A stretch of 64,000 nt of DNA, from the NCBI GenBank assembly GCA_945868435.1, contig CAMBLG010000004.1, positions 62,001 to 126,000 on the forward strand. The letters are read 5' to 3'. Positions 1-64,000 of this stretch are shown piece by piece. Each line of letters starts with the position of its first letter. Positions within the stretch are counted from its first letter, which is position 1. The stretch is from an uncultured Lachnospiraceae bacterium (GTDB lineage: Bacteria; Bacillota; Clostridia; Lachnospirales; Lachnospiraceae). The notes below the pieces were generated by a model. That model did not search any database, was not told the DNA's origin, and was given only the letters and a program-made list of their open reading frames with translations. The translations under genes and the position numbers were made by a program.

Positions 1-153
1 AGTCCGTTGCCTTACCATTTGGCGATGGGCCAATATCGTCTCAACAAATGGTATTATACATGGGTTGCCTGTCTATGTCAACCCCTGAATTTATTTTTTC
101 AGCAAATTTTGCGAACAAATCAAACAATTGCCAAAATGCCTGATTGGCGCAGA

Positions 154-813
154 CTAAAATACCACTACTTCCTTATCTATCACCGCATAGATTACCGATT
201 CTTTCCATTCAAGTCCGGCGGAGCCGTTGGTCTGCTCCACCACACTCTTATAAATCATGTCCTTTTGTTCTGACGGAACAAGCACTGTCATGACAACATC
301 CGCAGCATACTCCGTATTCAGAATTGCCAGCTTCTGCTGACCGAACAAATACTGCAGTTTGCCGAGACCATTATAGTCCGTGTGGATCACCAGCTTTGTC
401 CCCTGACATTTCTCGATAATTTTACTGGCTGCAAGTCCTGCCTGTGTCGCTGCCTGATAGGCTCGTACCAGCCCTCCCGTTCCAAGCAGCACCCCGCCAA
501 AGTAGCGGGTGACCACAACCGCCACATTCGTAATGCCCTCCCTGAGCAGTACATCTAACATTGGCCGCCCAGCGGTCTGCGCCGGCTCTCCATCGTCCGA
601 GCACCTTGTCATCTCCTGTCTCTCACCGATGACAAAGGCGGAGCAATTGTGTCTTGCATCCCAGTATTTTTTCTTCATCTCATTGATAAAGGCCACCGCC
701 GCCTCCTCAGTCTCCACCGGACATACAGTAGCAATAAAGCGGGATTTCTTTTCAACGATTTCTCCCTCGCCGCCTTTATAGACAACGAGATATCCTCCAT
801 GTTGTGTTTCCAT
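154..813 (-). CDS. yigZ: YigZ/IMPACT family protein
   Basis: A 219-residue cytoplasmic protein of the YigZ (UPF0029, IMPACT N-terminal) family. The family block appears as DGEPAQTAGRPM at residues 74-85, followed by TRYFGGVLLGTGGLVRAY at 102-119, and the length is normal for a bacterial member. The C-terminal ~80 residues form the ferredoxin-like second domain (DUF1949 type). The bacterial function is unsettled; the eukaryotic relative IMPACT regulates the kinase GCN2, so a role near translation is only an inference. It lies 5 bp downstream of the penicillin-binding protein on the same strand and is probably cotranscribed with it. Start and stop are intact; no terminator was seen in the 150 bases beyond its stop. 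Confidence 0.93.
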   Translation of the reverse strand: METQHGGYLVVYKGGEGEIVEKKSRFIATVCPVETEEAAVAFINEMKKKYWDARHNCSAFVIGERQEMTRCSDDGEPAQTAGRPMLDVLLREGITNVAVVVTRYFGGVLLGTGGLVRAYQAATQAGLAASKIIEKCQGTKLVIHTDYNGLGKLQYLFGQQKLAILNTEYAADVVMTVLVPSEQKDMIYKSVVEQTNGSAGLEWKESVIYAVIDKEVVVF

Positions 814-818
814 CCGTT

Positions 819-3593
819 CTATCCCTGTCGCTTAAATAAGCGACGTATCAGTCCCATCATTTCTGTTCTGTTCAGATCTGCCACCGGTGGCTCGACGGGA
901 AGGTCCGTTCCCGGATCTCCTCCGGCCGGATCATCCCCCGTTCCGGGGTCCGAGCCATTTTCCGGACCCTCCGTTTCTCCCGGATTCTCTTCATCTCCGT
1001 CTTCACCATCTGTCGGCTCTTCCGGCTCTTCCGGTTCTTCCTCCTCCGGAACATAATTCTCATCGTGAAGGGAACAGGTCTTCTCCAAAAATTCCTCCGT
1101 CGCGCAGTACTCATAATCACCGGAACCATTCTCTGCCCCGACAATAAATACGTGTTCTTCCACACACTCCTCCGGGCAGTATGGGCCTACGACTTCACCA
1201 GACTCCGTGCACACAGCAATCTTAATATGATGATCACAGTACTCCGAAGGCTCTGTTCCTTTTGCGAAGTACTCGCTGCGTACCTGGGATCCTCTCGGAT
1301 CCTGATCACACACCTCCACCTCCGGCAAAAGACCGGACTTTCCGCAAACACTTGCGCTCGTAATATTGGATGGCTTCGCAAAATCCTTTGCCTCCAGATT
1401 CTCATGTATCCGCTTCATGACCGAACGCCACAGATTTTTCGGATAGGTTGTGCCATTTCCGCCCACCTGCTTGGAATTGTCATCAAACCCGCCCCATACT
1501 ACGCAGGTATAGTAAGGCGTATATCCGGCAAACAGGGCATCACGGTTGCTGGTGGTTGTACCGGACTTGCCGGCCTGAGCCATCCCTGCTCCGAAGTAAG
1601 CTCTGGTACCTGTTCCTGAAGTCATAACATCCTTCATGGCATCCGTCAAAAGCCATGCAGTGCTTTCCTCCAGAACCTTACGGTGCTCTTTTGTCTCTGT
1701 ATTATCCAGGATCACATTTCCGTCATGATCCAGAACCTGCGTATAAAAACTCGGTTCAATGTACTCGCCCTGATTGGCAATCGTGGCATAGGCAGCTGTC
1801 AGTTCCAGGTTCGTCACGCCCTGTGTCAATCCTCCCAGAGACAGACCAAGGTTCTTGTCCGACTCCACCAGAGTAGAGATTCCAAAAGCCTCCGCATACT
1901 GGTATCCCAACTCCACACCAATATCCTGCAGCGTCTTCACCGTCACAATATTAATGGAATTCGTAATTGCCGTGCGGACACTGGTATATCCGCGGTAGCT
2001 GTGGTCGTAGTTATTATAAGTCTTTGATCCTACAGTAAAAGGCGCATCATCCTGCACAGACGCAAGAGTCTTACCTCCCGCATCCAAGGCTGGAGCATAG
2101 CAGGCAATAATCTTGAAGGTAGATCCGGGCTGGCGGCAGGTATTGGTCGCGCGATTCCACGTACGGTTTCCGGCCTTGTCCCCTCGTCCACCGACAATTG
2201 CCTTCACCTCGCCAGTGCTCTGATCAATGATCGTCATGGCAATCTGCGGCTGCATCGTAATAAATACATACTCAGAGCCTTCTACCAGCTCATCTCCTTC
2301 TTCCATGACATCCTTCTTATACTCCTCAATTGCTGCGTAGCAATCTTCCTCAGAGTTATAGTTAATCGAATAATCCTGATTCTTGTTCACTTTCTTATAG
2401 TAAGAAAGCATGGTCTGATTGGTGTAGTTTTCTGTTGTACCATCTGCCTTCTTGACCTGGAAAGACAGGAAGAACGAATACTTGGTTCCCACCGCATAGT
2501 TATCCGGATTCATGGCCTCCTCATCACAAATGGCCTGAATATCCAGATCCTGCGTAGACTTAATAGTAAGTCCTCCCTGATACAGCGCCTTGTAGGCATC
2601 GCTCTGGGAATACCCTTTCTTCTCCATCAGATCCTGTGCCACATCGTCAATGACCGCATCCACAAAATATGTGTTCATAGATGTCTCGATAGTGTCATTG
2701 TGCTCGGAAATCCGGTCGTACACATCATCCGCCAGCGCCTCATCATACTCTTCCTGTGAGATGTAATCCAGCCGCTTCATGGCATCCAGCACAAGCTCAC
2801 GACGTTCTGCATTCGCCTCCGGAAACCGAATCGGATCATAACCGTATGGATTCTTAGTGATTCCCGCAATAACAGCGCACTCTGAAAGTGTCAGCTCCGA
2901 CACATCCTTGCCAAAATACCGCTGTGCCGCAGACTGTACTCCCAGCGTGTTACTCCCGAGGTTGATGGAATTCAGATAATTTTCCAGAATCCAGTCCTTG
3001 TCATCAACTTTCTTCTCCAGCTCGATGGCAATGTACTGCTCCTGGAATTTTCGCTGCAGCTTTTCAAGAAACCCGTTCTCCTCTGAGATTTCCTTCGCCC
3101 ACTGCTCCGTCAATACATTGTTCTTGATCAGCTGCTGTGTGATTGTACTTCCACCCTGATCAAAATGAAATCCATTCTTGACACCCGCCACGAATGCACG
3201 TGCGATAGATTTGAGGTCGATTCCGTTATGCTCATAAAAACGCTCGTCCTCAATGGCGACAACCGCTTCCTGTAACTCCTTCGGAATCTCATCAATGGTG
3301 ACATACTGACGGTTCGAACCTTCCGCCACAAGTGTTGCAGTCTCGCTGCCATCACTGGCCAGCACGGTAGTGGAATATCCCGTCGGAATGACATCCATCT
3401 CCGAAATATCCGGTGCCGACTCAATGGCTCCCTTGATGATTCCGAATCCGGCACTGATTCCCGTCACTCCGAGTACCAGAATGCAGACCAAAAGCACTTT
3501 CCAAAATGCAACTACAAACTTTTTACGAATCTTCGTCGATTTAGCATCCAGCTGCTGCTGGCGGCGCTGCATCGCGTTTTTTCCGTAATTCAT
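819..3593 (-). CDS. class A penicillin-binding protein (PBP1A type)
   Basis: Bifunctional peptidoglycan glycosyltransferase/transpeptidase, 924 residues. A basic cytoplasmic N-terminus precedes one membrane anchor (about 26-50). The GT51 domain has the catalytic EDERFYEHNGID at 115-126 and GGSTITQQLIKN at 147-158. The transpeptidase domain has the SxxK box STFK at 491-494, SIN at 546-548 and KSGTT at 676-680. After the catalytic domain comes a Cys-containing region and then a long acidic Pro/Glu/Gly/Asp-rich tail (about 835-905) ending in a basic RRLFKRQG. It acts outside the membrane, polymerising and crosslinking murein. The start is supported by AGGAGG 7 bases upstream. Two TATAAT-like hexamers occur in the 115-base upstream gap, but no convincing -35 was found. 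Confidence 0.96.
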   Translation of the reverse strand: MNYGKNAMQRRQQQLDAKSTKIRKKFVVAFWKVLLVCILVLGVTGISAGFGIIKGAIESAPDISEMDVIPTGYSTTVLASDGSETATLVAEGSNRQYVTIDEIPKELQEAVVAIEDERFYEHNGIDLKSIARAFVAGVKNGFHFDQGGSTITQQLIKNNVLTEQWAKEISEENGFLEKLQRKFQEQYIAIELEKKVDDKDWILENYLNSINLGSNTLGVQSAAQRYFGKDVSELTLSECAVIAGITKNPYGYDPIRFPEANAERRELVLDAMKRLDYISQEEYDEALADDVYDRISEHNDTIETSMNTYFVDAVIDDVAQDLMEKKGYSQSDAYKALYQGGLTIKSTQDLDIQAICDEEAMNPDNYAVGTKYSFFLSFQVKKADGTTENYTNQTMLSYYKKVNKNQDYSINYNSEEDCYAAIEEYKKDVMEEGDELVEGSEYVFITMQPQIAMTIIDQSTGEVKAIVGGRGDKAGNRTWNRATNTCRQPGSTFKIIACYAPALDAGGKTLASVQDDAPFTVGSKTYNNYDHSYRGYTSVRTAITNSINIVTVKTLQDIGVELGYQYAEAFGISTLVESDKNLGLSLGGLTQGVTNLELTAAYATIANQGEYIEPSFYTQVLDHDGNVILDNTETKEHRKVLEESTAWLLTDAMKDVMTSGTGTRAYFGAGMAQAGKSGTTTSNRDALFAGYTPYYTCVVWGGFDDNSKQVGGNGTTYPKNLWRSVMKRIHENLEAKDFAKPSNITSASVCGKSGLLPEVEVCDQDPRGSQVRSEYFAKGTEPSEYCDHHIKIAVCTESGEVVGPYCPEECVEEHVFIVGAENGSGDYEYCATEEFLEKTCSLHDENYVPEEEEPEEPEEPTDGEDGDEENPGETEGPENGSDPGTGDDPAGGDPGTDLPVEPPVADLNRTEMMGLIRRLFKRQG

Positions 3594-3693
3594 ATATATC
3601 CTCCTAGCATAATCTACCTGACATTATAGATATAACTCATTCTATTATACCAAATAAAATCTGCAATAGGAAGAATTATTTGTCGACAACAAG

Positions 3694-3719
3694 AAAAGCC
3701 CGGTTATATCAGGCTTTTT
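3694..3719 (-). terminator. intrinsic terminator of the sulfur/siroheme operon
   Basis: On the minus strand an AAAAGCC...GGCTTTT stem overlaps the stop codon of the CobA-HemD gene and is followed by a T-rich run (TTTTCTTGTT). It is the first terminator-like structure seen downstream of the operon promoter at 17248-17276, so it is the likely 3' end of the 13.5-kb transcript. Confidence 0.7.
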
Positions 3720-5172
3720 CGGCCAATTCAATCATTGCCTCATAAGATGGAGTCTCTGACTGCACGATATGGGTTGCCCCGTATTGCTGCAAAGCCTTTG
3801 TGCAGCTTGGTCCGATCGAGTAGACAGGTACCGACAGATCCGAAAGCCGCGGACACACTCTTCGCACTGCCGAGGCACTGGTAAAAAAAATGCCGTCATA
3901 GTTCTCCACACGGATGGTAAATGAGAGTTCTCTGTTTTTGTACAGGGCGATCTGCCGGTAATCGCATACGGAAGACAAAACCTCCCCCATATCAAAGGCC
4001 GGCTGTTCGGCAGAAATATAAACGCACCGAATGGATTTGCTGTCCTCCCGTAAAATTGTGTCATGCAATTCCCGGGCCAGTGATTCCCCGCTCTGGCCTT
4101 TTGCCACATAATCCGCGCGAATCCCGTAGGAAAAAAGCGCTTCCCTTGTCTTTGTTCCCACCACTGCAAACTTTGCGCCGGCAGCACTCCTTATATCAAG
4201 ATACTTTTCCGTTAGGCAGTGAACAAATGCATGCACACCATGCTTGCTGGTAAAAACAAGCCAATCCGTCCCCTCCAGAATCGCTCGAACTTCCTCGGAA
4301 GATGCATTCCACCGCAACTGCTCGATCTGTCCCACGGGGACTGCCGTAACCTCAGCGCCCTTCTCCGACAACTGTTTTGCCAGCGCATGATCTCCGACAT
4401 AGGGAACAAGATAGCGTTTGCCAAATAACGGCGCTTTCTCATGAAAATTCAACTGTTCTGACAGACTCACCACGGTCCCCACCACAATAATCGCAGGAGA
4501 TGTGACCCCTGCCTTTTCCACTTTGTCCGCAATATCGGCCAGGGTGCCGCGAACCGTCCTCTGCTGTGCCGTCGTCCCATGGGAGACCACTGCCACCGGA
4601 GTGTCTTTGTCCCTTCCTGCATCCATAAGCCCCTTTGCGACTTCCTCTACGTGGGAAAGCCCCATTAAAAACACACCGGTCTCCTCGGAATCCCCAAACA
4701 GCGTATAGTCAATATTCGTGGGCTCATCCTTTCTGGAGTGGGCCGTGATCACATGAAACCCCTTTGCCATTCCTCTGTGGGTAATGGGAATCCCGGCACT
4801 GGCCAACGCCGCCACAGAAGAACTAACCCCCGGCACCTCGTCTACCTCAATCCCCCGCTCCTGCAGGTATATTGCTTCCTCTCCACCACGGCCGAACACG
4901 TAAGGGTCTCCGCCCTTCAATCGAACCGTCAGCGCGCATTCCTCCGCCTTGCGGTAGAGAAGCTCATTGATATCATCCTGTTTCATGACATGCTTATGAT
5001 TTTCTTTTCCCACATAGATGCATTCACATCCCGGCTTTGCCATGGCCAGAAGTTCAGGCGAAAGAAGCCGATCATATACAATACAATCGGCTTTCTCCAC
5101 GCATTCTTTTCCTTTGATTGTAAGCAGACCGATATCCCCCGGTCCTGCTCCGACTAATACTACTTTTCCCAT
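3709..5172 (-). CDS. uroporphyrinogen-III C-methyltransferase / uroporphyrinogen-III synthase fusion (CobA-HemD)
   Basis: A 487-residue two-domain enzyme. Residues 1 to about 240 are an SAM-dependent uroporphyrinogen-III methyltransferase (GAGPGD at 8-13, then a VRLKGGDPYVFGRGGEE block), making precorrin-2. About 245-487 match uroporphyrinogen-III synthase, which cyclises hydroxymethylbilane. The fusion is well known in clostridia. With hemC and the Met8-like gene directly upstream it gives porphobilinogen to siroheme in three polypeptides, and the siroheme would serve the sulfite reductase of the same operon. It starts inside the end of hemC (13-base overlap), suggesting translational coupling. 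It is the last gene of the operon; its stop lies in the terminator hairpin. Confidence 0.96.
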   Translation of the reverse strand: MGKVVLVGAGPGDIGLLTIKGKECVEKADCIVYDRLLSPELLAMAKPGCECIYVGKENHKHVMKQDDINELLYRKAEECALTVRLKGGDPYVFGRGGEEAIYLQERGIEVDEVPGVSSSVAALASAGIPITHRGMAKGFHVITAHSRKDEPTNIDYTLFGDSEETGVFLMGLSHVEEVAKGLMDAGRDKDTPVAVVSHGTTAQQRTVRGTLADIADKVEKAGVTSPAIIVVGTVVSLSEQLNFHEKAPLFGKRYLVPYVGDHALAKQLSEKGAEVTAVPVGQIEQLRWNASSEEVRAILEGTDWLVFTSKHGVHAFVHCLTEKYLDIRSAAGAKFAVVGTKTREALFSYGIRADYVAKGQSGESLARELHDTILREDSKSIRCVYISAEQPAFDMGEVLSSVCDYRQIALYKNRELSFTIRVENYDGIFFTSASAVRRVCPRLSDLSVPVYSIGPSCTKALQQYGATHIVQSETPSYEAMIELAEKA

Positions 5173-6065
5173 AATAATTTCTGTCTCACAATATGCACTG
5201 CCTTGTTCACCATATGCTCCACTTCCGTATCCACGCCACTCACCTGCACCCGGGCCAGTTGTGCTCCGGTCTCATCTCCGAACAAGGCACGCAGCGTATA
5301 CGTTCCGTCGCTGTTGTCACTCAGGAACGCCCCCACCGGCAGATGACAATCTCCACCGATTTGTTTCAGGAAACCGCGCTCTGCCCGTACTGCAAGCTCC
5401 GTCTTCGCATCGGACAGCCGATTGAGCTTGTCCAAAAGCTCCCGGTTATCCGCCTTCACCTCCAACGCCAGTACACCCTGTGCCGGTGCCGGAATTACCT
5501 GTTCCGGCTCCAGGTACTCCGTAATCCGGGCCTCAAGCCCAAGTCTCTTTAGTCCTGCTGCCGCCAGAACAATGCCGTCCAGCTGTGCCGATTCCTGTAA
5601 TTTACGGATGCGGGTGTCAATATTCCCTCGGATACCAACAATCTCAAGGTCCGGGCGAAGATGCAAAAGCTGATACGCTCTGCGCTTGCTCCCGGTGCCG
5701 ATCACCGCATTCCTCTTAAGCTCCATCAGTGATCCCGCTTCCTTCAAAATCAGCACGTCTCTGGCATCCTCTCTGCTCCACGCCTTGGAGAAGGTCAGTC
5801 CCTCCGCCGCATCCTCCGGCATATCCTTCATGGAATGCACCGCCAGCTGAATCTCATTCTGTAAAAGCTGCGCTTCAATCTCCTCAACAAAAATTCCCTT
5901 GGTCCCCATCTGGTCCAAGGAAATATTCTGATTTCTGTCCCCTTTTGTCTGAATAATTACGACCTCGAAGGAGTCCTTCGGATATTCCTCCTTCAGTCGG
6001 TCAATTACGAGATTCGTCTGTGCAAGTGCCAGCTTGGAACCTCTTGTTCCCACACGATAGTGCAA
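5160..6065 (-). CDS. hemC: porphobilinogen deaminase (hydroxymethylbilane synthase)
   Basis: Polymerises four porphobilinogens to hydroxymethylbilane in the cytoplasm. It has 301 residues, normal for HemC. The N-terminal signature GTRGSKLALAQTNLV is complete, and the cofactor-attachment cysteine lies in GGDCHLPVGAF near residue 240. It sits 2 bp after the Met8-like gene and overlaps the CobA-HemD gene. Genes for making porphobilinogen are not in this window, so the substrate must come from elsewhere. Its placement in a sulfur operon suggests dedicated siroheme rather than general heme production, which is an inference from context. Confidence 0.97.
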   Translation of the reverse strand: MHYRVGTRGSKLALAQTNLVIDRLKEEYPKDSFEVVIIQTKGDRNQNISLDQMGTKGIFVEEIEAQLLQNEIQLAVHSMKDMPEDAAEGLTFSKAWSREDARDVLILKEAGSLMELKRNAVIGTGSKRRAYQLLHLRPDLEIVGIRGNIDTRIRKLQESAQLDGIVLAAAGLKRLGLEARITEYLEPEQVIPAPAQGVLALEVKADNRELLDKLNRLSDAKTELAVRAERGFLKQIGGDCHLPVGAFLSDNSDGTYTLRALFGDETGAQLARVQVSGVDTEVEHMVNKAVHIVRQKLLWEK

Positions 6066-6067
6066 CG

Positions 6068-6697
6068 TTATTCTCCTTCCAGAATCGCTTTGATTTCATC
6101 CTCACCGGGGATTCTTCCGGAATCCAGTGTCATCTGCAGAATTCTCTGATAGGCATACTTCCGCTCTTCCACCGTCCTGTATGCCGCCTGAATTTGTGGC
6201 CGCCACTCCCCCATGTACTCATTCAATTCCGCAAGAAGCGGAGTAAGGATATCTCTTTCCTGTTCCTTTAGGTACTGTGCAATCACAGGACTGTTGCCGG
6301 AGCTGGAAAAAGCGGCAACCAGATTCCTCTCCCGCACATAAGCCGGAAAAATAAAGGAACAGTCCTCCTTCTGGTCCACCGCATTGACCAGAATTCCCCT
6401 GTCCTTACAATACTCCGCAATCCTATGGTTCAACTGCACATCATCCGTAGCTGCAATCACGAGGGCTTTGCCGTCACAATCCGCAGGTTCATAACTTTTG
6501 CAGATCAAATCCAGTCTCCCGCTCTCCTGCGCCTCCGACAGCCGAAGCACGTCTTCACAGACCTGCTCTGCGACGCAAACTACCTTCGCCTCAAAATCCA
6601 ACAGAGCGCGTATTTTGCGATACGCTACAGATCCGCCTCCGACCACAAGACAAATCCGGTCCTTAATCTCATAGAAAATCGGAATATACGCCATCAC
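6068..6697 (-). CDS. precorrin-2 dehydrogenase / sirohydrochlorin ferrochelatase (Met8/CysG-N type)
   Basis: A 209-residue Met8-like protein. An N-terminal NAD-binding Rossmann fold is visible (CLVVGGGSVAYRKIRALL near residues 15-32), followed by the dimerisation and C-terminal region. The family oxidises precorrin-2 with NAD+ to sirohydrochlorin and, in Met8p, inserts iron to give siroheme. The length fits the stand-alone form without the methyltransferase domain of CysG; that domain is provided by the CobA-HemD fusion two genes downstream. The start ATGA overlaps the end of bioY by 4 bases, a coupling arrangement. Whether it performs both reactions or only the dehydrogenation cannot be told from sequence. 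Confidence 0.93.
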   Translation of the reverse strand: MMAYIPIFYEIKDRICLVVGGGSVAYRKIRALLDFEAKVVCVAEQVCEDVLRLSEAQESGRLDLICKSYEPADCDGKALVIAATDDVQLNHRIAEYCKDRGILVNAVDQKEDCSFIFPAYVRERNLVAAFSSSGNSPVIAQYLKEQERDILTPLLAELNEYMGEWRPQIQAAYRTVEERKYAYQRILQMTLDSGRIPGEDEIKAILEGE

Positions 6698-7272
6698 GCC
6701 ACCAGCTTTGAAGTGGAAATGTACTTAAACACTGCCCGGATTTTCTTAGCCATCAGGGTTGCGGCAACCACCAGCAGGGCATCCGGCAAAATGGTGATCA
6801 GACAATAATCCACCACTACCGCTCCGAGGGAAACCGGTGTGTAGTTCACAAAATTATTGATGAAATAGAAGTACAATACTCCGAATCCATAATATATCAC
6901 AAGTCCCACAATCCCGGCAATGCCATACTGATAGGATTTATTGGCCCTCATCCGCTCCGTAATCCATCCGATGGCAAACGCCGCAAACAAAAAGCCCAGA
7001 AGGAAACCGAAGGTAGGGCGCAGTATATATGCCGGACCGCCTCCGGATGCGAACACCGGAACTCCCATCAACCCGATCAAAAGATATACGCCTATGCTGA
7101 CGGTAGCGCGTTTTGCCCCCAGCAGGAAGCCTGCCAGCAGCACAAACAGCCATTGCAGGGTAAAATGCATGGTGTATATTGGCAATGGTATGTCAATTTT
7201 TATAAAGGCACCAACCGCGATCAATGCCGCGAACAGCGCACAGGTCGTAAGTTCTTTTGTTTTCAGTTCCAT
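6694..7272 (-). CDS. bioY: BioY-family ECF transporter S component
   Basis: A 192-residue, very hydrophobic protein with about six membrane segments. It has the BioY-type stretch GLMGVPVFASGGGPAYILRP followed by TFGFLLGF; textbook BioY has a GPTGGYLLGF-like sequence there, so this is a somewhat divergent member. BioY is the substrate-binding subunit that imports biotin, alone or with the EcfAT energising module. No ECF ATPase genes lie beside it. It is wedged between the JAMM protease (1-base overlap) and the siroheme genes in the sulfur operon, which is odd: either biotin, itself a sulfur compound, is co-regulated, or the protein carries another sulfur metabolite. Only the family assignment is firm. 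Confidence 0.88.
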   Translation of the reverse strand: MELKTKELTTCALFAALIAVGAFIKIDIPLPIYTMHFTLQWLFVLLAGFLLGAKRATVSIGVYLLIGLMGVPVFASGGGPAYILRPTFGFLLGFLFAAFAIGWITERMRANKSYQYGIAGIVGLVIYYGFGVLYFYFINNFVNYTPVSLGAVVVDYCLITILPDALLVVAATLMAKKIRAVFKYISTSKLVA

Positions 7273-7703
7273 TAAAAATAATACTCCTTTGAATAGATCC
7301 GAAGATCCTCTTTCTCCACCTCATTGTTCTCAATGTGGAAGGAATTTAGAACGGGGTTCTCCGCCATCAGTGATAAGATCATGTAACTGGCCTTTGGATC
7401 GTATGCGAGTTTCTTGTCTTCCTCCGACGGACGGGACGGAGACTCCGGATGTGAATGCCAGTTGCCCAGCTGCACATATCCGTTGGCCCGCATATCCTTG
7501 ACTGCGGCAAGCTGCTCCTTCGGATCAATGGTAAAGTGATCCGCTGCGTGATCCGTGTTGGTGAGGTAGTACACTTTCAGAACTTCCTTCCCATCCGCAT
7601 CCTGCTTTCCTGCCAACAATCCGCAGGCTTCATTGGGAAGTTCGCTCTTTGCATATCTGACCATCTCGTCATAACATTCATACGATAATCTAATTATATT
7701 CAT
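7272..7703 (-). CDS. JAMM/MPN metalloprotease, HcyD-like
   Basis: A 143-residue Mov34/MPN/PAD-1 protein. The full JAMM zinc site is present: Glu25, then His83-x-His85-x7-Ser93-x2-Asp96. Bacterial members of this size process ThiS-like sulfur carriers: Mec in Mycobacterium releases cysteine from CysO, and HcyD in Wolinella trims the carrier C-terminus and later frees homocysteine from it. Here the neighbours are the carrier, its ThiF-like activator and, upstream, MetY, so the HcyD role is the best fit. It overlaps the ThiF gene by one base and bioY by one base. Expected action: remove the extra residue or residues after the Gly-Gly of the carrier and cleave the carrier-homocysteine bond. Confidence 0.92.
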   Translation of the reverse strand: MNIIRLSYECYDEMVRYAKSELPNEACGLLAGKQDADGKEVLKVYYLTNTDHAADHFTIDPKEQLAAVKDMRANGYVQLGNWHSHPESPSRPSEEDKKLAYDPKASYMILSLMAENPVLNSFHIENNEVEKEDLRIYSKEYYF

Positions 7704-8512
7704 TAATGTTTATCCTCGCAAGCTATTTGCTCATAATCGATTGGATTTAATATTGTCGGGTGGTCTCCGCAGACTGCACAGTTGTGTGTATCCTTCGGAA
7801 GCTTGATCTTATGAAACTCCATCGTAAGAGCGTCATAAGTAAGCAGATATCCGGTCAGAAGATCGCCCACACCGATGATATACTTGATTGCCTCCATTGC
7901 CTGAAGAGAACCGATGACACCGCCCATAGCGCCAATTACGCCCGCCTGCTTACAGGTCGGAACCGCATCCTTTGGTGGTGGATTCTTAAATACGCAGCGG
8001 TAGCATGGTCCCTCTCCCGGAACATAGGTCATGAGCTGCCCTTTAAAACGGATGATTCCGGCGTGGGAAAATGGCTTCTTCTCCAATACACAGGCATCGT
8101 TGATCAGAAACTTTGCCGGGAAATTGTCTGTTCCGTCAATGATAAAGTCATATTCTCTGACCAGCTCCCGAATGTTGGTGGAATCCACAAACATCCGATA
8201 GGTGTTGACCGTGACATCCGGATTCATGGCGTTCATGGTTTCCTTAGCGGATTTTACTTTTGCCTTGCCGATATCCGCAGTTCCGTGAATGATCTGTCTC
8301 TGTAGATTGGACAAATCAACCTCGTCCGCATCCACGATTCCGATGGTTCCGACTCCTGCTGCCGCCAGATACATCGCTGCCGGTGCGCCCAGCCCTCCGG
8401 CTCCGATGATCAGCACCTTTGCGTTCAAAAGCTTTTTCTGTCCCTTAGCTCCAACCTCTTTTAAGATAATATGTCTGGAATAACGCTCAATCTGTTCATC
8501 TGTCAATGCCAT
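7703..8512 (-). CDS. ThiF/MoeB-family adenylyltransferase, HcyF-like
   Basis: E1-like enzyme of 269 residues that adenylates the C-terminal glycine of a ubiquitin-fold sulfur carrier. The nucleotide-binding motif GAGGLGAP is at about 37-44. A structural zinc site is formed by CYRC and CAVC pairs, and a CKQAGV segment carries the conserved cysteine loop of MoeB/ThiF proteins. It is contiguous (one-base overlaps) with the carrier gene upstream and the JAMM protease downstream. With MetY and sulfite reductase in the same operon, it probably makes carrier-AMP that sulfide or a persulfide converts to a thiocarboxylate. Thiazole or molybdopterin synthesis is less likely because no thi or moa genes are near. 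Confidence 0.94.
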   Translation of the reverse strand: MALTDEQIERYSRHIILKEVGAKGQKKLLNAKVLIIGAGGLGAPAAMYLAAAGVGTIGIVDADEVDLSNLQRQIIHGTADIGKAKVKSAKETMNAMNPDVTVNTYRMFVDSTNIRELVREYDFIIDGTDNFPAKFLINDACVLEKKPFSHAGIIRFKGQLMTYVPGEGPCYRCVFKNPPPKDAVPTCKQAGVIGAMGGVIGSLQAMEAIKYIIGVGDLLTGYLLTYDALTMEFHKIKLPKDTHNCAVCGDHPTILNPIDYEQIACEDKH

Positions 8513-8718
8513 TAGCAGCCACCTCCCATGAAATACAAAAACTCTACCACATCGCCGTCCTTTAACACCGTAGACTCCTTCTTCTCTGTCTCCACGAACT
8601 CCTCGTTAATGGAAACCGTAACATACTCCGGCATATCCACATTCTCTGCCGCAATCAGCTCCGGCAATGTAAGCCCATCCTTATATTCCTTCCTCTCTCC
8701 TGCAACCGTTATAAACAT
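8512..8718 (-). CDS. ThiS/MoaD-like sulfur carrier, HcyS-like
   Basis: A 68-residue ubiquitin-fold protein of the ThiS family. It ends in FMGGGC: the usual terminal Gly-Gly is followed by extra residues, so the active carboxylate is not exposed in the primary product. Wolinella HcyS likewise carries an extra C-terminal residue (alanine) removed by the JAMM enzyme HcyD. A JAMM protease and a ThiF-like activator directly follow here, which supports a pro-protein needing trimming. The mature thiocarboxylate would pass sulfur to O-acetylhomoserine on MetY. The terminal cysteine is unusual; it could be simply removed, or reflect a CysO-like link to cysteine. The start has a GGA-rich site 8 bases upstream. 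Confidence 0.93.
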   Translation of the reverse strand: MFITVAGERKEYKDGLTLPELIAAENVDMPEYVTVSINEEFVETEKKESTVLKDGDVVEFLYFMGGGC

Positions 8719-8739
8719 TCCCTTATCCTCCTAAATCTC

Positions 8740-9057
8740 TTATAGATTTTTTTCTACCCAGGCAGTAAGCTCTGCGGGCTTCACAGCCCCGACACTCCGG
8801 TCCTTCACCACGCCGTCCTTTACAAAAAGCAGGGTGGGGTTGGCGGTCACATCATACTCCTCTGCCAGTTCACCGTCAAAATTGGTATTTACCTTGTATA
8901 CATACAGCCGATCTTCGTAGTCATCCTCCACATCTCCCAGAAGTGGGGAAAGCTTTTTGCACGCGACACAGGAATCCGAATAGAAATCTACGATTACCGG
9001 CCTGTCGCTCTGCAGCACTTTTTCCTCGAAATCTGCTTTGCCAATCCTTGCTGCCAT
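8740..9057 (-). CDS. thioredoxin-like protein with CVAC active site
   Basis: A 105-residue single-domain thioredoxin. The redox pair is Cys30-Val-Ala-Cys33 in FYSDSCVACKK instead of the classical CGPC, and the conserved cis-proline loop is seen in TANPTLLFVKDG. No signal peptide, so it acts in the cytoplasm. It is 3 bp downstream of the TusA-like gene and 21 bp upstream of the carrier gene. It is one of two thioredoxins in the operon; the other flanks the sulfotransferase and the operon has its own reductase. Likely role: supply electrons for a sulfur-oxyanion or sulfur-relay step. Confidence 0.93.
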   Translation of the reverse strand: MAARIGKADFEEKVLQSDRPVIVDFYSDSCVACKKLSPLLGDVEDDYEDRLYVYKVNTNFDGELAEEYDVTANPTLLFVKDGVVKDRSVGAVKPAELTAWVEKNL

Positions 9058-9059
9058 CC

Positions 9060-9305
9060 TTAGTCCTCCACCTTTTTCACGTATAACGTATAGGTTCCGT
9101 CCTCGTTGTCCTCCAGCTTTAAGATCTGGTGTCCTTCTTCCTTGATACTTCTCGGAACATTCTGCACCGGCTCACCGTCGTTCATCCGAATTGCCAGCAC
9201 CTCGCCGTCATCCAGTTCATCCAGCGTCACCTTTGCCTTGACAAAGGTAAGTGGGCAAACCTTATCTGTAATATCCACTGTCTCATCTACTTTAATCTCT
9301 GCCAT
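9060..9305 (-). CDS. TusA/SirA-family sulfur-transfer protein
   Basis: An 81-residue TusA-fold protein. The sulfur-carrying cysteine is Cys17 in the segment KVCPLTFVKAK. The family motif is normally CPxP; here the second proline is replaced by threonine, as in a divergent subgroup. TusA proteins carry persulfide sulfur between donors and acceptors. Directly behind the sulfite reductase gene (27 bp), it may catch sulfide-level sulfur from that enzyme and hand it to the ThiF/ThiS pair, an inference from position. A structural alternative is the YedF-like selenium-associated branch, but no selenium genes are nearby. Confidence 0.87.
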   Translation of the reverse strand: MAEIKVDETVDITDKVCPLTFVKAKVTLDELDDGEVLAIRMNDGEPVQNVPRSIKEEGHQILKLEDNEDGTYTLYVKKVED

Positions 9306-9332
9306 ATTGCACTTCCTTTCTATGCGGGGCTT

Positions 9333-10208
9333 CTAGTTTCCCTCATAAGCGGCCTGAATCCGATTCCGGAATTCATCCTCGCCCACACGCTGTAACGTTG
9401 CGCGGAAACGCTCCCCTGCATTCGCATACTCCTCAAAAAATCCAATGGCCGCATCCGCAACTCTAAAAAGTGTTTCTTTGTCCTTGATGATTGGAAGATT
9501 TTCTTCACCCTTATAAATCTTGTTTCCGAAAGTTCCACCGAAGGATACAATATATCCCGGTTCTCCCTTCCACGCCTCGGTAGGGCAGGACTTCACACAA
9601 CGGGCACAGTTGTTACACTTGGATTCATCCATTGTAATCTTGCCATCCTTGAGCTCGATTGCTCCCTCTCTACAGGCCTTGACACAGACACCGCACTGGA
9701 TGCAGGCGCTTTGATCACATTCCACAACCATTCCACCTTTGACACCAAGATCATTTTCCTCCGCCTTCAGGCAGTTATTCTGACATCCTGTAACGCCAAA
9801 TTTAAATTTATGGGGAAGCTCTCTTCCGAAATACCGCTCGTCGAGCTCCTGAGCCAGTGTATAGGTGTCAATACATCCGCTTGGACAGATTTCTGAGCCC
9901 TGACAGGCTGTGATGGTTCGCACTCTCGGTCCGCACACGCCAGGCTTTACGCCGCCCTTGGCCAATTCTGCCCTTACCTCCTCAATATCGTCAAATCCGA
10001 TAAACGGAATCTCGATGCCCTGACGGGAAGTCATATGTACATAGCCTTTTCCGTATTTGTCTGCGACATCCGCAACGGTTCTGATATTCTCCGCAGTCAG
10101 GTTTCCTCCTACAACTGCAAGACGAAGAGAAAAGTATCCCTTCTGCTTCTGCCTCATAAATCCGCCCTTTTTCAGTGCTGCATAATCGACTGTCTTCTTC
10201 TCTGCCAT
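9333..10208 (-). CDS. siroheme sulfite/nitrite reductase with 2[4Fe-4S] ferredoxin domain
   Basis: A 291-residue reductase. The siroheme-[4Fe-4S] ligands appear as Cys102-x5-Cys108 and Cys142-x3-Cys146. An inserted bacterial ferredoxin domain follows with CIQCGVCVKAC (169-179) and CNNCARCVKSCP (198-209). This is the small, single-subunit type related to AsrC/dSir-like proteins, shorter than plant-type sulfite reductases because the half-repeat is absent. It should reduce sulfite to sulfide with six electrons from ferredoxin. The siroheme genes in the same operon and absence of nitrogen-oxide genes favour sulfite over nitrite. The start has AAGGAG ideally spaced. Confidence 0.92.
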   Translation of the reverse strand: MAEKKTVDYAALKKGGFMRQKQKGYFSLRLAVVGGNLTAENIRTVADVADKYGKGYVHMTSRQGIEIPFIGFDDIEEVRAELAKGGVKPGVCGPRVRTITACQGSEICPSGCIDTYTLAQELDERYFGRELPHKFKFGVTGCQNNCLKAEENDLGVKGGMVVECDQSACIQCGVCVKACREGAIELKDGKITMDESKCNNCARCVKSCPTEAWKGEPGYIVSFGGTFGNKIYKGEENLPIIKDKETLFRVADAAIGFFEEYANAGERFRATLQRVGEDEFRNRIQAAYEGN

Positions 10209-10234
10209 CCTTGTTCTCCTTTTTTGTGAAGCTT

Positions 10235-11470
10235 TTATTTTGAAATCGTTTCGATTGCCTGTGCAAAGTCTGCTTTCAGGTCCTCAATATCCTCTATTCC
10301 CACACTGATCCGGATCAGATCTTCAAACACGCCTGCGTCCTCCCGCTGCGCTTCCGTACTGTGAAGACTTATAGTGGAAGCCGGGTGGATCACCAGCGTC
10401 CGGACATCACCGATGTTGGACAGCTTGTAGGCAATGGTGAGATTGTTGATGAGAGCAAATGTTTTTTCCCGGCTTCCCACCCGGATGGTGAGAATTCCTC
10501 CGTATCCTTTCTCAAACTGACGCTCTGCAATCTCATGCCAGCGGCTGGATGTAAGTCCCGGATAGTTGACCTGAAAATCCGGATACTGTTCTTCAAAAAA
10601 TGCCGCCAGCTCCACCGCATTGTTACACTGTCTCTCCATACGAAGCCCCAAAGTCTCCAGTCCAATCTGATTCAGAAACGCATTCTGTGGTGAAAGACAC
10701 GCCCCCGTGTTTCTGAAAAAACCATTTCTCAGCTTCGCGATATATGCCATAGGTCCGAATTTGACATAATCCGAAAGCCCCGGGTATTTCTCTTTATCCC
10801 ACTTGAATTTGCCACTGTCCGTCAGCACACCGCTGATGGAATTGCTGCTTCCATTGATGTACTTCGAGGAAGAGTTCACAACGATATCTGCGCCATGCTT
10901 CAGTGGCTGATACAGATATGCCGTTGCCGTGGTGTTGTCTATCACCAGCGGAACACCATGGGCATGGGCTACTTCTGCCAGCTTCTCCACATCTGTCACA
11001 TCCAGACAGGGATTGCCGATGGTCTCAGCGAATACGACTCTGGTATGGTCATTAAATGCCGCTTCTATCTGATTCCAATCGTTATTTGTCACATAATTTG
11101 TTTTAATTCCGAAAGCCTTAAGATCCTGGAACAGATCAATGGTTCCTCCATACAAGCTGGCACTGGAGATAATTTCATCTCCGCTCTGCAGAATGTTCAT
11201 AAGCGCATTAAAAAGCGCTGCCATCCCGGATGCGCAGGCCACACTGGCCATACCTCCCTCCAGCTTTGTTATCCGGTTCTCAAAGCTTGTAATTGTCGGA
11301 TTGCCAACCCTTGTGTAACAGTAACCGGGAGCCTTGTTCTCAAATATCTTTTCAAGCCCCTCCGCAGTCTCCTGCTCAAAGGCACTGGATTGGTAAATTG
11401 GCGGCAGGGTCGCCCCGTGTCGTTCCTTTCGATCAATACCTGCATGGAGCAGGCTTGTATTAAACTCCAT
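10235..11470 (-). CDS. metY: O-acetylhomoserine sulfhydrylase (MetY type)
   Basis: PLP enzyme of the Cys/Met metabolism gamma family, 411 residues from the ATG at 11470, which has GGAG 9 bases upstream; a TTG 15 bases earlier is less likely. The N-terminus STLLHAG-like segment, the TRVGNPT block and the pyridoxal lysine in SSSKYINGSS are all seen. Length and sequence fit MetY rather than MetB/MetC. It replaces the acetyl group of O-acetylhomoserine with sulfur, giving homocysteine; in the Wolinella Hcy pathway the donor is the carrier thiocarboxylate. It overlaps the preceding reductase gene by 11 bases. Sulfide itself may be an alternative substrate. Confidence 0.94.
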   Translation of the reverse strand: MEFNTSLLHAGIDRKERHGATLPPIYQSSAFEQETAEGLEKIFENKAPGYCYTRVGNPTITSFENRITKLEGGMASVACASGMAALFNALMNILQSGDEIISSASLYGGTIDLFQDLKAFGIKTNYVTNNDWNQIEAAFNDHTRVVFAETIGNPCLDVTDVEKLAEVAHAHGVPLVIDNTTATAYLYQPLKHGADIVVNSSSKYINGSSNSISGVLTDSGKFKWDKEKYPGLSDYVKFGPMAYIAKLRNGFFRNTGACLSPQNAFLNQIGLETLGLRMERQCNNAVELAAFFEEQYPDFQVNYPGLTSSRWHEIAERQFEKGYGGILTIRVGSREKTFALINNLTIAYKLSNIGDVRTLVIHPASTISLHSTEAQREDAGVFEDLIRISVGIEDIEDLKADFAQAIETISK

Positions 11471-12377
11471 CTCCAATTGCTCCAATCTTTATATACTCCG
11501 CTACGGAAGTGATGGCATTGGCTCCGTCTGAGACCGCTGTGACGACCTGTCGTAAGGTCTTCGTTCTCACATCTCCCGCCACGAAAAAGCCTTCCTGCGA
11601 GGTTCTTCCGTCCTCATTCGCCACCACATAGCCGCTGTCATCCAGCGCCACAATGCCCCGCAGCAACTCGGTCTGCGGCTTGGATCCATATGCCACAAAC
11701 ACACCATTCAATTCAATACTTGTTCCGCTGTTCAGCCGGACTGCCGTAAGCTTCTCGCCGCCGACAAATTCTTTGACGGTCTCCCCGAGAACAAACTCAA
11801 TATTCGCTTTCTTTCTCGCCTGCTCTACACACTGTGCCGCACCTCTGAATTCCGTTCTTCTGTGAATCAGATATACCTTTTCACACAGGTCGGATAGATA
11901 GAGGGCCTCATCCACCGCCGTATCTCCTCCGCCTAAGACAGCTACCGTCTTTCCCTTGTAAAACGCACCGTCACAGATTGCACAGTAGGAAACGCCTTTT
12001 CCAATATAGCGGTCCTCACCGGGAACGTCCGCCTTTCTCGGCTGTGCTCCCGCCGCATAGATAACGGTCCGCGCCTCCTTACTGCTGCCGTCCTCAAAGG
12101 CAAGCTTCCATCCACCCGGCTGCTTTTCAATGGCGACTACCTCGTGTTCGATAAAGTCTACCCCGAAATCTACCGCATGGTTCCGGAACTGCTCCCCGAG
12201 ATCATATCCGTTGATCCCCGGAAGACCAAGGTAATTGTCAACGCAACTGCTCTCGGCAATCTGTCCGGTTCCCTCATATTCTTTTTCCACCACTGCAATA
12301 TTCAGATTGGCTCTTTTTCCATATATGGCGGCCGCAAGACCGGCAGGTCCGCTTCCTATGATGATTGCGTCAAGCAT
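11460..12377 (-). CDS. thioredoxin reductase (TrxB type)
   Basis: FAD/NADPH disulfide reductase, 305 residues. FAD site GSGPAGLAAAIYG at 8-20, redox pair Cys132-Ala-Ile-Cys135, NADPH site GGGDTA at 149-154, and the C-terminal FAD segment FVAGDVRTKTLRQV. Domain order and length are those of low-molecular-weight TrxB. It lies between the sulfotransferase (15 bp) and metY (overlap) and most likely recycles the two unusual thioredoxins of the operon. A housekeeping trxB is probably elsewhere in the genome. Confidence 0.95.
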   Translation of the reverse strand: MLDAIIIGSGPAGLAAAIYGKRANLNIAVVEKEYEGTGQIAESSCVDNYLGLPGINGYDLGEQFRNHAVDFGVDFIEHEVVAIEKQPGGWKLAFEDGSSKEARTVIYAAGAQPRKADVPGEDRYIGKGVSYCAICDGAFYKGKTVAVLGGGDTAVDEALYLSDLCEKVYLIHRRTEFRGAAQCVEQARKKANIEFVLGETVKEFVGGEKLTAVRLNSGTSIELNGVFVAYGSKPQTELLRGIVALDDSGYVVANEDGRTSQEGFFVAGDVRTKTLRQVVTAVSDGANAITSVAEYIKIGAIGDGV

Positions 12378-12392
12378 ATTCTATCTTCCTTC

Positions 12393-13880
12393 TTATAAAT
12401 CTTTCTTCTTAACAGAGGCAACACAGAAGTCCACCTTCTCGTCTGCATCCTCCTCATCCTCACCCATTCCGGTAATTGCTCTCGCGTTCGGGTCCACACC
12501 GGCTACAACGGTAAACTTTCCGGTTCCTTCACCCACCGATGCTCCCGGCACACGGAAGGTCTGTACATCCACCGGTTCAATGGATACCTCTTCCCCGTGG
12601 ACAGCCTGCGGAACCCACTCATATGGCACGCGATATGCACGGTATACCATGTTCATGGAAAATTTCCCGGCTATGGTCTGGAAGTACGGATTAATGTATT
12701 CCCATACAATCTCATGCTCCGGTGTCACCTCAATGATTCTTCCGTCAGAGCCCTCCGTGATCAGCGTATTGCCGTTTGGAAGTCTCTGGGCTGCACTGAT
12801 ATAGGAGCTGTAGAACTTCGAAGCATCTGTGAACAGGAAGCTTCCGGCCTCCACCGGGGTGTACTGCCAGATGATCTCCAACGTGATCGGATCAAATTCC
12901 AGTACTCTGGAGTAATCTCTGTGAGCGTTATTGTTACCGGTCACAGAAGATGGGTTCGGTGAACCGTATCCCCCTTCTCCACCATTGTCAAACACAAGCA
13001 GGTTGCCCTCACCCGGCAATCCCTTCGGGATCATATGGAAATGATGCTGACCAATGATCCAGCCCAATTTCCGAAGTTCCTTCGTCTTGGAGAAATCCGG
13101 TCCGATCTGCCATACGACCTCACCGGTTTTTTTACTGATAATCGCTAGAATGTTAGCATTTCTGGCATCAAAAATCAAGTTACCCGGATGGAATCTCTCA
13201 TCTCCTGCGTCGTACCACTTATTTTCTCCGAGAACAGAGACACAGTTGATGTGCATCCAGTCTCCGCCCGCTTCTTCGTGCAGTCCCGGATTTCTGGCAA
13301 GGGTATTCTTTGCTGCCTCATCGAAATCAAACTCCTCAAAATGATCCGATGCTCGCCAACTCCAAAGGATATTGCCCTCCCAGTCTACCTCAATGATCTT
13401 GTCATCAATCAGTCTCTTGTCTGAGATATCGTGATTGTAGACATTCTCGTGGGTGAGGATAATGGTGTTGCCGCTGTCCGTCTTCGGCTCGCCGCCGGGA
13501 TAATAGTAACCGACGGTGTTGCCCTCTCTCTGATAATCATGATGCTGTCTGGCCTGCCAGCTGGGTTCCTTTCCGGGATCCGCCACCAGCTCTGTATGGT
13601 CGAATTTCCACACTACATTTCCATCCCAGTCCACCTGAACCAGATCCAGCTGATCCTGATAGGCGTATTTTCCGGTTCTGGCTCCGGTTGTTCCCATCAC
13701 ATAACCTCCCGGAAGAATTTTATTCGGAAAACCGCCAAGTCCTGCCCAGAGGTTTACCTCATTTCCATTCATATCCACCAGGAGAGCTCCCTTTACGGAT
13801 GGATAAATTGTATAACCATTGTATGCCTTGTCTTTATTATAAATTGTTACCCCTGTGGGGAACACACTCGGATGACCCAT
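12393..13880 (-). CDS. aryl-sulfate sulfotransferase (ASST family), without signal peptide
   Basis: A 495-residue beta-propeller-like protein of the bacterial arylsulfotransferase family. Repeated WDGNVVW, WEGNILWSW and GEVVWQIG blades and His-rich segments (QHHFHMIPKG, NNAHRDYSR, ARQHHDYQRE) support this. ASSTs move a sulfuryl group from a phenolic sulfate ester to an acceptor through a sulfo-histidine, with no PAPS. Enterobacterial AssT is exported; here the N-terminus MGHPSVFPTGV has no signal sequence, so the enzyme should be cytoplasmic. Only two cysteines are visible. A perfect GAAGGAGG precedes the start. A thioredoxin gene is just upstream and a thioredoxin reductase just downstream, suggesting a redox partner. 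Acceptor unknown. Confidence 0.88.
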   Translation of the reverse strand: MGHPSVFPTGVTIYNKDKAYNGYTIYPSVKGALLVDMNGNEVNLWAGLGGFPNKILPGGYVMGTTGARTGKYAYQDQLDLVQVDWDGNVVWKFDHTELVADPGKEPSWQARQHHDYQREGNTVGYYYPGGEPKTDSGNTIILTHENVYNHDISDKRLIDDKIIEVDWEGNILWSWRASDHFEEFDFDEAAKNTLARNPGLHEEAGGDWMHINCVSVLGENKWYDAGDERFHPGNLIFDARNANILAIISKKTGEVVWQIGPDFSKTKELRKLGWIIGQHHFHMIPKGLPGEGNLLVFDNGGEGGYGSPNPSSVTGNNNAHRDYSRVLEFDPITLEIIWQYTPVEAGSFLFTDASKFYSSYISAAQRLPNGNTLITEGSDGRIIEVTPEHEIVWEYINPYFQTIAGKFSMNMVYRAYRVPYEWVPQAVHGEEVSIEPVDVQTFRVPGASVGEGTGKFTVVAGVDPNARAITGMGEDEEDADEKVDFCVASVKKKDL

Positions 13881-13923
13881 GTTTGTTACCTCCTTCTATC
13901 TACGTATTTTAGATTCTGAATAA

Positions 13924-14238
13924 TTACCTGAGTTTTTTAATCTCTTCCTGAATCACCAGCGGATGTACCTCTCCAATCAATCGATTTTTCACCTCTCCGT
14001 CTTTGATAAAGAGGAGCGTCGGCACGGCTGTCACATCAAAGCGCTGCTGAATGACGGTCTCAGTGTCCACATTGCATTTTGCAAAATACGCGGTGTCTTC
14101 CGCCTCCTGGGACAGCTTATCAAGAATTCCTGACAGCTTTTTGCAATGATTGCAATTGGTGGTAAACAGTTCTACAACCACCGGGCGATCCTTTCGGATT
14201 TCCACATCAAAATTATGTATGGTAAGCTCCTGTATCAT
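13924..14238 (-). CDS. thioredoxin-like protein with CNHC active site
   Basis: A 104-residue thioredoxin. The active site is Cys29-Asn-His-Cys32, again not CGPC; a histidine before the second cysteine recalls DsbA-type sites and usually makes the pair more oxidising. The cis-Pro loop is TAVPTLLFIKDG. The start at 14238 was preferred over the longer frame because upstream residues do not match thioredoxins. No signal peptide. It is located between the importer lipoprotein and the sulfotransferase, so it may be the redox partner of the latter. Confidence 0.92.
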   Translation of the reverse strand: MIQELTIHNFDVEIRKDRPVVVELFTTNCNHCKKLSGILDKLSQEAEDTAYFAKCNVDTETVIQQRFDVTAVPTLLFIKDGEVKNRLIGEVHPLVIQEEIKKLR

Positions 14239-14281
14239 ATGGTTTCTCTCTTTCTGTCTATAGTCCTGCAAAAGTGACTTC

Positions 14282-15313
14282 TTATTTCTGAATTGTAACA
14301 TTCTCAGGGAACGCGATATCTACCACATCCGTTACAATAAAGTCGCGTACCTCGTAATCGGTATCAAATTTACCATGTGTATAAGCCCAATTCTCAATCT
14401 GTTCAAGATGAAGAGCGGCCTCCTCGGAAAAACCGGTCTTAATCTGATAGGTCTGCCACTGGAGTTTAAAATCATCTGCCTTAACACCAAGCTTTCCTTC
14501 CAGATATTCTGCAGACTCATCCAGATGTGCATCAATGTACTGTGCACTCTCATAAACAGCCTTCAAATACTCTGCTAACTGCTCCTTATTCTCTGCAATG
14601 AAGCCTTCCTTTGCCAAATAATAAGCTCCCGTCTCTATGCCAAGTTCAGAAGACGATACAACCTGCTGCCAACCATAATCCTCCAAGTATTTCGCATTAG
14701 ATCCCGTTGCTACGATTGCGGAAGCGCCTCCTGATTGCGCAAGAGACAGTGTTGTCTGAGAGGAATCCGAATTGACGATGTTCTGCTTATCTTCGTCAAA
14801 TCCCAGATATTCAATGGCCTGGGATACGTAGTAATCTGACACCGTTCCCGTCTGGGTAATAAAGCCTTCGCTGCCATCCAATGCCTCAAGATTGTCTACA
14901 TATTTCGGTGCGACATACAGTCCACCTGTCAGGGCTCCCGCTCCTGACAGCTCAGAAAATATCTGAAGATCATTCTCCTTCAACGTATTACCCAAGCGAT
15001 TAACTGCTGCATAATCTGCCATCATTCCGATGTCTGCGGTTCCAGTCACAACAGCATCAATTGTATTGATCCCAGCCACAAACTCTGTTGTCTGAAGGTC
15101 AATGCCATGCTCCTCAAAAATCCCCTGCCACAAGCCAATCTCCGTTGCATACTGGTCAAGCTGACCGGTCATTACCGCATCTCTCAATACCACCAGATCT
15201 TTTCCACTATCTGACTTCTGAGAGGCGTTGCCCTGACCGGATTCGCCGCATCCTGCAAGTGCTCCTGCCACAAGTGCTGCTGTCAATACAATGCTGATTA
15301 CTTTCCTTTTCAT
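14282..15313 (-). CDS. SsuA/TauA-like substrate-binding lipoprotein
   Basis: Periplasmic-type binding protein of an ABC importer, 343 residues. A signal peptide ends in the lipobox LAGC with Cys22, so it is anchored outside the membrane. The body fits the NMT1/SsuA class for sulfonates, taurine and related organic anions (a GTVSDYYVSQAIEYLG segment matches the hinge of that class). The ATG at 15313 is chosen because it begins the signal peptide and has GGAG 7 bases before it. With the permease and ATPase upstream it forms a complete importer. The ligand cannot be read from sequence; aryl sulfate esters or sulfonates are suggested by the sulfotransferase downstream. Confidence 0.92.
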   Translation of the reverse strand: MKRKVISIVLTAALVAGALAGCGESGQGNASQKSDSGKDLVVLRDAVMTGQLDQYATEIGLWQGIFEEHGIDLQTTEFVAGINTIDAVVTGTADIGMMADYAAVNRLGNTLKENDLQIFSELSGAGALTGGLYVAPKYVDNLEALDGSEGFITQTGTVSDYYVSQAIEYLGFDEDKQNIVNSDSSQTTLSLAQSGGASAIVATGSNAKYLEDYGWQQVVSSSELGIETGAYYLAKEGFIAENKEQLAEYLKAVYESAQYIDAHLDESAEYLEGKLGVKADDFKLQWQTYQIKTGFSEEAALHLEQIENWAYTHGKFDTDYEVRDFIVTDVVDIAFPENVTIQK

Positions 15314-15345
15314 AATTTTTCTCCTTCTATTTCCTTTTTGTTTTA

Positions 15346-16125
15346 TTATGCTTTCTTCACTCCGAAATGCTTCAGGAATTTCACTCCAATGACCTGAAGA
15401 ACCCGGTCTGCCGCAAATCCAATCAGTGCGAGAGTCACAATTCCCGCAAAGGCCCATGCTGTCCGATAGTACATCTTGGAACTGTTGATCAGGTAACCAA
15501 GACCATCATTTCCCACCAGCATCTCTGCTGCAATCACACAGATGATTCCTGCGCTGAGCCCAAGTCGGATTCCCGTAAAGATTCCGGGCACCGCCGACGG
15601 AACTACTACGGTAAAAAATACTCTTAACCGGCTGGCACCCATACAGGACGCGGCCTCAATCAGCGATTTGTCCGTGGCAACCACTCCCGCAATGGTGTTC
15701 ACCAGAATCGGGAAGAAGGATGCGTACAGAATCAACGCTACCTTTGATTTATCATCCACACCGAACCACATCAGAAACAGTGAGGTCAGTGCAATGGCCG
15801 GGATGAACCGGAACAAGCTCAAGAGCGGTTCGATCAACCACCTGGCCGGTCGGAAGTGCCCGACGATCAATCCGATGGGGACAGCAGTCACAATTGCGAG
15901 TCCCCATCCCTTTGCGACTCGACTTACCGATGCTACGATATCCGCCCAAAGTGTTCCATCCTGAATCAAAACCACCAGACTGTTCCAAGTCTCCACCGGA
16001 CTCGGAAGAAATATCTCATCATACTGTGCAGCTCCAACAGCCCACAGTACAAGGAAAAGAATCCATGAAATAATTCCGCATTTTAAAATTTTCTGAGGCA
16101 GGTTTGTTGCTTTCGTTTCTTCCAT
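15346..16125 (-). CDS. SsuC/TauC-like ABC transporter permease
   Basis: A 259-residue integral membrane permease with about six helices. The cytoplasmic EAA loop is EAASCMGASRLRVFFTVVVP, typical of sulfonate/nitrate/taurine permeases. The start at 16125 (MEETKATNL) follows GGAGG; a longer frame upstream would overlap the ATPase gene and lacks support. It forms the channel of the importer with the ATPase (17 bp upstream) and the binding lipoprotein (32 bp downstream). Confidence 0.93.
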   Translation of the reverse strand: MEETKATNLPQKILKCGIISWILFLVLWAVGAAQYDEIFLPSPVETWNSLVVLIQDGTLWADIVASVSRVAKGWGLAIVTAVPIGLIVGHFRPARWLIEPLLSLFRFIPAIALTSLFLMWFGVDDKSKVALILYASFFPILVNTIAGVVATDKSLIEAASCMGASRLRVFFTVVVPSAVPGIFTGIRLGLSAGIICVIAAEMLVGNDGLGYLINSSKMYYRTAWAFAGIVTLALIGFAADRVLQVIGVKFLKHFGVKKA

Positions 16126-16141
16126 TTCCTTCGCCTCCCTT

Positions 16142-17203
16142 TTAAATGTAATACAGACTCGAATCATCAAGTCCTTTATTGATCAATGTCGTTGTCGTTG
16201 TGTCATCGAATATATACAATTGATTAATGAGCACCTGTACCAGATCTCCGGATTTCAGTGGTCCGTTGACCAGTGGGGAATGTGCCCGAATCTTAATGTC
16301 GTCAATATCCAGAAGTACCTCAAAATAATTTCCCCGGAAAATGCTCTGTTCCACAACTGCATCTTCGTATATGGTGGCATCATGCTTTTTCTTATCCACA
16401 CCCTTGATCTCGACGAATTCCGGTCGAATGATTGCCTTGGTGTCCTTTCCAATGGAATCGAAGCCCTTCAGTCTGTCATAATCCGAGATGATAGAGGATT
16501 TGCCGATAAACTGTGCCACAAACGGTGTCTTGGGATGCAGGTAGATGTCCACCGGATTACCGACCTGTTCGACCCGCCCCTCGTTGGTGATGATGATCTC
16601 ATCCGCCACTTCAATGGCTTCATCCTGATCGTGGGTTACGAAAATGCTTGTAATACCAATCTTATCGATGGTTTCTCTCAACCAGGTTCGAAGCTCCTGC
16701 CTTACCTTGGCATCAATTGCCGCAAACGGCTCGTCCAGAAGCAACAGCTCCGGCTCCGGTGCCAGCGCCCGGGCCAATGCAATTCGCTGCTTCTGTCCAC
16801 CGGACAACTGATCCGGATAACGCTTCTCCAGCCCCGGAAGCCCCACCAACTCCAACAGTTCCTGCACCCGCTTATCGATGTAAGCTTTATCCTTTTTCTG
16901 TATCTTAAGGCCGTAAGCAATGTTGTCATGCACATTCAAATAAGGAAACAATGCATAACTCTGAAATACAAAGCCGATTCCTCTCTGGCTGGATGGAAGA
17001 TTGTTCACACAGGTTCCGTTTATGTATATATCCCCGGAATCCTGACACTCCAGACCGGCAAGCATTCGAAGAATGGTCGTCTTTCCGCTTCCACTGGGTC
17101 CCAGCAGACCGATCAGCTTTCCCTTCTCAATTCCGAAGGACACATCTTTGGATGCCTGATAATCACCGAATGTCTTATTGATGTTCTGCAATTCAATATA
17201 CAT
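16142..17203 (-). CDS. CysA-like ABC transporter ATPase with TOBE domain
   Basis: ATP-hydrolysing subunit, 353 residues. Walker A GPSGSGKT (35-42), signature LSGGQKQR, Walker B LLLLDEPF, and the switch histidine in VTHDQDEA. Beyond residue ~240 a C-terminal regulatory TOBE-like domain is present, as in CysA, whereas SsuB/TauB ATPases usually lack it; the mixture of a CysA-like ATPase with an SsuA/C-type permease is notable. First gene of the 17-gene sulfur operon, 45 bp after a strong promoter. ATG with a purine-rich site (GAGAGGCGAAGG). Confidence 0.94.
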   Translation of the reverse strand: MYIELQNINKTFGDYQASKDVSFGIEKGKLIGLLGPSGSGKTTILRMLAGLECQDSGDIYINGTCVNNLPSSQRGIGFVFQSYALFPYLNVHDNIAYGLKIQKKDKAYIDKRVQELLELVGLPGLEKRYPDQLSGGQKQRIALARALAPEPELLLLDEPFAAIDAKVRQELRTWLRETIDKIGITSIFVTHDQDEAIEVADEIIITNEGRVEQVGNPVDIYLHPKTPFVAQFIGKSSIISDYDRLKGFDSIGKDTKAIIRPEFVEIKGVDKKKHDATIYEDAVVEQSIFRGNYFEVLLDIDDIKIRAHSPLVNGPLKSGDLVQVLINQLYIFDDTTTTTLINKGLDDSSLYYI

Positions 17204-17229
17204 AACCTTCGCCTCTCTTTTCCTACATT

Positions 17230-17248
17230 TCCTACTTGTTTAATAGGA
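17230..17248. promoter_or_regulatory. inverted repeat overlapping the operon start, candidate operator
   Basis: TCCTA-9 bases-TAGGA on both strands lies just downstream of, and touching, the -10 hexamer of the sulfur operon promoter. A repressor bound here would block the start. An Rrf2-family regulator such as CymR, which controls sulfur genes in Firmicutes, is a guess; no regulator gene is adjacent. Confidence 0.35.
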
Positions 17249-17276
17249 TATTAGCATAACGATATTTTCATGTCAA
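17248..17276 (-). promoter_or_regulatory. sigma-A promoter of the sulfur operon
   Basis: On the minus strand TTGACA (17271-17276), a 17-base spacer and TAATAT (17248-17253). It is the only strong promoter seen for the whole block down to 3709 and stands about 45 bases before the ATPase start. Confidence 0.75.
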
Positions 17277-17315
17277 GAATAAATTTGAAATTTTTTCCAT
17301 GGGGGATTTTCTATA

Positions 17316-17361
17316 GAAAAAATACAGCAAAAATCCCCAGCTTTTGCCGGGGATTCTGCTG
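17316..17361 (-). terminator. terminator downstream of amt
   Basis: Stem CAGCA...ATCCCC / GGGGAT...TGCTG (17325-17361) followed on the minus strand by a T-rich run (17316-17323). It separates the nitrogen genes from the sulfur operon promoter. Confidence 0.75.
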
Positions 17362-17418
17362 TTGATGTATACTAAACTAAGGGGATTAGATTCACTAATC
17401 TCTTAAGATTAGTGCATA

Positions 17419-19170
17419 CTATTCGACATCCTGCAATGCCTCGATATCCTCCTCACCGGTACGAACCTTGACAACCTTTGCCACATCGTACACGAAGATC
17501 TTACCATCTCCGATATGTCCGGTATAAAGTGCTTTCTTAGCTGCTTCAATGACGTTCTCAACCGGAATCTTACTTACAACAACCTCAACCTTAATCTTCG
17601 GAAGCAGAGTTGCATCCAACTCAGCACCACGATAACGGGAACCGGATCCCTTCTGGATACCACAACCCATAACCTGTGTACAGGTCATACCTGTTACACC
17701 GAGGTCGTTCATAGCCTTCTTCAACTGATCGTAACGTGACAGCTTTGCGATAATAACAACCTTGTACATTCCGCTTTCGGTATGCGGCATGGAAACAACC
17801 TTGACAGCCGCATCCTTCTTTGCTGCAGATGCAGTCTCGTATTCCGGTGCACCAAGATCTGTATTCTCGTTGACATCCATGGTAGAATCAGAAACATCCA
17901 TGATAGAGAAGCCTGCGTATGCGGATGGCAGACCATGCTCGGTTGCATCCAGACCTGTGATCTCCTCTTCCTCAGATACACGAAGACCAATCACTGCCTT
18001 AATTACAAAGAATGTAATTGTAATCATGATTGCAGCCCATGCGCCTACGGTGAGAACACCGAGAAGCTGTAATCCCAGAAGCTTGAAACCACCGCCGTAG
18101 AACAGACCTTCTGTGATTCCAGCCATTGCAAATCCCGGAGCCGTTTCTGTTGCAAACAGACCAACAGCAATCGTACCCCAGATACCATTCATCATATGTA
18201 CGGCAACGGCACCAACCGGGTCATCCACATGAAGCTTGTAATCCAGAAGCCATACACCGAATACTACCAACAGGCCAGCGACAAAACCGATGATTGCAGC
18301 ACCCAGACAATCGGTAACATCACAAGGAGCTGTGATTGCAACCAAACCTGCCAGAGATGCATTCAGACACATGGAGACATCCGGCTTGCCATACTTGATC
18401 CATGTAAAAATCATACATACGACAGTTGCCACTGCAGGAGCAACTGTTGTGGTAAGGAATACACTGGCCAGCTGCGCACCATCTGTACATGCAGCACCAT
18501 TGAAACCATACCAACCAAACCAGAGAATAAAGCATCCCAAGCATCCAAGTGGAAGGTTATGTCCCGGAAATGCGTTAACCTTAACAATCTTACCGGATTT
18601 ATCCTTGGTAAACTTACCGATACGCGGTCCAAGGATTTTCGCACCGATCAATGCAGAGATACCACCAACCATATGAATTGCACAGGAACCTGCGAAATCA
18701 TGGAAGCCAAGCTGTGCTAACCAACCGCCGCCCCAGATCCAGTGTGCCTCAATCGGATAAATCAAAGCTGAAATAACTGCTGAATAAATACAGTAGGATA
18801 AGAACTTGGTTCTCTCAGCCATAGCACCGGATACAATCGTTGCTGTGGTTGCGCAGAATACTAAGTTAAATACAAAATTTGAGAAATCAAAATCTGCGTA
18901 GGCTGTAAAGATATCGAATCCAGGCTTTCCGATAAAGCCAAGGATATCTTCTCCCAGCAACAGTGAAAAACCAATCAGGATGAATACAACTGTACCGATA
19001 CAGAAGTCCATCAGATTCTTCATTAAGATGTTACCACTGTTCTTTGCTCTGGTAAAACCAGCCTCTACCATCGCGAAGCCGGCCTGCATCCAAAACACCA
19101 AAGCAGCACCGATCAGGAACCAAATTCCAAAAATGTTGTCCGTTATAAAAGACATTACTTCTTCTGTCAT
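17419..19170 (-). CDS. amt: ammonium transporter fused to a C-terminal P-II (GlnB/GlnK) domain
   Basis: A 583-residue membrane protein. Residues ~1-430 are an Amt/Mep/Rh channel with 11 helices (WFLIGAALVFWMQAGFAMVEAG, then GGISALIGAKILGPR). After a linker of about 50 residues, ~470-583 are a complete P-II signalling domain, MYKVVIIAKL to the C-terminus, including the T-loop GIQKGSGSRYRG with its tyrosine. P-II proteins bind ATP/2-oxoglutarate and plug Amt; here the regulator is tethered. The ATG at 19170 follows AGGAGG by 9 bases; upstream in-frame codons lie in a hairpin. It follows glnN, and a terminator hairpin lies between them. Confidence 0.95.
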   Translation of the reverse strand: MTEEVMSFITDNIFGIWFLIGAALVFWMQAGFAMVEAGFTRAKNSGNILMKNLMDFCIGTVVFILIGFSLLLGEDILGFIGKPGFDIFTAYADFDFSNFVFNLVFCATTATIVSGAMAERTKFLSYCIYSAVISALIYPIEAHWIWGGGWLAQLGFHDFAGSCAIHMVGGISALIGAKILGPRIGKFTKDKSGKIVKVNAFPGHNLPLGCLGCFILWFGWYGFNGAACTDGAQLASVFLTTTVAPAVATVVCMIFTWIKYGKPDVSMCLNASLAGLVAITAPCDVTDCLGAAIIGFVAGLLVVFGVWLLDYKLHVDDPVGAVAVHMMNGIWGTIAVGLFATETAPGFAMAGITEGLFYGGGFKLLGLQLLGVLTVGAWAAIMITITFFVIKAVIGLRVSEEEEITGLDATEHGLPSAYAGFSIMDVSDSTMDVNENTDLGAPEYETASAAKKDAAVKVVSMPHTESGMYKVVIIAKLSRYDQLKKAMNDLGVTGMTCTQVMGCGIQKGSGSRYRGAELDATLLPKIKVEVVVSKIPVENVIEAAKKALYTGHIGDGKIFVYDVAKVVKVRTGEEDIEALQDVE

Positions 19171-19200
19171 AACTATAATCCTCCTAAGTTTTATTTCATA

Positions 19201-19255
19201 TAAAAAGCGGCACTTTCCCAATTTCCACAGCTTCGTGGTTCAAGAAAATGCCGCT
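19201..19255 (-). terminator. hairpin between glnN and amt
   Basis: Long stem (AGCGGCANTTT arms at 19206-19216 and 19245-19255) containing a small inner CCAC/GTGG hairpin, followed on the minus strand by TTTTTA. It ends the glnN message or attenuates read-through into amt, whose ribosome site begins some 15 bases later. Confidence 0.65.
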
Positions 19256-19279
19256 ATTTATCTAGTCATGTTTTCGGGC

Positions 19280-21397
19280 TTATACCTCGAAAATCAGATC
19301 GCCGTAGGATGGCATTGGCCATAACTCCTTATCAACGATCATCTCCAGCTTATCAACCGGAGCACGGAGAGCCTCCATGGCTGTCTTAACCTCATCGCGG
19401 TAGAAGACTGCCTGATCTCTTCCCTCTTCCATCGTTCCGCCCTGCTCCGTTACATCCTGTAACTTTGCAAGTGCAACCTTTGTCTCAGACAACAGTGCGG
19501 AGGTCTCGGTAAGAAGTTCTGTCTGAACGCTTACATCCGCATCTGCACATGCACTCTTCACTTCATTCAGAGACTGTGCAAGTCCAGTTGTATATTTGAT
19601 AACAGCCGGAATAATCTGCTTGCCTGCAATATCAATCATAGCCTTTGCCTCGATATTGATGGTCTTCGCATAAGTCTCATACTCAATCTCAACACGGGAC
19701 TCCAGCTCTGTCTTTGTAAATACTGAGAACTTCTCGAATGCTGTAACAGACTCCGGAGCTGTGTATGCCGGAATTGCGTCAACCATGGACTTAATGTTTG
19801 GAAGTCCGCGACGCTCAGCCTCAGCTACCCACTCATCGGAATAACCGTTGCCATTGAATACAACTCTCTGGTGCTCTACTGCGTACTTTTTAATCAAGTC
19901 GTGTACAGCGAGTTCAAAATCATCTGCCTTCTCCAGCACATCGCAGGCCTCGGAAAATGCCTCTGCAACAATTGTATTCAATACGATGTTCGGCTGTGCA
20001 ACAGAATCCTGTGAACCAACCATACGGAACTCAAACTTGTTTCCGGTAAAAGCGAACGGTGATGTACGGTTACGATCTGTCGCATCCTTCATGAAGTCCG
20101 GAATGGTCTTAACTCCGGTCTCCAACTTCTCACCCTCAAGACTGTGAGTTGCAGTACCGGTGCTGATCAACTGATTCAGCACGTCACCCAGCTGATCTCC
20201 AAGATATACGGAAAGGATTGCAGGCGGTGCCTCATTGGCTCCAAGTCTGTGATCATTTCCTACATCAGCTGCAGATGCGCGAAGCAGAGCAGCATGATTA
20301 TCGATTGCCTTTAAGATACAAGTCAGTACCAACAGGAACTGTACGTTCTCATGTGGAGTTTCACCCGGATCCAACAGGTTGATTCCATCATCTGTTGTGA
20401 TGGACCAGTTGTTGTGTTTACCGGAACCGTTCACACCTGCGAATGGCTTCTCATGAAGCAGACACTGTAATCCATGACGTCCGGCAACCTTCTTCAAGGT
20501 CTCCATAGTCAGCTGGTTGTGGTCAACTGCCACATTACACTCCGCATAAATTGGAGCCAACTCATGCTGCGCAGGAGCAACCTCGTTGTGCTGTGTCTTA
20601 GCTGTTACGCCAAGCTTCCAGAGTTCCTTATTGACATCTCTCATGTATGCGGCAATTCTCTCACGAATTGCTCCGAAATAGTGATCGTCCATCTCCTGTC
20701 CCTTCGGAGGCATTGCTCCGAACAGAGTACGTCCGGTGAAGATCAAATCCTTGCGCTGTAAATACTTCTCACGATCTACGATGAAGTATTCCTGCTCAGG
20801 TCCTACGGAAGGAGTAACCTTCTTAGAGGTTGTATTTCCAAATAAACGTAAAAGACGAAGTGACTGCTCGTTGATTGCTTCCATGGAACGAAGAAGCGGA
20901 GTCTTCTGATCCAGAGCCTCTCCTGTATAAGAACAGAAAGCAGTTGGAATGCAAAGAGTTGCGCCGGCTGCATCCTGACGGACAAATGCCGGTGATGTAC
21001 AATCCCAAGCTGTATATCCTCTTGCCTCGAATGTAGCTCTCAAACCACCGGATGGGAAAGAAGATGCATCCGGCTCACCTTTGATCAGCTCCTTACCGGA
21101 AAAGCTCATCAGAACCTTGCCATTCTCCATCGGAGCGGTAATAAAGGAATCATGCTTCTCAGCGGTAACTCCTGTCAATGGCTGGAACCAGTGTGTATAA
21201 TGGGTTGCGCCTTTCTCGATTGCCCACTCTTTCATCTCATGCGCGATGACATCAGCGGTCTCGAGATCAAGTTCCTGTCCCTCTTCAATGACTTCGTGAA
21301 GCTTCTTGTACACCTTCTTGGGAAGACGGGACTGCATCACAGAGTCGTTGAATACATTTTCTCCGAAAATGTCTACTACGTTAAAATAATCACTCAT
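19280..21397 (-). CDS. glnN: glutamine synthetase type III
   Basis: ATP-dependent ammonia assimilation enzyme, 705 residues, the size of GSIII (GlnN) and much longer than GSI. GSIII blocks seen include [48 protein letters not shown] and GSGKHNNWS. The start ATG at 21397 was chosen over a TTG 24 bases earlier; AAAGGA lies upstream. GSIII forms dodecamers and is common in anaerobes. With the Amt-PII gene after it, it makes an ammonia uptake and assimilation pair. A terminator-like hairpin in its leader suggests attenuation. Confidence 0.97.
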
Positions 21398-21463
21398 TTT
21401 CACAACGTCCTTTCTCTTCAATCAAATCCCCTTGATTGGCTATTTTTCGACACAGACAATTTT

Positions 21464-21497
21464 AAAAAAGGGCATTCCAAGCTTAGTTGGAACGCCC
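21464..21497 (-). promoter_or_regulatory. terminator-like hairpin in the glnN leader
   Basis: GGGCGTTCCAA and TTGGAATGCCC arms with a 6-base loop, followed on the minus strand by six T. It stands 67 bases before glnN and 153 bases after the fba stop. Either a distal fba terminator or a glnN attenuator; nitrogen genes of clostridia are often controlled by ANTAR antiterminators, but I could not see a clear second ANTAR hairpin. Confidence 0.6.
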
Positions 21498-21649
21498 TCG
21501 TTCATGTCTGTTATCATTTTCTGAACCTAAGATAACTCTTTCTGCGCCAAAATGCAACTCTTTTTTTCAAAAAAATGGCGTTTTATTTATTCTGTCAAAT
21601 ATAAACAGATTTCATTTGCATTTTTGTGCATTTTTCTATATTCAATCAA

Positions 21650-22513
21650 TTAAGCCTTGCCAACAGATCCGAACAGCTCCATCTTCTCCTTAACAGTAGC
21701 CTTGATTGCCTCTGCGCCAGGAGCAAGAAGCTTACGAGGATCAAATCCCTTGCCCTCTAAGTCCTTACCTGCCTCAACATACTTACGTGTAGCATCTGCA
21801 AATGATAACTGGCACTCGGTATTCACGTTAATCTTAGATACACCCAGATCGATTGCCTTCTTGATCATATCCTCCGGAATTCCTGTACCACCGTGAAGTA
21901 CCAAAGGCATAATGCCTGTCTTCTTCTGGATTGCATCCAGTGTCTCGAAGCTAAGTCCAGCCCAGTTCTCCGGATACTTTCCGTGAATGTTACCGATACC
22001 TGCAGCCAGCATATCCACACCGAGATCTGCAACAGCCTTACACTCATCCGGATCCGCACACTCACCCATACCTACTACACCGTCTTCCTCGCCGCCGATG
22101 GAACCAACCTCAGCCTCGATGGACATACCTAACGCATGAGCAACTGCAACTAACTCCTTAGTCTTAGCAATGTTCTCCTCGATTGGATAGTGAGAGCCGT
22201 CAAACATGATAGAAGTGAAGCCGGCCTTAATGCACTTGTAGCATCCTTCATAAGTTCCATGATCCAGATGAAGCGCTACCGGAACTGTGATTCCAAGTTC
22301 CTCATCCATAGCCTTAACCATGGCAGCAACGGTCTTAAAACCTGTCATATACTTACCGGCACCCTCAGATACACCTAAGATTACCGGGGAGTTCAGCTCC
22401 TGTGCGGTAAGGAGTACAGACTTGGTCCACTCCAGATTGTTGATGTTGAACTGGCCAACTGCATAGTGGCCTGCTTTTGCCTTCTCAAGCATTTCTTTTG
22501 CAGATACTAACAT
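21650..22513 (-). CDS. fba: class II fructose-1,6-bisphosphate aldolase
   Basis: Zinc aldolase of glycolysis/gluconeogenesis, 287 residues. Key sites: PVALHLDHGTYEGC with zinc His, the GSIGGEEDGVVG loop, and LHGGTGIPEDMIKKA near the C-terminus that binds phosphate. Length and motifs fit the class IIB (GatY/FbaA-like) branch, so tagatose-bisphosphate aldolase is a possible side identity; isolated position favours the central-metabolism enzyme. Starts with ATG behind AGGAGG. An AT-rich leader with a TATAAT-like hexamer lies upstream. Confidence 0.94.
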   Translation of the reverse strand: MLVSAKEMLEKAKAGHYAVGQFNINNLEWTKSVLLTAQELNSPVILGVSEGAGKYMTGFKTVAAMVKAMDEELGITVPVALHLDHGTYEGCYKCIKAGFTSIMFDGSHYPIEENIAKTKELVAVAHALGMSIEAEVGSIGGEEDGVVGMGECADPDECKAVADLGVDMLAAGIGNIHGKYPENWAGLSFETLDAIQKKTGIMPLVLHGGTGIPEDMIKKAIDLGVSKINVNTECQLSFADATRKYVEAGKDLEGKGFDPRKLLAPGAEAIKATVKEKMELFGSVGKA

Positions 22514-22597
22514 GAAATAATCCTCCTAAATAAGTTGTATAAGCGTACTACATGAATGTATTATATTACATTTGTTTACAAAAATAAAGTTAAAAAT

Positions 22598-23482
22598 TTA
22601 ACAGAATATTGAGACTCTCTGCTTCATATTTTGGATAACTGCCTCCTCGTGTTCTCCGCCGAACTCTCCATCCAGCGTCCATGCCACCGGTTCCTTGGCC
22701 GTAATCCGAACCTCATTGGTCTTAAAGGAGTAGATCAGATCCGTGTCATCGATCATATTCGTCAGACTGGCAAGAATCTCATTGAGCTCGATGGGGTTCC
22801 TGGGAACCTTGATCAGCGTCACCTCAAACAAACCGTCATCCAGCTTCACATCCGGCCCTGTCATTCCCTTGAAGCCGCCAACAGAAACCGAGTTTGTGAT
22901 CATTCCGTAGATAAATTCATCCTGAAAGACCTGTCCCTCATACTCCACCTGCATACTGTAAGACGGAACGTCGTGCAGTGACTTCATCCCCTCCATAATG
23001 TAGGCGACATGACCGAAAATATTCTTGAGCTGCTGTGAGGTCTTATAGGACACCTCCGTAAACAAGCCAAAGGCTGCCACATAGACAAACGGATCACTGT
23101 TAAAATCTCCGATATCACAAGCAAACGGCTTTTCTCCCACCGCGATTCTCGCGGCATCCAGCATTCCTTTGGGGATTCCCAGAGAATTGGCGAAATCATT
23201 GGTACTGCCGGCGGGAATATAGCCAATCGGAACATTGGTTTCGGACCGGATCAATCCGGTCATCACCTCGTCCAGCGTACCGTCACCTCCGCTGCAGACA
23301 ATACGATCATACTGCGCTGCCGACTCTATGACCTTTCTCGTGGCGTCTGACTGGCACTGAGTGACATAAACCGTCACTTCAAATTCAGCCTTAATCATGA
23401 TATCCAGTATTTCAACGAGATTATTTTTAATCAATCCCTTTCCAGAATGTGGGTTAAAAATAAACAATAACTTCTGACTCAT
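22598..23482 (-). CDS. diacylglycerol/lipid kinase (YegS/DagK family)
   Basis: A 294-residue soluble or peripheral kinase. The catalytic domain has FIFNPHSGKG near the N-terminus and the nucleotide loop CSGGDGTLDEVMTGL. The family phosphorylates diacylglycerol or related lipids for recycling into phospholipid synthesis. Two starts are possible: GTG at 23488, whose GTGA overlaps the whiA stop, or ATG at 23482; the GGAGG site is 4 bases from the first and 10 from the second. I list the ATG. It follows whiA directly and may be cotranscribed. Confidence 0.92.
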   Translation of the reverse strand: MSQKLLFIFNPHSGKGLIKNNLVEILDIMIKAEFEVTVYVTQCQSDATRKVIESAAQYDRIVCSGGDGTLDEVMTGLIRSETNVPIGYIPAGSTNDFANSLGIPKGMLDAARIAVGEKPFACDIGDFNSDPFVYVAAFGLFTEVSYKTSQQLKNIFGHVAYIMEGMKSLHDVPSYSMQVEYEGQVFQDEFIYGMITNSVSVGGFKGMTGPDVKLDDGLFEVTLIKVPRNPIELNEILASLTNMIDDTDLIYSFKTNEVRITAKEPVAWTLDGEFGGEHEEAVIQNMKQRVSIFC

Positions 23483-23484
23483 AT

Positions 23485-24327
23485 TCACAAATCCTCCGCA
23501 ATTGCAGATAATTTTCGCAATCTATGATTCACACCGGATTTACCCACCGGCGGATCCAGGTATTTCCCCAACTCCTTTAACGTTGCATCCGGATATTGCA
23601 GGCGGAGTTCCGCCATCTCCCGAAGGGATTCCGGCAGTTCATCAAATTCCATCCGGCTCTGTATCTTACGGATATCCTCAATCTGTTTGACTGCTGCACT
23701 CACCGTCTTATTGATGTTGGCCGTCTCACAGTTGACCTTCCGGTTTACGGTGTTGCGCATCTCCTTTAATATCCGCACATTTTCCAGGTTCATCAGAGAC
23801 ACATACGCCTCCATCACATTCAGCATGTCAACAATCTGTGATCCCTCTTTGACATACGCCACATAATGATTCTTGCGCTCGACAATCTTGGCATCCGCCT
23901 CAAAGCTGTTCATCAGCTCCGTGAGCAGCTGTGCCTGCTGCAAGGTCCTTGCAACAATCTCAAAATGATAGGATTTATTTGGGTCGCTAATGGAACCGGA
24001 AGCCATAAATGCCCCCCGTAAGAAGGCCCTTTTACAACAGGTCTGCTGAACGAGAAGTCTTCTTGAGTCCTCCGTCAGACGAAGTGCGGAAAGTATTCGC
24101 TCGCTGTCTGTCTTCGTCAAAGGCTCCGTGACATCCACGGAAAAGGCCTTCTGCATCAACACTCCATACTTCTCCTGCAAAAGCGGATTGTCTGTGTCCA
24201 GCACCGGCACTCCCTCTTGAATTCTACCACTCATCTCCAGCATACCCGCAAGCTCTGCCAACTGACAGTGACGGCTTCTTCCGTATTGTCTGCTGAGCTC
24301 TTCCTTCACGTCACTTGAAAATGACAT
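23485..24327 (-). CDS. whiA: DNA-binding protein WhiA
   Basis: A 280-residue WhiA with an N-terminal LAGLIDADG-like domain (FLRGAFMASGSISDPNKSYH) and a C-terminal helix-turn-helix (LRLQYPDATLKELGKYLDPP). WhiA is a conserved Gram-positive regulator linked to cell division and chromosome segregation. It is slightly shorter than the usual ~310 residues but both ends look intact. It sits in the conserved murB-rapZ-whiA order, 1 bp after rapZ; the yvcK/ybhK gene that often lies between them is absent here. Confidence 0.96.
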   Translation of the reverse strand: MSFSSDVKEELSRQYGRSRHCQLAELAGMLEMSGRIQEGVPVLDTDNPLLQEKYGVLMQKAFSVDVTEPLTKTDSERILSALRLTEDSRRLLVQQTCCKRAFLRGAFMASGSISDPNKSYHFEIVARTLQQAQLLTELMNSFEADAKIVERKNHYVAYVKEGSQIVDMLNVMEAYVSLMNLENVRILKEMRNTVNRKVNCETANINKTVSAAVKQIEDIRKIQSRMEFDELPESLREMAELRLQYPDATLKELGKYLDPPVGKSGVNHRLRKLSAIAEDL

Positions 24328-24328
24328 A

Positions 24329-25204
24329 TTACTTTCCTCTCAATGCATCTTTTCCAATATCCCTGTGCTCAATCTTCAAGCCATACTCTTTGTTGCCATC
24401 CAGACGCTTGTACAATTCATTGGCCAGCGTGACAGATCTGTGCTTGCCTCCCGTACAGCCAATGGCGATAACCAGTTGGTTTTTCCCCTCAGAGATATAG
24501 CGGGGAATTAAAAATTCAATCAACGACTCCAGTTTGTCCAGAAATTCCTTTGCATCCGGGTACTGCATCACAAACTGCTGAATCTCCACGTCATTGCCGG
24601 TCTTGGGCCGGAGTTCTTCAACGTAATAGGGATTGGGCAGAAAACGCACATCCATGACAATATCCGAATCCGCCGGAATTCCGTATTTGAATCCAAAGGA
24701 AAGGATTGTTACAAACAGATTCTTGTAATCCTCATCCCCAATAAAGATGCGCTCCAGCTCTCCTTTGAGTTCTCTGGTCAAAAGCCGGCTGGTATCGATG
24801 ATAAAGTCCGCCTCCTTCTTCAGATAAGCGAGCCGTTCACGCTCTTTGCCGATTCCCTTGTCCACCCGCTCGCCCGGAGCAAGAGGATGGTTTCTTCTCG
24901 TCTCTTTGTATCGCTTGACAAGGACGTTGTCCTCCGCATCCAGAAACAGAATTTCATACCGGACATCCTTCTGGCGCAGAATCTCAAGCATGTCCTGCAC
25001 CTTGTTCAGCTCTTCTCCGCTTCTGGCATCAATTCCAATGGCGATCTTCTGCATCTGCGTCTGGAAGTTCGTAGTAAAATCCACCAGTTTATCCAAAAGA
25101 GGAATCGGAAGATTGTCGATACAGAAAAAGCCCATATCCTCCATCATTTTCATGGCAGTACTCTTTCCTGCCCCGGACATTCCCGTTACAATTACAAAAC
25201 GCAC
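24329..25204 (-). CDS. rapZ: RNase adapter RapZ / YvcJ nucleotide-binding protein
   Basis: P-loop protein of 291 residues: Walker A GMSGAGKS at about 8-15, and the family block IGCTGGKHRSV near the C-terminus. In Enterobacteria RapZ guides a small RNA to RNase E; in Firmicutes YvcJ hydrolyses nucleotides and its RNA role is unclear, so the enteric function should not be assumed. Sits between murB (54 bp) and whiA (1 bp). Confidence 0.96.
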   Translation of the reverse strand: MRFVIVTGMSGAGKSTAMKMMEDMGFFCIDNLPIPLLDKLVDFTTNFQTQMQKIAIGIDARSGEELNKVQDMLEILRQKDVRYEILFLDAEDNVLVKRYKETRRNHPLAPGERVDKGIGKERERLAYLKKEADFIIDTSRLLTRELKGELERIFIGDEDYKNLFVTILSFGFKYGIPADSDIVMDVRFLPNPYYVEELRPKTGNDVEIQQFVMQYPDAKEFLDKLESLIEFLIPRYISEGKNQLVIAIGCTGGKHRSVTLANELYKRLDGNKEYGLKIEHRDIGKDALRGK

Positions 25205-25258
25205 GTGCTTCCCCTTCCTCTCTGTCTCATCCCATACAGGAACTCCTCTTCATTCCTG

Positions 25259-26164
25259 CTAAAAACTCCCGATCATCTTAACCTCCGGCTCCAGTTCGAC
25301 ATCGAACTGCTCCTTCACCCGATCGTGTACATCCTGCATCAGCTGCCGCACATCTGCCGCAGTCGCGTCTCCCTTATTAATGACAAAACCGCAATGTTTC
25401 TCAGACACCTGCGCTCCACCTACAGTGTAGCCTCTTAAACCTGCATCCATAATGAGTTTTCCGGCGAAATATCCTTCCGGTCTCTTAAACGTGCTTCCCG
25501 CGCTGGGATACTCCAACGGCTGCTTCTCTACGCGTTTTGCCCGAAGCTCCGCCATGTATGCACGAATCTCCTCCTCCGGCTTTGCGGAAAGCTCCATGGT
25601 TGCTTCCACCACAATATACTTTCTCTCCGGCACACAACTGTGGCGATATCCAAGCTCCAGTTCCTCCGTTGTGAGAATCAGAAGCTCGCCCTCCTCCGTC
25701 AGTACCTTTACGCTTTGAAGAACATCCTTCATCTCACCGCCGTAGGCACCGGCATTCATCACCACTGCACCTCCAACGCTTCCAGGAATTCCCGCCGCGA
25801 ATTCCAGGTCCCCCAGCCCTGCGGCAGCAGCTGTCTGTGCCGCTTTGGACAACAGTGCTCCGGCCCCCGCCACAAGGATGGTGCCCTCTATTCGCACCTC
25901 ACTCATCCGCTCCCCAATCTCGATGACCAGACCAGCGATACCGCGATCCCCCACCAGCAAATTGCTGCCGTTTCCAATTACGGTAACCGGCACATCGGCC
26001 CCTTTTGCCATGGCAAGAAGCTGCGGGAGCTCCCTCGCATCGGGAGCGGCAAACACCTCCGCCGCTCCGCCGATCCGAAAGGTCGTGTGCTTACTCATTG
26101 GTTCCTCTGTCCGGATCACAAGCTCCGGCATTGCTTCTGTGACACTGTCTAACCACTGTTTCAT
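25259..26164 (-). CDS. murB: UDP-N-acetylenolpyruvoylglucosamine reductase
   Basis: FAD enzyme reducing the enolpyruvyl group to give UDP-N-acetylmuramate, step two of murein precursor synthesis. It has 301 residues, type IIb length. Signatures: HTTFRIGGAAEVF, VIGNGSNLLVGDRGI, GIPGSVGGAVVMNAGAYGG and YPSAGSTFKRP with the catalytic serine. Intact ATG. Start of the murB-rapZ-whiA block. Confidence 0.97.
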   Translation of the reverse strand: MKQWLDSVTEAMPELVIRTEEPMSKHTTFRIGGAAEVFAAPDARELPQLLAMAKGADVPVTVIGNGSNLLVGDRGIAGLVIEIGERMSEVRIEGTILVAGAGALLSKAAQTAAAAGLGDLEFAAGIPGSVGGAVVMNAGAYGGEMKDVLQSVKVLTEEGELLILTTEELELGYRHSCVPERKYIVVEATMELSAKPEEEIRAYMAELRAKRVEKQPLEYPSAGSTFKRPEGYFAGKLIMDAGLRGYTVGGAQVSEKHCGFVINKGDATAADVRQLMQDVHDRVKEQFDVELEPEVKMIGSF

Positions 26165-26205
26165 ACTATATTCCTATTCTGTATCGATTGCTTCTATGCT
26201 TCCTT

Positions 26206-27606
26206 CTATGCTTCCTTTAAAAAGGCTACATATCCAAGGAACGCCTCATACAGATCCACCTTACTGATAATCTCCCACGGCGCATGCATATTCAGAACCG
26301 CCACACCACTGTCAATGACATTCATGTCGTAATTGGCAAGAATATATGCGATGGTTCCACCGCCGCCCTGATCGACCTTGCCAAGCTCGGCAGTCTGGAA
26401 GGAAACGTCCGCATCATCCATGATACGGCGAAGCTTTGCCATGTATTCTGCGTTGGCATCGTTGGAGCCAGCCTTACCTCTAGATCCAGTGTACTTATTA
26501 AACACAAGACCCTTGCCAAAATAAGCGGCATTGCGCTTCTCCATAACGGACGGATAATTCGGGTCAAAGGCTGCAGACACGTCGGAGGAAAGCACCTTGG
26601 AGTTCTTCAATGCCCTGCGCACTGCAAGCTCGCTGTACTCTCCGGCAAGATTCATAACCTCTGCCACACAGTTCTCAAAGAAGCGGGACTCCATTCCGGA
26701 TGCTCCGACACTTCCGATCTCCTCCTTGTCCACCAGAAGGCACACGCTGGTGTACTCCGGCTTCTTCATCTCCAGCATTGCCATGAAGGACGGGTACGCG
26801 CACACTCTGTCATCATGGCCATAGCCCATGATCATGCTGCGGTCAAGACCGTAATCTCTGGCTTCTCCAGCCGGCACAACTTCAATCTCTGCGGAGAGGA
26901 AATCATCCTCTTCCACTCCATACTCTTCGGAAAGAATAGTAAGAATATTCGCCTTCACACGATCCTTAACGGCTTTCTTCTCATCTTCCTCCTCCGGAGC
27001 CGGGATGGAACCGATCAACAGATCCAGACTCTCTCCCTCGATGACCTTGGCTGCCTTTTTCTCCATCTGATCTCCTGACAGATGAATAAGCAGATCGCTG
27101 ACACCAAATACCGGATCCTCCGGCTTGTCACCAATGTTTACCGTGACAGTTGTTCCATCCTTTTTACAGATGACTCCGTGCAGCGCAAGCGGAAGCGTCA
27201 CCCACTGGTACTTCTTCACGCCACCATAATAGTGGGTGTCAAGCATGGCCATCTCGGTATCCTCATACAGTGGAACCTGTTTCAAATCCAAACGCGGAGA
27301 ATCGATATGGGCACCCAGAATATTCATTCCCTTTTCCATACTCTTCTTTCCCACAACGAAAAGAGCCAGGCCTTTGCCCATATTATTGGCAATAATCTTA
27401 TCGCCGGCCTTAACGGAGGCTTTCTTCTCGATCAGTTTGTCAAGATCCTTGTATCCCGCCTCAATGGCCTTCTCATACAGCGCGCCCGTGCACTCCCGCT
27501 CAGTCTTGCAGGCAGAGATAAACTGACGATACTCCTCTGCAAACTTATAAACCTTGTTTCTCTTTGCTCCCTGTGGGTACTTCTCCCACGCATTTTTCTT
27601 ATCCAT
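26206..27606 (-). CDS. M18-family aminopeptidase
   Basis: Zinc aminopeptidase of the aspartyl aminopeptidase family, 466 residues. Metal-binding and catalytic blocks: LGAHIDSPRLDLKQ, DKEEIGSVGASGMESRFFE, GYGHDDRVCAYPS, and the final MHAPWEIISKVDLYEA. Cytoplasmic, releasing N-terminal acidic or neutral residues from peptides. The start ATG follows AGAGGA. Single gene between murB and a MITE insertion. Confidence 0.94.
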   Translation of the reverse strand: MDKKNAWEKYPQGAKRNKVYKFAEEYRQFISACKTERECTGALYEKAIEAGYKDLDKLIEKKASVKAGDKIIANNMGKGLALFVVGKKSMEKGMNILGAHIDSPRLDLKQVPLYEDTEMAMLDTHYYGGVKKYQWVTLPLALHGVICKKDGTTVTVNIGDKPEDPVFGVSDLLIHLSGDQMEKKAAKVIEGESLDLLIGSIPAPEEEDEKKAVKDRVKANILTILSEEYGVEEDDFLSAEIEVVPAGEARDYGLDRSMIMGYGHDDRVCAYPSFMAMLEMKKPEYTSVCLLVDKEEIGSVGASGMESRFFENCVAEVMNLAGEYSELAVRRALKNSKVLSSDVSAAFDPNYPSVMEKRNAAYFGKGLVFNKYTGSRGKAGSNDANAEYMAKLRRIMDDADVSFQTAELGKVDQGGGGTIAYILANYDMNVIDSGVAVLNMHAPWEIISKVDLYEAFLGYVAFLKEA

Positions 27607-27650
27607 TTGTAGTCCTCTTTTCTGTTATTTTTCTACTGACCTTCTATATA

Positions 27651-27862
27651 AGTTGTCAGTAACTATTCAGAACCTCTCCCATACATTCGCAAAAGCAGCC
27701 CGTCTACCGGTCTGTCGCTTCTTCGAAGCTTTCCTTTTGCTCATATATGGGGCGGTGACTCTATTCGAGCCACCTTACGAATAAGATAATCAGCCTCTTA
27801 CATGCAAGCATGACGATTCTGCTTATCTTATTCTAAGGGGTTCTGAATAGTTACAGTTGTCA
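27651..27862. mobile_element. MITE, 196 bp, with 16-bp terminal inverted repeats and 8-bp target duplication
   Basis: Between the aminopeptidase and hprK genes. Perfect 16-bp inverted ends GTAACTATTCAGAACC at 27659-27674 and its complement at 27839-27854. Each end is directly flanked by AGTTGTCA (27651-27658 and 27855-27862), the duplicated target. No open frame of note inside, so it is non-autonomous. The same end motif is seen as a footprint at 60182-60212 and in decayed form at 63418-63491. Confidence 0.85.
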
Positions 27863-27867
27863 GATAT

Positions 27868-28809
27868 TTACTCATCATCCCGTGAGCGCGTCATATTCTC
27901 CTGCACTCTGCGGTACAGCTCCTGGGCTGCATTGTATCCCATCTTCTTCTGTCTGTGGTTGACTGCTGCCGTCTCACAGATAACTGCAAGATTCCGTCCC
28001 GGACGGATCGGCAGGGAATGACATACCACCTTGTTGCCAAGGTACTCGATGTATTCCTCCTCCAGACCGAGGCGATCGTAATCGGCATCCTTCTTCCAGT
28101 CCTCCAGCTTGATGACCAGATCAATATTCTGCTTCTCCTTGACACACTCTACACCGTAAAGTGCCTTCACATCGATGATACCGATTCCCCGCAGCTCAAT
28201 AAAATGTCGCGTCACATCGGGAGATGTTCCCACCAGCGTATGTTCATTGATCTTGCGGATTTCCACCACATCATCGGTCACAAGACGGTGTCCTCGCCGG
28301 ATCAGTTCCAGCGCCGCTTCACTCTTACCGATTCCGCTGTCACCGGTAATCATTAAGCCTTCTCCGTAGACATCCACCAGAACGCCATGTATCGTCACAC
28401 AGGGGGCCAGCTGCTCACCCAATGCATAAATCAGCTCTGCCATAAATTCTGAAGTGGAACGCCCCGTTCCGAGAATCGGAACCCCATGCTTCTCTGCCAA
28501 TTCCAGGAGAATCGGTCCCGGCTGCAGATCACGACAAAAAATCACACATGGAATATCAAACTGCAGCAGCGCCTCAAAGCGAACCCGCTTCTCCTCGTCA
28601 CTCATCTGCTGCATATAGGTATATTCTACGTTACCGATAATCTGAATACGGGATTTCTCAAAATGTTCAAAATATCCCGAAAGCTGCAGCGCCGGACGGT
28701 TGACATCACTGATGGTCACCCTGCGCTTTCTGAGGTTCAAATCATTGGTAAAGCATTTCAGATCCAATAATTCCGCGATCTTGGCTACACTAACAAAACT
28801 GTTCAACAT
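27868..28809 (-). CDS. hprK: HPr kinase/phosphorylase
   Basis: Bifunctional enzyme that phosphorylates HPr on serine and reverses it, the sensor of Gram-positive carbon catabolite control. 313 residues from the ATG at 28809, preceded by AAGGGGG; the apparent upstream extension lies across the promoter. Walker A GDSGIGKS, the HprK loop after it (LVTDDVVEI), and the signature IELRGIGIIDVKALYGVE. Its stop is only 6 bases from the MITE insertion, so the native terminator has been displaced. Confidence 0.96.
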   Translation of the reverse strand: MLNSFVSVAKIAELLDLKCFTNDLNLRKRRVTISDVNRPALQLSGYFEHFEKSRIQIIGNVEYTYMQQMSDEEKRVRFEALLQFDIPCVIFCRDLQPGPILLELAEKHGVPILGTGRSTSEFMAELIYALGEQLAPCVTIHGVLVDVYGEGLMITGDSGIGKSEAALELIRRGHRLVTDDVVEIRKINEHTLVGTSPDVTRHFIELRGIGIIDVKALYGVECVKEKQNIDLVIKLEDWKKDADYDRLGLEEEYIEYLGNKVVCHSLPIRPGRNLAVICETAAVNHRQKKMGYNAAQELYRRVQENMTRSRDDE

Positions 28810-28840
28810 AGATTCCCCCTTCTCTTTAAACTCTCTCGAC

Positions 28841-28869
28841 ATTATAGCATGGATTACGGGATATCACAA
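28841..28869 (-). promoter_or_regulatory. promoter of hprK inside the end of uvrC
   Basis: Minus-strand TTGTGA (28864-28869), 17-base spacer, TATAAT (28841-28846). It lies at the uvrC stop codon and gives hprK its own start. Confidence 0.65.
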
Positions 28870-30732
28870 TTGCGTCTTATGCAAAAATTCATAGACCTTC
28901 TCCGCCGCCTGCCGGTTCATGGATTCCGTCTGCGCCAGGTCCTCCACATCCGCCTCACGGATTGCATCAATGGACTGATAGCGCCGCATCAATGCCTTCC
29001 GCCGTGTCGGTCCGATTCCCTCAATCTCGTCTAGAACCGAATGTACCTGGGATTTGGAGCGCAGGGACCGGTGATACTCGATGGCAAACCGATGTGCCTC
29101 GTCCTGAATCCTGGTAATCAGCTTAAAACCCTCCCCGTGCCGGTCGATAGGGATTTCTATATTATTGAAATATAAGCCCCTTGTCCGGTGAAAATCATCC
29201 TTTACCATACCGCACACCGGAATGGAAAGTCCAAGTTCCTCCAACACCTGAAGACAGACATTCACCTGCCCCCTTCCACCGTCCATCAGTATGAGATCCG
29301 GAAAACGCGTAAAGCTGCCAAGCTCCATCGGGCTTCCCTTGTCCGCCAGTTCTTCCCTCTCCTGCATTCCATGGGAAAACCGCCGGGTCAATACTTCATG
29401 CATGGATGCATAGTCATCCGGTCCCGTCACAGTCCGCAGCTTGAACTTTCGGTAATCACTGCGCTTGGGTTTGCCCTTCTCATACACGATCATGGAGCCC
29501 ACCGTCTCAAAACCGTTGATATTCGAGATATCGTATGCCTCCATTCTGCTTAACCCCTGCAGTCCCAGGAGTCCTTCGATCTCCCTTACTGCACCGATGG
29601 TCCGCCCTTCCTCTCTCTTGATTTTCTCCTTATCCTGTCCCAGCACCAGCTCTGCATTGCGGGCTGCCAGCTCCACCAGTTTCTCCTTCATGCCCTTCTG
29701 TGGGACATGGATGGCCACCTTATGCCCACGCTTTTTTGTGAGCCACTGCTCCAGCACCTCCACATCCTGTACTTCTTCCTGCAGCATGATCTGGCGCGGA
29801 ATAAAAGGAGTTCCCGAATAATATTGTTTCACAAATTCGGTCAGAATATCGCTTTTTCCTTCCTCCGTACCGACCCGCACGTGAAAGTGATCTCTTCCGA
29901 TAATCTTGCCGCCCCGAATGAAAAATACCTGCACGACAGCATCCGTGTCGTCGCTGGCCAACGCAATGATATCCTTGTCCTCCCCGTCAGCGTTGGTAAT
30001 CTTCTGCTTCTGTGCAATCTGTTTCACACTGGTTAAAAGATCCCGGTATTCCATGGCTTTTTCAAATTCCATCTGTCCGGAGGCTTCCTCCATGCGCTCC
30101 GTGAGTTCCTCCATGATAGGCTTGTAGTTTCCATTCAGGAAATCCAAGGCTTTCGCCACCTGAAGACCATAATCCTCCTTACTGATATATCCCTGGCAGG
30201 GTGCCGTGCACTGATGGATATGGTAGTTCAGACACGCCCGGTCCTGCCCGATATCCCTTGGCAAAACGCGATTGCAGGTTCTAAGCCGGTACAGCTTATT
30301 GATCAGGTCAATGGTATCCTTCACTGCCCCTGCACTGGTATATGGGCCAAAATAACGGGACTTGTCCTTTTTCATCTGTCTTGCAAAAAGCACCCGCGGG
30401 AAATCCTCTCCCACCGTCACCTTTATATAAGGATAGGTTTTGTCATCCCGGAGCATGGTATTATACTTGGGTGTGTGCTCCTTGATCAGGTTGCACTCCA
30501 GCACCAGCGCCTCAAGCTCCGAGTCCGTGATAATGTACTCGAACCGCGCAATGTGCTGCACCATCTGCTTCTTTTTGATGCCCTCGTCATGACTCGGCTG
30601 AAAATACTGCCGTACCCGCTTCCGCAGACTGATGGCTTTTCCAATATAGATAATGGCATCGCTTTTGTCATGCATAATATAAACTCCCGGTTGATCCGGG
30701 AGTTTACGCAGTTCTTCCTCAAAGTCGAACAT
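28864..30732 (-). CDS. uvrC: excinuclease ABC subunit C
   Basis: Nucleotide excision repair endonuclease, 622 residues. GIY-YIG nuclease at the N-terminus ([19 protein letters not shown]), UVR domain around residue 205-240, RNase H-like C nuclease ([28 protein letters not shown]), and helix-hairpin-helix ([18 protein letters not shown]) at the end. Acts with UvrAB to cut on both sides of lesions. Lies 3 bp after ftsH on the same strand. Confidence 0.97.
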
Positions 30733-30735
30733 CTT

Positions 30736-32739
30736 CTATTCCTCACTCTGCTGCTCAGAATCCTTGTCCTCTGTCTCATCCGGCTCCGGCAGACCTTTCA
30801 TCTCGCGGAAGATCTTCATGAATTCCTTACCTGTGATGGTCTCCTTCTCGTAGAGATAATCACTGATATGATCCAGAATTTCACGATTCTCCACCAGCAG
30901 CTTCATAGCAGTGTCATAGCTGCTGTTAATAATGTCTAAGACCTCCTTATCGATCAAGCCCGCAGTATCCTCTCCACAGATCAGGCCTGCACGGCCGTCC
31001 AGATACTGGTTCTCGACAGTTGCAAGGCACATCATGCCAAAGCGATCTGACATACCATACATCGTTACCATAGCGCGGGCAATCTTGGTTGCCTGTTCAA
31101 TATCGTTGGCCGCGCCGCTGGTCGCCGCATTGAACACAAGCATCTCAGCCGCACGCCCCGCCATGTAAGTGGTAATCTTGGCGAGAAGCTCGTCCTTTGT
31201 CTCCAGATACTTCTCTTCCTCCGGTGTCTGCAGCGTATATCCCAGTGCTCCCATGGTTCTCGGCACAATGGTGATCTTCTGCACCGGCTCCGTGTTCTTC
31301 TGCAAAGCAGACACAAGTGCATGCCCTACCTCATGGTAGGAAACGATCTTGCGCTCCTTATCGCTCATAACGCGGTCCTTTTTCTCCTTGCCGCCCACAG
31401 CCACAAGCTCAAAAGCCTCAAAGAGGTCTGACTGATTCACAAACTTACGGTTATTCTTCACGGCATTGATAGCCGCCTCATTGATCATGTTGGCCAGATC
31501 GGAACCCACAAGTCCTGCCGTAGCCAATGCCAACGCGTCCAGATCCACCGTCTCATCCATATGCACATCCTTGGAGTGTACCTTAAGCGTCTCAAGACGA
31601 CCTTTCAGATCCGGCTTATCTACGATGATCCGACGGTCGAAACGGCCCGGACGAAGCAATGCCTTATCCAGTACCTCCGGTCTGTTGGTTGCCGCAAGAA
31701 TCAGAATTCCCTTGGATGGATCAAAACCGTCCATCTCCGCCAAAAGCTGATTCAGCGTCTGCTCGCGCTCGTCATTGCCTCCGCCATACCGGCTGTCTCG
31801 GCTTTTTCCGATTGCGTCAATCTCATCGATAAATATGATACATGGTGCCATCTTCTGCGCTTCCTTAAAGAGATCACGCACACGGGATGCACCGACTCCG
31901 ACAAACATCTCCACAAAGTCTGAACCGGCCAGTGAGAAAAACGGCACATTGGCTTCTCCGGCCACTGCCTTGGCAAGAAGCGTTTTACCGGTTCCCGGCG
32001 GTCCCACAAGCAGAGCTCCCTTCGGCAGCTTTGCTCCGATATCCCGGTACTTCATCGGATTGTGCAAAAAGTCCACAACCTCCTGTAGAGACTCCTTGGC
32101 CTCATCCTGTCCCGCCACATCCTTAAAGGTAACTCCGGTTGTCTTCTCCACATATACCTTGGCTGTGCTCTTGCCTACACCCATCGTACCATTGCCCATG
32201 CGGCGAATCAGAAATCCGAACAGGATCCAGATGAATACAAACGGAATGACAAAGCTCAAAATATTTACCAGCCAGGTAGATGTATTGTCCGGCACAGTAG
32301 CGGAAATCTCAATCGGCTTGCCCTCGGCCGTCTTTGCCGCCTTCAATGTTGCAATCAGATCCGGATCGTTTACATACCCGGTGTAATAAGTGATCGGGTA
32401 CTGTGCACTGTCCTTGACCAACGTGTAGTCAATCTCATAATTGCCAAATTCCACAGTTGCGATGTTCTTCTTCTCCAGTTCCTCCAGAAACTCCGTGTAG
32501 GTCGTCTCCTTGGAACTCATCTGTGAAAATCTGCTGGCAAAAAAGGAAACCAGAAACAGCGCCACCAGCGTGATCATAATAAAGCTTAAGATCATCTGGC
32601 CATTGCGGTTCTTCTTATTGTTATTATTCCCCCCGCCCTGGCCTCCGCCATTGTTTCCATTGTTATAGCCATTATTGTTGTATCCGTTGTTATTATAATT
32701 ATTGCCGTTGTTATAATCGTTCGGCGTCTGGTTATCCAT
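30736..32739 (-). CDS. ftsH: ATP-dependent zinc metalloprotease FtsH
   Basis: Membrane-anchored AAA+ protease, 667 residues from the ATG at 32739, which follows GGTGGAGGAG and fits the promoter at 32807-32835. The N-terminus is an Asn/Gly/Tyr-rich low-complexity stretch of about 40 residues before the first membrane helix, longer than in most FtsH. Two helices flank an extracytoplasmic domain. Walker A GPPGTGKT, Walker [13 protein letters not shown], and zinc site HEVGH. Hexameric, degrading membrane and short-lived cytoplasmic proteins. Confidence 0.96.
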
Positions 32740-32806
32740 ATCTCCTCCACCTAGTATGTAGTACAAAAATGCATAAATGCTCAATATCTTCGTTGGTAAC
32801 AGTCTT

Positions 32807-32835
32807 ATTATATGTAAAAAGTCCTTTGAAATCAA
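32807..32835 (-). promoter_or_regulatory. promoter of ftsH
   Basis: Minus-strand TTGATT (32830-32835), 17-base spacer, TATAAT (32807-32812), about 70 bases before the ftsH start. Confidence 0.65.
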
Positions 32836-32910
32836 CATTTTGTTCGTGAACTTTTCTTGTTCTTTCTAAAGTTTTTCTAAAAAAGTGTGGAATATTTTTT
32901 TCACAGGCTG

Positions 32911-32916
32911 TATAAT
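32911..32916 (+). promoter_or_regulatory. -10 element of pyrG
   Basis: TATAAT 48 bases before pyrG; the matching -35 at 17 bases (TGGAAT) is weak. The Bacillus-type GGGC start used for pyrG attenuation was not seen. Confidence 0.45.
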
Positions 32917-32963
32917 ATCATAGTTATTTATAAAACTAGCGAGCATATCACAGGAGGACTATT

Positions 32964-34568
32964 ATGCCAGTAAAATACGTCTTTGTCACCGGAGGTGTCG
33001 TATCCGGCCTTGGAAAAGGTATTACAGCCGCATCCCTCGGACGTCTGCTCAAGGCCCGGGGATACAAGGTTACCATGCAGAAATTCGATCCATACATCAA
33101 CATTGACCCGGGTACCATGAATCCAATCCAGCACGGAGAAGTTTTCGTAACCGATGACGGTGCTGAGACAGATCTGGATTTGGGACACTATGAGCGTTTT
33201 ATCGACGAAAGCCTGACAAAGAATTCCAACGTCACTACCGGTAAGGTATACTGGTCTGTACTCCAGAAAGAACGCCGCGGTGATTACGGCGGTGGAACGG
33301 TTCAGGTGATTCCTCATATCACCAATGAGATCAAGAGCCGTTTTTATCGCAATTTTACATCTGATGATATGCATATCGCAATTATAGAAGTAGGTGGAAC
33401 GGTCGGAGACATTGAAAGTCAGCCTTTCCTTGAGGCAATCCGCCAGTTCCAGCATGAAGTTGGACATGAGAATGCCATTCTCTGTCATGTAACTCTGATT
33501 CCTTACATCAAGGCATCCGGCGAGCTCAAGACCAAGCCCACCCAGGCCAGTGTCAAAGAACTTCAGGGAATGGGTATCCAGCCGGATATCATCGTATGCC
33601 GTTCCGAGCATCCGCTGGATCAGGGCTTAAAGGACAAGATTGCTCTGTTTTGTAACGTACCGAATTCTCACGTACTGCAGAATCTGGACGTGGAATATCT
33701 GTACGAAGCACCGCTTGCCATGGAGAAAGAGAATCTTGCAAAGGTTGCCTGTGAGTGTCTGAAGCTGGATTGCCCTGAGCCGGATCTCACCGACTGGAAG
33801 CAGATGGTAGAAGATCTTCGCCATCCGGACAAAGAAGTAAAGATTGCCCTGGTCGGAAAATACACCGCGCTGCACGATGCATACATTTCCGTTGTGGAGG
33901 CATTAAAGCACGGCGGAATCCCGCAGCACGCAACCATCGATATCAAATGGATCGATTCTGAGGAACTGACAGAAGCGAATGTGGACGAGCAGCTTTCCGA
34001 TGTCAATGGAATTCTCGTACCGGGCGGTTTCGGTGTGCGCGGCGTGGAAGGAAAAATTCTTGCAGCCAAATACGCAAGAGAAAACAAGATTCCATACCTT
34101 GGCTTATGCCTCGGCATGCAGGTGTCCATCATTGAGTACGCAAGACATGTGTGCGGCTACAACGATGCACACAGCATCGAATTAGACCCGAACACCACCC
34201 ATCCGGTCATCGCCTTGATGCCGGATCAGAACGGTGTGGAGGATATCGGCGGAACCTTAAGACTTGGCTCCTATCCATGTATTCTGGACAAGACCTCCAA
34301 AGCTTACAGCTTATACGGCAGCGAGGAGATTGCCGAGCGTCATCGTCACCGCTACGAGGTAAACAACGATTACCGCGCATCTCTGACCGAGAATGGAATG
34401 AAGCTCTGCGGTCTGTCTCCGGACGGAAGAATTGTTGAGATGATCGAGCTTCCGGATCACCCATGGTTTATCGCAACCCAGGCTCACCCGGAGTTAAAGT
34501 CCCGTCCGAACCGTCCACATCCGCTGTTCCGCGGGTTTATTGAGGCGGCTACCAAGTGTAAGCGGTAA
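32964..34568 (+). CDS. pyrG: CTP synthase
   Basis: Converts UTP, ATP and glutamine to CTP; 534 residues. N-terminal synthetase domain beginning [19 protein letters not shown]-terminal class I glutamine amidotransferase with the catalytic cysteine in LGLCLGMQ and the His/Glu pair in [11 protein letters not shown]. Divergent from ftsH. Starts at ATG after AGGAGG. A weak stem just past the stop (GTAACG/CGTTAC then a T-rich stretch) may be its terminator. Confidence 0.98.
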
Positions 34569-34618
34569 CGTTTTTAATTATAACCGTTACAATTTGTTTT
34601 TTGACTGATAACGTTTTT

Positions 34619-34642
34619 ATGACCATGCGCTCTGCATGGTCA
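34619..34642. other. strong hairpin between pyrG and glpP
   Basis: ATGACCATGC and GCATGGTCAT form a 10-bp perfect stem with a short loop. There is no T run on either side, so it is not a clear terminator. It could be an RNA-processing or protein site in the glpP leader. Confidence 0.5.
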
Positions 34643-34733
34643 TAATTATATGAAGGAATCGTTCAAAACCAATTAAACTAATTTAGAAGCATGCGTGAAA
34701 TTTTCTGTATTATCATTTGAAGGAATAAATTTT

Positions 34734-35300
34734 ATGAAAAAGAAATTTAAAGAGGCTTTGGAAAATTCCCCTATCATCGTGGCAATCAAGGATGAGGAAG
34801 GACTGAAGAAATGCAAGACCAGCGACAGTCAGGTGGTCTTTATTCTATACGGTGATATCTGTAACATCCCGGATATTGTAGATGAGGTGAAGTCTGCCGG
34901 AAAACTCGCCTTTGTACATCTCGACCTGATTACCGGGCTAAGTGCCAAGGAAATTGCTGCGGACTTTGTCAAACGCTACACCAAAGCCGACGGAATCATT
35001 ACAACAAAACCCGCTCTCATCAAGAGGGCAAAGGAATTGTCCCTATACACGATTTTGCGCCTTTTCGTCATTGATTCCATGGCCTATGAGAATATCGAAC
35101 GTCAGCTGAAGGCCTGCCATCCTGACCTGATTGAGATTCTCCCTGCCCTGATGCCGAAGGTTGTCCGCAAAATCTGCCGACTTTCCTCCACTCCGGTGAT
35201 CGCAGGAGGGCTGGTCAGCGACAAGGAGGATGTCATGGAGCTTTTGGATGCGGGTGTAATGAGTATTTCTTCGACGAATCCCGGGGTGTGGTTTCTGTAA
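34734..35300 (+). CDS. glpP: glycerol-3-phosphate-responsive antiterminator
   Basis: A 188-residue GlpP. The start at 34734 (MKKKFKEALENSP) follows AAGGA by 10 bases. Family blocks: PIIVAIKD, HLDLITGLSAKE, ADGIITTKPALIKRAKE, LPALMPKV and PVIAGGLVSDKEDV; a TIM-barrel-like protein that with glycerol-3-phosphate binds leader RNA and prevents termination of glp genes. Such genes usually neighbour glpA/glpK. Here the expected targets are only remnants at 51045-51451, beyond the mobile element, so GlpP may be an orphan or act elsewhere. Confidence 0.93.
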   Translation: MKKKFKEALENSPIIVAIKDEEGLKKCKTSDSQVVFILYGDICNIPDIVDEVKSAGKLAFVHLDLITGLSAKEIAADFVKRYTKADGIITTKPALIKRAKELSLYTILRLFVIDSMAYENIERQLKACHPDLIEILPALMPKVVRKICRLSSTPVIAGGLVSDKEDVMELLDAGVMSISSTNPGVWFL

Positions 35301-35729
35301 AGAGATTCCAATCTCAAGCTAAATCTACTGTGTAATTAATCTTTTCCTCTCATGAAATCCTCATTAACCAGAAATATGTCCGTAATCGGTCGAGTTTCCC
35401 AGTCCAAATAAGACGTTGTGCAGGCATTTGGACTGATATAACACAGAAATTAGTATTACTGCAAGATAATCCATTTTTACGGTTACATTCTACTCATTCG
35501 CCGACATGTAGCTTAAACGATAACCTATCTTTACGGGTATTTTTTACGTTTCTTGAAATTTCCCCGTAATCAGCCTGCTTAACATACGATTAGCCAAACA
35601 TCTCGACAGCTTCAAGGTTGTCCAACCTATTTTTATTTACAAAGTAAAGTGAGTGCTAATCTTTAAAATCATAATTTCCACTGAGAACAAATCGGAGCCA
35701 CATCCGATTACTTTTGAGTAAATTGTCCT
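35301..35729. other. gene-free stretch, nothing recognised
   Basis: About 430 AT-rich bases between glpP and a nitroreductase gene. I saw no conserved frame, tRNA, clear terminator or repeat. It may be debris of deleted genes, since the glpP neighbourhood has lost material, but nothing in the sequence proves this. Confidence 0.5.
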
Positions 35730-36245
35730 CTAGAATGACTGATAAATCAACTCATCCATCACAATTCGCATTTTGGAATGTCGTTCGGAATCAGATGACT
35801 TTTCGTTCGAATAACCGATTGCAAGAATATTGACCGGCTCCAGATTGTTTGGCAAATCAAATTCTTTACGAATAACATCCGGCTTAAAATAGCAAATCCA
35901 GACAGATCCCAATCCCAGCTCTGTTGCTTCGAGCATCATGTGATCGGTCAGAATCGAAGCATCAATATCGCCTGTCTGCTTATTATCGAAGGGGCGGACC
36001 CACGCTTTATCGTGATCTGCACAAACAATAATGGCAAGAGGCGCGCCATAAATATTCGCAGCCTTTCCTATTTTCGATAACCCCTCTTCACTTTGCACAA
36101 CAATCAAACGTACCGGCTGAAGATTTGCGGCAGTTGGTGCCACATGAGCCGCCTCCAGAATTTGTTCCAATTTTTCCGGTTCTACCTTTTTGGCAGCGTA
36201 ATTTCGAATCGAACAACGCTGTTTTGCAATGTCAATAAACGCCAT
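35730..36245 (-). CDS. nitroreductase-family flavoprotein
   Basis: FMN oxidoreductase of 171 residues, the short single-domain form. FMN-binding residues are expected in the N-terminal RCSIRNYAAKKVE and in the AELGLGSVWICYFKP segment. Function unknown beyond NAD(P)H-dependent reduction of nitro or quinone-like compounds. Divergent from an HxlR regulator, the classic partner of such genes, so probably controlled by it. Start ATG with AGGAAG upstream. Confidence 0.9.
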   Translation of the reverse strand: MAFIDIAKQRCSIRNYAAKKVEPEKLEQILEAAHVAPTAANLQPVRLIVVQSEEGLSKIGKAANIYGAPLAIIVCADHDKAWVRPFDNKQTGDIDASILTDHMMLEATELGLGSVWICYFKPDVIRKEFDLPNNLEPVNILAIGYSNEKSSDSERHSKMRIVMDELIYQSF

Positions 36246-36399
36246 GATTTTTTCTTCCTTTCCACAAACAATTCAGGCAGTTCTGCTTGCTTATTTGACC
36301 GCCCTATGCTATGATTTTATCAATTATTTTCTTAAAAACAAGTACGCACTTTTTGGTTATATAGTTCCTAAAAGGATAGTAAGATAAGGAGATGAAAGC

Positions 36400-36756
36400 A
36401 TGAAATGTCCAAGCACTTTTCATTGTCCGGTAGAAGCCACGTTGGATTTAATTGGTGGCAAATATAAAGCTCTTATTTTATGGCATTTAATTAATTCTAC
36501 CTTACGTTTCAACGAAATCGGGAAATTGATTCCACAAGCAACACCCAAAATGCTGACACAACAGCTTCGCGAACTGGAAGCAGACGGTCTGATTATTCGA
36601 ACAGTTTACCCTGTTGTACCGCCCAAAGTAGAATACGCTTTAAGTGAATTTGGAAAAAGCATCATCCCTGTTCTAAATGCAATGTGTGACTGGGGCAAGG
36701 ACTATCTGAACCGGATTTCCTCATCTACTTCTTGTAATTCATCGAAAAACAATTGA
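36400..36756 (+). CDS. HxlR-family transcriptional regulator
   Basis: A 118-residue winged-helix protein. Cys-rich N-terminus (MKCPSTFHCPVE), then IGGKYKALILWHL and ELEADGLIIRTVYPVVPPKVEY, diagnostic for HxlR. HxlR regulators often sense electrophiles through the N-terminal cysteine and control a divergent oxidoreductase; here that is the nitroreductase gene 155 bp away. GGAG 8 bases before the ATG. Confidence 0.93.
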   Translation: MKCPSTFHCPVEATLDLIGGKYKALILWHLINSTLRFNEIGKLIPQATPKMLTQQLRELEADGLIIRTVYPVVPPKVEYALSEFGKSIIPVLNAMCDWGKDYLNRISSSTSCNSSKNN

Positions 36757-36878
36757 TTTGCAACGCTTTTTGCTCCGATGTAAACCTCTGGTTGCGCAGT
36801 TGCAACGCATATATGGTTGATTACTCGTGCAGGTTTCGATATGATTGATACAAACAGAACTAAGGGAGGAATTACAGA

Positions 36879-36992
36879 ATGACATTTGGCGAGAATCTCC
36901 AGTACTATCGAAAACAAAATAATCTGACGCAGGAAGATCTGGCGGAGCAGATGCAGGTGTCCAGGCAATCCGTAAGTAAGTGGGAAAATGGA
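36879..36992 (+). pseudogene. XRE-family regulator, 5' fragment interrupted by the mobile element
   Basis: Starts at ATG after GGGAGG and encodes 38 residues of an HTH domain ending KWENG; then element DNA adds a few codons and a stop at 37005-37007. The matching continuation EAMPDLEKVIKL begins at 50455 in the same frame. Joining the parts restores a 229-residue regulator. The fragment is too short to fold as an HTH. Confidence 0.9.
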
Positions 36993-36999
36993 GTTTCCC
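36982..36999. other. attL of the integrated element
   Basis: Host GGGAAAATGGAG joined to element TTTCCC. The GGAG at 36990-36993 is repeated at 50452-50455, which brackets the crossover; a GA dinucleotide core is typical of TnpX-type recombinases. Confidence 0.75.
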
Positions 37000-37074
37000 A
37001 TAGTTAAAGATACCACACCAAACATAACAACACCACGCTTATACGGGACTTAGCACACCCCAAAAGAACATACA

Positions 37075-37117
37075 GAAATCCCCCATAAGCAACAAGGTTT
37101 GCTTTATGGGGGATTTC
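37075..37117. terminator. bidirectional terminator at the left end of the element
   Basis: GAAATCCCCCATAA(A)GC stem with a 9-base loop, followed on the plus strand by TTGTTTT. It ends the ABC operon, which stops at 37142 on the minus strand, and shields element genes from host transcription. Confidence 0.75.
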
Positions 37118-37141
37118 TTGTTTTAATTGTCGTTTTTGATA

Positions 37142-39622
37142 TTATTCAACAGTCTCAATAGAATCCACAATGCTCATTCTTGCAATAGAACGCAGAGGAA
37201 TTGCCGTTGCAAGTAGGCAGGCCACAATAGAAATAATCGCAGCTTCCACAATCGCCATAACCGGAACAGCGACAAGCTGTAAAGCATCGGTCTGTGCTGC
37301 TCCGACAAAGATACAGCAGACATAGCCAAACACTGCTCCAATCACTGACGCAATGATACCGTAATAAGCGCCCTCCCACAGAAATGTTTTATAAAGGCTT
37401 GCGGCACTCATTCCAATAGCCCGCTGCATCCCGATTTCACCAACACGAGTATGAATATTGCTGTAAACGGTATTGATGATGTTCAGGATGCCAATGATAC
37501 CGATAAAGATGATAAGCACCCAGCACAGCATTTTGATCTGTTCAAAGCTTTCTATCATCTCATTGCTGCTTTGGAGATAGGAAAGCCAATGTGTTCCTGG
37601 ATAATTGCTGCACCAGCTATCCAACCAGCTTTCAAAGGTATCTGTATCGGCGTTATCCTGTAATGTAGGATAGACTTCTGAATAACTGTCGTTTCCGAGC
37701 AGTGAACAGTATATTTCGTCATTCACGATGAGTTGAACACCATTCGTAAAGCCATCATTATTGATTGTGATTGCTGTATCGATCAATCCTAATACAGGAA
37801 GTGTTCTGTCTCCCAGTTGAATGGTATCACCTACGGTAAGATCAGTCTGCTGAACAGTTGTATCTCCATAAGAAAAGGCAATGGGATTTTTTACAAGGCA
37901 GCCTGTTCCATCTTTCAAAGCCTGTTTATCCTGAGCAGACAAGTTAGGAGCATAGATTTGTAATTGTGCTTCATCCACATTTACAAGCTGCAAGGTTTCA
38001 TGGCTCTGTACGGAAAGATCAGTTTCAAAGGGCAGTATATCACCGGCACCTGGCATAAATACAGAAAGCCGTGTAGTGGAAACACTTTCTACTGCGTCAT
38101 TTTCCGCTAATGTTTTTACGGCTTCTGATGGGATGCCAACGGTTTCATTTGTAACTGCATAGTCGCTGAAATACATGTCCTGAACGGAACTGCTGGCATC
38201 AAGCAGCCCTGTAAAGCTCTGCAAGGCAACAAATACGGTAATACTCATAACCAAAGACAGAATGGTAACTGCTGTTCTTCCACGCCCTCGTTTTAGGTTG
38301 AGCCTTGCATAATAGGCTTCAAAATTACGGATGTTGCGGTTCCTTTTTATCCTGCGTTTGATTTTCACAGTCTGCCCCGACATAGCAACAGTAGGAGATA
38401 CATGGGATGCGTACCGGGCAGCAGGAAAGGCAGCCAGCAGAGCAAACAGAAGTATGACTGCGATACTGGCAAAGAGCATCGGTAGTTTTACCGTACTGGC
38501 GGTGTTGATTGCAGAGTTCAATTCGGAAGTGCTGTTTGCCATGAACAGATCGGGATTGAGAAGCCCCGTAGCCGCAATCAATACACCTTTTGCCGACAAT
38601 ATACCGAGCAGCAATCCGATAGGAATACCGGCTCCACAGAGAATCAAAAGCTGCAAAGAAACCAAACGATAGATTTGCCCTCGTTCTCCACCAATCGCAC
38701 GAAGTGTTCCGTATTCTTTGATGCGTTTTGTGATAGAGATTTTCAGAATGTTGTAGATTACCAGCCCAGCCGCCAGCAAGACCAGCACACCCACCAAAAT
38801 ACACGCCGCAGTCATAAATGAAAATCCCGTACCGGTATCGCTGTCTACCGCTTCATCATAGGAAATACCAATAGCGTCAAGCAAAACCCAGTTATATTGG
38901 ATATACCGTTCATCCACGTTCAAATCTTCTGCGAGAGCATAAATGATGTTTTGAAAATTCTGCTTGTCATAAGTCTTAAAATCTGTGGAATAAAGCAGAT
39001 AATCTTCTGGCAACAGTTCTTCTGCGGTTCCCTCACCGACAATCCCCTCAACCGTACCAGATGCGTAGCCGATATAGCTGCTTTCCAGAATGCCCGTCAA
39101 TACAAAATCAGCAGAATATTCTAACTCTGACAGCGATCCATCCATAACGGAAACACTCAAATCCAGAGAAACGGTATCGCCAATTACAGCGTCCAATCCA
39201 AGATATTGAAGCGCATCCTCCGACAGGGCAATCTCAATCGCTTCCTCTGGTAATCGTCCCTCTTTTACGTTTCCGATTGCCGGGTACATAGATAATGCGT
39301 TATCGTGATATTCCCGAAGATATAAAGATAAACTACTGTTGCCTAATGGTGTGCTGCCGATAAAGATCGTATCGCCTACATCATATAGGCGATCATCTTC
39401 ATGCAGCTTTTGCGCCTGTTCCTTGCCAAGCTGATGAAAGGTTGCATAACGGTTTCCGTTCAGACCCGCCGCCTGCTGAATACGCATGGATTGCAATATA
39501 CCAATAGACTGACCGATCACTGTCGTCATAATCGTGGACATGATAACTGCAACCAAGATCAGGATTGCCGTGATTTTCTGTGCTTTCAGTTCTTTCCATG
39601 CAAGAGCTAAATAAGATTTCAT
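37142..39622 (-). CDS. FtsX-type ABC transporter permease (antimicrobial-peptide/MacB class)
   Basis: An 826-residue membrane protein with two FtsX units. Helices occur near the N-terminus (ITAILILVAVIMSTIMTTV), a large extracytoplasmic domain to about 290, three helices, a second N-terminal helix near 470 (GRGRTAVTILSLVMSITVFV), a second extracytoplasmic domain, and three C-terminal helices. The ATG at 39622 forms ATGA with the ATPase stop and has GGAGGTGA before it. With the ATPase and the two-component system upstream it resembles modules that sense and remove peptides such as bacitracin or lantibiotics. The substrate is unknown. Confidence 0.9.
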   Translation of the reverse strand: MKSYLALAWKELKAQKITAILILVAVIMSTIMTTVIGQSIGILQSMRIQQAAGLNGNRYATFHQLGKEQAQKLHEDDRLYDVGDTIFIGSTPLGNSSLSLYLREYHDNALSMYPAIGNVKEGRLPEEAIEIALSEDALQYLGLDAVIGDTVSLDLSVSVMDGSLSELEYSADFVLTGILESSYIGYASGTVEGIVGEGTAEELLPEDYLLYSTDFKTYDKQNFQNIIYALAEDLNVDERYIQYNWVLLDAIGISYDEAVDSDTGTGFSFMTAACILVGVLVLLAAGLVIYNILKISITKRIKEYGTLRAIGGERGQIYRLVSLQLLILCGAGIPIGLLLGILSAKGVLIAATGLLNPDLFMANSTSELNSAINTASTVKLPMLFASIAVILLFALLAAFPAARYASHVSPTVAMSGQTVKIKRRIKRNRNIRNFEAYYARLNLKRGRGRTAVTILSLVMSITVFVALQSFTGLLDASSSVQDMYFSDYAVTNETVGIPSEAVKTLAENDAVESVSTTRLSVFMPGAGDILPFETDLSVQSHETLQLVNVDEAQLQIYAPNLSAQDKQALKDGTGCLVKNPIAFSYGDTTVQQTDLTVGDTIQLGDRTLPVLGLIDTAITINNDGFTNGVQLIVNDEIYCSLLGNDSYSEVYPTLQDNADTDTFESWLDSWCSNYPGTHWLSYLQSSNEMIESFEQIKMLCWVLIIFIGIIGILNIINTVYSNIHTRVGEIGMQRAIGMSAASLYKTFLWEGAYYGIIASVIGAVFGYVCCIFVGAAQTDALQLVAVPVMAIVEAAIISIVACLLATAIPLRSIARMSIVDSIETVE

Positions 39623-40293
39623 CTTGCTGTCACCTCCGAAAGAACACCGTCCACAATTACAAATTGCCGGTCTGCCATTCTTGCAATGCGGCTGTCGTGA
39701 GTGATGATAACAAGCGTTTTCCCCATCTTTTTCCATATGCTTTGCAGCATTTCCATAACCTCGCCGCCGCTCTTGCTGTCCAGATTTCCAGTCGGTTCGT
39801 CAGCAAAAATAATATCCGGCTTTGCAATCAGGGCACGGGCAATCGCTACACGCTGTTGCTGACCGCCGGAAAGTTCATGGGGCAAATGGGTCAGCCGTTC
39901 ACGAATACCTAACAAATCCGTAAGCTGATTTAGATATACTTCGTCCGGCTGCTTTTTGTCCAGAAGCAGGGGCATGATGATGTTTTCTTTTGCGGTCAGC
40001 ACAGGGAGAAGATTGAATTGCTGAAAGATAAATCCGATGCGCCGACGGCGAAATGAGGACAGTTCTTTGTCATTAAAACGATAAATGTCTTTTCCATCGT
40101 ATGTCAGACTGCCGGAAGTCGGCTTGTCCAGTCCAGACAACAGGTGGAGCAAGGTACTTTTGCCGCTGCCAGATGGCCCCATAATAGAAATAAAATCGCT
40201 GGATGCAATTTCAAGGTTGACTTTATCCAACGCAACGACACGGCTCTCGCCGCTGCCGTAGATTTTCGATAGTTCCTTTGCTTCAATGTTCAT
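39619..40293 (-). CDS. ABC transporter ATPase, LolD/MacB family
   Basis: A 224-residue ATPase: Walker [10 protein letters not shown]-loop [10 protein letters not shown], signature LSGGQQQR, Walker [14 protein letters not shown], switch ITHD. The family partners FtsX-type permeases; the permease gene overlaps its stop by 4 bases. The ATG at 40293 follows AAGGAGAG, which is itself locked in a hairpin (40299-40331). Confidence 0.95.
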
Positions 40294-40331
40294 AAAAAAC
40301 ACTCTCCTTGTTTATAATATAAGGAGAGTGT
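40293..40331 (-). promoter_or_regulatory. SD-masking hairpin/terminator before the ABC operon
   Basis: 11-bp perfect arms ACACTCTCCTT and AAGGAGAGTGT with an 11-base AT loop (40299-40331). On the minus strand it is followed by T6 and then the ATPase ATG. It can end transcripts from the two-component genes, and as RNA it hides the AAGGAG site. The DNA dyad also overlaps a TATA-rich -10 region. Confidence 0.65.
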
Positions 40332-40338
40332 AAAACAG

Positions 40339-40358
40339 AAATCTCAAAAAACGCTCAA
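40339..40358. promoter_or_regulatory. putative response-regulator site upstream of the ABC operon
   Basis: AAATCTCAAAAAACGCTCAA, identical over 20 bp to 42168-42187 before the regulator gene. Read on the minus strand it has two TTGAG-like half sites 11 bases apart, the usual spacing for an OmpR-type dimer on one DNA face. It overlaps the kinase stop. Confidence 0.6.
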
Positions 40359-41446
40359 GGTTTCTGATTTATTTGGAAAGAAGCAGTAGCCGTTGCGCCA
40401 TAACTTTTTCTGTTTTCCAGTGTAAGTGTTCCTCCATGCTTCAGACATAGTATCTGGCTGCTGTATAGCCCCATACCAAAGTGTGCGGAGTCTTCTTTCA
40501 TTTTTCCAAACGGTTTCGGGCCGCTTTGTATTAACTCCACAGGATAGCCTGGCCCATCGTCTGTAACTGATAGATGCAAGAAGTTTCCTTTCCGTTCCAA
40601 ATGAATTTCAATTTTACTCTTTGCAAACCGAGCTGCATTTCCAATTAGATTTTCAGCAACGGTTAAAACCAATCCATGATCTAATTGTATTGTCCCCTTA
40701 TCAGGTGCGGAAACAGACGGTTCTAATGCTCCTGCAAGAATTTTTGCTGTTTCCTCTAATTCAGAATGTAGCAGTGAATAGGAATACTCGTTTATCCGCA
40801 CTGGCATTTGTTCTAATCGTTGGATGCTACTCATAGCTTCTACATACCGTTCAATCCGTAATGTATAGCTTTCCAATCTGTCAATGGCTTGTTCATCTGC
40901 TGTTCCCTGCCGCAGTAATTTTATAGTTCCCTTTAAGACCGTGATCGGATTGCGCAAGTCATGGGAAAAGGCGGCATTTAGCCTTTTCCGTTCTTCTGCC
41001 TGCCGCCACAGTTCCTGATTTGATTTCAGAAGTTCTTCACGCATAGTATCAAAGGCGGTGCAGAGCTGCCCCAATTCATCATCAGAATGGACAGGCATAG
41101 AAAAGTCAAGGTCATGGTTCCGAATCCGTGAAATCCCATTCCGTAGCGTGGAGATTGGCTGTTTCAATTTGATATGATAATATAATATGCCGGATAGAGC
41201 CAGCCCGCCCATAGGGAGAACAATGCAGGACACAATTTGAATGATACCAAGCATGGACAATATATTTTGCTGGGTCTCTGTGGGGGTTTCCATTTTAACG
41301 ATTGAACCGTCTGCTAAAATTTCTATTCCACCGGAGGGAAAGGTGCTGCTGATTGAATTGCATATCATAAAGACTAAGCCTAACATCAGGAGAGCCACCA
41401 AAACACAGGAAGCAGATAGGACGAGAAAAGTTTTCTTTAATTCCAT
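40355..41446 (-). CDS. sensor histidine kinase
   Basis: A 363-residue membrane kinase. Two helices (about 7-28 and 70-90) bracket a short extracytoplasmic loop of some 40 residues; then HAMP-like linker, H box FSHDLRNPITV with His162, and ATPase boxes NLIGNAARFAKS, VTDDGPGYP and FGMGLYSS. The small sensor loop suits kinases that detect peptides or take a cue from the partner ABC transporter. ATG at 41446 lies 6 bases after the response-regulator stop; an upstream TTG frame would overlap it. Confidence 0.93.
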   Translation of the reverse strand: MELKKTFLVLSASCVLVALLMLGLVFMICNSISSTFPSGGIEILADGSIVKMETPTETQQNILSMLGIIQIVSCIVLPMGGLALSGILYYHIKLKQPISTLRNGISRIRNHDLDFSMPVHSDDELGQLCTAFDTMREELLKSNQELWRQAEERKRLNAAFSHDLRNPITVLKGTIKLLRQGTADEQAIDRLESYTLRIERYVEAMSSIQRLEQMPVRINEYSYSLLHSELEETAKILAGALEPSVSAPDKGTIQLDHGLVLTVAENLIGNAARFAKSKIEIHLERKGNFLHLSVTDDGPGYPVELIQSGPKPFGKMKEDSAHFGMGLYSSQILCLKHGGTLTLENRKSYGATATASFQINQKP

Positions 41447-41451
41447 ATTTT

Positions 41452-42123
41452 TCAGACGTTCCACCGATAACCACACCCCCAAACTGTATCAATATAACTG
41501 TGAAGCGTACAAGCAGCCAGCTTCGCCCGGATTTTCCTGATATGTTCCATGACAGTATCACTGTTACCCTCGCCGTCAAGTCCCCACACTGTTTCATAAA
41601 TACGCTCCCGGTCAAATACCTGTCCGGCATTCAGCGAAAGCAGCTCCACAATATCAAATTCCCTTTTTGATAAAGCAACAGGTTCACCCGCCACTGTGAC
41701 GGTTCGGGCTGAATAATCAATCGTCAGTTCACCAAAGAAGCGAATTGTCGCTTTATTCCTGTGTCGCTGCTCCCTCCTCAGATGTGCGGCAACTCTCGCC
41801 CCTAATTCGTCCAAATCAAAAGGCTTAATGATATAATCGTCGGCACCTGCCTGAAAGCCGATGATTTTATCGGCAGATTCGACCCTTGCCGTCAAAAAAA
41901 GAATGGGGCAAGTAATAAGCTCCCGAATTTTTTGACAAAGGGTCAATCCGTCTATGTCCGGCATATTGATGTCGAGCAGGATTAAATCGGGCTGTCTTGC
42001 TAATTTTTGAAGTGCTTCATTTCCGCAATAAGCGGTCAACACCTCATATTGAGAAGAAAAATAACTCGCCATCATATCTACAATTCCCGGTTCATCATCA
42101 ACAATAAGAAGCCTTTGTTTCAT
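41452..42123 (-). CDS. OmpR/VanR-family response regulator
   Basis: A 223-residue regulator. Receiver domain with acidic pair Asp9-Asp10, phospho-acceptor Asp51 in LLLDINMPDIDG, and Lys in DYIIKPFD; then a winged-helix DNA-binding domain (VALSKREFDIVELL, IRAKLAACTLHSYIDTVWG-type end). Probably autoregulates and drives the ABC operon through the 20-bp repeats at 42168 and 40339. Confidence 0.96.
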   Translation of the reverse strand: MKQRLLIVDDEPGIVDMMASYFSSQYEVLTAYCGNEALQKLARQPDLILLDINMPDIDGLTLCQKIRELITCPILFLTARVESADKIIGFQAGADDYIIKPFDLDELGARVAAHLRREQRHRNKATIRFFGELTIDYSARTVTVAGEPVALSKREFDIVELLSLNAGQVFDRERIYETVWGLDGEGNSDTVMEHIRKIRAKLAACTLHSYIDTVWGCGYRWNV

Positions 42124-42167
42124 GCTATCATCTCCATTTGCAATTCATAATATTTATCGTAACAGCC

Positions 42168-42187
42168 AAATCTCAAAAAACGCTCAA
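42168..42187. promoter_or_regulatory. putative response-regulator site upstream of the two-component genes
   Basis: Second exact copy of AAATCTCAAAAAACGCTCAA, 45 bases before the regulator start; a TATTAT hexamer follows downstream. See 40339-40358. Confidence 0.6.
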
Positions 42188-42213
42188 ACTTTTGCCGTCA
42201 GGAAAGTATAAAA

Positions 42214-43254
42214 TCAATAGACTGATAAATTTATTATAATATTACTCTGCTGATACAGCCAGTCCGTAAATTCTTTCGGGCTGGCTGTCTTTTCTTTTAC
42301 AGCCTTTTTTCTCTTCAATGCTTCTTTCTTGAACGCTTCAAAAGCAGTCAGCATTTCTTCCAGCTGGTCAGCCGGGAATCCCGCTGTCCTCTTCGCTTTG
42401 TTGATCTTATTACGCCAGTTCTGGCATTCATTTTTATAAAGCAGGTCATAGTTATTTTCTCTTGCCCTCTCGTCAAATCCCCGCTTGTTTTGAAGCGCCT
42501 GTGCTTTTCGGCACTTATCGCTGCACAGCTCATACCGCTGGCTCTTTGCCAGAAAATATTTCCCGCAGACCTTGCACTGCCGGAAGCAAAGCCCCCAGTC
42601 ATTCAGCCGGTTCAGATAATAGGTAATCAACGGGTAGAGGGACGCATAGGCAGACACACATTCTTCTGTGCGCCGGTTGTCCGGGAACCAAAGGTCAAGC
42701 CGGGTATCTTCTGACGGTGCGCCTTTGAAATAAAGGTTGCCAGCTTGAAAATGTTTCGGTTTTCCTGTCTCCCTGTCAAAGCTCATGGCTTCGTTATGGA
42801 ATACCCCGGTCAGGCTGCTCATTTTATCCATGAAGCGGTCACAGGCAGCGTTACGGTCACGGGGTTCTCTGGCAAGCAGATAGCTGTTCCAGATACGGAA
42901 CGCCACATACATTTTCAGAGGATCGTTGCTAAGATATTTTCCCCAGAGAAATTCGCTTGCCGCCTGTTCCAGCTCCGGCTGTTTCCATCGGTTGGAATGG
43001 AGGGCTTGTCGCAGTGGAGAAAGCCCGTATAAGTTCCAATCTCTGTCCGTGTCACGCTCAAAGTTTATCAAAAAAGTTCCCAACGGGCGTGTCATATCAC
43101 AAAGCACCTCTGTGTTCTGGCTCCCGTTCAGCCGGAAGCGGATCTGCTGTTCTTCTCCAATCAAAATCCGCTCTTTCGTTTTCTTCCTGTCCAGCGTCAG
43201 GACAAACAAAATCCTCTCAAAACATGGCTCATGCCGTATAAACTGATTCTCCAT
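42214..43254 (-). CDS. DUF6076-like protein with zinc-knuckle
   Basis: A 346-residue protein from ATG at 43254 with GGAG upstream. I recognise it only as a family carried by clostridial mobile elements (DUF6076 type). A CxxC pair (CKVCGKYF) followed ~18 residues later by CSDKC forms a likely zinc finger around residue 245-270, then a Lys/Arg-rich, helical C-terminus. The N-terminal half is without known motifs. It may bind nucleic acid; its role in the element is unknown. Its promoter region faces the transfer genes. Confidence 0.75.
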   Translation of the reverse strand: MENQFIRHEPCFERILFVLTLDRKKTKERILIGEEQQIRFRLNGSQNTEVLCDMTRPLGTFLINFERDTDRDWNLYGLSPLRQALHSNRWKQPELEQAASEFLWGKYLSNDPLKMYVAFRIWNSYLLAREPRDRNAACDRFMDKMSSLTGVFHNEAMSFDRETGKPKHFQAGNLYFKGAPSEDTRLDLWFPDNRRTEECVSAYASLYPLITYYLNRLNDWGLCFRQCKVCGKYFLAKSQRYELCSDKCRKAQALQNKRGFDERARENNYDLLYKNECQNWRNKINKAKRTAGFPADQLEEMLTAFEAFKKEALKRKKAVKEKTASPKEFTDWLYQQSNIIINLSVY

Positions 43255-43422
43255 TCCTATCTCCTGCCTTTGTTTATGGTAATTATATAATTTAGTCATA
43301 TCCGTTACACTCATGGTATCGCAGAAGCATTGTTTTGTCAAGGATAGTCCGCTATGATGATTGTAGTTGGTAATTTCGTGCCACACAGTACCTTGGCAAG
43401 TGAATGACCGTCCAAAAAGGAT

Positions 43423-43530
43423 ATGACCGGCAGGAGAAGTGACGCATCCGGCGCACCAATGCAGGGAAACACCGCAGGAATGGGGCAGGAAAACGGCTTT
43501 TGGGGAGAACGGCAGCAGGAAGCATTTTAA
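43423..43530 (+). CDS. possible small protein, 35 residues
   Basis: ATG after AAAAGGAT, running to TAA, rich in Gly, Gln and Arg (MTGRRSDASGAPMQG start). No family recognised. It may be a leader peptide or chance frame before the HTH gene. Confidence 0.25.
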   Translation: MTGRRSDASGAPMQGNTAGMGQENGFWGERQQEAF

Positions 43531-43556
43531 CCTATTTGATTTATGGGAGGAACAGA

Positions 43557-43781
43557 ATGAACGATAAAAAGAGATTGAACAGCTACGAGGATTTACCGCT
43601 GGTTCTGGATGTGGCGGACATCCAGCGGATTATGGGAATTTCAAGAGCGAGCGCCTATGAGCTGGTACACACACCCGGCTTTCCGGCGTTCCGCAGGGGC
43701 AGGCTTATCAAGGTCAGCAAAATTGCCTTCTTTGAATGGATGGCAAAAGGCTCCGAAACCGTACCGGTAAGCGACAAATAA
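43557..43781 (+). CDS. helix-turn-helix (excisionase-like) protein
   Basis: A 74-residue protein with a MerR/Xis-type winged helix: VLDVADIQRIMGISRASAY then VHTPGFPAFRRGRLIKVSK. Such proteins steer recombination or regulate element genes. GGGAGG lies 8 bases before the ATG. With a serine recombinase rather than a tyrosine integrase in the element, a regulatory role is at least as likely as a directionality factor. Confidence 0.88.
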   Translation: MNDKKRLNSYEDLPLVLDVADIQRIMGISRASAYELVHTPGFPAFRRGRLIKVSKIAFFEWMAKGSETVPVSDK

Positions 43782-43927
43782 GTGTGAGGTATCATTCCCT
43801 GACCGCAATACTGCCGCACTTTCCAAAGGGGCATACAGAGGGAAAAAACCTTAAAAATGATACCGAAACGCTACACCAAAACAGCCTATCTGCGTACATC
43901 AGATAGAAATGGAGAAAGGAGCCGGTT

Positions 43928-44131
43928 ATGGCAAGAATGAGCAACAAGCGGCGGCTGGAATGGTCTTTCTTCTTAAATGATCGCAGCCGTATCACTTACA
44001 ACGAACTGTGCCGGAAATGCCAGCACGAATGTAAACAGAGCTTCCGGGCGGTTGTGGTTGACTGCCCGAAGTATCTTTCCAAGCGTTCCAAGAAAAAGGA
44101 CAAGACTGCCGGAAACGGCAAAATCCCTTAG
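43928..44131 (+). CDS. small conserved element protein, cysteine-containing
   Basis: 67 residues, basic, with CRKCQHEC and a later Cys, a potential zinc site, and a Lys-rich tail (KRSKKKDK). AAGGAG precedes the ATG. Common type in clostridial mobilizable elements upstream of oriT; function not known. The cysteine pair and basic charge suggest DNA or RNA binding. Confidence 0.75.
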   Translation: MARMSNKRRLEWSFFLNDRSRITYNELCRKCQHECKQSFRAVVVDCPKYLSKRSKKKDKTAGNGKIP

Positions 44132-44180
44132 GAACTAAGGGCGCACTTCTATACATAGTCTAAAGACCATGTATCGTGCG
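44125..44180 (-). other. candidate oriT of MOB-Q/RSF1010 type
   Basis: On the minus strand AAGTGCGCCCT (44138-44148), matching the RSF1010-group nick consensus TAAGTGCGCCCT in 11 of 12 bases. An imperfect inverted repeat lies 5' of it on that strand (CGCAC...GTC / GAC...GTGCG, 44142-44180), as in RSF1010, and a second 7-bp repeat (CCCTTAG/CTAAGGG, 44125-44141) on the other side. The relaxase gene starts 560 bases away. Confidence 0.7.
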
Positions 44181-44417
44181 TCCTGCGGAGCTTACCTCTG
44201 CCGCTGATAAAATCAGCAATCCGAGGTCTGCGTTCGCTTCGCTCCGACAAGGTGGCTGCACCCCCTTGCGCCGCTAAAGCGGCTATCCCCTGTGTACCCG
44301 CCGCAAAGAGAAATCCGCTTTGCGGTTTTCCCTTTTCATCGGGTTTTATAGAAGCACTGACACACAGACTGTCTGCGGATGGTCTTTCTTTATCTTATCA
44401 GTAAAGGATGTGAGAAC

Positions 44418-44735
44418 ATGGAAAAATCTTTGGAACAGTTAAAGCAGGAATATGAAAAAACCACTGTCCTGCTGGAACGGGAAAAACGGAAAATGCAGCG
44501 TTTGAAAAACCGGCAGGCGTATTTGGAGAGCGGTTCCCGGAAACAGAGGACGCACCGGCTGATTACCCGTGGGGCAGCCGTTGAGAGCATTGCGCCACAG
44601 ACAAAGGAGTTGACCGAAACGGAATTTTATTCCCTCATGGAAAACATTTTGAATCTGCCGCAGGCGGAGCATTTCATCCGGTCTGCCACAGAGAACCACG
44701 CCCGTATTTCCGGGCAAGAGAAAGGCGGTGATTAA
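44418..44735 (+). CDS. DUF3847-like protein
   Basis: A 105-residue, charged, helical protein. Residues 1-45 are likely coiled coil (LEQLKQEYEKTTVLLEREKR), then a THRLITRGAAVESI block typical of this element-borne family, which recalls short accessory relaxase proteins. It ends 2 bases before the relaxase frame, consistent with one transcript. Probably assists the relaxosome; not shown. Confidence 0.82.
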   Translation: MEKSLEQLKQEYEKTTVLLEREKRKMQRLKNRQAYLESGSRKQRTHRLITRGAAVESIAPQTKELTETEFYSLMENILNLPQAEHFIRSATENHARISGQEKGGD

Positions 44736-44737
44736 GG

Positions 44738-46210
44738 ATAGCACTTTATCATTTTTCAATCGCACAGATAAAGCGCAGCGCCGGTCAGAGCGCCATTGCC
44801 AGCGCAGCCTACCGAGCCGGGGAGCGTCTTTACAGCAGCTACTATGGAGAAGTCAGCGATTACACCAAAAAGGGCGGCGTGATCGCTTCGGAAATCATGC
44901 TGCCGCCCCATGCGCCGGAAATATATCTTGACCGGGCGACCCTCTGGAATGCTGTGGAGAACTGCGAGAAACATCCAAAAGCACAGCTTGCCTATTCCTT
45001 TGATATTGCCATGCAGAATGAATTGACGCTGGAAGAAAACATGGAGCTGGCGAGGAAGTTCGTGCAGGAGCAGTTTGTGGCAAAAGGCATGATTGCCGAC
45101 CTTGCTTTTCACAGCCCGGAGAAAGAGGACGGCGGCATCCCTAACCCGCATTTCCATGTGATGACAACCATGCGCCCCTTGAACCCGGATGGCACATGGG
45201 GACAAAAACAGCGGCGGGAATATCTTCTTGATGAAGATGGAAACCGAATCCGGGATAAAAACGGCGATTATATGTTTAACGCTGTCCATACAACAGACTG
45301 GCATGAGCCGGAAACACTGGAACACTGGCGGGAGCAGTGGGCGGCTGCCGTTAATACAAAATTCGAGGAAAAAGGACTGGATGTGCGTATCGACCACCGT
45401 TCCTATGTGCGGCAGGGGCTTGACCTGATACCTACTGTCCACGAGGGCGCTAATGTCCGGCAGATGGAAGCAAAAGGCATCCGTACCGAAAAAGGGGAAC
45501 TGAACCGCTGGATTAAAGCTACCAACCGGCTCATGCAGGATGTGAGGAAGAAGATCAAAGCCCTGTTTGTCTGGATGGCAGAGGTAAAAGAAGAACTTTC
45601 CAAACCGCAGACACCGAACCTTGCCGACCTGCTGATCGCTTATTACAACCAGCGCAACGCAGGGGCATGGAGCAATAAAGCCAGAACCGGAAACTTAAAG
45701 CAGTTTGCCGAAGCCGTCAATTATCTGACGGAAAACAAGCTGCTCACATTAGAGGATTTGCAGGAGCGTCTTTCCTCTGTCAGTGAAGAATTTGAAGCAT
45801 TAAGCGGCTCCATGAAAAAGAAATCTGCCCGGATAAAGGAATTGAAGGAATTGATACGGGAGGGCGAGAATTACCAGCGGCTAAAACCTGTCCATACGGA
45901 ATTGAACAATATCAAGTTTAAGAAACAAAGGGAGAAATTTGAAACATCCCACGATGCGGAGTTACGGCTGTTTTATGCCGCCCGCCGTATTCTGAAAGAA
46001 AAACTGGACGGAAAACCCATTGCCATGAAAGCATGGAAACAGGAATATGCACAGTTAAAAACAGAGTATGCCGAACTGTCTCCGCAGCACAAGCCACTCC
46101 GGGAGGAAGTCATACGGCTGCGGCAGGTGCAGAACGCCGTAGATACCGCACTGCGCCGGAGGGAGCAGCCACAGGAAGTACAGAGAAAGAAACATGAGAT
46201 GGAGCTATGA
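44738..46210 (+). CDS. MobA/MobL-family relaxase, with ATA in place of the start codon
   Basis: About 490 residues. From GCACTTTAT at 44741 the frame reads ALYHFSIAQIKRSAGQ, the usual N-terminus of this family after Met, but the codon in the Met position is ATA (44738-44740) and no ATG, GTG or TTG lies between it and an upstream in-frame stop. The predicted catalytic Tyr25 (ASAAYRAG) is in this part. The metal-binding His pair NPHFHVM comes later. The first canonical start is GTG at 44879, which would lose the tyrosine. It nicks oriT and leads the strand in transfer. The C-terminal half is helical. Either ATA initiates weakly or the gene is damaged. Confidence 0.85.
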   Translation: MALYHFSIAQIKRSAGQSAIASAAYRAGERLYSSYYGEVSDYTKKGGVIASEIMLPPHAPEIYLDRATLWNAVENCEKHPKAQLAYSFDIAMQNELTLEENMELARKFVQEQFVAKGMIADLAFHSPEKEDGGIPNPHFHVMTTMRPLNPDGTWGQKQRREYLLDEDGNRIRDKNGDYMFNAVHTTDWHEPETLEHWREQWAAAVNTKFEEKGLDVRIDHRSYVRQGLDLIPTVHEGANVRQMEAKGIRTEKGELNRWIKATNRLMQDVRKKIKALFVWMAEVKEELSKPQTPNLADLLIAYYNQRNAGAWSNKARTGNLKQFAEAVNYLTENKLLTLEDLQERLSSVSEEFEALSGSMKKKSARIKELKELIREGENYQRLKPVHTELNNIKFKKQREKFETSHDAELRLFYAARRILKEKLDGKPIAMKAWKQEYAQLKTEYAELSPQHKPLREEVIRLRQVQNAVDTALRRREQPQEVQRKKHEMEL

Positions 46211-46257
46211 TATAACCGGCAGCTTTACCGTTACCGGTATTTTTATGGAGGGAGTAT

Positions 46258-46998
46258 TTGAATGTATTTGAAGCGGTGAAACAGTCTGTTACCACCCGGC
46301 AGGCTGCTTCATTCTATGGAATCCGGGTGGGGAGAAACAGCATGGTCTGCTGTCCATTCCACAATGACCGCACGCCCAGCATGAAAGTGGACAGCCGCTT
46401 TTACTGCTTCGGCTGCGGGGCTTCCGGGGATGTGATCGACTTTGTCGCTTTGCTGCATGGATTGGGGAAACGGGAAGCTGCGGTCAGGCTTGCGGAGGAC
46501 TTCGGTGTTTCCTATGAGAAATCCGGCAATGCGCCGCCAGATAGGAAGCGTCACAACAGGTCACAGCCCCGACAAAAATCAGCGGAGCAGAGATTTCAGG
46601 AAACGAAACGGTATTGTTTCCGGGTGCTATGCGATTATCTGCGTCTGCTGGAGCATTGGAAAACAGCATACGCCCCACAGCCGCAGGATGCCATCTGGCA
46701 TCCTCTTTTTGTGGAAGCGTTGCAGAGGATAAGCTACACAGAATACCTTTTGGATATTTTGTTATACGGAGAAATAGAAGAAAAAGCGGCATTGATCGCC
46801 ACACAGGGAAAGGAGGTGCTGCGGCTTGAACAGCGAATTTCAGAACTTGCCGCCGGAAACGCAGGAAGCGGTCAAAAGGACGATGGACACAATGGAACCG
46901 GCGCAGACACCGGCAGAAATCCGGGAGACATTAGAGGGGACGCAGAAAGGCGGCGTGAAGAACAGCATCCGAAACTGCCTGACGGTGTTCCAGCATGA
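46258..46998 (+). CDS. CHC2 zinc-finger DNA primase-like protein
   Basis: A 246-residue protein with the DnaG-type zinc finger CCPFHNDRTPSMKVD...FYCFGCGASGDVIDF in residues ~30-65. The catalytic TOPRIM domain of DnaG is absent, so it is a partial primase, usual in such elements. Its TTG start at 46258 follows GGAGGGAG. The last ~60 residues are Gly/Asn/Asp-rich and overlap the next gene by 173 bases. Works with the VapE-like ATPase in replicating the excised or transferred form. Confidence 0.88.
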   Translation: MNVFEAVKQSVTTRQAASFYGIRVGRNSMVCCPFHNDRTPSMKVDSRFYCFGCGASGDVIDFVALLHGLGKREAAVRLAEDFGVSYEKSGNAPPDRKRHNRSQPRQKSAEQRFQETKRYCFRVLCDYLRLLEHWKTAYAPQPQDAIWHPLFVEALQRISYTEYLLDILLYGEIEEKAALIATQGKEVLRLEQRISELAAGNAGSGQKDDGHNGTGADTGRNPGDIRGDAERRREEQHPKLPDGVPA

Positions 46999-48223
46999 CC
47001 CTCTGTTTCGTGGGGCGCTGCGCCTGAACCTTTTGACGGAGCAGATTGACATTGTGAAACCGCTGGGCTGGGAGCGCACCAGTGCCACGCTGACCGACAT
47101 GGACATGAACTACCTGCTTTTGTATCTGGAAGAAAACTACGGGCTTACCAGCGAGAAAAAGGTGCAGAGCGCCATCAAGATTGTTGCCAATGAAAACCGC
47201 TACCATCCGGTCAGGGATTACCTGAACAGCCTGCAATGTGACGGCACAGAGCGCATCCGTTACGCCCTGCATCACTTTCTGGGAGCCGATACGGACGAAT
47301 ACACCTATGAAGCCTTGAAACTGTTCCTGATGGGAGCCATCCGGCGGGTATTCAGACCGGGGAGCAAGTTTGAGGTCATGCTCTGTCTGGTTGGTGGTCA
47401 GGGAGCCGGGAAATCTACCTTTTTCCGGCTACTGGCAGGCAGGGACGAATGGTTTTCAGACGATTTGAAGAAGCTGGACGATGAAAATGTGTACCGCAAG
47501 CTGCAAGGACATTGGATTATCGAGATGTCGGAGATGATCGCCACAGCCAACGCCAAGAGTATTGAGGAAATCAAGTCATTCTTAAGCCGCCAGAAAGAAA
47601 CCTACAAAGTGCCGTATGAGACACATCCGGCAGACCGGCTGCGGCAATGTGTATTTGGAGGGACGACCAACCGGCAGGACTTTTTGCCCCGTGACCGCAC
47701 TGGCAACCGGCGCTTTCTCCCCGTGACGGTGTACCCGGAACGGGCGGAGGTTCACATACTGGACGATGAAGCGGCGGCGAGGGCGTATATCGAACAGATG
47801 TGGGCGGAAGCCATGACGGTTTACCGCAGTGGGAAGTATAAGCTGTCATTCAGCATAGAAATGAACCGATACCTAAACGCCCACCAGCAGGACTTTATGC
47901 AGGAAGACACACAGGCTGGCATGATCTACGCCTATTTGGAGGACTACACCGGCGACAGGGTATGTTCCAAGCAGCTTTATGAGGAAGCGCTGGGGAACTT
48001 AAATTCCCCGGCAGACTGGGAGACACGGGCAATCTGCGAGATTATGAATACCGGCATTGCGGGCGGCATCATACAGGGCTGGGCAGCCTACAAAAGCCCG
48101 AAGCGGTATAAGAAATACGGTTCTCAAAAAGGCTGGGAGCGTGTCAACCAAGCTCCGCCGGAGGGGGACGGTTTTCGAGAAATCACGGAAGAAGAAGCCC
48201 GGCAAATGGAACTGCCATTCTGA
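46826..48223 (+). CDS. VapE-family (virulence-associated E) ATPase/helicase
   Basis: A 465-residue P-loop protein. Walker A GGQGAGKST near residue 190, then WIIEMSEM (Walker B region) and FGGTTNRQDFLPRDRTGNRR, typical VapE signatures. It belongs to superfamily 3-like helicases used by phages and islands to initiate replication. Start TTG at 46826 follows AGGAGG by 9 bases; this produces a long overlap with the primase gene. An iteron-like array starts 10 bases after its stop. Confidence 0.92.
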   Translation: MNSEFQNLPPETQEAVKRTMDTMEPAQTPAEIRETLEGTQKGGVKNSIRNCLTVFQHDPLFRGALRLNLLTEQIDIVKPLGWERTSATLTDMDMNYLLLYLEENYGLTSEKKVQSAIKIVANENRYHPVRDYLNSLQCDGTERIRYALHHFLGADTDEYTYEALKLFLMGAIRRVFRPGSKFEVMLCLVGGQGAGKSTFFRLLAGRDEWFSDDLKKLDDENVYRKLQGHWIIEMSEMIATANAKSIEEIKSFLSRQKETYKVPYETHPADRLRQCVFGGTTNRQDFLPRDRTGNRRFLPVTVYPERAEVHILDDEAAARAYIEQMWAEAMTVYRSGKYKLSFSIEMNRYLNAHQQDFMQEDTQAGMIYAYLEDYTGDRVCSKQLYEEALGNLNSPADWETRAICEIMNTGIAGGIIQGWAAYKSPKRYKKYGSQKGWERVNQAPPEGDGFREITEEEARQMELPF

Positions 48224-48232
48224 AAAGCCACC

Positions 48233-48417
48233 GGTTGACAGTTTGGTTGACGCTTCGGTTGACAGCCGGTTGACGGGGAAAAGCCTGATATTTGGGGCAT
48301 TTCTCTCCTTTGTCAACCATGTCAACCAAGAAATAAAAGAAAAAGTAAAAAGTAATCATAGAGCGCCTATGGATTGTTTTCAAAGTCTTTTCTGCCGGTT
48401 GACACGGTTTGGTTGAC
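48233..48417. repeat. array of eight GGTTGAC motifs, possible replication origin
   Basis: Direct copies begin at 48233, 48245, 48257 and 48268 (period 11-12, about one helical turn). Two inverted copies are at 48312 and 48321, and two more direct at 48397 and 48411. Located in a non-coding gap after the VapE gene. Periodic iterons of this kind are bound by initiators; a decoy or control site is possible. Confidence 0.65.
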
Positions 48418-48493
48418 ATGGAGACAGCCTGCGGCTGTACACCTGCCTGACATTCCCTTGTCGGGCATATTTCATTTATGGAGGTAACTGCCT

Positions 48494-48679
48494 ATGGCAA
48501 AAAGCAAAAACGAGAGCAATAACAAAAACAGCGGCACCCTGCTTACCGAAAAAGACGGCACCCAGTATTTTGTCATGGGGAAAGTCCGTATCAAGGTATC
48601 GGAGCATTTCGCACAGGATGGGAAGCCGCTTGACAGTCTGCTGGAAGATGTGATCCAGCACGCTGCCGCCGCTTCCTGA
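48494..48679 (+). CDS. TnpW-like small transposon protein
   Basis: 61 residues: hydrophilic Asn/Ser/Lys N-terminus, then a compact region EKDGTQYFVMGKVRIKVSE ending in DSLLEDVIQHAAAAS. The pattern of a beta strand pair and a last helix fits the TnpW family found next to serine recombinases in Tn4451-like elements. GGAGG precedes the ATG. Function unknown. Confidence 0.75.
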   Translation: MAKSKNESNNKNSGTLLTEKDGTQYFVMGKVRIKVSEHFAQDGKPLDSLLEDVIQHAAAAS

Positions 48680-48708
48680 AAAAATACGGAATAACGACTG
48701 TCAATCAG

Positions 48709-48756
48709 CCCACGCTTATGATATACTTGTACCAGCGAGTATTGTATAAGCGTGGG
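48709..48756. terminator. dyad between the TnpW-like and recombinase genes
   Basis: CCCACGCTTAT at 48709-48719 pairs with ATAAGCGTGGG at 48746-48756, with inner ATACT/AGTAT pairing, and TTGTTTCTTTT follows on the plus strand. Acts as terminator or as operator of the recombinase gene, whose AGGAGG lies 15 bases on. The core CCACGCTTAT recurs at 37032 by the left end. Confidence 0.6.
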
Positions 48757-48786
48757 TTGTTTCTTTTAGAAGGAGGATTTTTAACC

Positions 48787-50409
48787 GTGAAACAACCATA
48801 CAATACAACGATTTATAACACTGCACTATATTTGAGATTGAGCCGTGACGATGAATTACAGGGGGAAAGCGGCAGTATCCAGACCCAGCGCATGATGCTT
48901 AGACAGTATGCCGCAGAGCATGGGCTGACCATTGTAGACGAGTACATTGACGACGGATGGAGCGGGACAAATTTCGAGCGTCCAAGTTTCCAAAGGATGA
49001 TTGATGACATCGAGGACGGGAAAATCAACTGCGTTGTCACAAAGGACTTATCCCGTCTGGGAAGAAACTATATCCTGACCGGTCAGTACACGGAAATCTA
49101 TTTCCCCAGCAAGGGAGTACGCTACATTGCCATCAATGACAATGTGGACACCATCAACGGAGAAAGTGAGCTCGCACCGTTCTTAAACATCCTGAATGAA
49201 ATGCACGCCCGACAGACCAGCAAAAAGGTCAAGGCTGCCATGCATACAAGATTTGCCAATGGCGCACACTATGGAGCCTATGCACCGCTGGGCTATGTAA
49301 AAGACCCGGACAAAAAAGGTCATCTTCTGATCGACCCGGAAACACGCTGGATTGTAGAGAAGATTTTTGACCTTGCCGTACACGGGAGGGGTGCCGCCAG
49401 CATTACACGGATTCTGGTGGAAGAAAAAGTACCTACCCCCGGCTGGCTGAACTATGAAAGATATGGGACTTTCGCCAATATCTACGCCGGTGCGCCCGCA
49501 GAAAAAGCCTATGCGTGGACGATAGCACAGGTCAAGAGCATTTTGAAAGAGGAAACCTACATCGGTCACAGTGTTCACAACAAGCAGAGCAACATTTCAT
49601 TCAAGAACAAGAAAAAGGTGCGGAAGCCGCAGGAAGAATGGTATCGTGTGGAAAATACCCACGAAGCCATCATTTCCGAAGAAGTGTTCCAAAAAGTTCA
49701 AGAGCTGATTGCAAGCAGACGCAGGAAACGCAGAAACGGTACGACACAGATTTTCGCAGGATTGATAAAATGTGCAGACTGCGGATGGTCTTTAGCCTAT
49801 GGGGAAAACAAGCAGAATAAGAACCCATACGGGTACTACCATTGCAGCAAGAACGGACAGGGATTACGCCAGTGTTCCATGCACTATATCCGTTATGATG
49901 TACTGTATGCCTATGTGCTTGCAAGACTGCAATACTGGTCTATGCTGGCACAGAAAGACGAGGACAAGCTGCTGAAACGGCTGCTCAATGCCAGCGACAG
50001 AGAAAGAAACTCTGCGAAGAAAAAGCAGGCTGCGGAGCTGAAAAAGGAGGAAAAGCGTAAAGCCGAGGTTGACGGGCTGTTTGCTAAAATGTATGAGGAC
50101 TGGTCTGCCGGACGCATAACCGAGTATAATTTCAATATGCTGTCCGAGAAGTACCAGAACGAGCAAAAGGAGCTTGAAACAAAAATAAGACAGCTTCACG
50201 AAATGATGGAAGCCGCCGTACAGACCGCAGCGGATGCTGAAAAGTGGATTGCCCTGATGAAACAGTATGTCAACCCTGTGGAGCTGACCGCCGAACTTCT
50301 GACCACTCTAATTGAAAAAATAACCGTCCACGAAGCTGTCAAGGGCGAGGACGGAAGCCGTGAGCAGGAAGTAGAAATCTACTACCGCTTCATCGGCAAA
50401 ATCGACTGA
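48787..50409 (+). CDS. large serine recombinase (TnpX type)
   Basis: A 540-residue site-specific recombinase. From the GTG at 48787 (AGGAGG 9 bases before) the resolvase domain shows YLRLSRDD with catalytic Ser19, then KDLSRLGRNYI; the recombinase domain ends with a CADCGW...CSMHY zinc ribbon at about 340-385, and a coiled coil plus DUF4368-like tail follow. This family excises and inserts clostridial elements through a circular form with a GA core, with no repair synthesis. It lies at the right end, 45 bases from attR. All motifs are intact, so the element may still move. Confidence 0.95.
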   Translation: MKQPYNTTIYNTALYLRLSRDDELQGESGSIQTQRMMLRQYAAEHGLTIVDEYIDDGWSGTNFERPSFQRMIDDIEDGKINCVVTKDLSRLGRNYILTGQYTEIYFPSKGVRYIAINDNVDTINGESELAPFLNILNEMHARQTSKKVKAAMHTRFANGAHYGAYAPLGYVKDPDKKGHLLIDPETRWIVEKIFDLAVHGRGAASITRILVEEKVPTPGWLNYERYGTFANIYAGAPAEKAYAWTIAQVKSILKEETYIGHSVHNKQSNISFKNKKKVRKPQEEWYRVENTHEAIISEEVFQKVQELIASRRRKRRNGTTQIFAGLIKCADCGWSLAYGENKQNKNPYGYYHCSKNGQGLRQCSMHYIRYDVLYAYVLARLQYWSMLAQKDEDKLLKRLLNASDRERNSAKKKQAAELKKEEKRKAEVDGLFAKMYEDWSAGRITEYNFNMLSEKYQNEQKELETKIRQLHEMMEAAVQTAADAEKWIALMKQYVNPVELTAELLTTLIEKITVHEAVKGEDGSREQEVEIYYRFIGKID

Positions 50410-50440
50410 CCTTTCTTTTTTACCCAACAATATCTTTAAT

Positions 50441-50460
50441 TAAGGGAAACGGGAGAAGCC
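50441..50460. other. attR of the integrated element
   Basis: Element TTAAGGGAAACG joined to host GAGAAGCCATG. With attL it predicts a circle junction containing GGGAAAC-GGGA-GTTTCCC, a perfect 7-bp inverted repeat around the core. Confidence 0.75.
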
Positions 50461-51030
50461 ATGCCAGACTTAGAAAAAGTGATAAAACTCGCGGATATCC
50501 TGCGGGTGAATCTCGATGACCTATGTAGCAGAACCATAGACGTCGCAACGGAAGATTCCTTAAAGCTGCCCACGGAGTTGGTTTCCAAGGACAATAAGAG
50601 GCCTGCAGTCAAGTTCCTTGGTGCTGTCCTCATCATACTTGCAATTACAGTGAGCGGCGTATGCGGCTATACACTCGGGCTCAACGCAGACCCGAAAGCC
50701 GTTGCATCGCAAAAAGCCTATCCACTTTCCGACAGCATAAAAGTATCCGGACTTGATTTCTATGCAGAGCATGGAAAGTTAACCTGCAATTTTGTCCCGG
50801 AAGTATATTCCGACGAGCTCTCCTATACCATTCTTTTGATTGACGACTATCATACGCAAAATGTCTATCCCGCAACATTCAAAAACGGAGTGGGATGCGC
50901 AGCCACGCACGTAATAGACGGCAATTGCTACAGGGTAATCCTTGAGGTAAGCAACGGGGAAGACCAAAGAACCATCACCCTCGCGGACCGGATCTTTGTA
51001 AATGGAAACGTATACGAAATAATTGAATAA
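50453..51030 (+). pseudogene. XRE-family regulator, 3' fragment
   Basis: Continues the interrupted gene in frame from GAG/GAA at 50453-50457 through MPDLEKVIKLADILRVN (rest of the HTH domain), a linker, one membrane helix (LGAVLIILAITVSGVCGYTLGL) and a ~120-residue likely extracytoplasmic domain. A membrane-bound HTH regulator of this plan is common in Lachnospiraceae. The ATG at 50461 could start a protein without a full DNA-binding domain, but no ribosome site designed for it is evident (GGGAG is close). Confidence 0.85.
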
Positions 51031-51044
51031 TCCGGCAAATCCCC

Positions 51045-51155
51045 GATGTGCACCGGAGCAGCCACTTCTTTACGCGCGTATGCATCCCCTCTGGGACAGG
51101 TGTTGCCCGACACGGAAATCACCTCATCCTGTTCCTTCGTACACACCACGAGAGA
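51045..51155 (-). pseudogene. DUF1667 fragment
   Basis: In the frame ending near 51045 the translation SVSGNTCPRGDAYARKEV matches the DUF1667 family, a small Cys-rich protein that in clostridia follows the glpA-like and FAD-oxidoreductase genes. Both its beginning and end are missing. It is fused by deletion to the GlpA fragment just upstream. Confidence 0.7.
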
Positions 51156-51378
51156 ACCGTTCGTCCATCATGGCATTGCCACGGACATTGAGTTTCGATT
51201 TCCGCGTACCGGGAACCGCATCGAACCCCGCATGGATAATCGCACTGTTGGCCTTGGAGGTCCCGCTGCACACGTCCTCCTCCCGCTCGATCACACAGGC
51301 TTTCACCTCGTACCTTGACAATTCCCTTGCGATGGCGCTCCCCACAACGCCCGCTCCAATGATTGCTACATCATACAT
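51156..51378 (-). pseudogene. GlpA-like FAD oxidoreductase, N-terminal fragment
   Basis: ATG at 51378 with AGGAGG gives [20 protein letters not shown], a perfect FAD-binding start, and goes on for 73 residues to [12 protein letters not shown], as in glycerol-3-phosphate dehydrogenase-type proteins, before homology stops and a frame ends near 51124. A full protein has about 480 residues. The rest of the gene and the next one have been deleted. Confidence 0.8.
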
Positions 51379-51408
51379 ATCCAGTCCTCCTGATTCAAAA
51401 CAGAAAAT

Positions 51409-51451
51409 GAGCAAGAAAACAAAGCGAATTGCTTCGCCTGTTACCTTGCTC
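51409..51451 (-). promoter_or_regulatory. leader terminator of the lost glpA operon, likely GlpP target
   Basis: Minus-strand arms GAGCAAG and CTTGCTC with inner AACA/TGTT and GCGAA/TTCGC pairing, followed by ATTTTCTGTTTT, about 30 bases before the glpA-like start. This is the placement of a GlpP-controlled antitermination element. Confidence 0.65.
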
Positions 51452-51520
51452 ACGTCTCTTGGTATTCTCTCTTAAATTAAGCTTATTATATCACGAATAG
51501 CTGCTATGTGCAAGACAGCG

Positions 51521-52066
51521 TTACTTTGTACTGCCATCTGCCATCACTTTCTTTAACGGGATCCAGATGATAAACGCATACACACTTCCGATCACTGCCG
51601 TAATCAGCTGGGTGAGGGAAAATGTCATCTGGAACACGCCCATCTTCGGAACCATTGCTTCCGGAATCAGATTCGGAATCAAAATCAGTGAAATGACAAC
51701 ACCCATAAACAATGCCTTCAACACAGAACCTGCTGCCATTCCGGCGATCAGACCTCCACTCCCCTTCACTTTCTTCATGATCAGACCAACCCCGAGTACC
51801 AGAATCGCATTGCCAATCATAACACATGGAATGATGGCCGGAATTGCTGCCATGATCGGGCTTCCGGAAATAAAAAACGCGGTTACCGGCGTAATGACCG
51901 CCAGAATGATAGCGCACACCATCCCCACGCTCAGTACCGCGAGAATCAGACAGGCGTTGATAATGGGGCCTGTGATATAAACGCTTAAGTTCTTAAAGAA
52001 CTGGCTCACAATGCAGATGGCCAGAAGAATTGCCGTTGTTGTAATCTGTTTTGCTGTAATCTTCAT
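51521..52066 (-). CDS. ECF transporter S component
   Basis: A 181-residue protein with five or six membrane helices. From ATG at 52066 (GAGGAG close upstream) it begins MKITAKQITTTAILLAICIV, a common S-component N-terminus, and has GMVCAIILAVITPV and AAIPAIIPCVMIGN. Substrate-binding subunit of an energy-coupling factor importer for a vitamin or similar nutrient; the substrate is not evident and no EcfAT genes are nearby. Confidence 0.85.
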   Translation of the reverse strand: MKITAKQITTTAILLAICIVSQFFKNLSVYITGPIINACLILAVLSVGMVCAIILAVITPVTAFFISGSPIMAAIPAIIPCVMIGNAILVLGVGLIMKKVKGSGGLIAGMAAGSVLKALFMGVVISLILIPNLIPEAMVPKMGVFQMTFSLTQLITAVIGSVYAFIIWIPLKKVMADGSTK

Positions 52067-52201
52067 ATGCTCCTCTTTTCTGAACAAATTTCTTTTGTGA
52101 CAACTCAAGAATAATACAAACGGCCGGCAAAATCAAGGGCTGAGCACTCGTCCGCAGGCAATTGAATCTTTCCCTCGACAAATCCTCCCGAAGGCATTAC
52201 A

Positions 52202-52318
52202 ATATCTGTGATGAGGAGGGACCCACTGGGTGGGAGGATTCCTTATCACCTGCGCAGACGCCTGCGAACAAAGTTCGCCTTTCATTGCGTCTGCTCCATA
52301 TCTGTGATAAGGAGGGAC
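52202..52318 (+). repeat. duplicated ribosome-site segment with hairpin in the WYL-gene leader
   Basis: ATATCTGTGATGAGGAGG at 52202 recurs, with one change, at 52298, each ending GGGAC. Between them GCAGACGC/GCGTCTGC (52254-52261, 52287-52294) encloses GCGAAC/GTTCGC. The second copy serves the gene at 52322. Confidence 0.6.
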
Positions 52319-52321
52319 GGT

Positions 52322-53317
52322 ATGCCGAAATCCGAGAAGCAAAAGCAAAAACTGCTCTATATCGAAGAGCTGCTCCGCACCCGCACCGATGAAGATCATG
52401 CGGTAACTACACCGCAGATCATCGACTATCTGGAGCAGAATGACATCAAAGCAGAGCGAAAAAGCATCTATGATGACATCCGAACCTTGAGTGATTTCGG
52501 TCTGGACATCATCCGGGGCGAAGGCCCCCGCAGCGGTTACTCCCTTGCCAGCCGCGAGTTCGAGCTGGCAGAAGTCAAACTTCTTGTGGATCTAGTACAG
52601 TCCTCCAAGTTTATCACCCCCAAAAAATCCCGGGAACTGATTACCAAGCTGGAGGGGCTGGTCAGCACTTACGATGCCCGCAAGCTTCAGCGCCAGGTCG
52701 TGGTGACCGACCGCAACAAGACGGTCAACGAGAATATCTACTACAGCGTGGATGTAATCTACGCCGCCATGGCAGATAATACACAGGTTACGTTTCAGTA
52801 CTTTGACTGGAACGTGAAAAAAGAAATGCAGCTTCGCAAGGATGGAGCCTTTTATCAGGTGAGCCCATGGCTTCTGACCTGGGATGACGAGAATTATTAC
52901 CTGGTGGCCTACGACTCCGCCGCGCAGCAAATGAAGCACTATCGCGTAGATAAAATGCTTCACATTACGCAATCCGATACGCCACGGGATGGATGGGGGG
53001 CATTTGACCAGATCGATGTCGCCGCATACTCCAAGAAAACCTTTGGCATGTTTGCAGGAGAAGAGAAGACGGTGCAGCTCCTCTGTGACCGCTCCCTTAC
53101 CGGTGTCGTCATTGACCGTTTCGGAACGGACGTGGCACTTCGCTCTTACAACGAAGACCACATTCTTGTCCGCGCCAATGTCGCAGTCAGCCCGCAGTTT
53201 TACGGCTGGCTTTCCGGACTGTCCGATAAGGTGCGCATCCTTTCTCCCGAAGACGTTGCGATGGACTATCGAAATTATCTACAAAACATTCTTGCAAACT
53301 ACAATACTACCACCTAA
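52322..53317 (+). CDS. WYL-domain transcriptional regulator (YafY/DeoR-like)
   Basis: 331 residues. N-terminal winged helix (KLLYIEELLRTRTDEDHAV, YLEQNDIKAERKSIYDDI) then a WYL domain (VSPWLLTWDDENYYLVAYD) and a C-terminal WCX part. WYL proteins bind ligands or nucleic acids and regulate varied genes, including defence. The target is unknown; the divergent S-component gene 255 bases away is a candidate. Start ATG at 52322 after AAGGAGG. Confidence 0.92.
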   Translation: MPKSEKQKQKLLYIEELLRTRTDEDHAVTTPQIIDYLEQNDIKAERKSIYDDIRTLSDFGLDIIRGEGPRSGYSLASREFELAEVKLLVDLVQSSKFITPKKSRELITKLEGLVSTYDARKLQRQVVVTDRNKTVNENIYYSVDVIYAAMADNTQVTFQYFDWNVKKEMQLRKDGAFYQVSPWLLTWDDENYYLVAYDSAAQQMKHYRVDKMLHITQSDTPRDGWGAFDQIDVAAYSKKTFGMFAGEEKTVQLLCDRSLTGVVIDRFGTDVALRSYNEDHILVRANVAVSPQFYGWLSGLSDKVRILSPEDVAMDYRNYLQNILANYNTTT

Positions 53318-53328
53318 GCGGATTTCAT

Positions 53329-53897
53329 TCAAATACATTTGCGTTTGCGCACCTCTTTTCAAAATATAAAACTAGTTCTTGATTTGCGAGATTGCTCACG
53401 AATCCTTCTAACGATTTCAGACAGAATTGCTGAAGGTGTTAGCGGTACGCATTTTGCTGAACTTTCGTGTCCGAAATTCGTATCGACAATTTCTCGCCGA
53501 TTGTCCGTCCAAATGAGAAGGCTAACCCGTTCCTCGAATTTGCCTAAATGGGCGCCTTCACAAAGTTGATATGAGCCGCCTTGGGCAAAACTCGCTTCGA
53601 GTACAACGAGATATCGCCACACTGTGTTGCTCAAACAGTTGCCCTGCGGCGGCACATTTTGTTCATGCGCCCATGTAAGGCAAATGCGAATCACTCTAAG
53701 CCGTTCTCACTTGGGCGAACAATCCGGCGGAAATTGCTTGAGACTATGGCGGACACGAATCATTAGAAAAGGAAAATGCGTGCTGCAACAACTTCGTAAT
53801 TCTGAATGCATGAGTCGAAGGATTGTGAGCAATCCGCAAAATATAGAATTCATAATTATATTTTGAAAAGAGATGCGCAAACGCTCAAATAAATTTG
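53329..53897. mobile_element. 543-bp foldback element (giant imperfect inverted repeat)
   Basis: Arms 53342-~53590 and ~53635-53884 are inverted copies of each other over nearly their whole length, e.g. outer GCGTTTGCGCA(C/T)CTCTTTTC, inner CAATTTC...GATTGT and TGGGCGC blocks, closing at GGGCAA/TTGCCC. Flanks are TCAAATACATTTG (53329-53341) and TCAAATAAATTTG (53885-53897), a 13-bp direct repeat with one mismatch, consistent with target duplication. No convincing gene inside. Confidence 0.75.
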
Positions 53898-53917
53898 CAC
53901 TATGAAAGGAGCACATT

Positions 53918-54094
53918 ATGAACCTACCGAAAGACCCGGTCATGCTGCTCAGCGTGATCAACACGCAGCTGCGCGACCACTACAGCAGCCTGACAGAACT
54001 TGCCGCCGCATATATGATCGAGGAGTCACAGATCACCGATACATTAGCCGGCATCAACTACCATTATGATAAGGAGCATAACCAATTTGTCTAA
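53918..54094 (+). CDS. DUF4250 family protein
   Basis: 58 residues, MNLPKDPVMLLSVINTQLRD to INYHYDKEHNQFV. The beginning and the end YHYD-x-E-x-NQF match DUF4250, a small family of Firmicutes and Bacteroidetes with a helix-turn-helix-like core and no known function. Good ribosome site AAAGGAG, 9 bases. It follows the foldback element. Confidence 0.88.
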   Translation: MNLPKDPVMLLSVINTQLRDHYSSLTELAAAYMIEESQITDTLAGINYHYDKEHNQFV

Positions 54095-54503
54095 GATGAA
54101 AAATGAAACCAACGGAACCATCGATAAAACTGTATTTGACACCTTTTTCCATGAGAGCTACTGCCCACTGGAATACGCACAGGTAAAGAATGACTTTCTT
54201 GAGGCAGCGGCAGAAGTCACCGATCTGTTTGTGGATGACTGCGATCCCACCAAGCTCACGAAAAAGAACTTTGTCCTCTATATGACTAGCGACGCCTACT
54301 GTGAATTTGAAGATATTGTGGAGGAAGCCTTTGAGTCTCTGAATCCGGAGATCGTGGATGCGGTCATGGACATTAGTGCCACCACCGACAACGCTGACGA
54401 AGTGACAGAACAATACTGGAGCACCTGTGAAAAGCTGCTGGCAGACTTTCTTGGGCAATTATTTGAGCAGCACATTGAACCTCAATTAAAAGGCATGCTA
54501 TGA
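54087..54503 (+). CDS. conserved acidic protein of unknown function
   Basis: About 138 residues, acidic and helical, no family recognised (TVFDTFFHESYCPLEYAQVK, ISATTDNADEVTEQYW). The start is unclear: ATG at 54096 directly after the DUF4250 stop has no good site, while TTG at 54087 has AAGGAG 10 bases upstream and overlaps that gene, so I use it. Probably cotranscribed with the DUF4250 gene. Confidence 0.7.
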   Translation: MSKMKNETNGTIDKTVFDTFFHESYCPLEYAQVKNDFLEAAAEVTDLFVDDCDPTKLTKKNFVLYMTSDAYCEFEDIVEEAFESLNPEIVDAVMDISATTDNADEVTEQYWSTCEKLLADFLGQLFEQHIEPQLKGML

Positions 54504-54578
54504 CTCTCATAAAAATTGAGTTCACAACAGAACTTCACATTATGCAATTGATTGAACCAAAGCAGGAGGAATGATTTG

Positions 54579-54755
54579 ATGCAGACAAGCTGTGATTTTT
54601 GTGCATATAACGAATATGATGAAGAGGATGAGGCATACTACTGCTCTGTGAACATGGACGAAGATGATATGGCCCGGTTCATGCAGAGCAGCTATCGCGA
54701 ATGCCCGTATTTCCGCTCCGGTGATGAGTATAAGGTTGTGAGACACCAGATGTAG
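54579..54755 (+). CDS. DUF6472-like small cysteine protein
   Basis: 58 residues with CDFCAYNEYDEEDEAYYC and a later CPYF, four cysteines that likely bind a metal, and a highly acidic middle. The pattern is that of DUF6472, seen in Lachnospiraceae. ATG after AGGAGG at 9 bases. Function unknown. Confidence 0.85.
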   Translation: MQTSCDFCAYNEYDEEDEAYYCSVNMDEDDMARFMQSSYRECPYFRSGDEYKVVRHQM

Positions 54756-54773
54756 TGAGATATTTGGACGCTG

Positions 54774-55904
54774 TCATTCGCTGTCGTAGGTATCCAGAAA
54801 ATGATGCCTTACGCCGTGCTGCTTATAAGCAATGACGGTATCCAGATTTACATTCTCCACACTTCGGAAAATATTGCTTTCCACATAAGGATTGACCTTC
54901 TTTAAACGCTGAATCAGTTCCTTCACTTCCACACGTTTCGACAGGTTCTCCTCATTGTTGCAAGTGGTACAGGTATCTGTAAACTTGCAGGCACACTGAA
55001 TAAAGTGAAGCCCGTTATAGTCTCTCCATGCCTTAATGTCGTCCTCCCGCACCAGATACAGTGGACGTATCAACTCCATTCCCTCAAAATTCGTGCTGTG
55101 CAGCTTTGGCATCATGGTCTGAACTTGCGCTCCGTACAGCATTCCCATCAGAATGGTCTCGATGACATCATCATAGTGATGACCAAGTGCAATCTTATTA
55201 CATCCCAATTCCTGTGCGTAATGATACAGATGCCCTCTTCTCATGCGGGCGCACAGATAACAGGGAGATTTCTCTACATTGAAAACCGACTCAAAGATAT
55301 CCGACTCAAAAATCGTGATGGGAATCCCCAGACTTTTTGCATTTTCTTCGATGACCTTGCGGTTCTCCGGGCTGTATCCCGGATCCATCACAAGGAACTT
55401 CACTTCGAATTCAAACTTATTGTGCAGCTTCAGCTCCTGAAAACATTTTGCCATGAGCATGGAATCTTTTCCACCGGAAATGCAAACCGCAATACGATCC
55501 CCCGGCTTTACCAGCTCATAGGTGGTGATTGCCTTTGCAAATTTGGACCAGATATTCTTTTTGAATTTCTTCCGAAGGCTCAACTCCACGTCCTTTGCCT
55601 TGTTCTGTTCCGCCGGCTCACTCATGATATCCATCAGCCATGCAATGTATCCGCCATCCAGGCTGACTGCGTCCAATCCCTGCTCCTTAAGGTGTTCCGC
55701 CACCTCAACACTGAATTTCCCGCGGCTGCAACAGATCACCAGCTTCTTCGAAGGATCAATCTGCTCACTGCCTTCAATAGCCTCTGCCGGTAACGCAACC
55801 GCTCCCGGAATTGCCCCGTGTGAAATCTCCGTCTCATCCCGGATATCAATAATCTGATATGCATTCTTGTCCAATTGCTTTAGTTCGTTAACTGAAATAC
55901 CCAT
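54774..55904 (-). CDS. rhodanese - TtcA-like tRNA thiolase fusion
   Basis: A 376-residue two-domain enzyme. Residues 1-~95 form a rhodanese (IIDIRDETEISHGAIPGA; active cysteine in VICCSRGKFS). The rest is a PP-loop tRNA-thiolase: VCISGGKDSMLMAK, a CYLCARMRRG pair and a late CACKFTDTCTTCNNE cluster, as in TtcA/TtuA proteins that bind an Fe-S cluster and thiolate tRNA (2-thiocytidine-32 for TtcA). The rhodanese may supply persulfide. It lies 1 bp after the tcdA stop, in one unit. Confidence 0.9.
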   Translation of the reverse strand: MGISVNELKQLDKNAYQIIDIRDETEISHGAIPGAVALPAEAIEGSEQIDPSKKLVICCSRGKFSVEVAEHLKEQGLDAVSLDGGYIAWLMDIMSEPAEQNKAKDVELSLRKKFKKNIWSKFAKAITTYELVKPGDRIAVCISGGKDSMLMAKCFQELKLHNKFEFEVKFLVMDPGYSPENRKVIEENAKSLGIPITIFESDIFESVFNVEKSPCYLCARMRRGHLYHYAQELGCNKIALGHHYDDVIETILMGMLYGAQVQTMMPKLHSTNFEGMELIRPLYLVREDDIKAWRDYNGLHFIQCACKFTDTCTTCNNEENLSKRVEVKELIQRLKKVNPYVESNIFRSVENVNLDTVIAYKQHGVRHHFLDTYDSE

Positions 55905-55905
55905 A

Positions 55906-56685
55906 TTACTTATCCTGTTCCTTTTGTCGATAGTCCCGACACAGATCCTTTACAACTTCTCCGGCAATGATCAGGCCTGCCACAGACGGCACAAAAGCCA
56001 CACTTCCCGGAATGTCCCGCCGCTCTGTACATTTGTGTTCTGCTCCCGGCGGACAGATACAGTTTGTCCTGCAGCTGATTGCCATGTCCTCAATTGGCCT
56101 CGTGGGTATCTCTTCAGAATACACCACCTTAAGTTTCTTCACGCCGCGCTTTTTCAGTTCATGCCGCATGACCTTTGCCAGAGGGCAAACCTTCGTCTTG
56201 TAGATATCTACAACCCGAAACTGACTGCCATCCAGCTTATTTCCTGCCCCCATGCTGCTGATGATCGGCACATGCATCTTCTGCGCCTGCATCACCAGTT
56301 CAATTTTGGCTGTGACCGTATCCACCGCATCCACCACATAATCGTATTCCCCGAACGGAAATTCATTTGCATTTTCCGGAAGGAAAAAGCACTTGTGGAT
56401 TCTTACGTCCGCATCGGGATTGATGTCCAGTATCCGTTCCTTCATAACGTCTACCTTATACTTTCCTACGGTCTTTCGTGTTGCAATGATCTGCCGGTTC
56501 AGATTGGTCAGACAGACTTTATCATCATCAATCAGGTCAAAAGCACCCACGCCGCTTCGGACTAGAGCCTCGCACACATATCCGCCCACTCCGCCGACTC
56601 CAAAAACTGCAACCCTGGATTCGGACAGCTTCTGCATTGCGTCTTTTCCCAACAATAATTCCGTTCTTGAGAATTGTGTCAACAT
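55906..56685 (-). CDS. tcdA: tRNA threonylcarbamoyladenosine dehydratase
   Basis: ThiF-like ATP enzyme, 259 residues, that cyclises t6A37 in tRNA. Motifs: GVGGVGGYVCEALVRSG, DDDKVCLTNLNRQI, VDAVDTVTAKIELV, SMGAGNKLDGS and a C-terminal CRTNCICPPGAEHKC. Length and the last block are specific to TcdA/CsdL. Cotranscribed with the rhodanese-TtcA gene, so both enzymes of the unit modify tRNA. Confidence 0.95.
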   Translation of the reverse strand: MLTQFSRTELLLGKDAMQKLSESRVAVFGVGGVGGYVCEALVRSGVGAFDLIDDDKVCLTNLNRQIIATRKTVGKYKVDVMKERILDINPDADVRIHKCFFLPENANEFPFGEYDYVVDAVDTVTAKIELVMQAQKMHVPIISSMGAGNKLDGSQFRVVDIYKTKVCPLAKVMRHELKKRGVKKLKVVYSEEIPTRPIEDMAISCRTNCICPPGAEHKCTERRDIPGSVAFVPSVAGLIIAGEVVKDLCRDYRQKEQDK

Positions 56686-56780
56686 CTATCTATCTCCTCA
56701 TTTCAAACTCTTATACATTACTCCATCATGCATTTTACCATCTTCCCCTCCATCCGTCTAGAAAAAGAATATGGAAGGAC

Positions 56781-56824
56781 AAAACCTCCAAACCATGTAA
56801 TCGCTTACATCTGTTTGGAGGTTT
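56781..56824 (-). terminator. terminator after the cytidylate-kinase-like gene
   Basis: AAAACCTCCAAAC and GTTTGGAGGTTT arms around an 19-base loop, then TTTTGTCC on the minus strand. Confidence 0.65.
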
Positions 56825-56879
56825 AAAATACTTATCATAAGCCCTGTATCGGAAATCCCATGCATTTCGTCTAACGCTT

Positions 56880-57476
56880 CTACTCCTCTACACGGCTGCG
56901 TATGTAATTCTCAATCACATCAGTAGTCTTATCAAGTCCGATGCGGGAGCTGTTGATACACATATCATAATTGCGGGAATCGCCCCACTTCATATCACTG
57001 TAGTAATTGTGATATGCCTTACGGTTCTTGTCATGGCGCTTAATCGCTGCCACAGCATCCTCTCTGTTGAAGCTTCTTACTTCCTCGATACGCTTAATCT
57101 TCGTTTCCATGTCACCGGTGATAAAGAAAGATACCAGCCCTTCATAATCCTTGAGAATGGTCTCGGCACAGCGTCCCACAATGACAAAGGACTCACCGGA
57201 CTCTGCCTTATGCCGCATAAACTCAAACTGCATCTCTGCCAAAGCCTCCTCCGGCGAGTTGCTCATACCGCGTACCGTTCTGTGTAAAAACGGTTTCTTT
57301 CTTGTCTCATCATATGGTCTCATTTTATGAAGATCTATTCCCTTTTCCTTGGCCATCTCATAGAACACATCGTAATCTACAAGCTGTATACCCAAACGCT
57401 CTGCAAGCTGAATTGCAATATGATGACCACCACTCCCGTATTCTCTGCTGACGGAAACAATCAACTGCTTTTCCAT
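56880..57476 (-). CDS. cytidylate kinase-like protein
   Basis: 198 residues, family Cytidylate_kin2 (AAA_33 P-loop). The P-loop is atypical: VSREYGSGGHHIAIQLAERL at 8-27. Further blocks: MRPYDETRKKPF, VIVGRCAETIL and SFFITGDMETKIKR. Nucleotide kinase fold; real substrate unknown because the housekeeping cytidylate kinase is a separate family. AGGAGG 7 bases before the ATG. Confidence 0.9.
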   Translation of the reverse strand: MEKQLIVSVSREYGSGGHHIAIQLAERLGIQLVDYDVFYEMAKEKGIDLHKMRPYDETRKKPFLHRTVRGMSNSPEEALAEMQFEFMRHKAESGESFVIVGRCAETILKDYEGLVSFFITGDMETKIKRIEEVRSFNREDAVAAIKRHDKNRKAYHNYYSDMKWGDSRNYDMCINSSRIGLDKTTDVIENYIRSRVEE

Positions 57477-57523
57477 ATTGAATACCTCCTACGAATCAAT
57501 CTCTTAACATTATTATATTATAA

Positions 57524-57552
57524 GAGCGCCAAGAAATCCAGTTTTGGCGCTC
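57524..57552. other. inverted repeat between SLC13 and kinase-like genes
   Basis: GAGCGCCAA and TTGGCGCTC, 9-bp arms with 11-base spacer, in the promoter region of the kinase-like gene (TATAAT-like DNA follows on the minus strand) and after the permease gene. Terminator of the permease or operator of the kinase-like gene. Confidence 0.45.
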
Positions 57553-57592
57553 ATTTTTCAGCCTCACTGAACAAGCATGGCTGAATGGTTTT

Positions 57593-58990
57593 TTATAAAT
57601 AGCGGACAAAAATCATGAGCATTGACATAGCAAGAACTATGATTGTAGCAGGTGCAGCCTTTTTGCAGTAGGTGCCCCATCCGATTGGATGACCGGCCTT
57701 AGCAGCCGCTGCAGTTCCAACAACGTTGGCAGATGCTCCGATTGGCGTTGCAGAACCACCGATATCCGTTCCCATTGCCAGTGCCCAGGCCAATGTCTCC
57801 AGCGGGATTCCCGCTGTCGCTGCCAGAGAACTGATTACCGGAACCATGGTTGCCGCAAACGGAATATTGTCGATAAACGCGCTGGCAACACCGGATACCC
57901 AGATGATAATTGCAATCATTATGTAGAAGTTTCCACCGGAAACGACCTCAATACCATTTGCAATCAAAACCAGAATACCGGTCTGTTCCAAGCCACCGAC
58001 AACAATGAACAAACCTATAAAGAATAATAGTGTCTGATAATCCACTCGGGACATAATCTCCTTTACGCCCTTGCCACCGGCAATCATTGCAGTCGTAATA
58101 ATCGTAATTACCGCAATTCCTACACCGATGGTGGCAACCGTCAGTCCTGTCATAGCGTGTGTCACAAGAAGTACGACCGCGATAAAAAAGATAACAGAGC
58201 TGACAATAAAGCCTTTCTTATCCAGAATCGCACTCTTAGGCTCCGGCATTGTGGCGATGTCAACTGCCTGTCCTTCCAGAGTCGCCAGTTCCTTGTGGAA
58301 TACCAGATAGAAATAGAATACGATCACCACAAGACATACGACTGCAATCAAACCTGTATTGGTAAGGAAGGATGAAAAAGAATATCCAAAAGCAGTACCA
58401 ATGATAATGTTTGGCGGATCTCCGCACATCGTTGCCGATCCTCCCAGATTCGCACAGAAAATCTCCGACAGAATCATCGGAACCGGATTAAACTTAAGCA
58501 GCTGTGACAACTCGATCGTAACCGCCGCAAGGAATAATATTACCGTAATACTGTCAATGAACATGGCCAGTACAAAGGACATGATCATGAACGTAATAAA
58601 AATAGAGATTGTTTTATAATGAACAAGCTTGGCAATGAGCATGCACAGCCAACGGAAAAAGCCGACACGCGCCATTCCCTCGACCATGATCATCATACCT
58701 GTCAAAAACAGAATAGTCGCCCAGTTGATACCACTGGACTCCTCTGCCGCCTCGCCTGCCGAATACCAAAAGCCGGGCGTAAAAATATTGTGTACATTGA
58801 GCGTATCCACAATTGCCGACTTCATCAATCCTCCATCGCCTCCTACGAGACCTATACCGACACCAAACACCAGAAGCAGTGTCAGAAGGCCGCAGGCAAG
58901 AGTTACATATTGCTTCTCAATCTTCTCGGTTATGATCATGATAAACATCACAATAAAGATTGTAACTGCAAGAATTCTTGCTACTAACAT
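57593..58990 (-). CDS. SLC13/ArsB/NhaD-superfamily ion transporter
   Basis: A 465-residue membrane protein with about 11-12 helices. Family segments: EIFCANLGGSATMCGDPPN and ALAMGTDIGGSATPIGASAN, the two inverted GGSAT(x)xG loops that bind substrate or ion. Possible substrates: Na+/H+ exchange (NhaD) or anions such as dicarboxylates; not decidable here. AGGAGG upstream of the ATG. Monocistronic. Confidence 0.88.
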   Translation of the reverse strand: MLVARILAVTIFIVMFIMIITEKIEKQYVTLACGLLTLLLVFGVGIGLVGGDGGLMKSAIVDTLNVHNIFTPGFWYSAGEAAEESSGINWATILFLTGMMIMVEGMARVGFFRWLCMLIAKLVHYKTISIFITFMIMSFVLAMFIDSITVILFLAAVTIELSQLLKFNPVPMILSEIFCANLGGSATMCGDPPNIIIGTAFGYSFSSFLTNTGLIAVVCLVVIVFYFYLVFHKELATLEGQAVDIATMPEPKSAILDKKGFIVSSVIFFIAVVLLVTHAMTGLTVATIGVGIAVITIITTAMIAGGKGVKEIMSRVDYQTLLFFIGLFIVVGGLEQTGILVLIANGIEVVSGGNFYIMIAIIIWVSGVASAFIDNIPFAATMVPVISSLAATAGIPLETLAWALAMGTDIGGSATPIGASANVVGTAAAAKAGHPIGWGTYCKKAAPATIIVLAMSMLMIFVRYL

Positions 58991-59329
58991 ACCGCATTCC
59001 TCCTTTAACTTTCCTCGGTTATTTTACACCTCCAATCGGGAAAAAGTAATCATAAGAATATCAAAAAAATAATGACTTTTTTCCTAATTTTTGTTCAATT
59101 GTTCCAATGAAAGAAAGCCATGTGCAAATGCATCATGGCTTTCCTTCGAGGAGTTTAGTTATGAAAATGTTATAAATAAAAAGGGAATAATGTAAAGGAA
59201 TCACTTCCGTTTACATGATTCAGTATATCCGCAAATTGTGTCCTTAATATGTCCGTTTTCAAAAACATTTCTAAAATTGCGCCCCTCAAAATTTATATTT
59301 ATTTTAGAAATATAAGAAACGGAACAGAT
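58991..59329. other. intergenic stretch with a hairpin
   Basis: About 340 AT-rich bases between murI and the SLC13-type gene. It holds a 10-bp perfect stem GAAAGCCATG/CATGGCTTTC at 59113-59143, followed on the minus strand by TTTC, a probable murI terminator placed late. The remainder probably includes the permease promoter (TTGAAC near 59090). No gene seen. Confidence 0.55.
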
Positions 59330-60118
59330 TTAGAGTTCTAATTCCAACAGTCGTCTGCACAGTTCTTCCTTCCCCGCGCCCTCCAGGCTGTTCTCAAAGG
59401 TCACCTGACCTTTCCGCAATTCCCCGCGAAGCAATCCGCCCTCCTTCAACAGATGCTGCATCTGACGGGCCGTTCCCGCTCCTCCGTCAAAGATCTTCAC
59501 ATGTTCTCCCAGCACCTGCCGGATCTGTTTTGTCGCAAACGGATAGTGCGTACAGCCCAGCACCACCGCATCAATTCTGTCATTGCTATACTCGTACAAC
59601 AGCTCTGTCAGATACCTGTGAAGGTCATCTCCATTCAGATCTCCACGCTCTATGAAGTCCATAAGGCCCGGACAGGGCAGCGGAATAAGCTCCGCCTGCG
59701 ATTCATACTGCTCCATCAGCCGTTTCAGTTTATCTGCCCGAATTGTCATGGGAGTTGCCATGACAAGCACCCTGGGATGCTCTCCGCTTAATACGGCCGG
59801 CTTCACTGCCGGCTCGATTCCAACAATCGGAATATACGGATACATTTCCCGCAAGGAACGCACGGCAGCGCTGGTGGCTGTATTGCACGCCACCACAAGT
59901 CCTTTGCACCCCTGGTCAAATAGTCGGTTGGCTGCGGCAATCGTAAGCTCACGCACTTCCTCCCGGTCTTTTATTCCATACGGCGCATGCTTCGAATCTC
60001 CATAATAGATATAATCTTCTTCCGGCATAATATGAACCAATTCCCGCAACACACTGATTCCGCCTACTCCGGAATCGAATACGGCAATCGGCCGGTCCTT
60101 TTGCAAACAATAGGTCAC
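59330..60118 (-). CDS. murI: glutamate racemase
   Basis: Makes D-glutamate for murein; 262 residues from the GTG at 60118, which is 6 bases after GGAAGGG, while a TTG at 60124 abuts it. Catalytic cysteines are in ACNTATSAA and GCTHYPF; FDSGVGGISVL near the N-terminus and GDSKHAPYG are standard. Length normal. Divergent from the YvyF-like gene. Confidence 0.96.
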   Translation of the reverse strand: MTYCLQKDRPIAVFDSGVGGISVLRELVHIMPEEDYIYYGDSKHAPYGIKDREEVRELTIAAANRLFDQGCKGLVVACNTATSAAVRSLREMYPYIPIVGIEPAVKPAVLSGEHPRVLVMATPMTIRADKLKRLMEQYESQAELIPLPCPGLMDFIERGDLNGDDLHRYLTELLYEYSNDRIDAVVLGCTHYPFATKQIRQVLGEHVKIFDGGAGTARQMQHLLKEGGLLRGELRKGQVTFENSLEGAGKEELCRRLLELEL

Positions 60119-60146
60119 ATCCAACCCTTCCTTTCATCTCGTAACC

Positions 60147-60176
60147 TTGCATTCATACAAGGCTTCGTGCTATAAT
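60147..60176 (+). promoter_or_regulatory. promoter of the YvyF-like gene
   Basis: TTGCAT (60147-60152), 18-base spacer, TATAAT (60171-60176), 99 bases before the ATG. The MITE footprint sits in the transcribed leader. Confidence 0.55.
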
Positions 60177-60181
60177 ACCTA

Positions 60182-60212
60182 AGTCAAAGGTAACTGAATA
60201 GTTACAGTCAAA
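60182..60212. repeat. minimal MITE footprint
   Basis: GTAACTGAATAGTTAC, the outer bases of both MITE ends of 27659-27854 joined, between direct repeats AGTCAAA (60182-60188 and 60206-60212). Looks like an excision scar or end-to-end remnant. Confidence 0.6.
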
Positions 60213-60274
60213 AAATAATTCCATCCGTTCCCTGATGCAACGGAATTTTGATAAATACACTTTTGGAGGAAACC

Positions 60275-60694
60275 ATGGCAGTCGGTGAGAGACTTTTTGG
60301 AAATTACAAGGAATGCGAATACTGCAAACGTCCGCTCCCCATTCACTACGAGCATGCACTCTGCCCGAATTGTTTGGATGCCCAGTTATTTCATGAAGTA
60401 AAGGAATTCATCCGTTCCAACAATGTGAATGAATACGAAGTTGCCGAACACTTTGGCATCCCGATCAAACAGGTCAAGGCATGGATTCGCGAAGGCCGCA
60501 TTGAATACCGCACCAGCGAATCAGGCGGAGCAATCTCCATGCATTGTCAGCGCTGTGGCTCACCGGTTTCCTTTGGAACGCTCTGTCCCAAGTGCTTGAA
60601 ACTTCTGAACGGCAACAAGGGTGTCTCCATGCAGAAGCTCAACAGTGGTGACAGCAAAATGCGTTATCTTGACAACGAGAACGAAGGACAGTAG
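60275..60694 (+). CDS. YvyF-like zinc-ribbon / helix-turn-helix protein
   Basis: 139 residues. Two zinc ribbons: CEYCKRPLPIHYEHALCPNC at 13-32 and CQRCGSPVSFGTLCPKC later, with a helical VAEHFGIPIKQVKAWIREGR helix-turn-helix between. It resembles the YvyF/TIGR03826 proteins of flagellar operons, but no flagellar genes are here. GGAGG before the ATG. Likely a DNA-binding regulator. Confidence 0.82.
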   Translation: MAVGERLFGNYKECEYCKRPLPIHYEHALCPNCLDAQLFHEVKEFIRSNNVNEYEVAEHFGIPIKQVKAWIREGRIEYRTSESGGAISMHCQRCGSPVSFGTLCPKCLKLLNGNKGVSMQKLNSGDSKMRYLDNENEGQ

Positions 60695-60710
60695 CGCTCT
60701 ACTGTCCTTC
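60683..60710. terminator. bidirectional terminator
   Basis: Perfect 12-bp stem GAAGGACAGTAG/CTACTGTCCTTC with a 4-base loop; contains the stop codon of the YvyF-like gene and ends shortly before the convergent DUF6106-like gene. Confidence 0.8.
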
Positions 60711-60720
60711 TCTTTGATTC

Positions 60721-61212
60721 CTATCTGATTACTTTTTGCGCATACTTAACCATCACTGCATCCAGATATTTTTCATCCGGCTCAAATTTAATCAGGGATA
60801 CTGCTCCATCCTTATTCACAATCATGTCATACGTCTTGTTTTCCGGAATATTGGAGGTATAATTTTTAACTTTCACGGTCTTGTCCGTCTCGTATCTGTA
60901 AACGGATCGATCACCTGCGGGTGCAATCTGAACTACCTCTTCCATACTGTACACTCCAAGTCCCTTTCTGCGGCTCTTATTCATAATCTTGGCAAAACGA
61001 ACCTCTCCATCAAAATAGGAATACTCATATTCCTTGTTAGAACAGAAAGTGAGCAGGATTCCAATTATACCGAAGATCAGCATTGGAATCGCAAATATCA
61101 GACTAAAGCATGCCAATACCAAACTCATAATTCCAAGTACCAGGGTGAAGATTCCTAAAAAAGTCTCCCACATTTTCTTGCGAACCGGTACAATTACATA
61201 TACTTCTAACAT
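60721..61212 (-). CDS. DUF6106-like membrane protein
   Basis: 163 residues: two N-terminal helices in about 15-58 (GIFTLVLGIMSLVLACFSLI), then a soluble domain with EYEYSYFDGEVRFAKIMNKS and RRKGL, the pattern I know as DUF6106. Function unknown. GGAG 8 bases before the ATG. Confidence 0.75.
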   Translation of the reverse strand: MLEVYVIVPVRKKMWETFLGIFTLVLGIMSLVLACFSLIFAIPMLIFGIIGILLTFCSNKEYEYSYFDGEVRFAKIMNKSRRKGLGVYSMEEVVQIAPAGDRSVYRYETDKTVKVKNYTSNIPENKTYDMIVNKDGAVSLIKFEPDEKYLDAVMVKYAQKVIR

Positions 61213-61369
61213 CTCTCAATCTCCTTTATCTATATGCTTGTTTTCATTATACCTTAACTCGCTCCTTTTTGCTATAGAATAATACTTTTTTTAGAAAGTC
61301 TATGGATTTTTCTTCTATTGGGATATACAATAAAGAAAGAATTTTCGTTTTATTTCGATAGGAGGGCGT

Positions 61370-63397
61370 ATGGAATTTCATTTCAAAAGAGAACAGTTAT
61401 CAGATTTTCAGGCAAACATCCGCAAAGAGTGGGCTATGACCAACGGATTGGGTGGATACGCCGGCGGCTCCGTGACCGGTGCCTGTAACCGTACACATCA
61501 GGGATATCTTATCGCAAGTCTCCATTCACCAGTAGAACGATTTCTGATTCTGAGCAAAACCAATGAAAGGTTTGTACAGAATGGAATCTCCTATGACCTG
61601 GAAACCTCTCAGCATCTGGGTCCGATCTACCGCGAAGGACAGCGCTACCTGACGGACTTTATCTATAACGGCAACGTCACCTTCGTATATCAGGCCGGGG
61701 ATCTTGAAATCCGCAAACAGCTCGTCCTGGTTCATGGGCAAAACACAGTCGCAATCGATTACGAGATTACAAATTCCGGCGAGGTAGCAGACTTTACTAT
61801 CACACCGCTGTTCAATTACCGTGAACACAGTGCTTCCTCCACTCGTGAGGATCTTCATTTTTCCCATAAGGTTGCCACCTCGCCTGTCGGAAAACCATAT
61901 GGTCTGGTTCTTAAGCCTGAGAAAAACCCAAATATTAAAATCGGCGTAGCTTTCACGGCAGGAATTCTGCAGGAGAGAACGGAATTGTACGATGCAAATA
62001 TGCAATATCAGACAGAAGTCGACAATGAAGTAGACGGGCTCGACTCCCACTACACACCATATGATATCGTCTTCCCTGTCCCTGCACATGGGAGTATGCA
62101 CTTTTCTCTGATCTGCAGTGTTGCTGACGGAACCAGGGACTTTCCCCACATCAGCTTTTATGCAGACACCGCACGGCTTTTGGCAGATACAAAGCTGCAA
62201 TACCTGAACGAACTGTTGGTTCAGGCGGGCTACGGGCAGGACGAATTCGCCAATACTCTTGTCATGGCAGCTGACCAGTTTCTCGCCAATCGCGCTTCCA
62301 CAGGCCTTAAAACGGTTCTTGCCGGACTTCCATGGTTTACCGACTGGGGAAGGGACACCATGATCGCCTTTTCCGGTCTGACTCTGGCAACCAGGCGCTT
62401 CCAGGAGGCGCGTGAAATTCTTGTGACTTTTGCAAAATACATCCGGCACGGCCTTGTACCCAACATGTTTCCGGATGACGGACAGGAGCCCCTGTACAAC
62501 ACGGTAGACGCATCCCTGTGGTATTTCTATGCTGTGGACCAGTATCTTCGCTACACCGGTGACAGCTCTGACTACCTCTTTGTAGAAAGGGAATTGTATC
62601 CTGCATTGCAGGAAATTATACACGCCTACCAAAACGGAACGGATTTTTCCATTTACATGGAAGAGGACGGGCTGATTCACGCGGGAAGCGGTCTGGATCA
62701 GGTAACATGGATGGATGTCCGTGTCGGCGACTGGGTAGCAACTCCACGGCACGGAAAGCCGGTTGAGATCAACGCACTCTGGTACAATGCGCTGATGGTT
62801 ATGTCAGAACTTGCCGAACAGTATCACGACGATGCCACCCCGTATCGGGATCTTGCGGGCACCGTCCGCAAGTCCTTTTTGGAAGAGTTCTGGAATGAAG
62901 CTGACCAATGTCTGTATGATGTGGTAGACGGAGATACGAAAGACGCATCCATTCGTCCAAATCAGATCTATGCAGTGTCTTTGCCGCATTCAATGCTGGG
63001 GGAGGAACAAGCTGCCAAGGTGGTGGAAACTGTCCAAACCAAACTCGTGGCAGGCCCTGGAATCCGTTCTCTGTCACCGGATCATAAGGACTACCACCCA
63101 ATCTACCTTGGCGCCCTGCAGAAACGCGATGAAGCATATCACCAGGGTACGGCATGGGGATTTTTGATGGGTGGCTTTATCAGCGCTTACGTGAAAGTTC
63201 ACGGTCACACTCCGGAAGCAAAGAAACAGGCTCTTGCCTTTCTCGAACCGGTGCGTGAGCATCTGTACGAAGGCTGTATCGGCTCGATCTCCGAGATTTT
63301 TGACGGTGACAGCCCTCACACCTGCCGCGGCTGCTATGCGCAGGCCTGGAGCGTCGGCGAGGTTCTGCGCTGTTATGTGGAAGACATTCTGGATTAA
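61370..63397 (+). CDS. glycogen debranching enzyme (amylo-alpha-1,6-glucosidase, GH133 type)
   Basis: 675 residues. N-terminal GDE domain (~15-235: KEWAMTNGLGGYAGGSVTG, NYREHSASSTREDL), then an (alpha/alpha)6 catalytic domain with WFTDWGRDTMIAFSGL near 325 and IHAGSGLDQVTWMDVRVGDW, and the end FDGDSPHTCRGCYAQAWSVGE. Removes alpha-1,6 branches for glycogen use. Archaeal/clostridial single-enzyme form, not the GH13 GlgX. AGGAGG 5 bases before ATG. Confidence 0.95.
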   Translation: MEFHFKREQLSDFQANIRKEWAMTNGLGGYAGGSVTGACNRTHQGYLIASLHSPVERFLILSKTNERFVQNGISYDLETSQHLGPIYREGQRYLTDFIYNGNVTFVYQAGDLEIRKQLVLVHGQNTVAIDYEITNSGEVADFTITPLFNYREHSASSTREDLHFSHKVATSPVGKPYGLVLKPEKNPNIKIGVAFTAGILQERTELYDANMQYQTEVDNEVDGLDSHYTPYDIVFPVPAHGSMHFSLICSVADGTRDFPHISFYADTARLLADTKLQYLNELLVQAGYGQDEFANTLVMAADQFLANRASTGLKTVLAGLPWFTDWGRDTMIAFSGLTLATRRFQEAREILVTFAKYIRHGLVPNMFPDDGQEPLYNTVDASLWYFYAVDQYLRYTGDSSDYLFVERELYPALQEIIHAYQNGTDFSIYMEEDGLIHAGSGLDQVTWMDVRVGDWVATPRHGKPVEINALWYNALMVMSELAEQYHDDATPYRDLAGTVRKSFLEEFWNEADQCLYDVVDGDTKDASIRPNQIYAVSLPHSMLGEEQAAKVVETVQTKLVAGPGIRSLSPDHKDYHPIYLGALQKRDEAYHQGTAWGFLMGGFISAYVKVHGHTPEAKKQALAFLEPVREHLYEGCIGSISEIFDGDSPHTCRGCYAQAWSVGEVLRCYVEDILD

Positions 63398-63417
63398 TAC
63401 ACAGCCCTCCACCCACA

Positions 63418-63491
63418 TGCGCACTCGTCGCCTCTTCGAGGCTCCAGTCCCGCTCCTTACGGAGCTAAGACTGCTTTTGTGAATAGTAACA
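63418..63491. repeat. decayed MITE-related end
   Basis: After the debranching gene. Two small hairpins (GCCTC/GAGGC and GCTCC/GGAGC) and then CTGCTTTTGTGAATAGTAAC, which resembles, on the other strand, the left end and adjoining CAAAAGCAG of the MITE at 27659. No target repeat was found. Confidence 0.4.
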
Positions 63492-63509
63492 ATTAATACA
63501 AAAAAGTTC

Positions 63510-63538
63510 TTGACATAACCGCGTACTTCCGCTAAAAT
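63510..63538 (+). promoter_or_regulatory. promoter of the tRNA pair
   Basis: TTGACA (63510-63515), 17-base spacer, TAAAAT (63533-63538), 57 bases before tRNA-Phe. Confidence 0.8.
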
Positions 63539-63595
63539 ATGTAATGTTCCGCGTAACGGGTAGATGCGTCATGCAGAACATACATATTTATAAGC

Positions 63596-63668
<73 letters not shown>

Positions 63669-63671
63669 TCT

Positions 63672-63742
63672 GCGGGTGTAGTTCAATGGTAGAACACCAG
63701 CCTTCCAAGCTGGATACGTGGGTTCGATTCCCATCACCCGCT
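63672..63742 (+). tRNA. tRNA-Gly (anticodon TCC)
   Basis: Acceptor GCGGGTG/CACCCGC, D arm GTTC...GAAC, anticodon stem CCAGC/GCTGG with loop CTTCCAA, T arm TGGGT/CCCAT-type. Discriminator T; no encoded CCA. Three bases after tRNA-Phe, one transcript; a T run follows. Confidence 0.96.
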
Positions 63743-63800
63743 CTATTTTTTTGCAGTAAAGACATGAGCATCCATCGCCCGACTTTACCTGCACACAAAG

Positions 63801-63833
63801 AATCCCCCGGCTTGCGATGCAAACCGGGGGATT
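63801..63833 (-). terminator. terminator after the DUF6465-like gene
   Basis: AATCCCCCGG and CCGGGGGATT arms, then TTCTTTG on the minus strand. Confidence 0.65.
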
Positions 63834-63860
63834 CGTATGTATTCTTACATCATTACAAAA

Positions 63861-64000
63861 TTAGAACAGATCTACACGACCACTGAACTTCTCGTTAATC
63901 ACATAGTATGCTGAATAATCTTCAGGCTTAATATAGATATCAAGTTTCTTGATTGCACCTACTCTGTGACCTTCTGCTGCAAACTGAGCCTTAACTCTCT
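63861..64000 (-). CDS. DUF6465-like protein, C-terminal part, cut by the window end
   Basis: The last 46 codons are inside the window. They read GAIKKLDIYIKPEDYSAYYV then INEKFSGRVDLF and stop, the typical end of DUF6465 proteins of Lachnospiraceae (usually after a Lys/Ala-rich N-terminal part). Function unknown. Confidence 0.75.
   Translation of the reverse strand, partial: RVKAQFAAEGHRVGAIKKLDIYIKPEDYSAYYVINEKFSGRVDLF

Follow-up and report, generated by a model that had tools for sequence, protein, structure and literature searches.

A thioredoxin-linked relative of aryl-sulfate sulfotransferases as a possible organosulfate reductase in a clostridial sulfur operon

How might a bacterium draw sulfite, and eventually homocysteine, from an organic sulfate ester? 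The question is raised by a 17-gene operon in the window, a 64,000-nucleotide stretch of contig CAMBLG010000004.1 from an uncultured Lachnospiraceae bacterium, a relative of gut Blautia. The initial annotation had read the operon as a route from organosulfate sulfur to homocysteine through a protein thiocarboxylate. In this account the origin of the sulfite was unexplained, since an aryl-sulfate sulfotransferase (ASST) transfers the sulfuryl group without reducing it. We consider it rather probable that sulfate esters imported by means of the operon are reduced at the sulfuryl group to sulfite, with no need for ATP activation, and that the sulfur then passes as sulfide via a carrier to homocysteine, with the ASST acting as a dithiol-dependent organosulfate reductase.

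The operon itself is confirmed: 17 co-directional open reading frames in the window's ORF list occupy 3709–17203 on the minus strand, with spacings of -29 to +43 nt that depend on presumed starts for the substrate-binding protein (15313) and thioredoxin 1 (14238). In the order of transcription, all on the minus strand, the genes encode a CysA-like ABC importer ATPase (16142–17203; TIGR00968, 344.8 bits, above the cut-off of 342.75), a TauC/SsuC/SaoP-like permease (15346–16170; every NCBIfam match shown falls under its cut-off), a substrate-binding protein (14282–15313; presumed start at MKRK), thioredoxin 1 with a CNHC motif (13924–14238, in an ORF that opens at 14301), the 495-residue ASST-like protein (12393–13880; PF05935) proposed here as the organosulfate reductase, a thioredoxin reductase with a CAIC motif (TrxB; 11460–12377; TIGR01292, 324.1 bits, cut-off 343.45), a MetY-type O-acylhomoserine sulfhydrylase (10235–11485; TIGR01326, 457.4 bits, cut-off 495.1), an asrC-like siroheme sulfite reductase (SiR) with two 4Fe-4S motifs (9333–10208; TIGR02912, 154.2 bits, cut-off 324.1), a TusA-like protein (9060–9305), thioredoxin 2 with a CVAC motif (8740–9057), an HcyS-like carrier of the ThiS type ending in GGGC (8512–8718), an HcyF-like ThiF/MoeB-type adenylyltransferase (7703–8512), an HcyD-like JAMM metalloprotease (7272–7703), the biotin-uptake component BioY (gene 14, 6694–7272; 124.7 bits), a precorrin-2 dehydrogenase of the CysG N-terminal type (6068–6697), HemC (5160–6065) and a CobA-HemD fusion (3709–5172). 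Pfam and NCBIfam, together with motifs for thioredoxin 2, the ThiS-like carrier and the JAMM protease, agree with the gene names first given, several of the NCBIfam matches lying below their own curated cut-offs; BioY had been left unnamed. Of the SsuA/C-type importer, the ABC importer stands and the SsuA identity is weak (44.9 bits for the binding protein against a cut-off of 163.5).

A promoter-like site 5' of the operon (TTGACA-17-TAATAT with an extended TG; minus strand, 17248–17276; 10/12 matches) and a terminator-like hairpin at its end, located by a hairpin search (9-bp stem and T-rich tail; minus strand, 3694–3718), were both found, in line with the initial annotation, but the promoter-like site is not the only one of its kind. 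Four 10/12 sites, this one included, occur in 2500–19500, two of them inside the operon on the same strand (8879–8851 and 7721–7693), and promoter-like sites number 29 against 21.4 expected; these counts do not establish that the operon has just one promoter. Internal terminator-like sites, which might split the unit, also exist, the largest on the operon strand having a 7-bp stem (4512–4493); their total of 16 is close to the chance expectation of 13.5. A hairpin upstream of the promoter (17357–17330) is stronger than that at 3718–3694. No Rfam family exceeded its threshold in window positions 1–25000.

The later part of the pathway is the more familiar. Krishnamoorthy and Begley (2011) reportedly described a sulfate-fed protein-thiocarboxylate pathway of HcyS, HcyF, HcyD and MetY in Wolinella succinogenes. 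Such a pathway comprises a ThiS-like carrier needing C-terminal trimming, an E1-like enzyme, a JAMM protease, MetY and SiR, and the present operon likewise encodes these together. The ThiS-like C-terminus is GGG plus one residue in all 13 copies (window and 12 loci), so use as a thiocarboxylate would need trimming; the operon proteins carry the JAMM and siroheme-SiR motifs, and a homoserine acyltransferase in the window's own genome (PF04204, E 1.2e-141) could supply MetY. The homocysteine half of the operon, as predicted from these genes and motifs, is therefore well supported, in line with the initial reading. The feed, in contrast to the Wolinella pathway, would be an organosulfate through ASST and thioredoxin rather than sulfate. 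The 2011 study is cited in PMC5764234.

The ASST matches PF05935 at 87.7 bits (cut-off 24.2). It matches no CysH/PAPS_reduct profile in Pfam and nothing at all in NCBIfam; hence it may work like CysH without being a member of that family. It shares its profile family with the PAPS-independent aryl sulfotransferases (ASTs) E. coli AssT and D. hafniense DhAST, and its His/Asn/Arg active site with E. coli AssT. By alignment, His252, His356, Asn358, Arg374 and His436 of AssT correspond to H114, H210 (codon 13251–13253), N212, R240 and H279 (codon 13044–13046; both minus strand, computed from the ORF start), conserved in 107, 106, 107, 108 and 107, respectively, of 108 rows that include near-copies (L090/L017, L107/L061, L120/L071). 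In a 2026 review that sets out the roles of these residues, His436 is the sulfated nucleophile and Thr501 is also counted in the active site (PMC13426309). The Thr501 position is unconserved (Ile361 here; Ile in 95, Val in 10, Thr in 2 and Gly in 1 of the 108 rows); its equivalent is also absent from long ASSTs, and we did not treat it as defining the PF05935 family. Neither phmmer nor a four-row profile reached E. coli AssT in a PDB set, which a clostridial long ASST used as query did reach. Few genomes have an ASST relative: 4 of 291 in the class and 9 of 160 in the family.

Two features set the operon protein apart from E. coli AssT, which is described as periplasmic with one disulfide (PMC13426309). 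The operon protein has no evident signal peptide and is probably cytoplasmic, and it carries a C-terminal extension with a near-invariant cysteine, C486 (codon 12423–12425, minus strand, computed from the ORF start). Both the extension and its cysteine are missing, in our alignment, from AssT and two Lactobacillales ASSTs. Although most of the tail varies, C486 is conserved in 105 of the 108 rows, is the position of the sole cysteine in all 36 single-cysteine rows and is invariant in a 59-row alignment from which the three exceptions are absent. No equivalent occurs in L095 or the second L018 copy, and L008 retains an ASST-thioredoxin fusion having lost active-site histidines and the tail cysteine. 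Since long ASSTs also have a near-C-terminal cysteine, alongside others (9/9), this feature is not unique to the operon subfamily.

A third difference from known ASTs is that dithiol reductases neighbour, or are fused to, the ASST in about half of the loci. Our density count began with 102 loci, L022 having already been removed as a copy of L006, and covers 98 after subtraction of four with a long ASST only (L129, L132, L138 and L139); the 98 exclude the window, still include L017's copy L090 and draw several loci from a single genome. At distances of up to 1 kb from ASST, thioredoxin genes reach 0.098/kb (19 genes) against 0.011/kb (7 genes) at 5–10 kb, and TrxB genes 0.067/kb (13 genes) against 0.009/kb (6 genes). 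Thioredoxins are also common at 2.5–5 kb (16 genes, 0.040/kb), in part those of the Hcy module, whose motif is CVPC, CVAC or similar; 16 of the 19 closest have CxHC and three do not. In the omitted loci L129 and L138, thioredoxin and TrxB adjoin the long ASST. Four ASST-thioredoxin fusions were confirmed with Pfam, three with TrxB directly upstream and three keeping the tail cysteine, 46–52 residues N-terminal of the thioredoxin CxxC. A second partner group places ASST with a lipoyl H-protein, lipoamide dehydrogenase and a Grx-like protein, joined in three loci by LipB- and LipA-like genes; these Grx, GcvH and LPD families were picked after their recurrence was noticed, with HMMs built from the same loci. 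In L091, a siroheme sulfite/nitrite reductase begins 20 nt after ASST. On a FastTree tree of 104 rows (L090, L107, L120 and the short L018 copy left out; L008 and L095 among the long branches), the partner label changes 13 times over 90 labelled rows, or 21 times against a shuffled mean of 52.2 when the 14 unlabelled rows form a fifth group, and the fusions need at least two changes.

Could the protein instead be an ordinary PAPS-independent sulfotransferase onto a small phenol or alcohol, with thioredoxin and TrxB keeping cysteines reduced or serving the Hcy module? It shares its active site with known ASTs, which are reported to transfer sulfuryl groups to phenols, alcohols, sugars and amines (PMC13426309); according to the same source, natural acceptors have yet to be identified for most bacterial ASTs, whose roles are poorly understood. 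Moreover, no dithiol gene lies closer than 5 kb to ASST in 46 of the 98 loci, and L006 has just the Hcy-module thioredoxin, so that housekeeping thiols would need to serve ASST there. We nevertheless judge this explanation unlikely, as it leaves unexplained the importer, ASST and sulfite reductase in one operon, the near-invariant tail cysteine, the CxHC thioredoxin class, the fusions and the lipoyl/Grx alternative.

The tail cysteine, the fusions and the exchanged dithiol partners suggest a mechanism leading from sulfuryl transfer to sulfite. In this proposed reductase route, the ABC importer would bring an organosulfate into the cell, and H279 would accept SO3 with departure of the alcohol or phenol, a step we infer from the conserved residues. 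An organosulfate as the substrate, its import and the two steps that would follow are suggested by the gene neighbourhood, the fusions and the conserved cysteine: SO3 would move on to C486 to give Cys-S-SO3, and the CxHC thioredoxin would attack this adduct to release sulfite, its disulfide being reset by TrxB. The remaining steps would follow known enzymes: siroheme SiR would reduce sulfite to sulfide, the HcyF-type and JAMM proteins would generate the HcyS thiocarboxylate, and MetY would couple it to O-acylhomoserine. APS reductase offers a parallel, as its thiosulfonate intermediate is resolved by thioredoxin and the plant enzyme has a fused thioredoxin domain (PMC6827007). The APS/PAPS reductases (CysH, and plant APR with its C-terminal thioredoxin domain) may thus share with ASST the logic of an enzyme Cys-S-sulfonate and a separate or fused thioredoxin yielding sulfite; ASST, however, belongs to another sequence family, and its donor would be an organic sulfate ester, not an ATP-made nucleotide.

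The interpretation in the initial annotation is, taken as a whole, partly supported. It had also argued that sulfate activation is bypassed. In the window's own genome (assembly 84% complete), neither ATP sulfurylase (PF01747, searched in this genome alone) nor CysH (model at E 1e-10) was matched. Lack of CysH is nonetheless ordinary: none of 160 family genomes exceeds its cut-off, and weaker matches occur in 12, two being the ASST genomes G339 and G437. Its absence is thus no special loss in the family, and we rejected the missing CysH and ATP sulfurylase as evidence of bypass. The two missing matches do speak against a sulfatase-like ASST that frees inorganic sulfate for reduction by another, unfound route, absence from such an assembly being no proof. 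In a few loci an alkylsulfatase-type gene is found close to ASST (5 matches at 1–2.5 kb), and an L025 neighbour has Pfam Alkyl_sulf_dimr; even so, this explanation seems improbable to us.

The expected co-occurrence of ASST with the Hcy genes was found in part. Of 79 named loci, 11 have ASST and ThiS-ThiF-JAMM no more than about 10 kb apart, and the arrangement varies among them. The association with SiR is weak: among the 160 family genomes, a close SiR (at least 53% identity, a threshold set after seeing the gap below 53%) occurs in 3/9 ASST genomes and 13/151 others (p 0.048, or 0.17 without the window's own genome), and at the search's own looser threshold (59/160 genomes) in 5/9 and 54/151 (p 0.29). 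ASST and the Hcy module as obligate partners were rejected on the close-SiR counts. That 13 of the 16 close-SiR genomes lack ASST would suit a sulfonate importer, with sulfite for the Hcy module coming from C-S cleavage elsewhere and ASST a passenger, as would the resemblance of the permease and binding protein to Tau/Ssu types, under cut-offs. We give this little credence: Pfam and NCBIfam identified no C-S lyase or monooxygenase among the operon genes, and 52 of 79 loci have both an ATPase and a permease match, some only 31–45% identical, at most about 10 kb from ASST, against only 11 with ThiS-ThiF-JAMM.

In titles and the opening parts of abstracts, with subscription literature outside the scope, we found no description of ASST combined with thioredoxin, sulfite reductase or sulfur-source use, nor of an organosulfate or aryl sulfate reductase; the word "sulfite" is absent from the 2026 AST review (PMC13426309). 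Returning to the reductase, we lean slightly towards a widespread class of tail-cysteine ASST-family proteins that would reduce organic sulfate esters to sulfite via thioredoxin, a fused thioredoxin, a Grx-like protein or a lipoyl protein. With such a class, evolution would have solved the APS-reductase reaction a second time, now free of ATP activation, and the product would supply assimilation in gut Clostridia and perhaps also sulfite respiration by bacteria of the Desulfosporosinus/Desulforamulus type. If this is true, the acceptor of an AST would be a protein thiol and its product sulfite, and a second protein family would be added to sulfate-level sulfur reduction. Gut bacteria would then have an ATP-sparing route to the sulfur of sulfate esters from the host and the diet, which would affect aryl-sulfate metabolites as well as sulfide formation.

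Sulfotransferase action keeps sulfur at the sulfate level, so the aryl-sulfate sulfotransferase-like protein of the window (ASST; 12393-13880 on the minus strand, 495 aa) would be unable on its own to feed a siroheme sulfite reductase (SiR), and the ASST family itself was therefore examined. Of 337 relatives of ASST confirmed in a genome scan, the best fall at 79 distinct loci, with record titles of Clostridia, Bacilli, Actinobacteria, Deltaproteobacteria or members of these; after the addition of further loci, the ASST alignment comprised 108 rows. ASST is sparse near the window's lineage (4 of 291 genomes of the class and 9 of 160 of the family).

Clostridial long ASSTs, a separate ASST group, aligned with the window's ASST family at 97.4% probability in a profile comparison. 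Based on this alignment and a second, mixed one that includes E. coli AssT, H114, H210, N212, R240 and H279 of the window ASST occupy the positions of His252, His356, Asn358, Arg374 and His436 of E. coli AssT, and they are conserved in 107, 106, 107, 108 and 107 of the 108 rows, respectively. His436 is the sulfated residue of E. coli AssT (PMC13426309). Thr501 of that enzyme has no conserved equivalent among the 108 rows, being Ile361 in the window ASST and Thr in two rows.

The ASST family carries an extension past the part common with E. coli AssT, which lacks it, as do two Lactobacillales ASSTs. This extension is highly variable except for some positions near its start. Its tail cysteine, C486 in the window ASST, is conserved in 105 of the 108 rows and is the sole cysteine in 36; the three rows without it are L008, L095 and the second, truncated copy of L018. 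The L008 protein (L008:9171-10952) is an ASST-thioredoxin fusion that has lost active-site His residues as well as the tail cysteine. All nine long ASSTs have a cysteine at a similar place, among other cysteines.

In the window, ASST is flanked by a thioredoxin, Trx1 (CNHC), and a thioredoxin reductase (TrxB). In the 193 kb of sequence up to 1 kb away from ASST we counted 19 Trx, 13 TrxB, 12 Grx-like, 8 GcvH and 7 LPD genes; in the 640 kb at a distance of 5-10 kb the counts were 7, 6, 2, 2 and 0. Another 16 Trx genes lie at 2.5-5 kb, some of them belonging to the homocysteine (Hcy) module. The 19 nearest Trx carry CxHC (16), CHVC (2) or CTYC (1), and the Hcy-module Trx carry CVPC, CVAC or similar motifs. 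Of 98 loci, 52 have a dithiol gene no further than 5 kb from ASST or carry a fusion, and 46 have neither; in one locus (L006) the Hcy-module Trx is the sole such gene. Four loci (L008, L092, L093 and L094) have a C-terminal thioredoxin fused to ASST, with TrxB directly upstream in L008, L093 and L094, and the fusions of L092-L094 keep the tail cysteine 46-52 residues ahead of the CxxC of the Trx domain. Elsewhere (L061, Desulforamulus; L059, Desulfosporosinus; L058, a deltaproteobacterial record) ASST occurs with a lipoyl H-protein, lipoamide dehydrogenase and a Grx-like protein with a CTRC or CSRC motif; LipB- and LipA-like genes, named by reading sequences, are also present in L061, L063 and L074. 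Partner types track the ASST tree, with several changes. Trx and TrxB also adjoin long ASSTs (about 620-640 aa) in L126, L127, L129 and L138, joined in L129 by LipB- and LipA-like genes, and the dithiol link may thus extend to the long-ASST group.

We propose that the sulfuryl group of an organosulfate would pass to the ASST histidine (His-SO3) and from there to Cys486 (Cys486-SO3), from which a dithiol protein could free sulfite. The window ASST would then act as an organosulfate reductase. APS reductase proceeds by the same kind of route, with its thioredoxin separate or fused (PMC6827007), and E. coli glutaredoxins free sulfite from S-sulfocysteine (PMC3528435). A search of the open-access literature found no description of this combination.

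The homocysteine half of the operon comprises ThiS, ThiF, JAMM, MetY and a siroheme sulfite reductase of asrC-like type that carries two 4Fe-4S motifs, as identified by Pfam and NCBIfam searches and a motif check. All 13 ThiS copies have GGG followed by a single further residue at the C terminus, so that something must expose the glycine, and the JAMM gene fits this role. This half resembles the Wolinella pathway. The paper on that pathway is cited in PMC5764234. The genome containing the window also has a homoserine acyltransferase and a cysteine synthase. In 11 of the 79 best loci, ThiS, ThiF and JAMM are found no more than about 10 kb from ASST, in differing orientations; nine of the 79 have siroheme-synthesis matches (CysG-N, HemC or CobA-HemD) in the same range. 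In L091, a NirA/CysI-like siroheme reductase, for which sulfite and nitrite are both possible substrates, begins 20 nt past ASST. Co-occurrence with SiR at a stricter identity threshold was weak: 3 of 9 ASST genomes against 13 of 151 others, with p 0.048 including the window's genome and 0.17 without it.

The gene names given earlier agreed with Pfam and NCBIfam, and a family search added a BioY biotin-uptake component (6694-7272, minus strand) within the operon. The operon's 17 genes, all on the minus strand, span 17203 to 3709, and the gaps between them measure -29 to +43 nt. In a locus of Blautia sp. MSJ-9 (L009), the genes from the ATPase to JAMM follow one another in the same order. Motif and hairpin scans found a promoter-like site (17276-17248) and a terminator-like hairpin (3718-3694) on the minus strand, but two further promoter-like sites of equal score lie within the operon on the same strand. 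Terminator-like sites were near their chance number (16 found, 13.5 expected). Given these sites, a single transcript is graded no higher than likely. An Rfam scan of positions 1-25000 returned no family over threshold. Immediately upstream on the same strand (17419-21421) are amtB-type and glutamine-synthetase-type genes, named by reading ORFs. The top NCBIfam score of the permease at 15346-16170 was to SaoP, though under the cut-off.

Nitrogenase-like H, D and K genes were found by family search in L053 (L053:6374-9965) and by clustering in L055 and L044. In L053 and L055 they sit between an ABC importer and ASST; they are perhaps another sulfur-scavenging reductase, possibly Mar-like. Five loci (L025:13990-15951, L031, L036, L037 and L049) have an alkylsulfatase-type metallohydrolase, assigned by Pfam on L025, near ASST and its importer, along with another gene family common to these loci (cluster 31). 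The alkylsulfatase-type genes near ASST in these few loci hint that the substrates of ASST may be sulfate esters.
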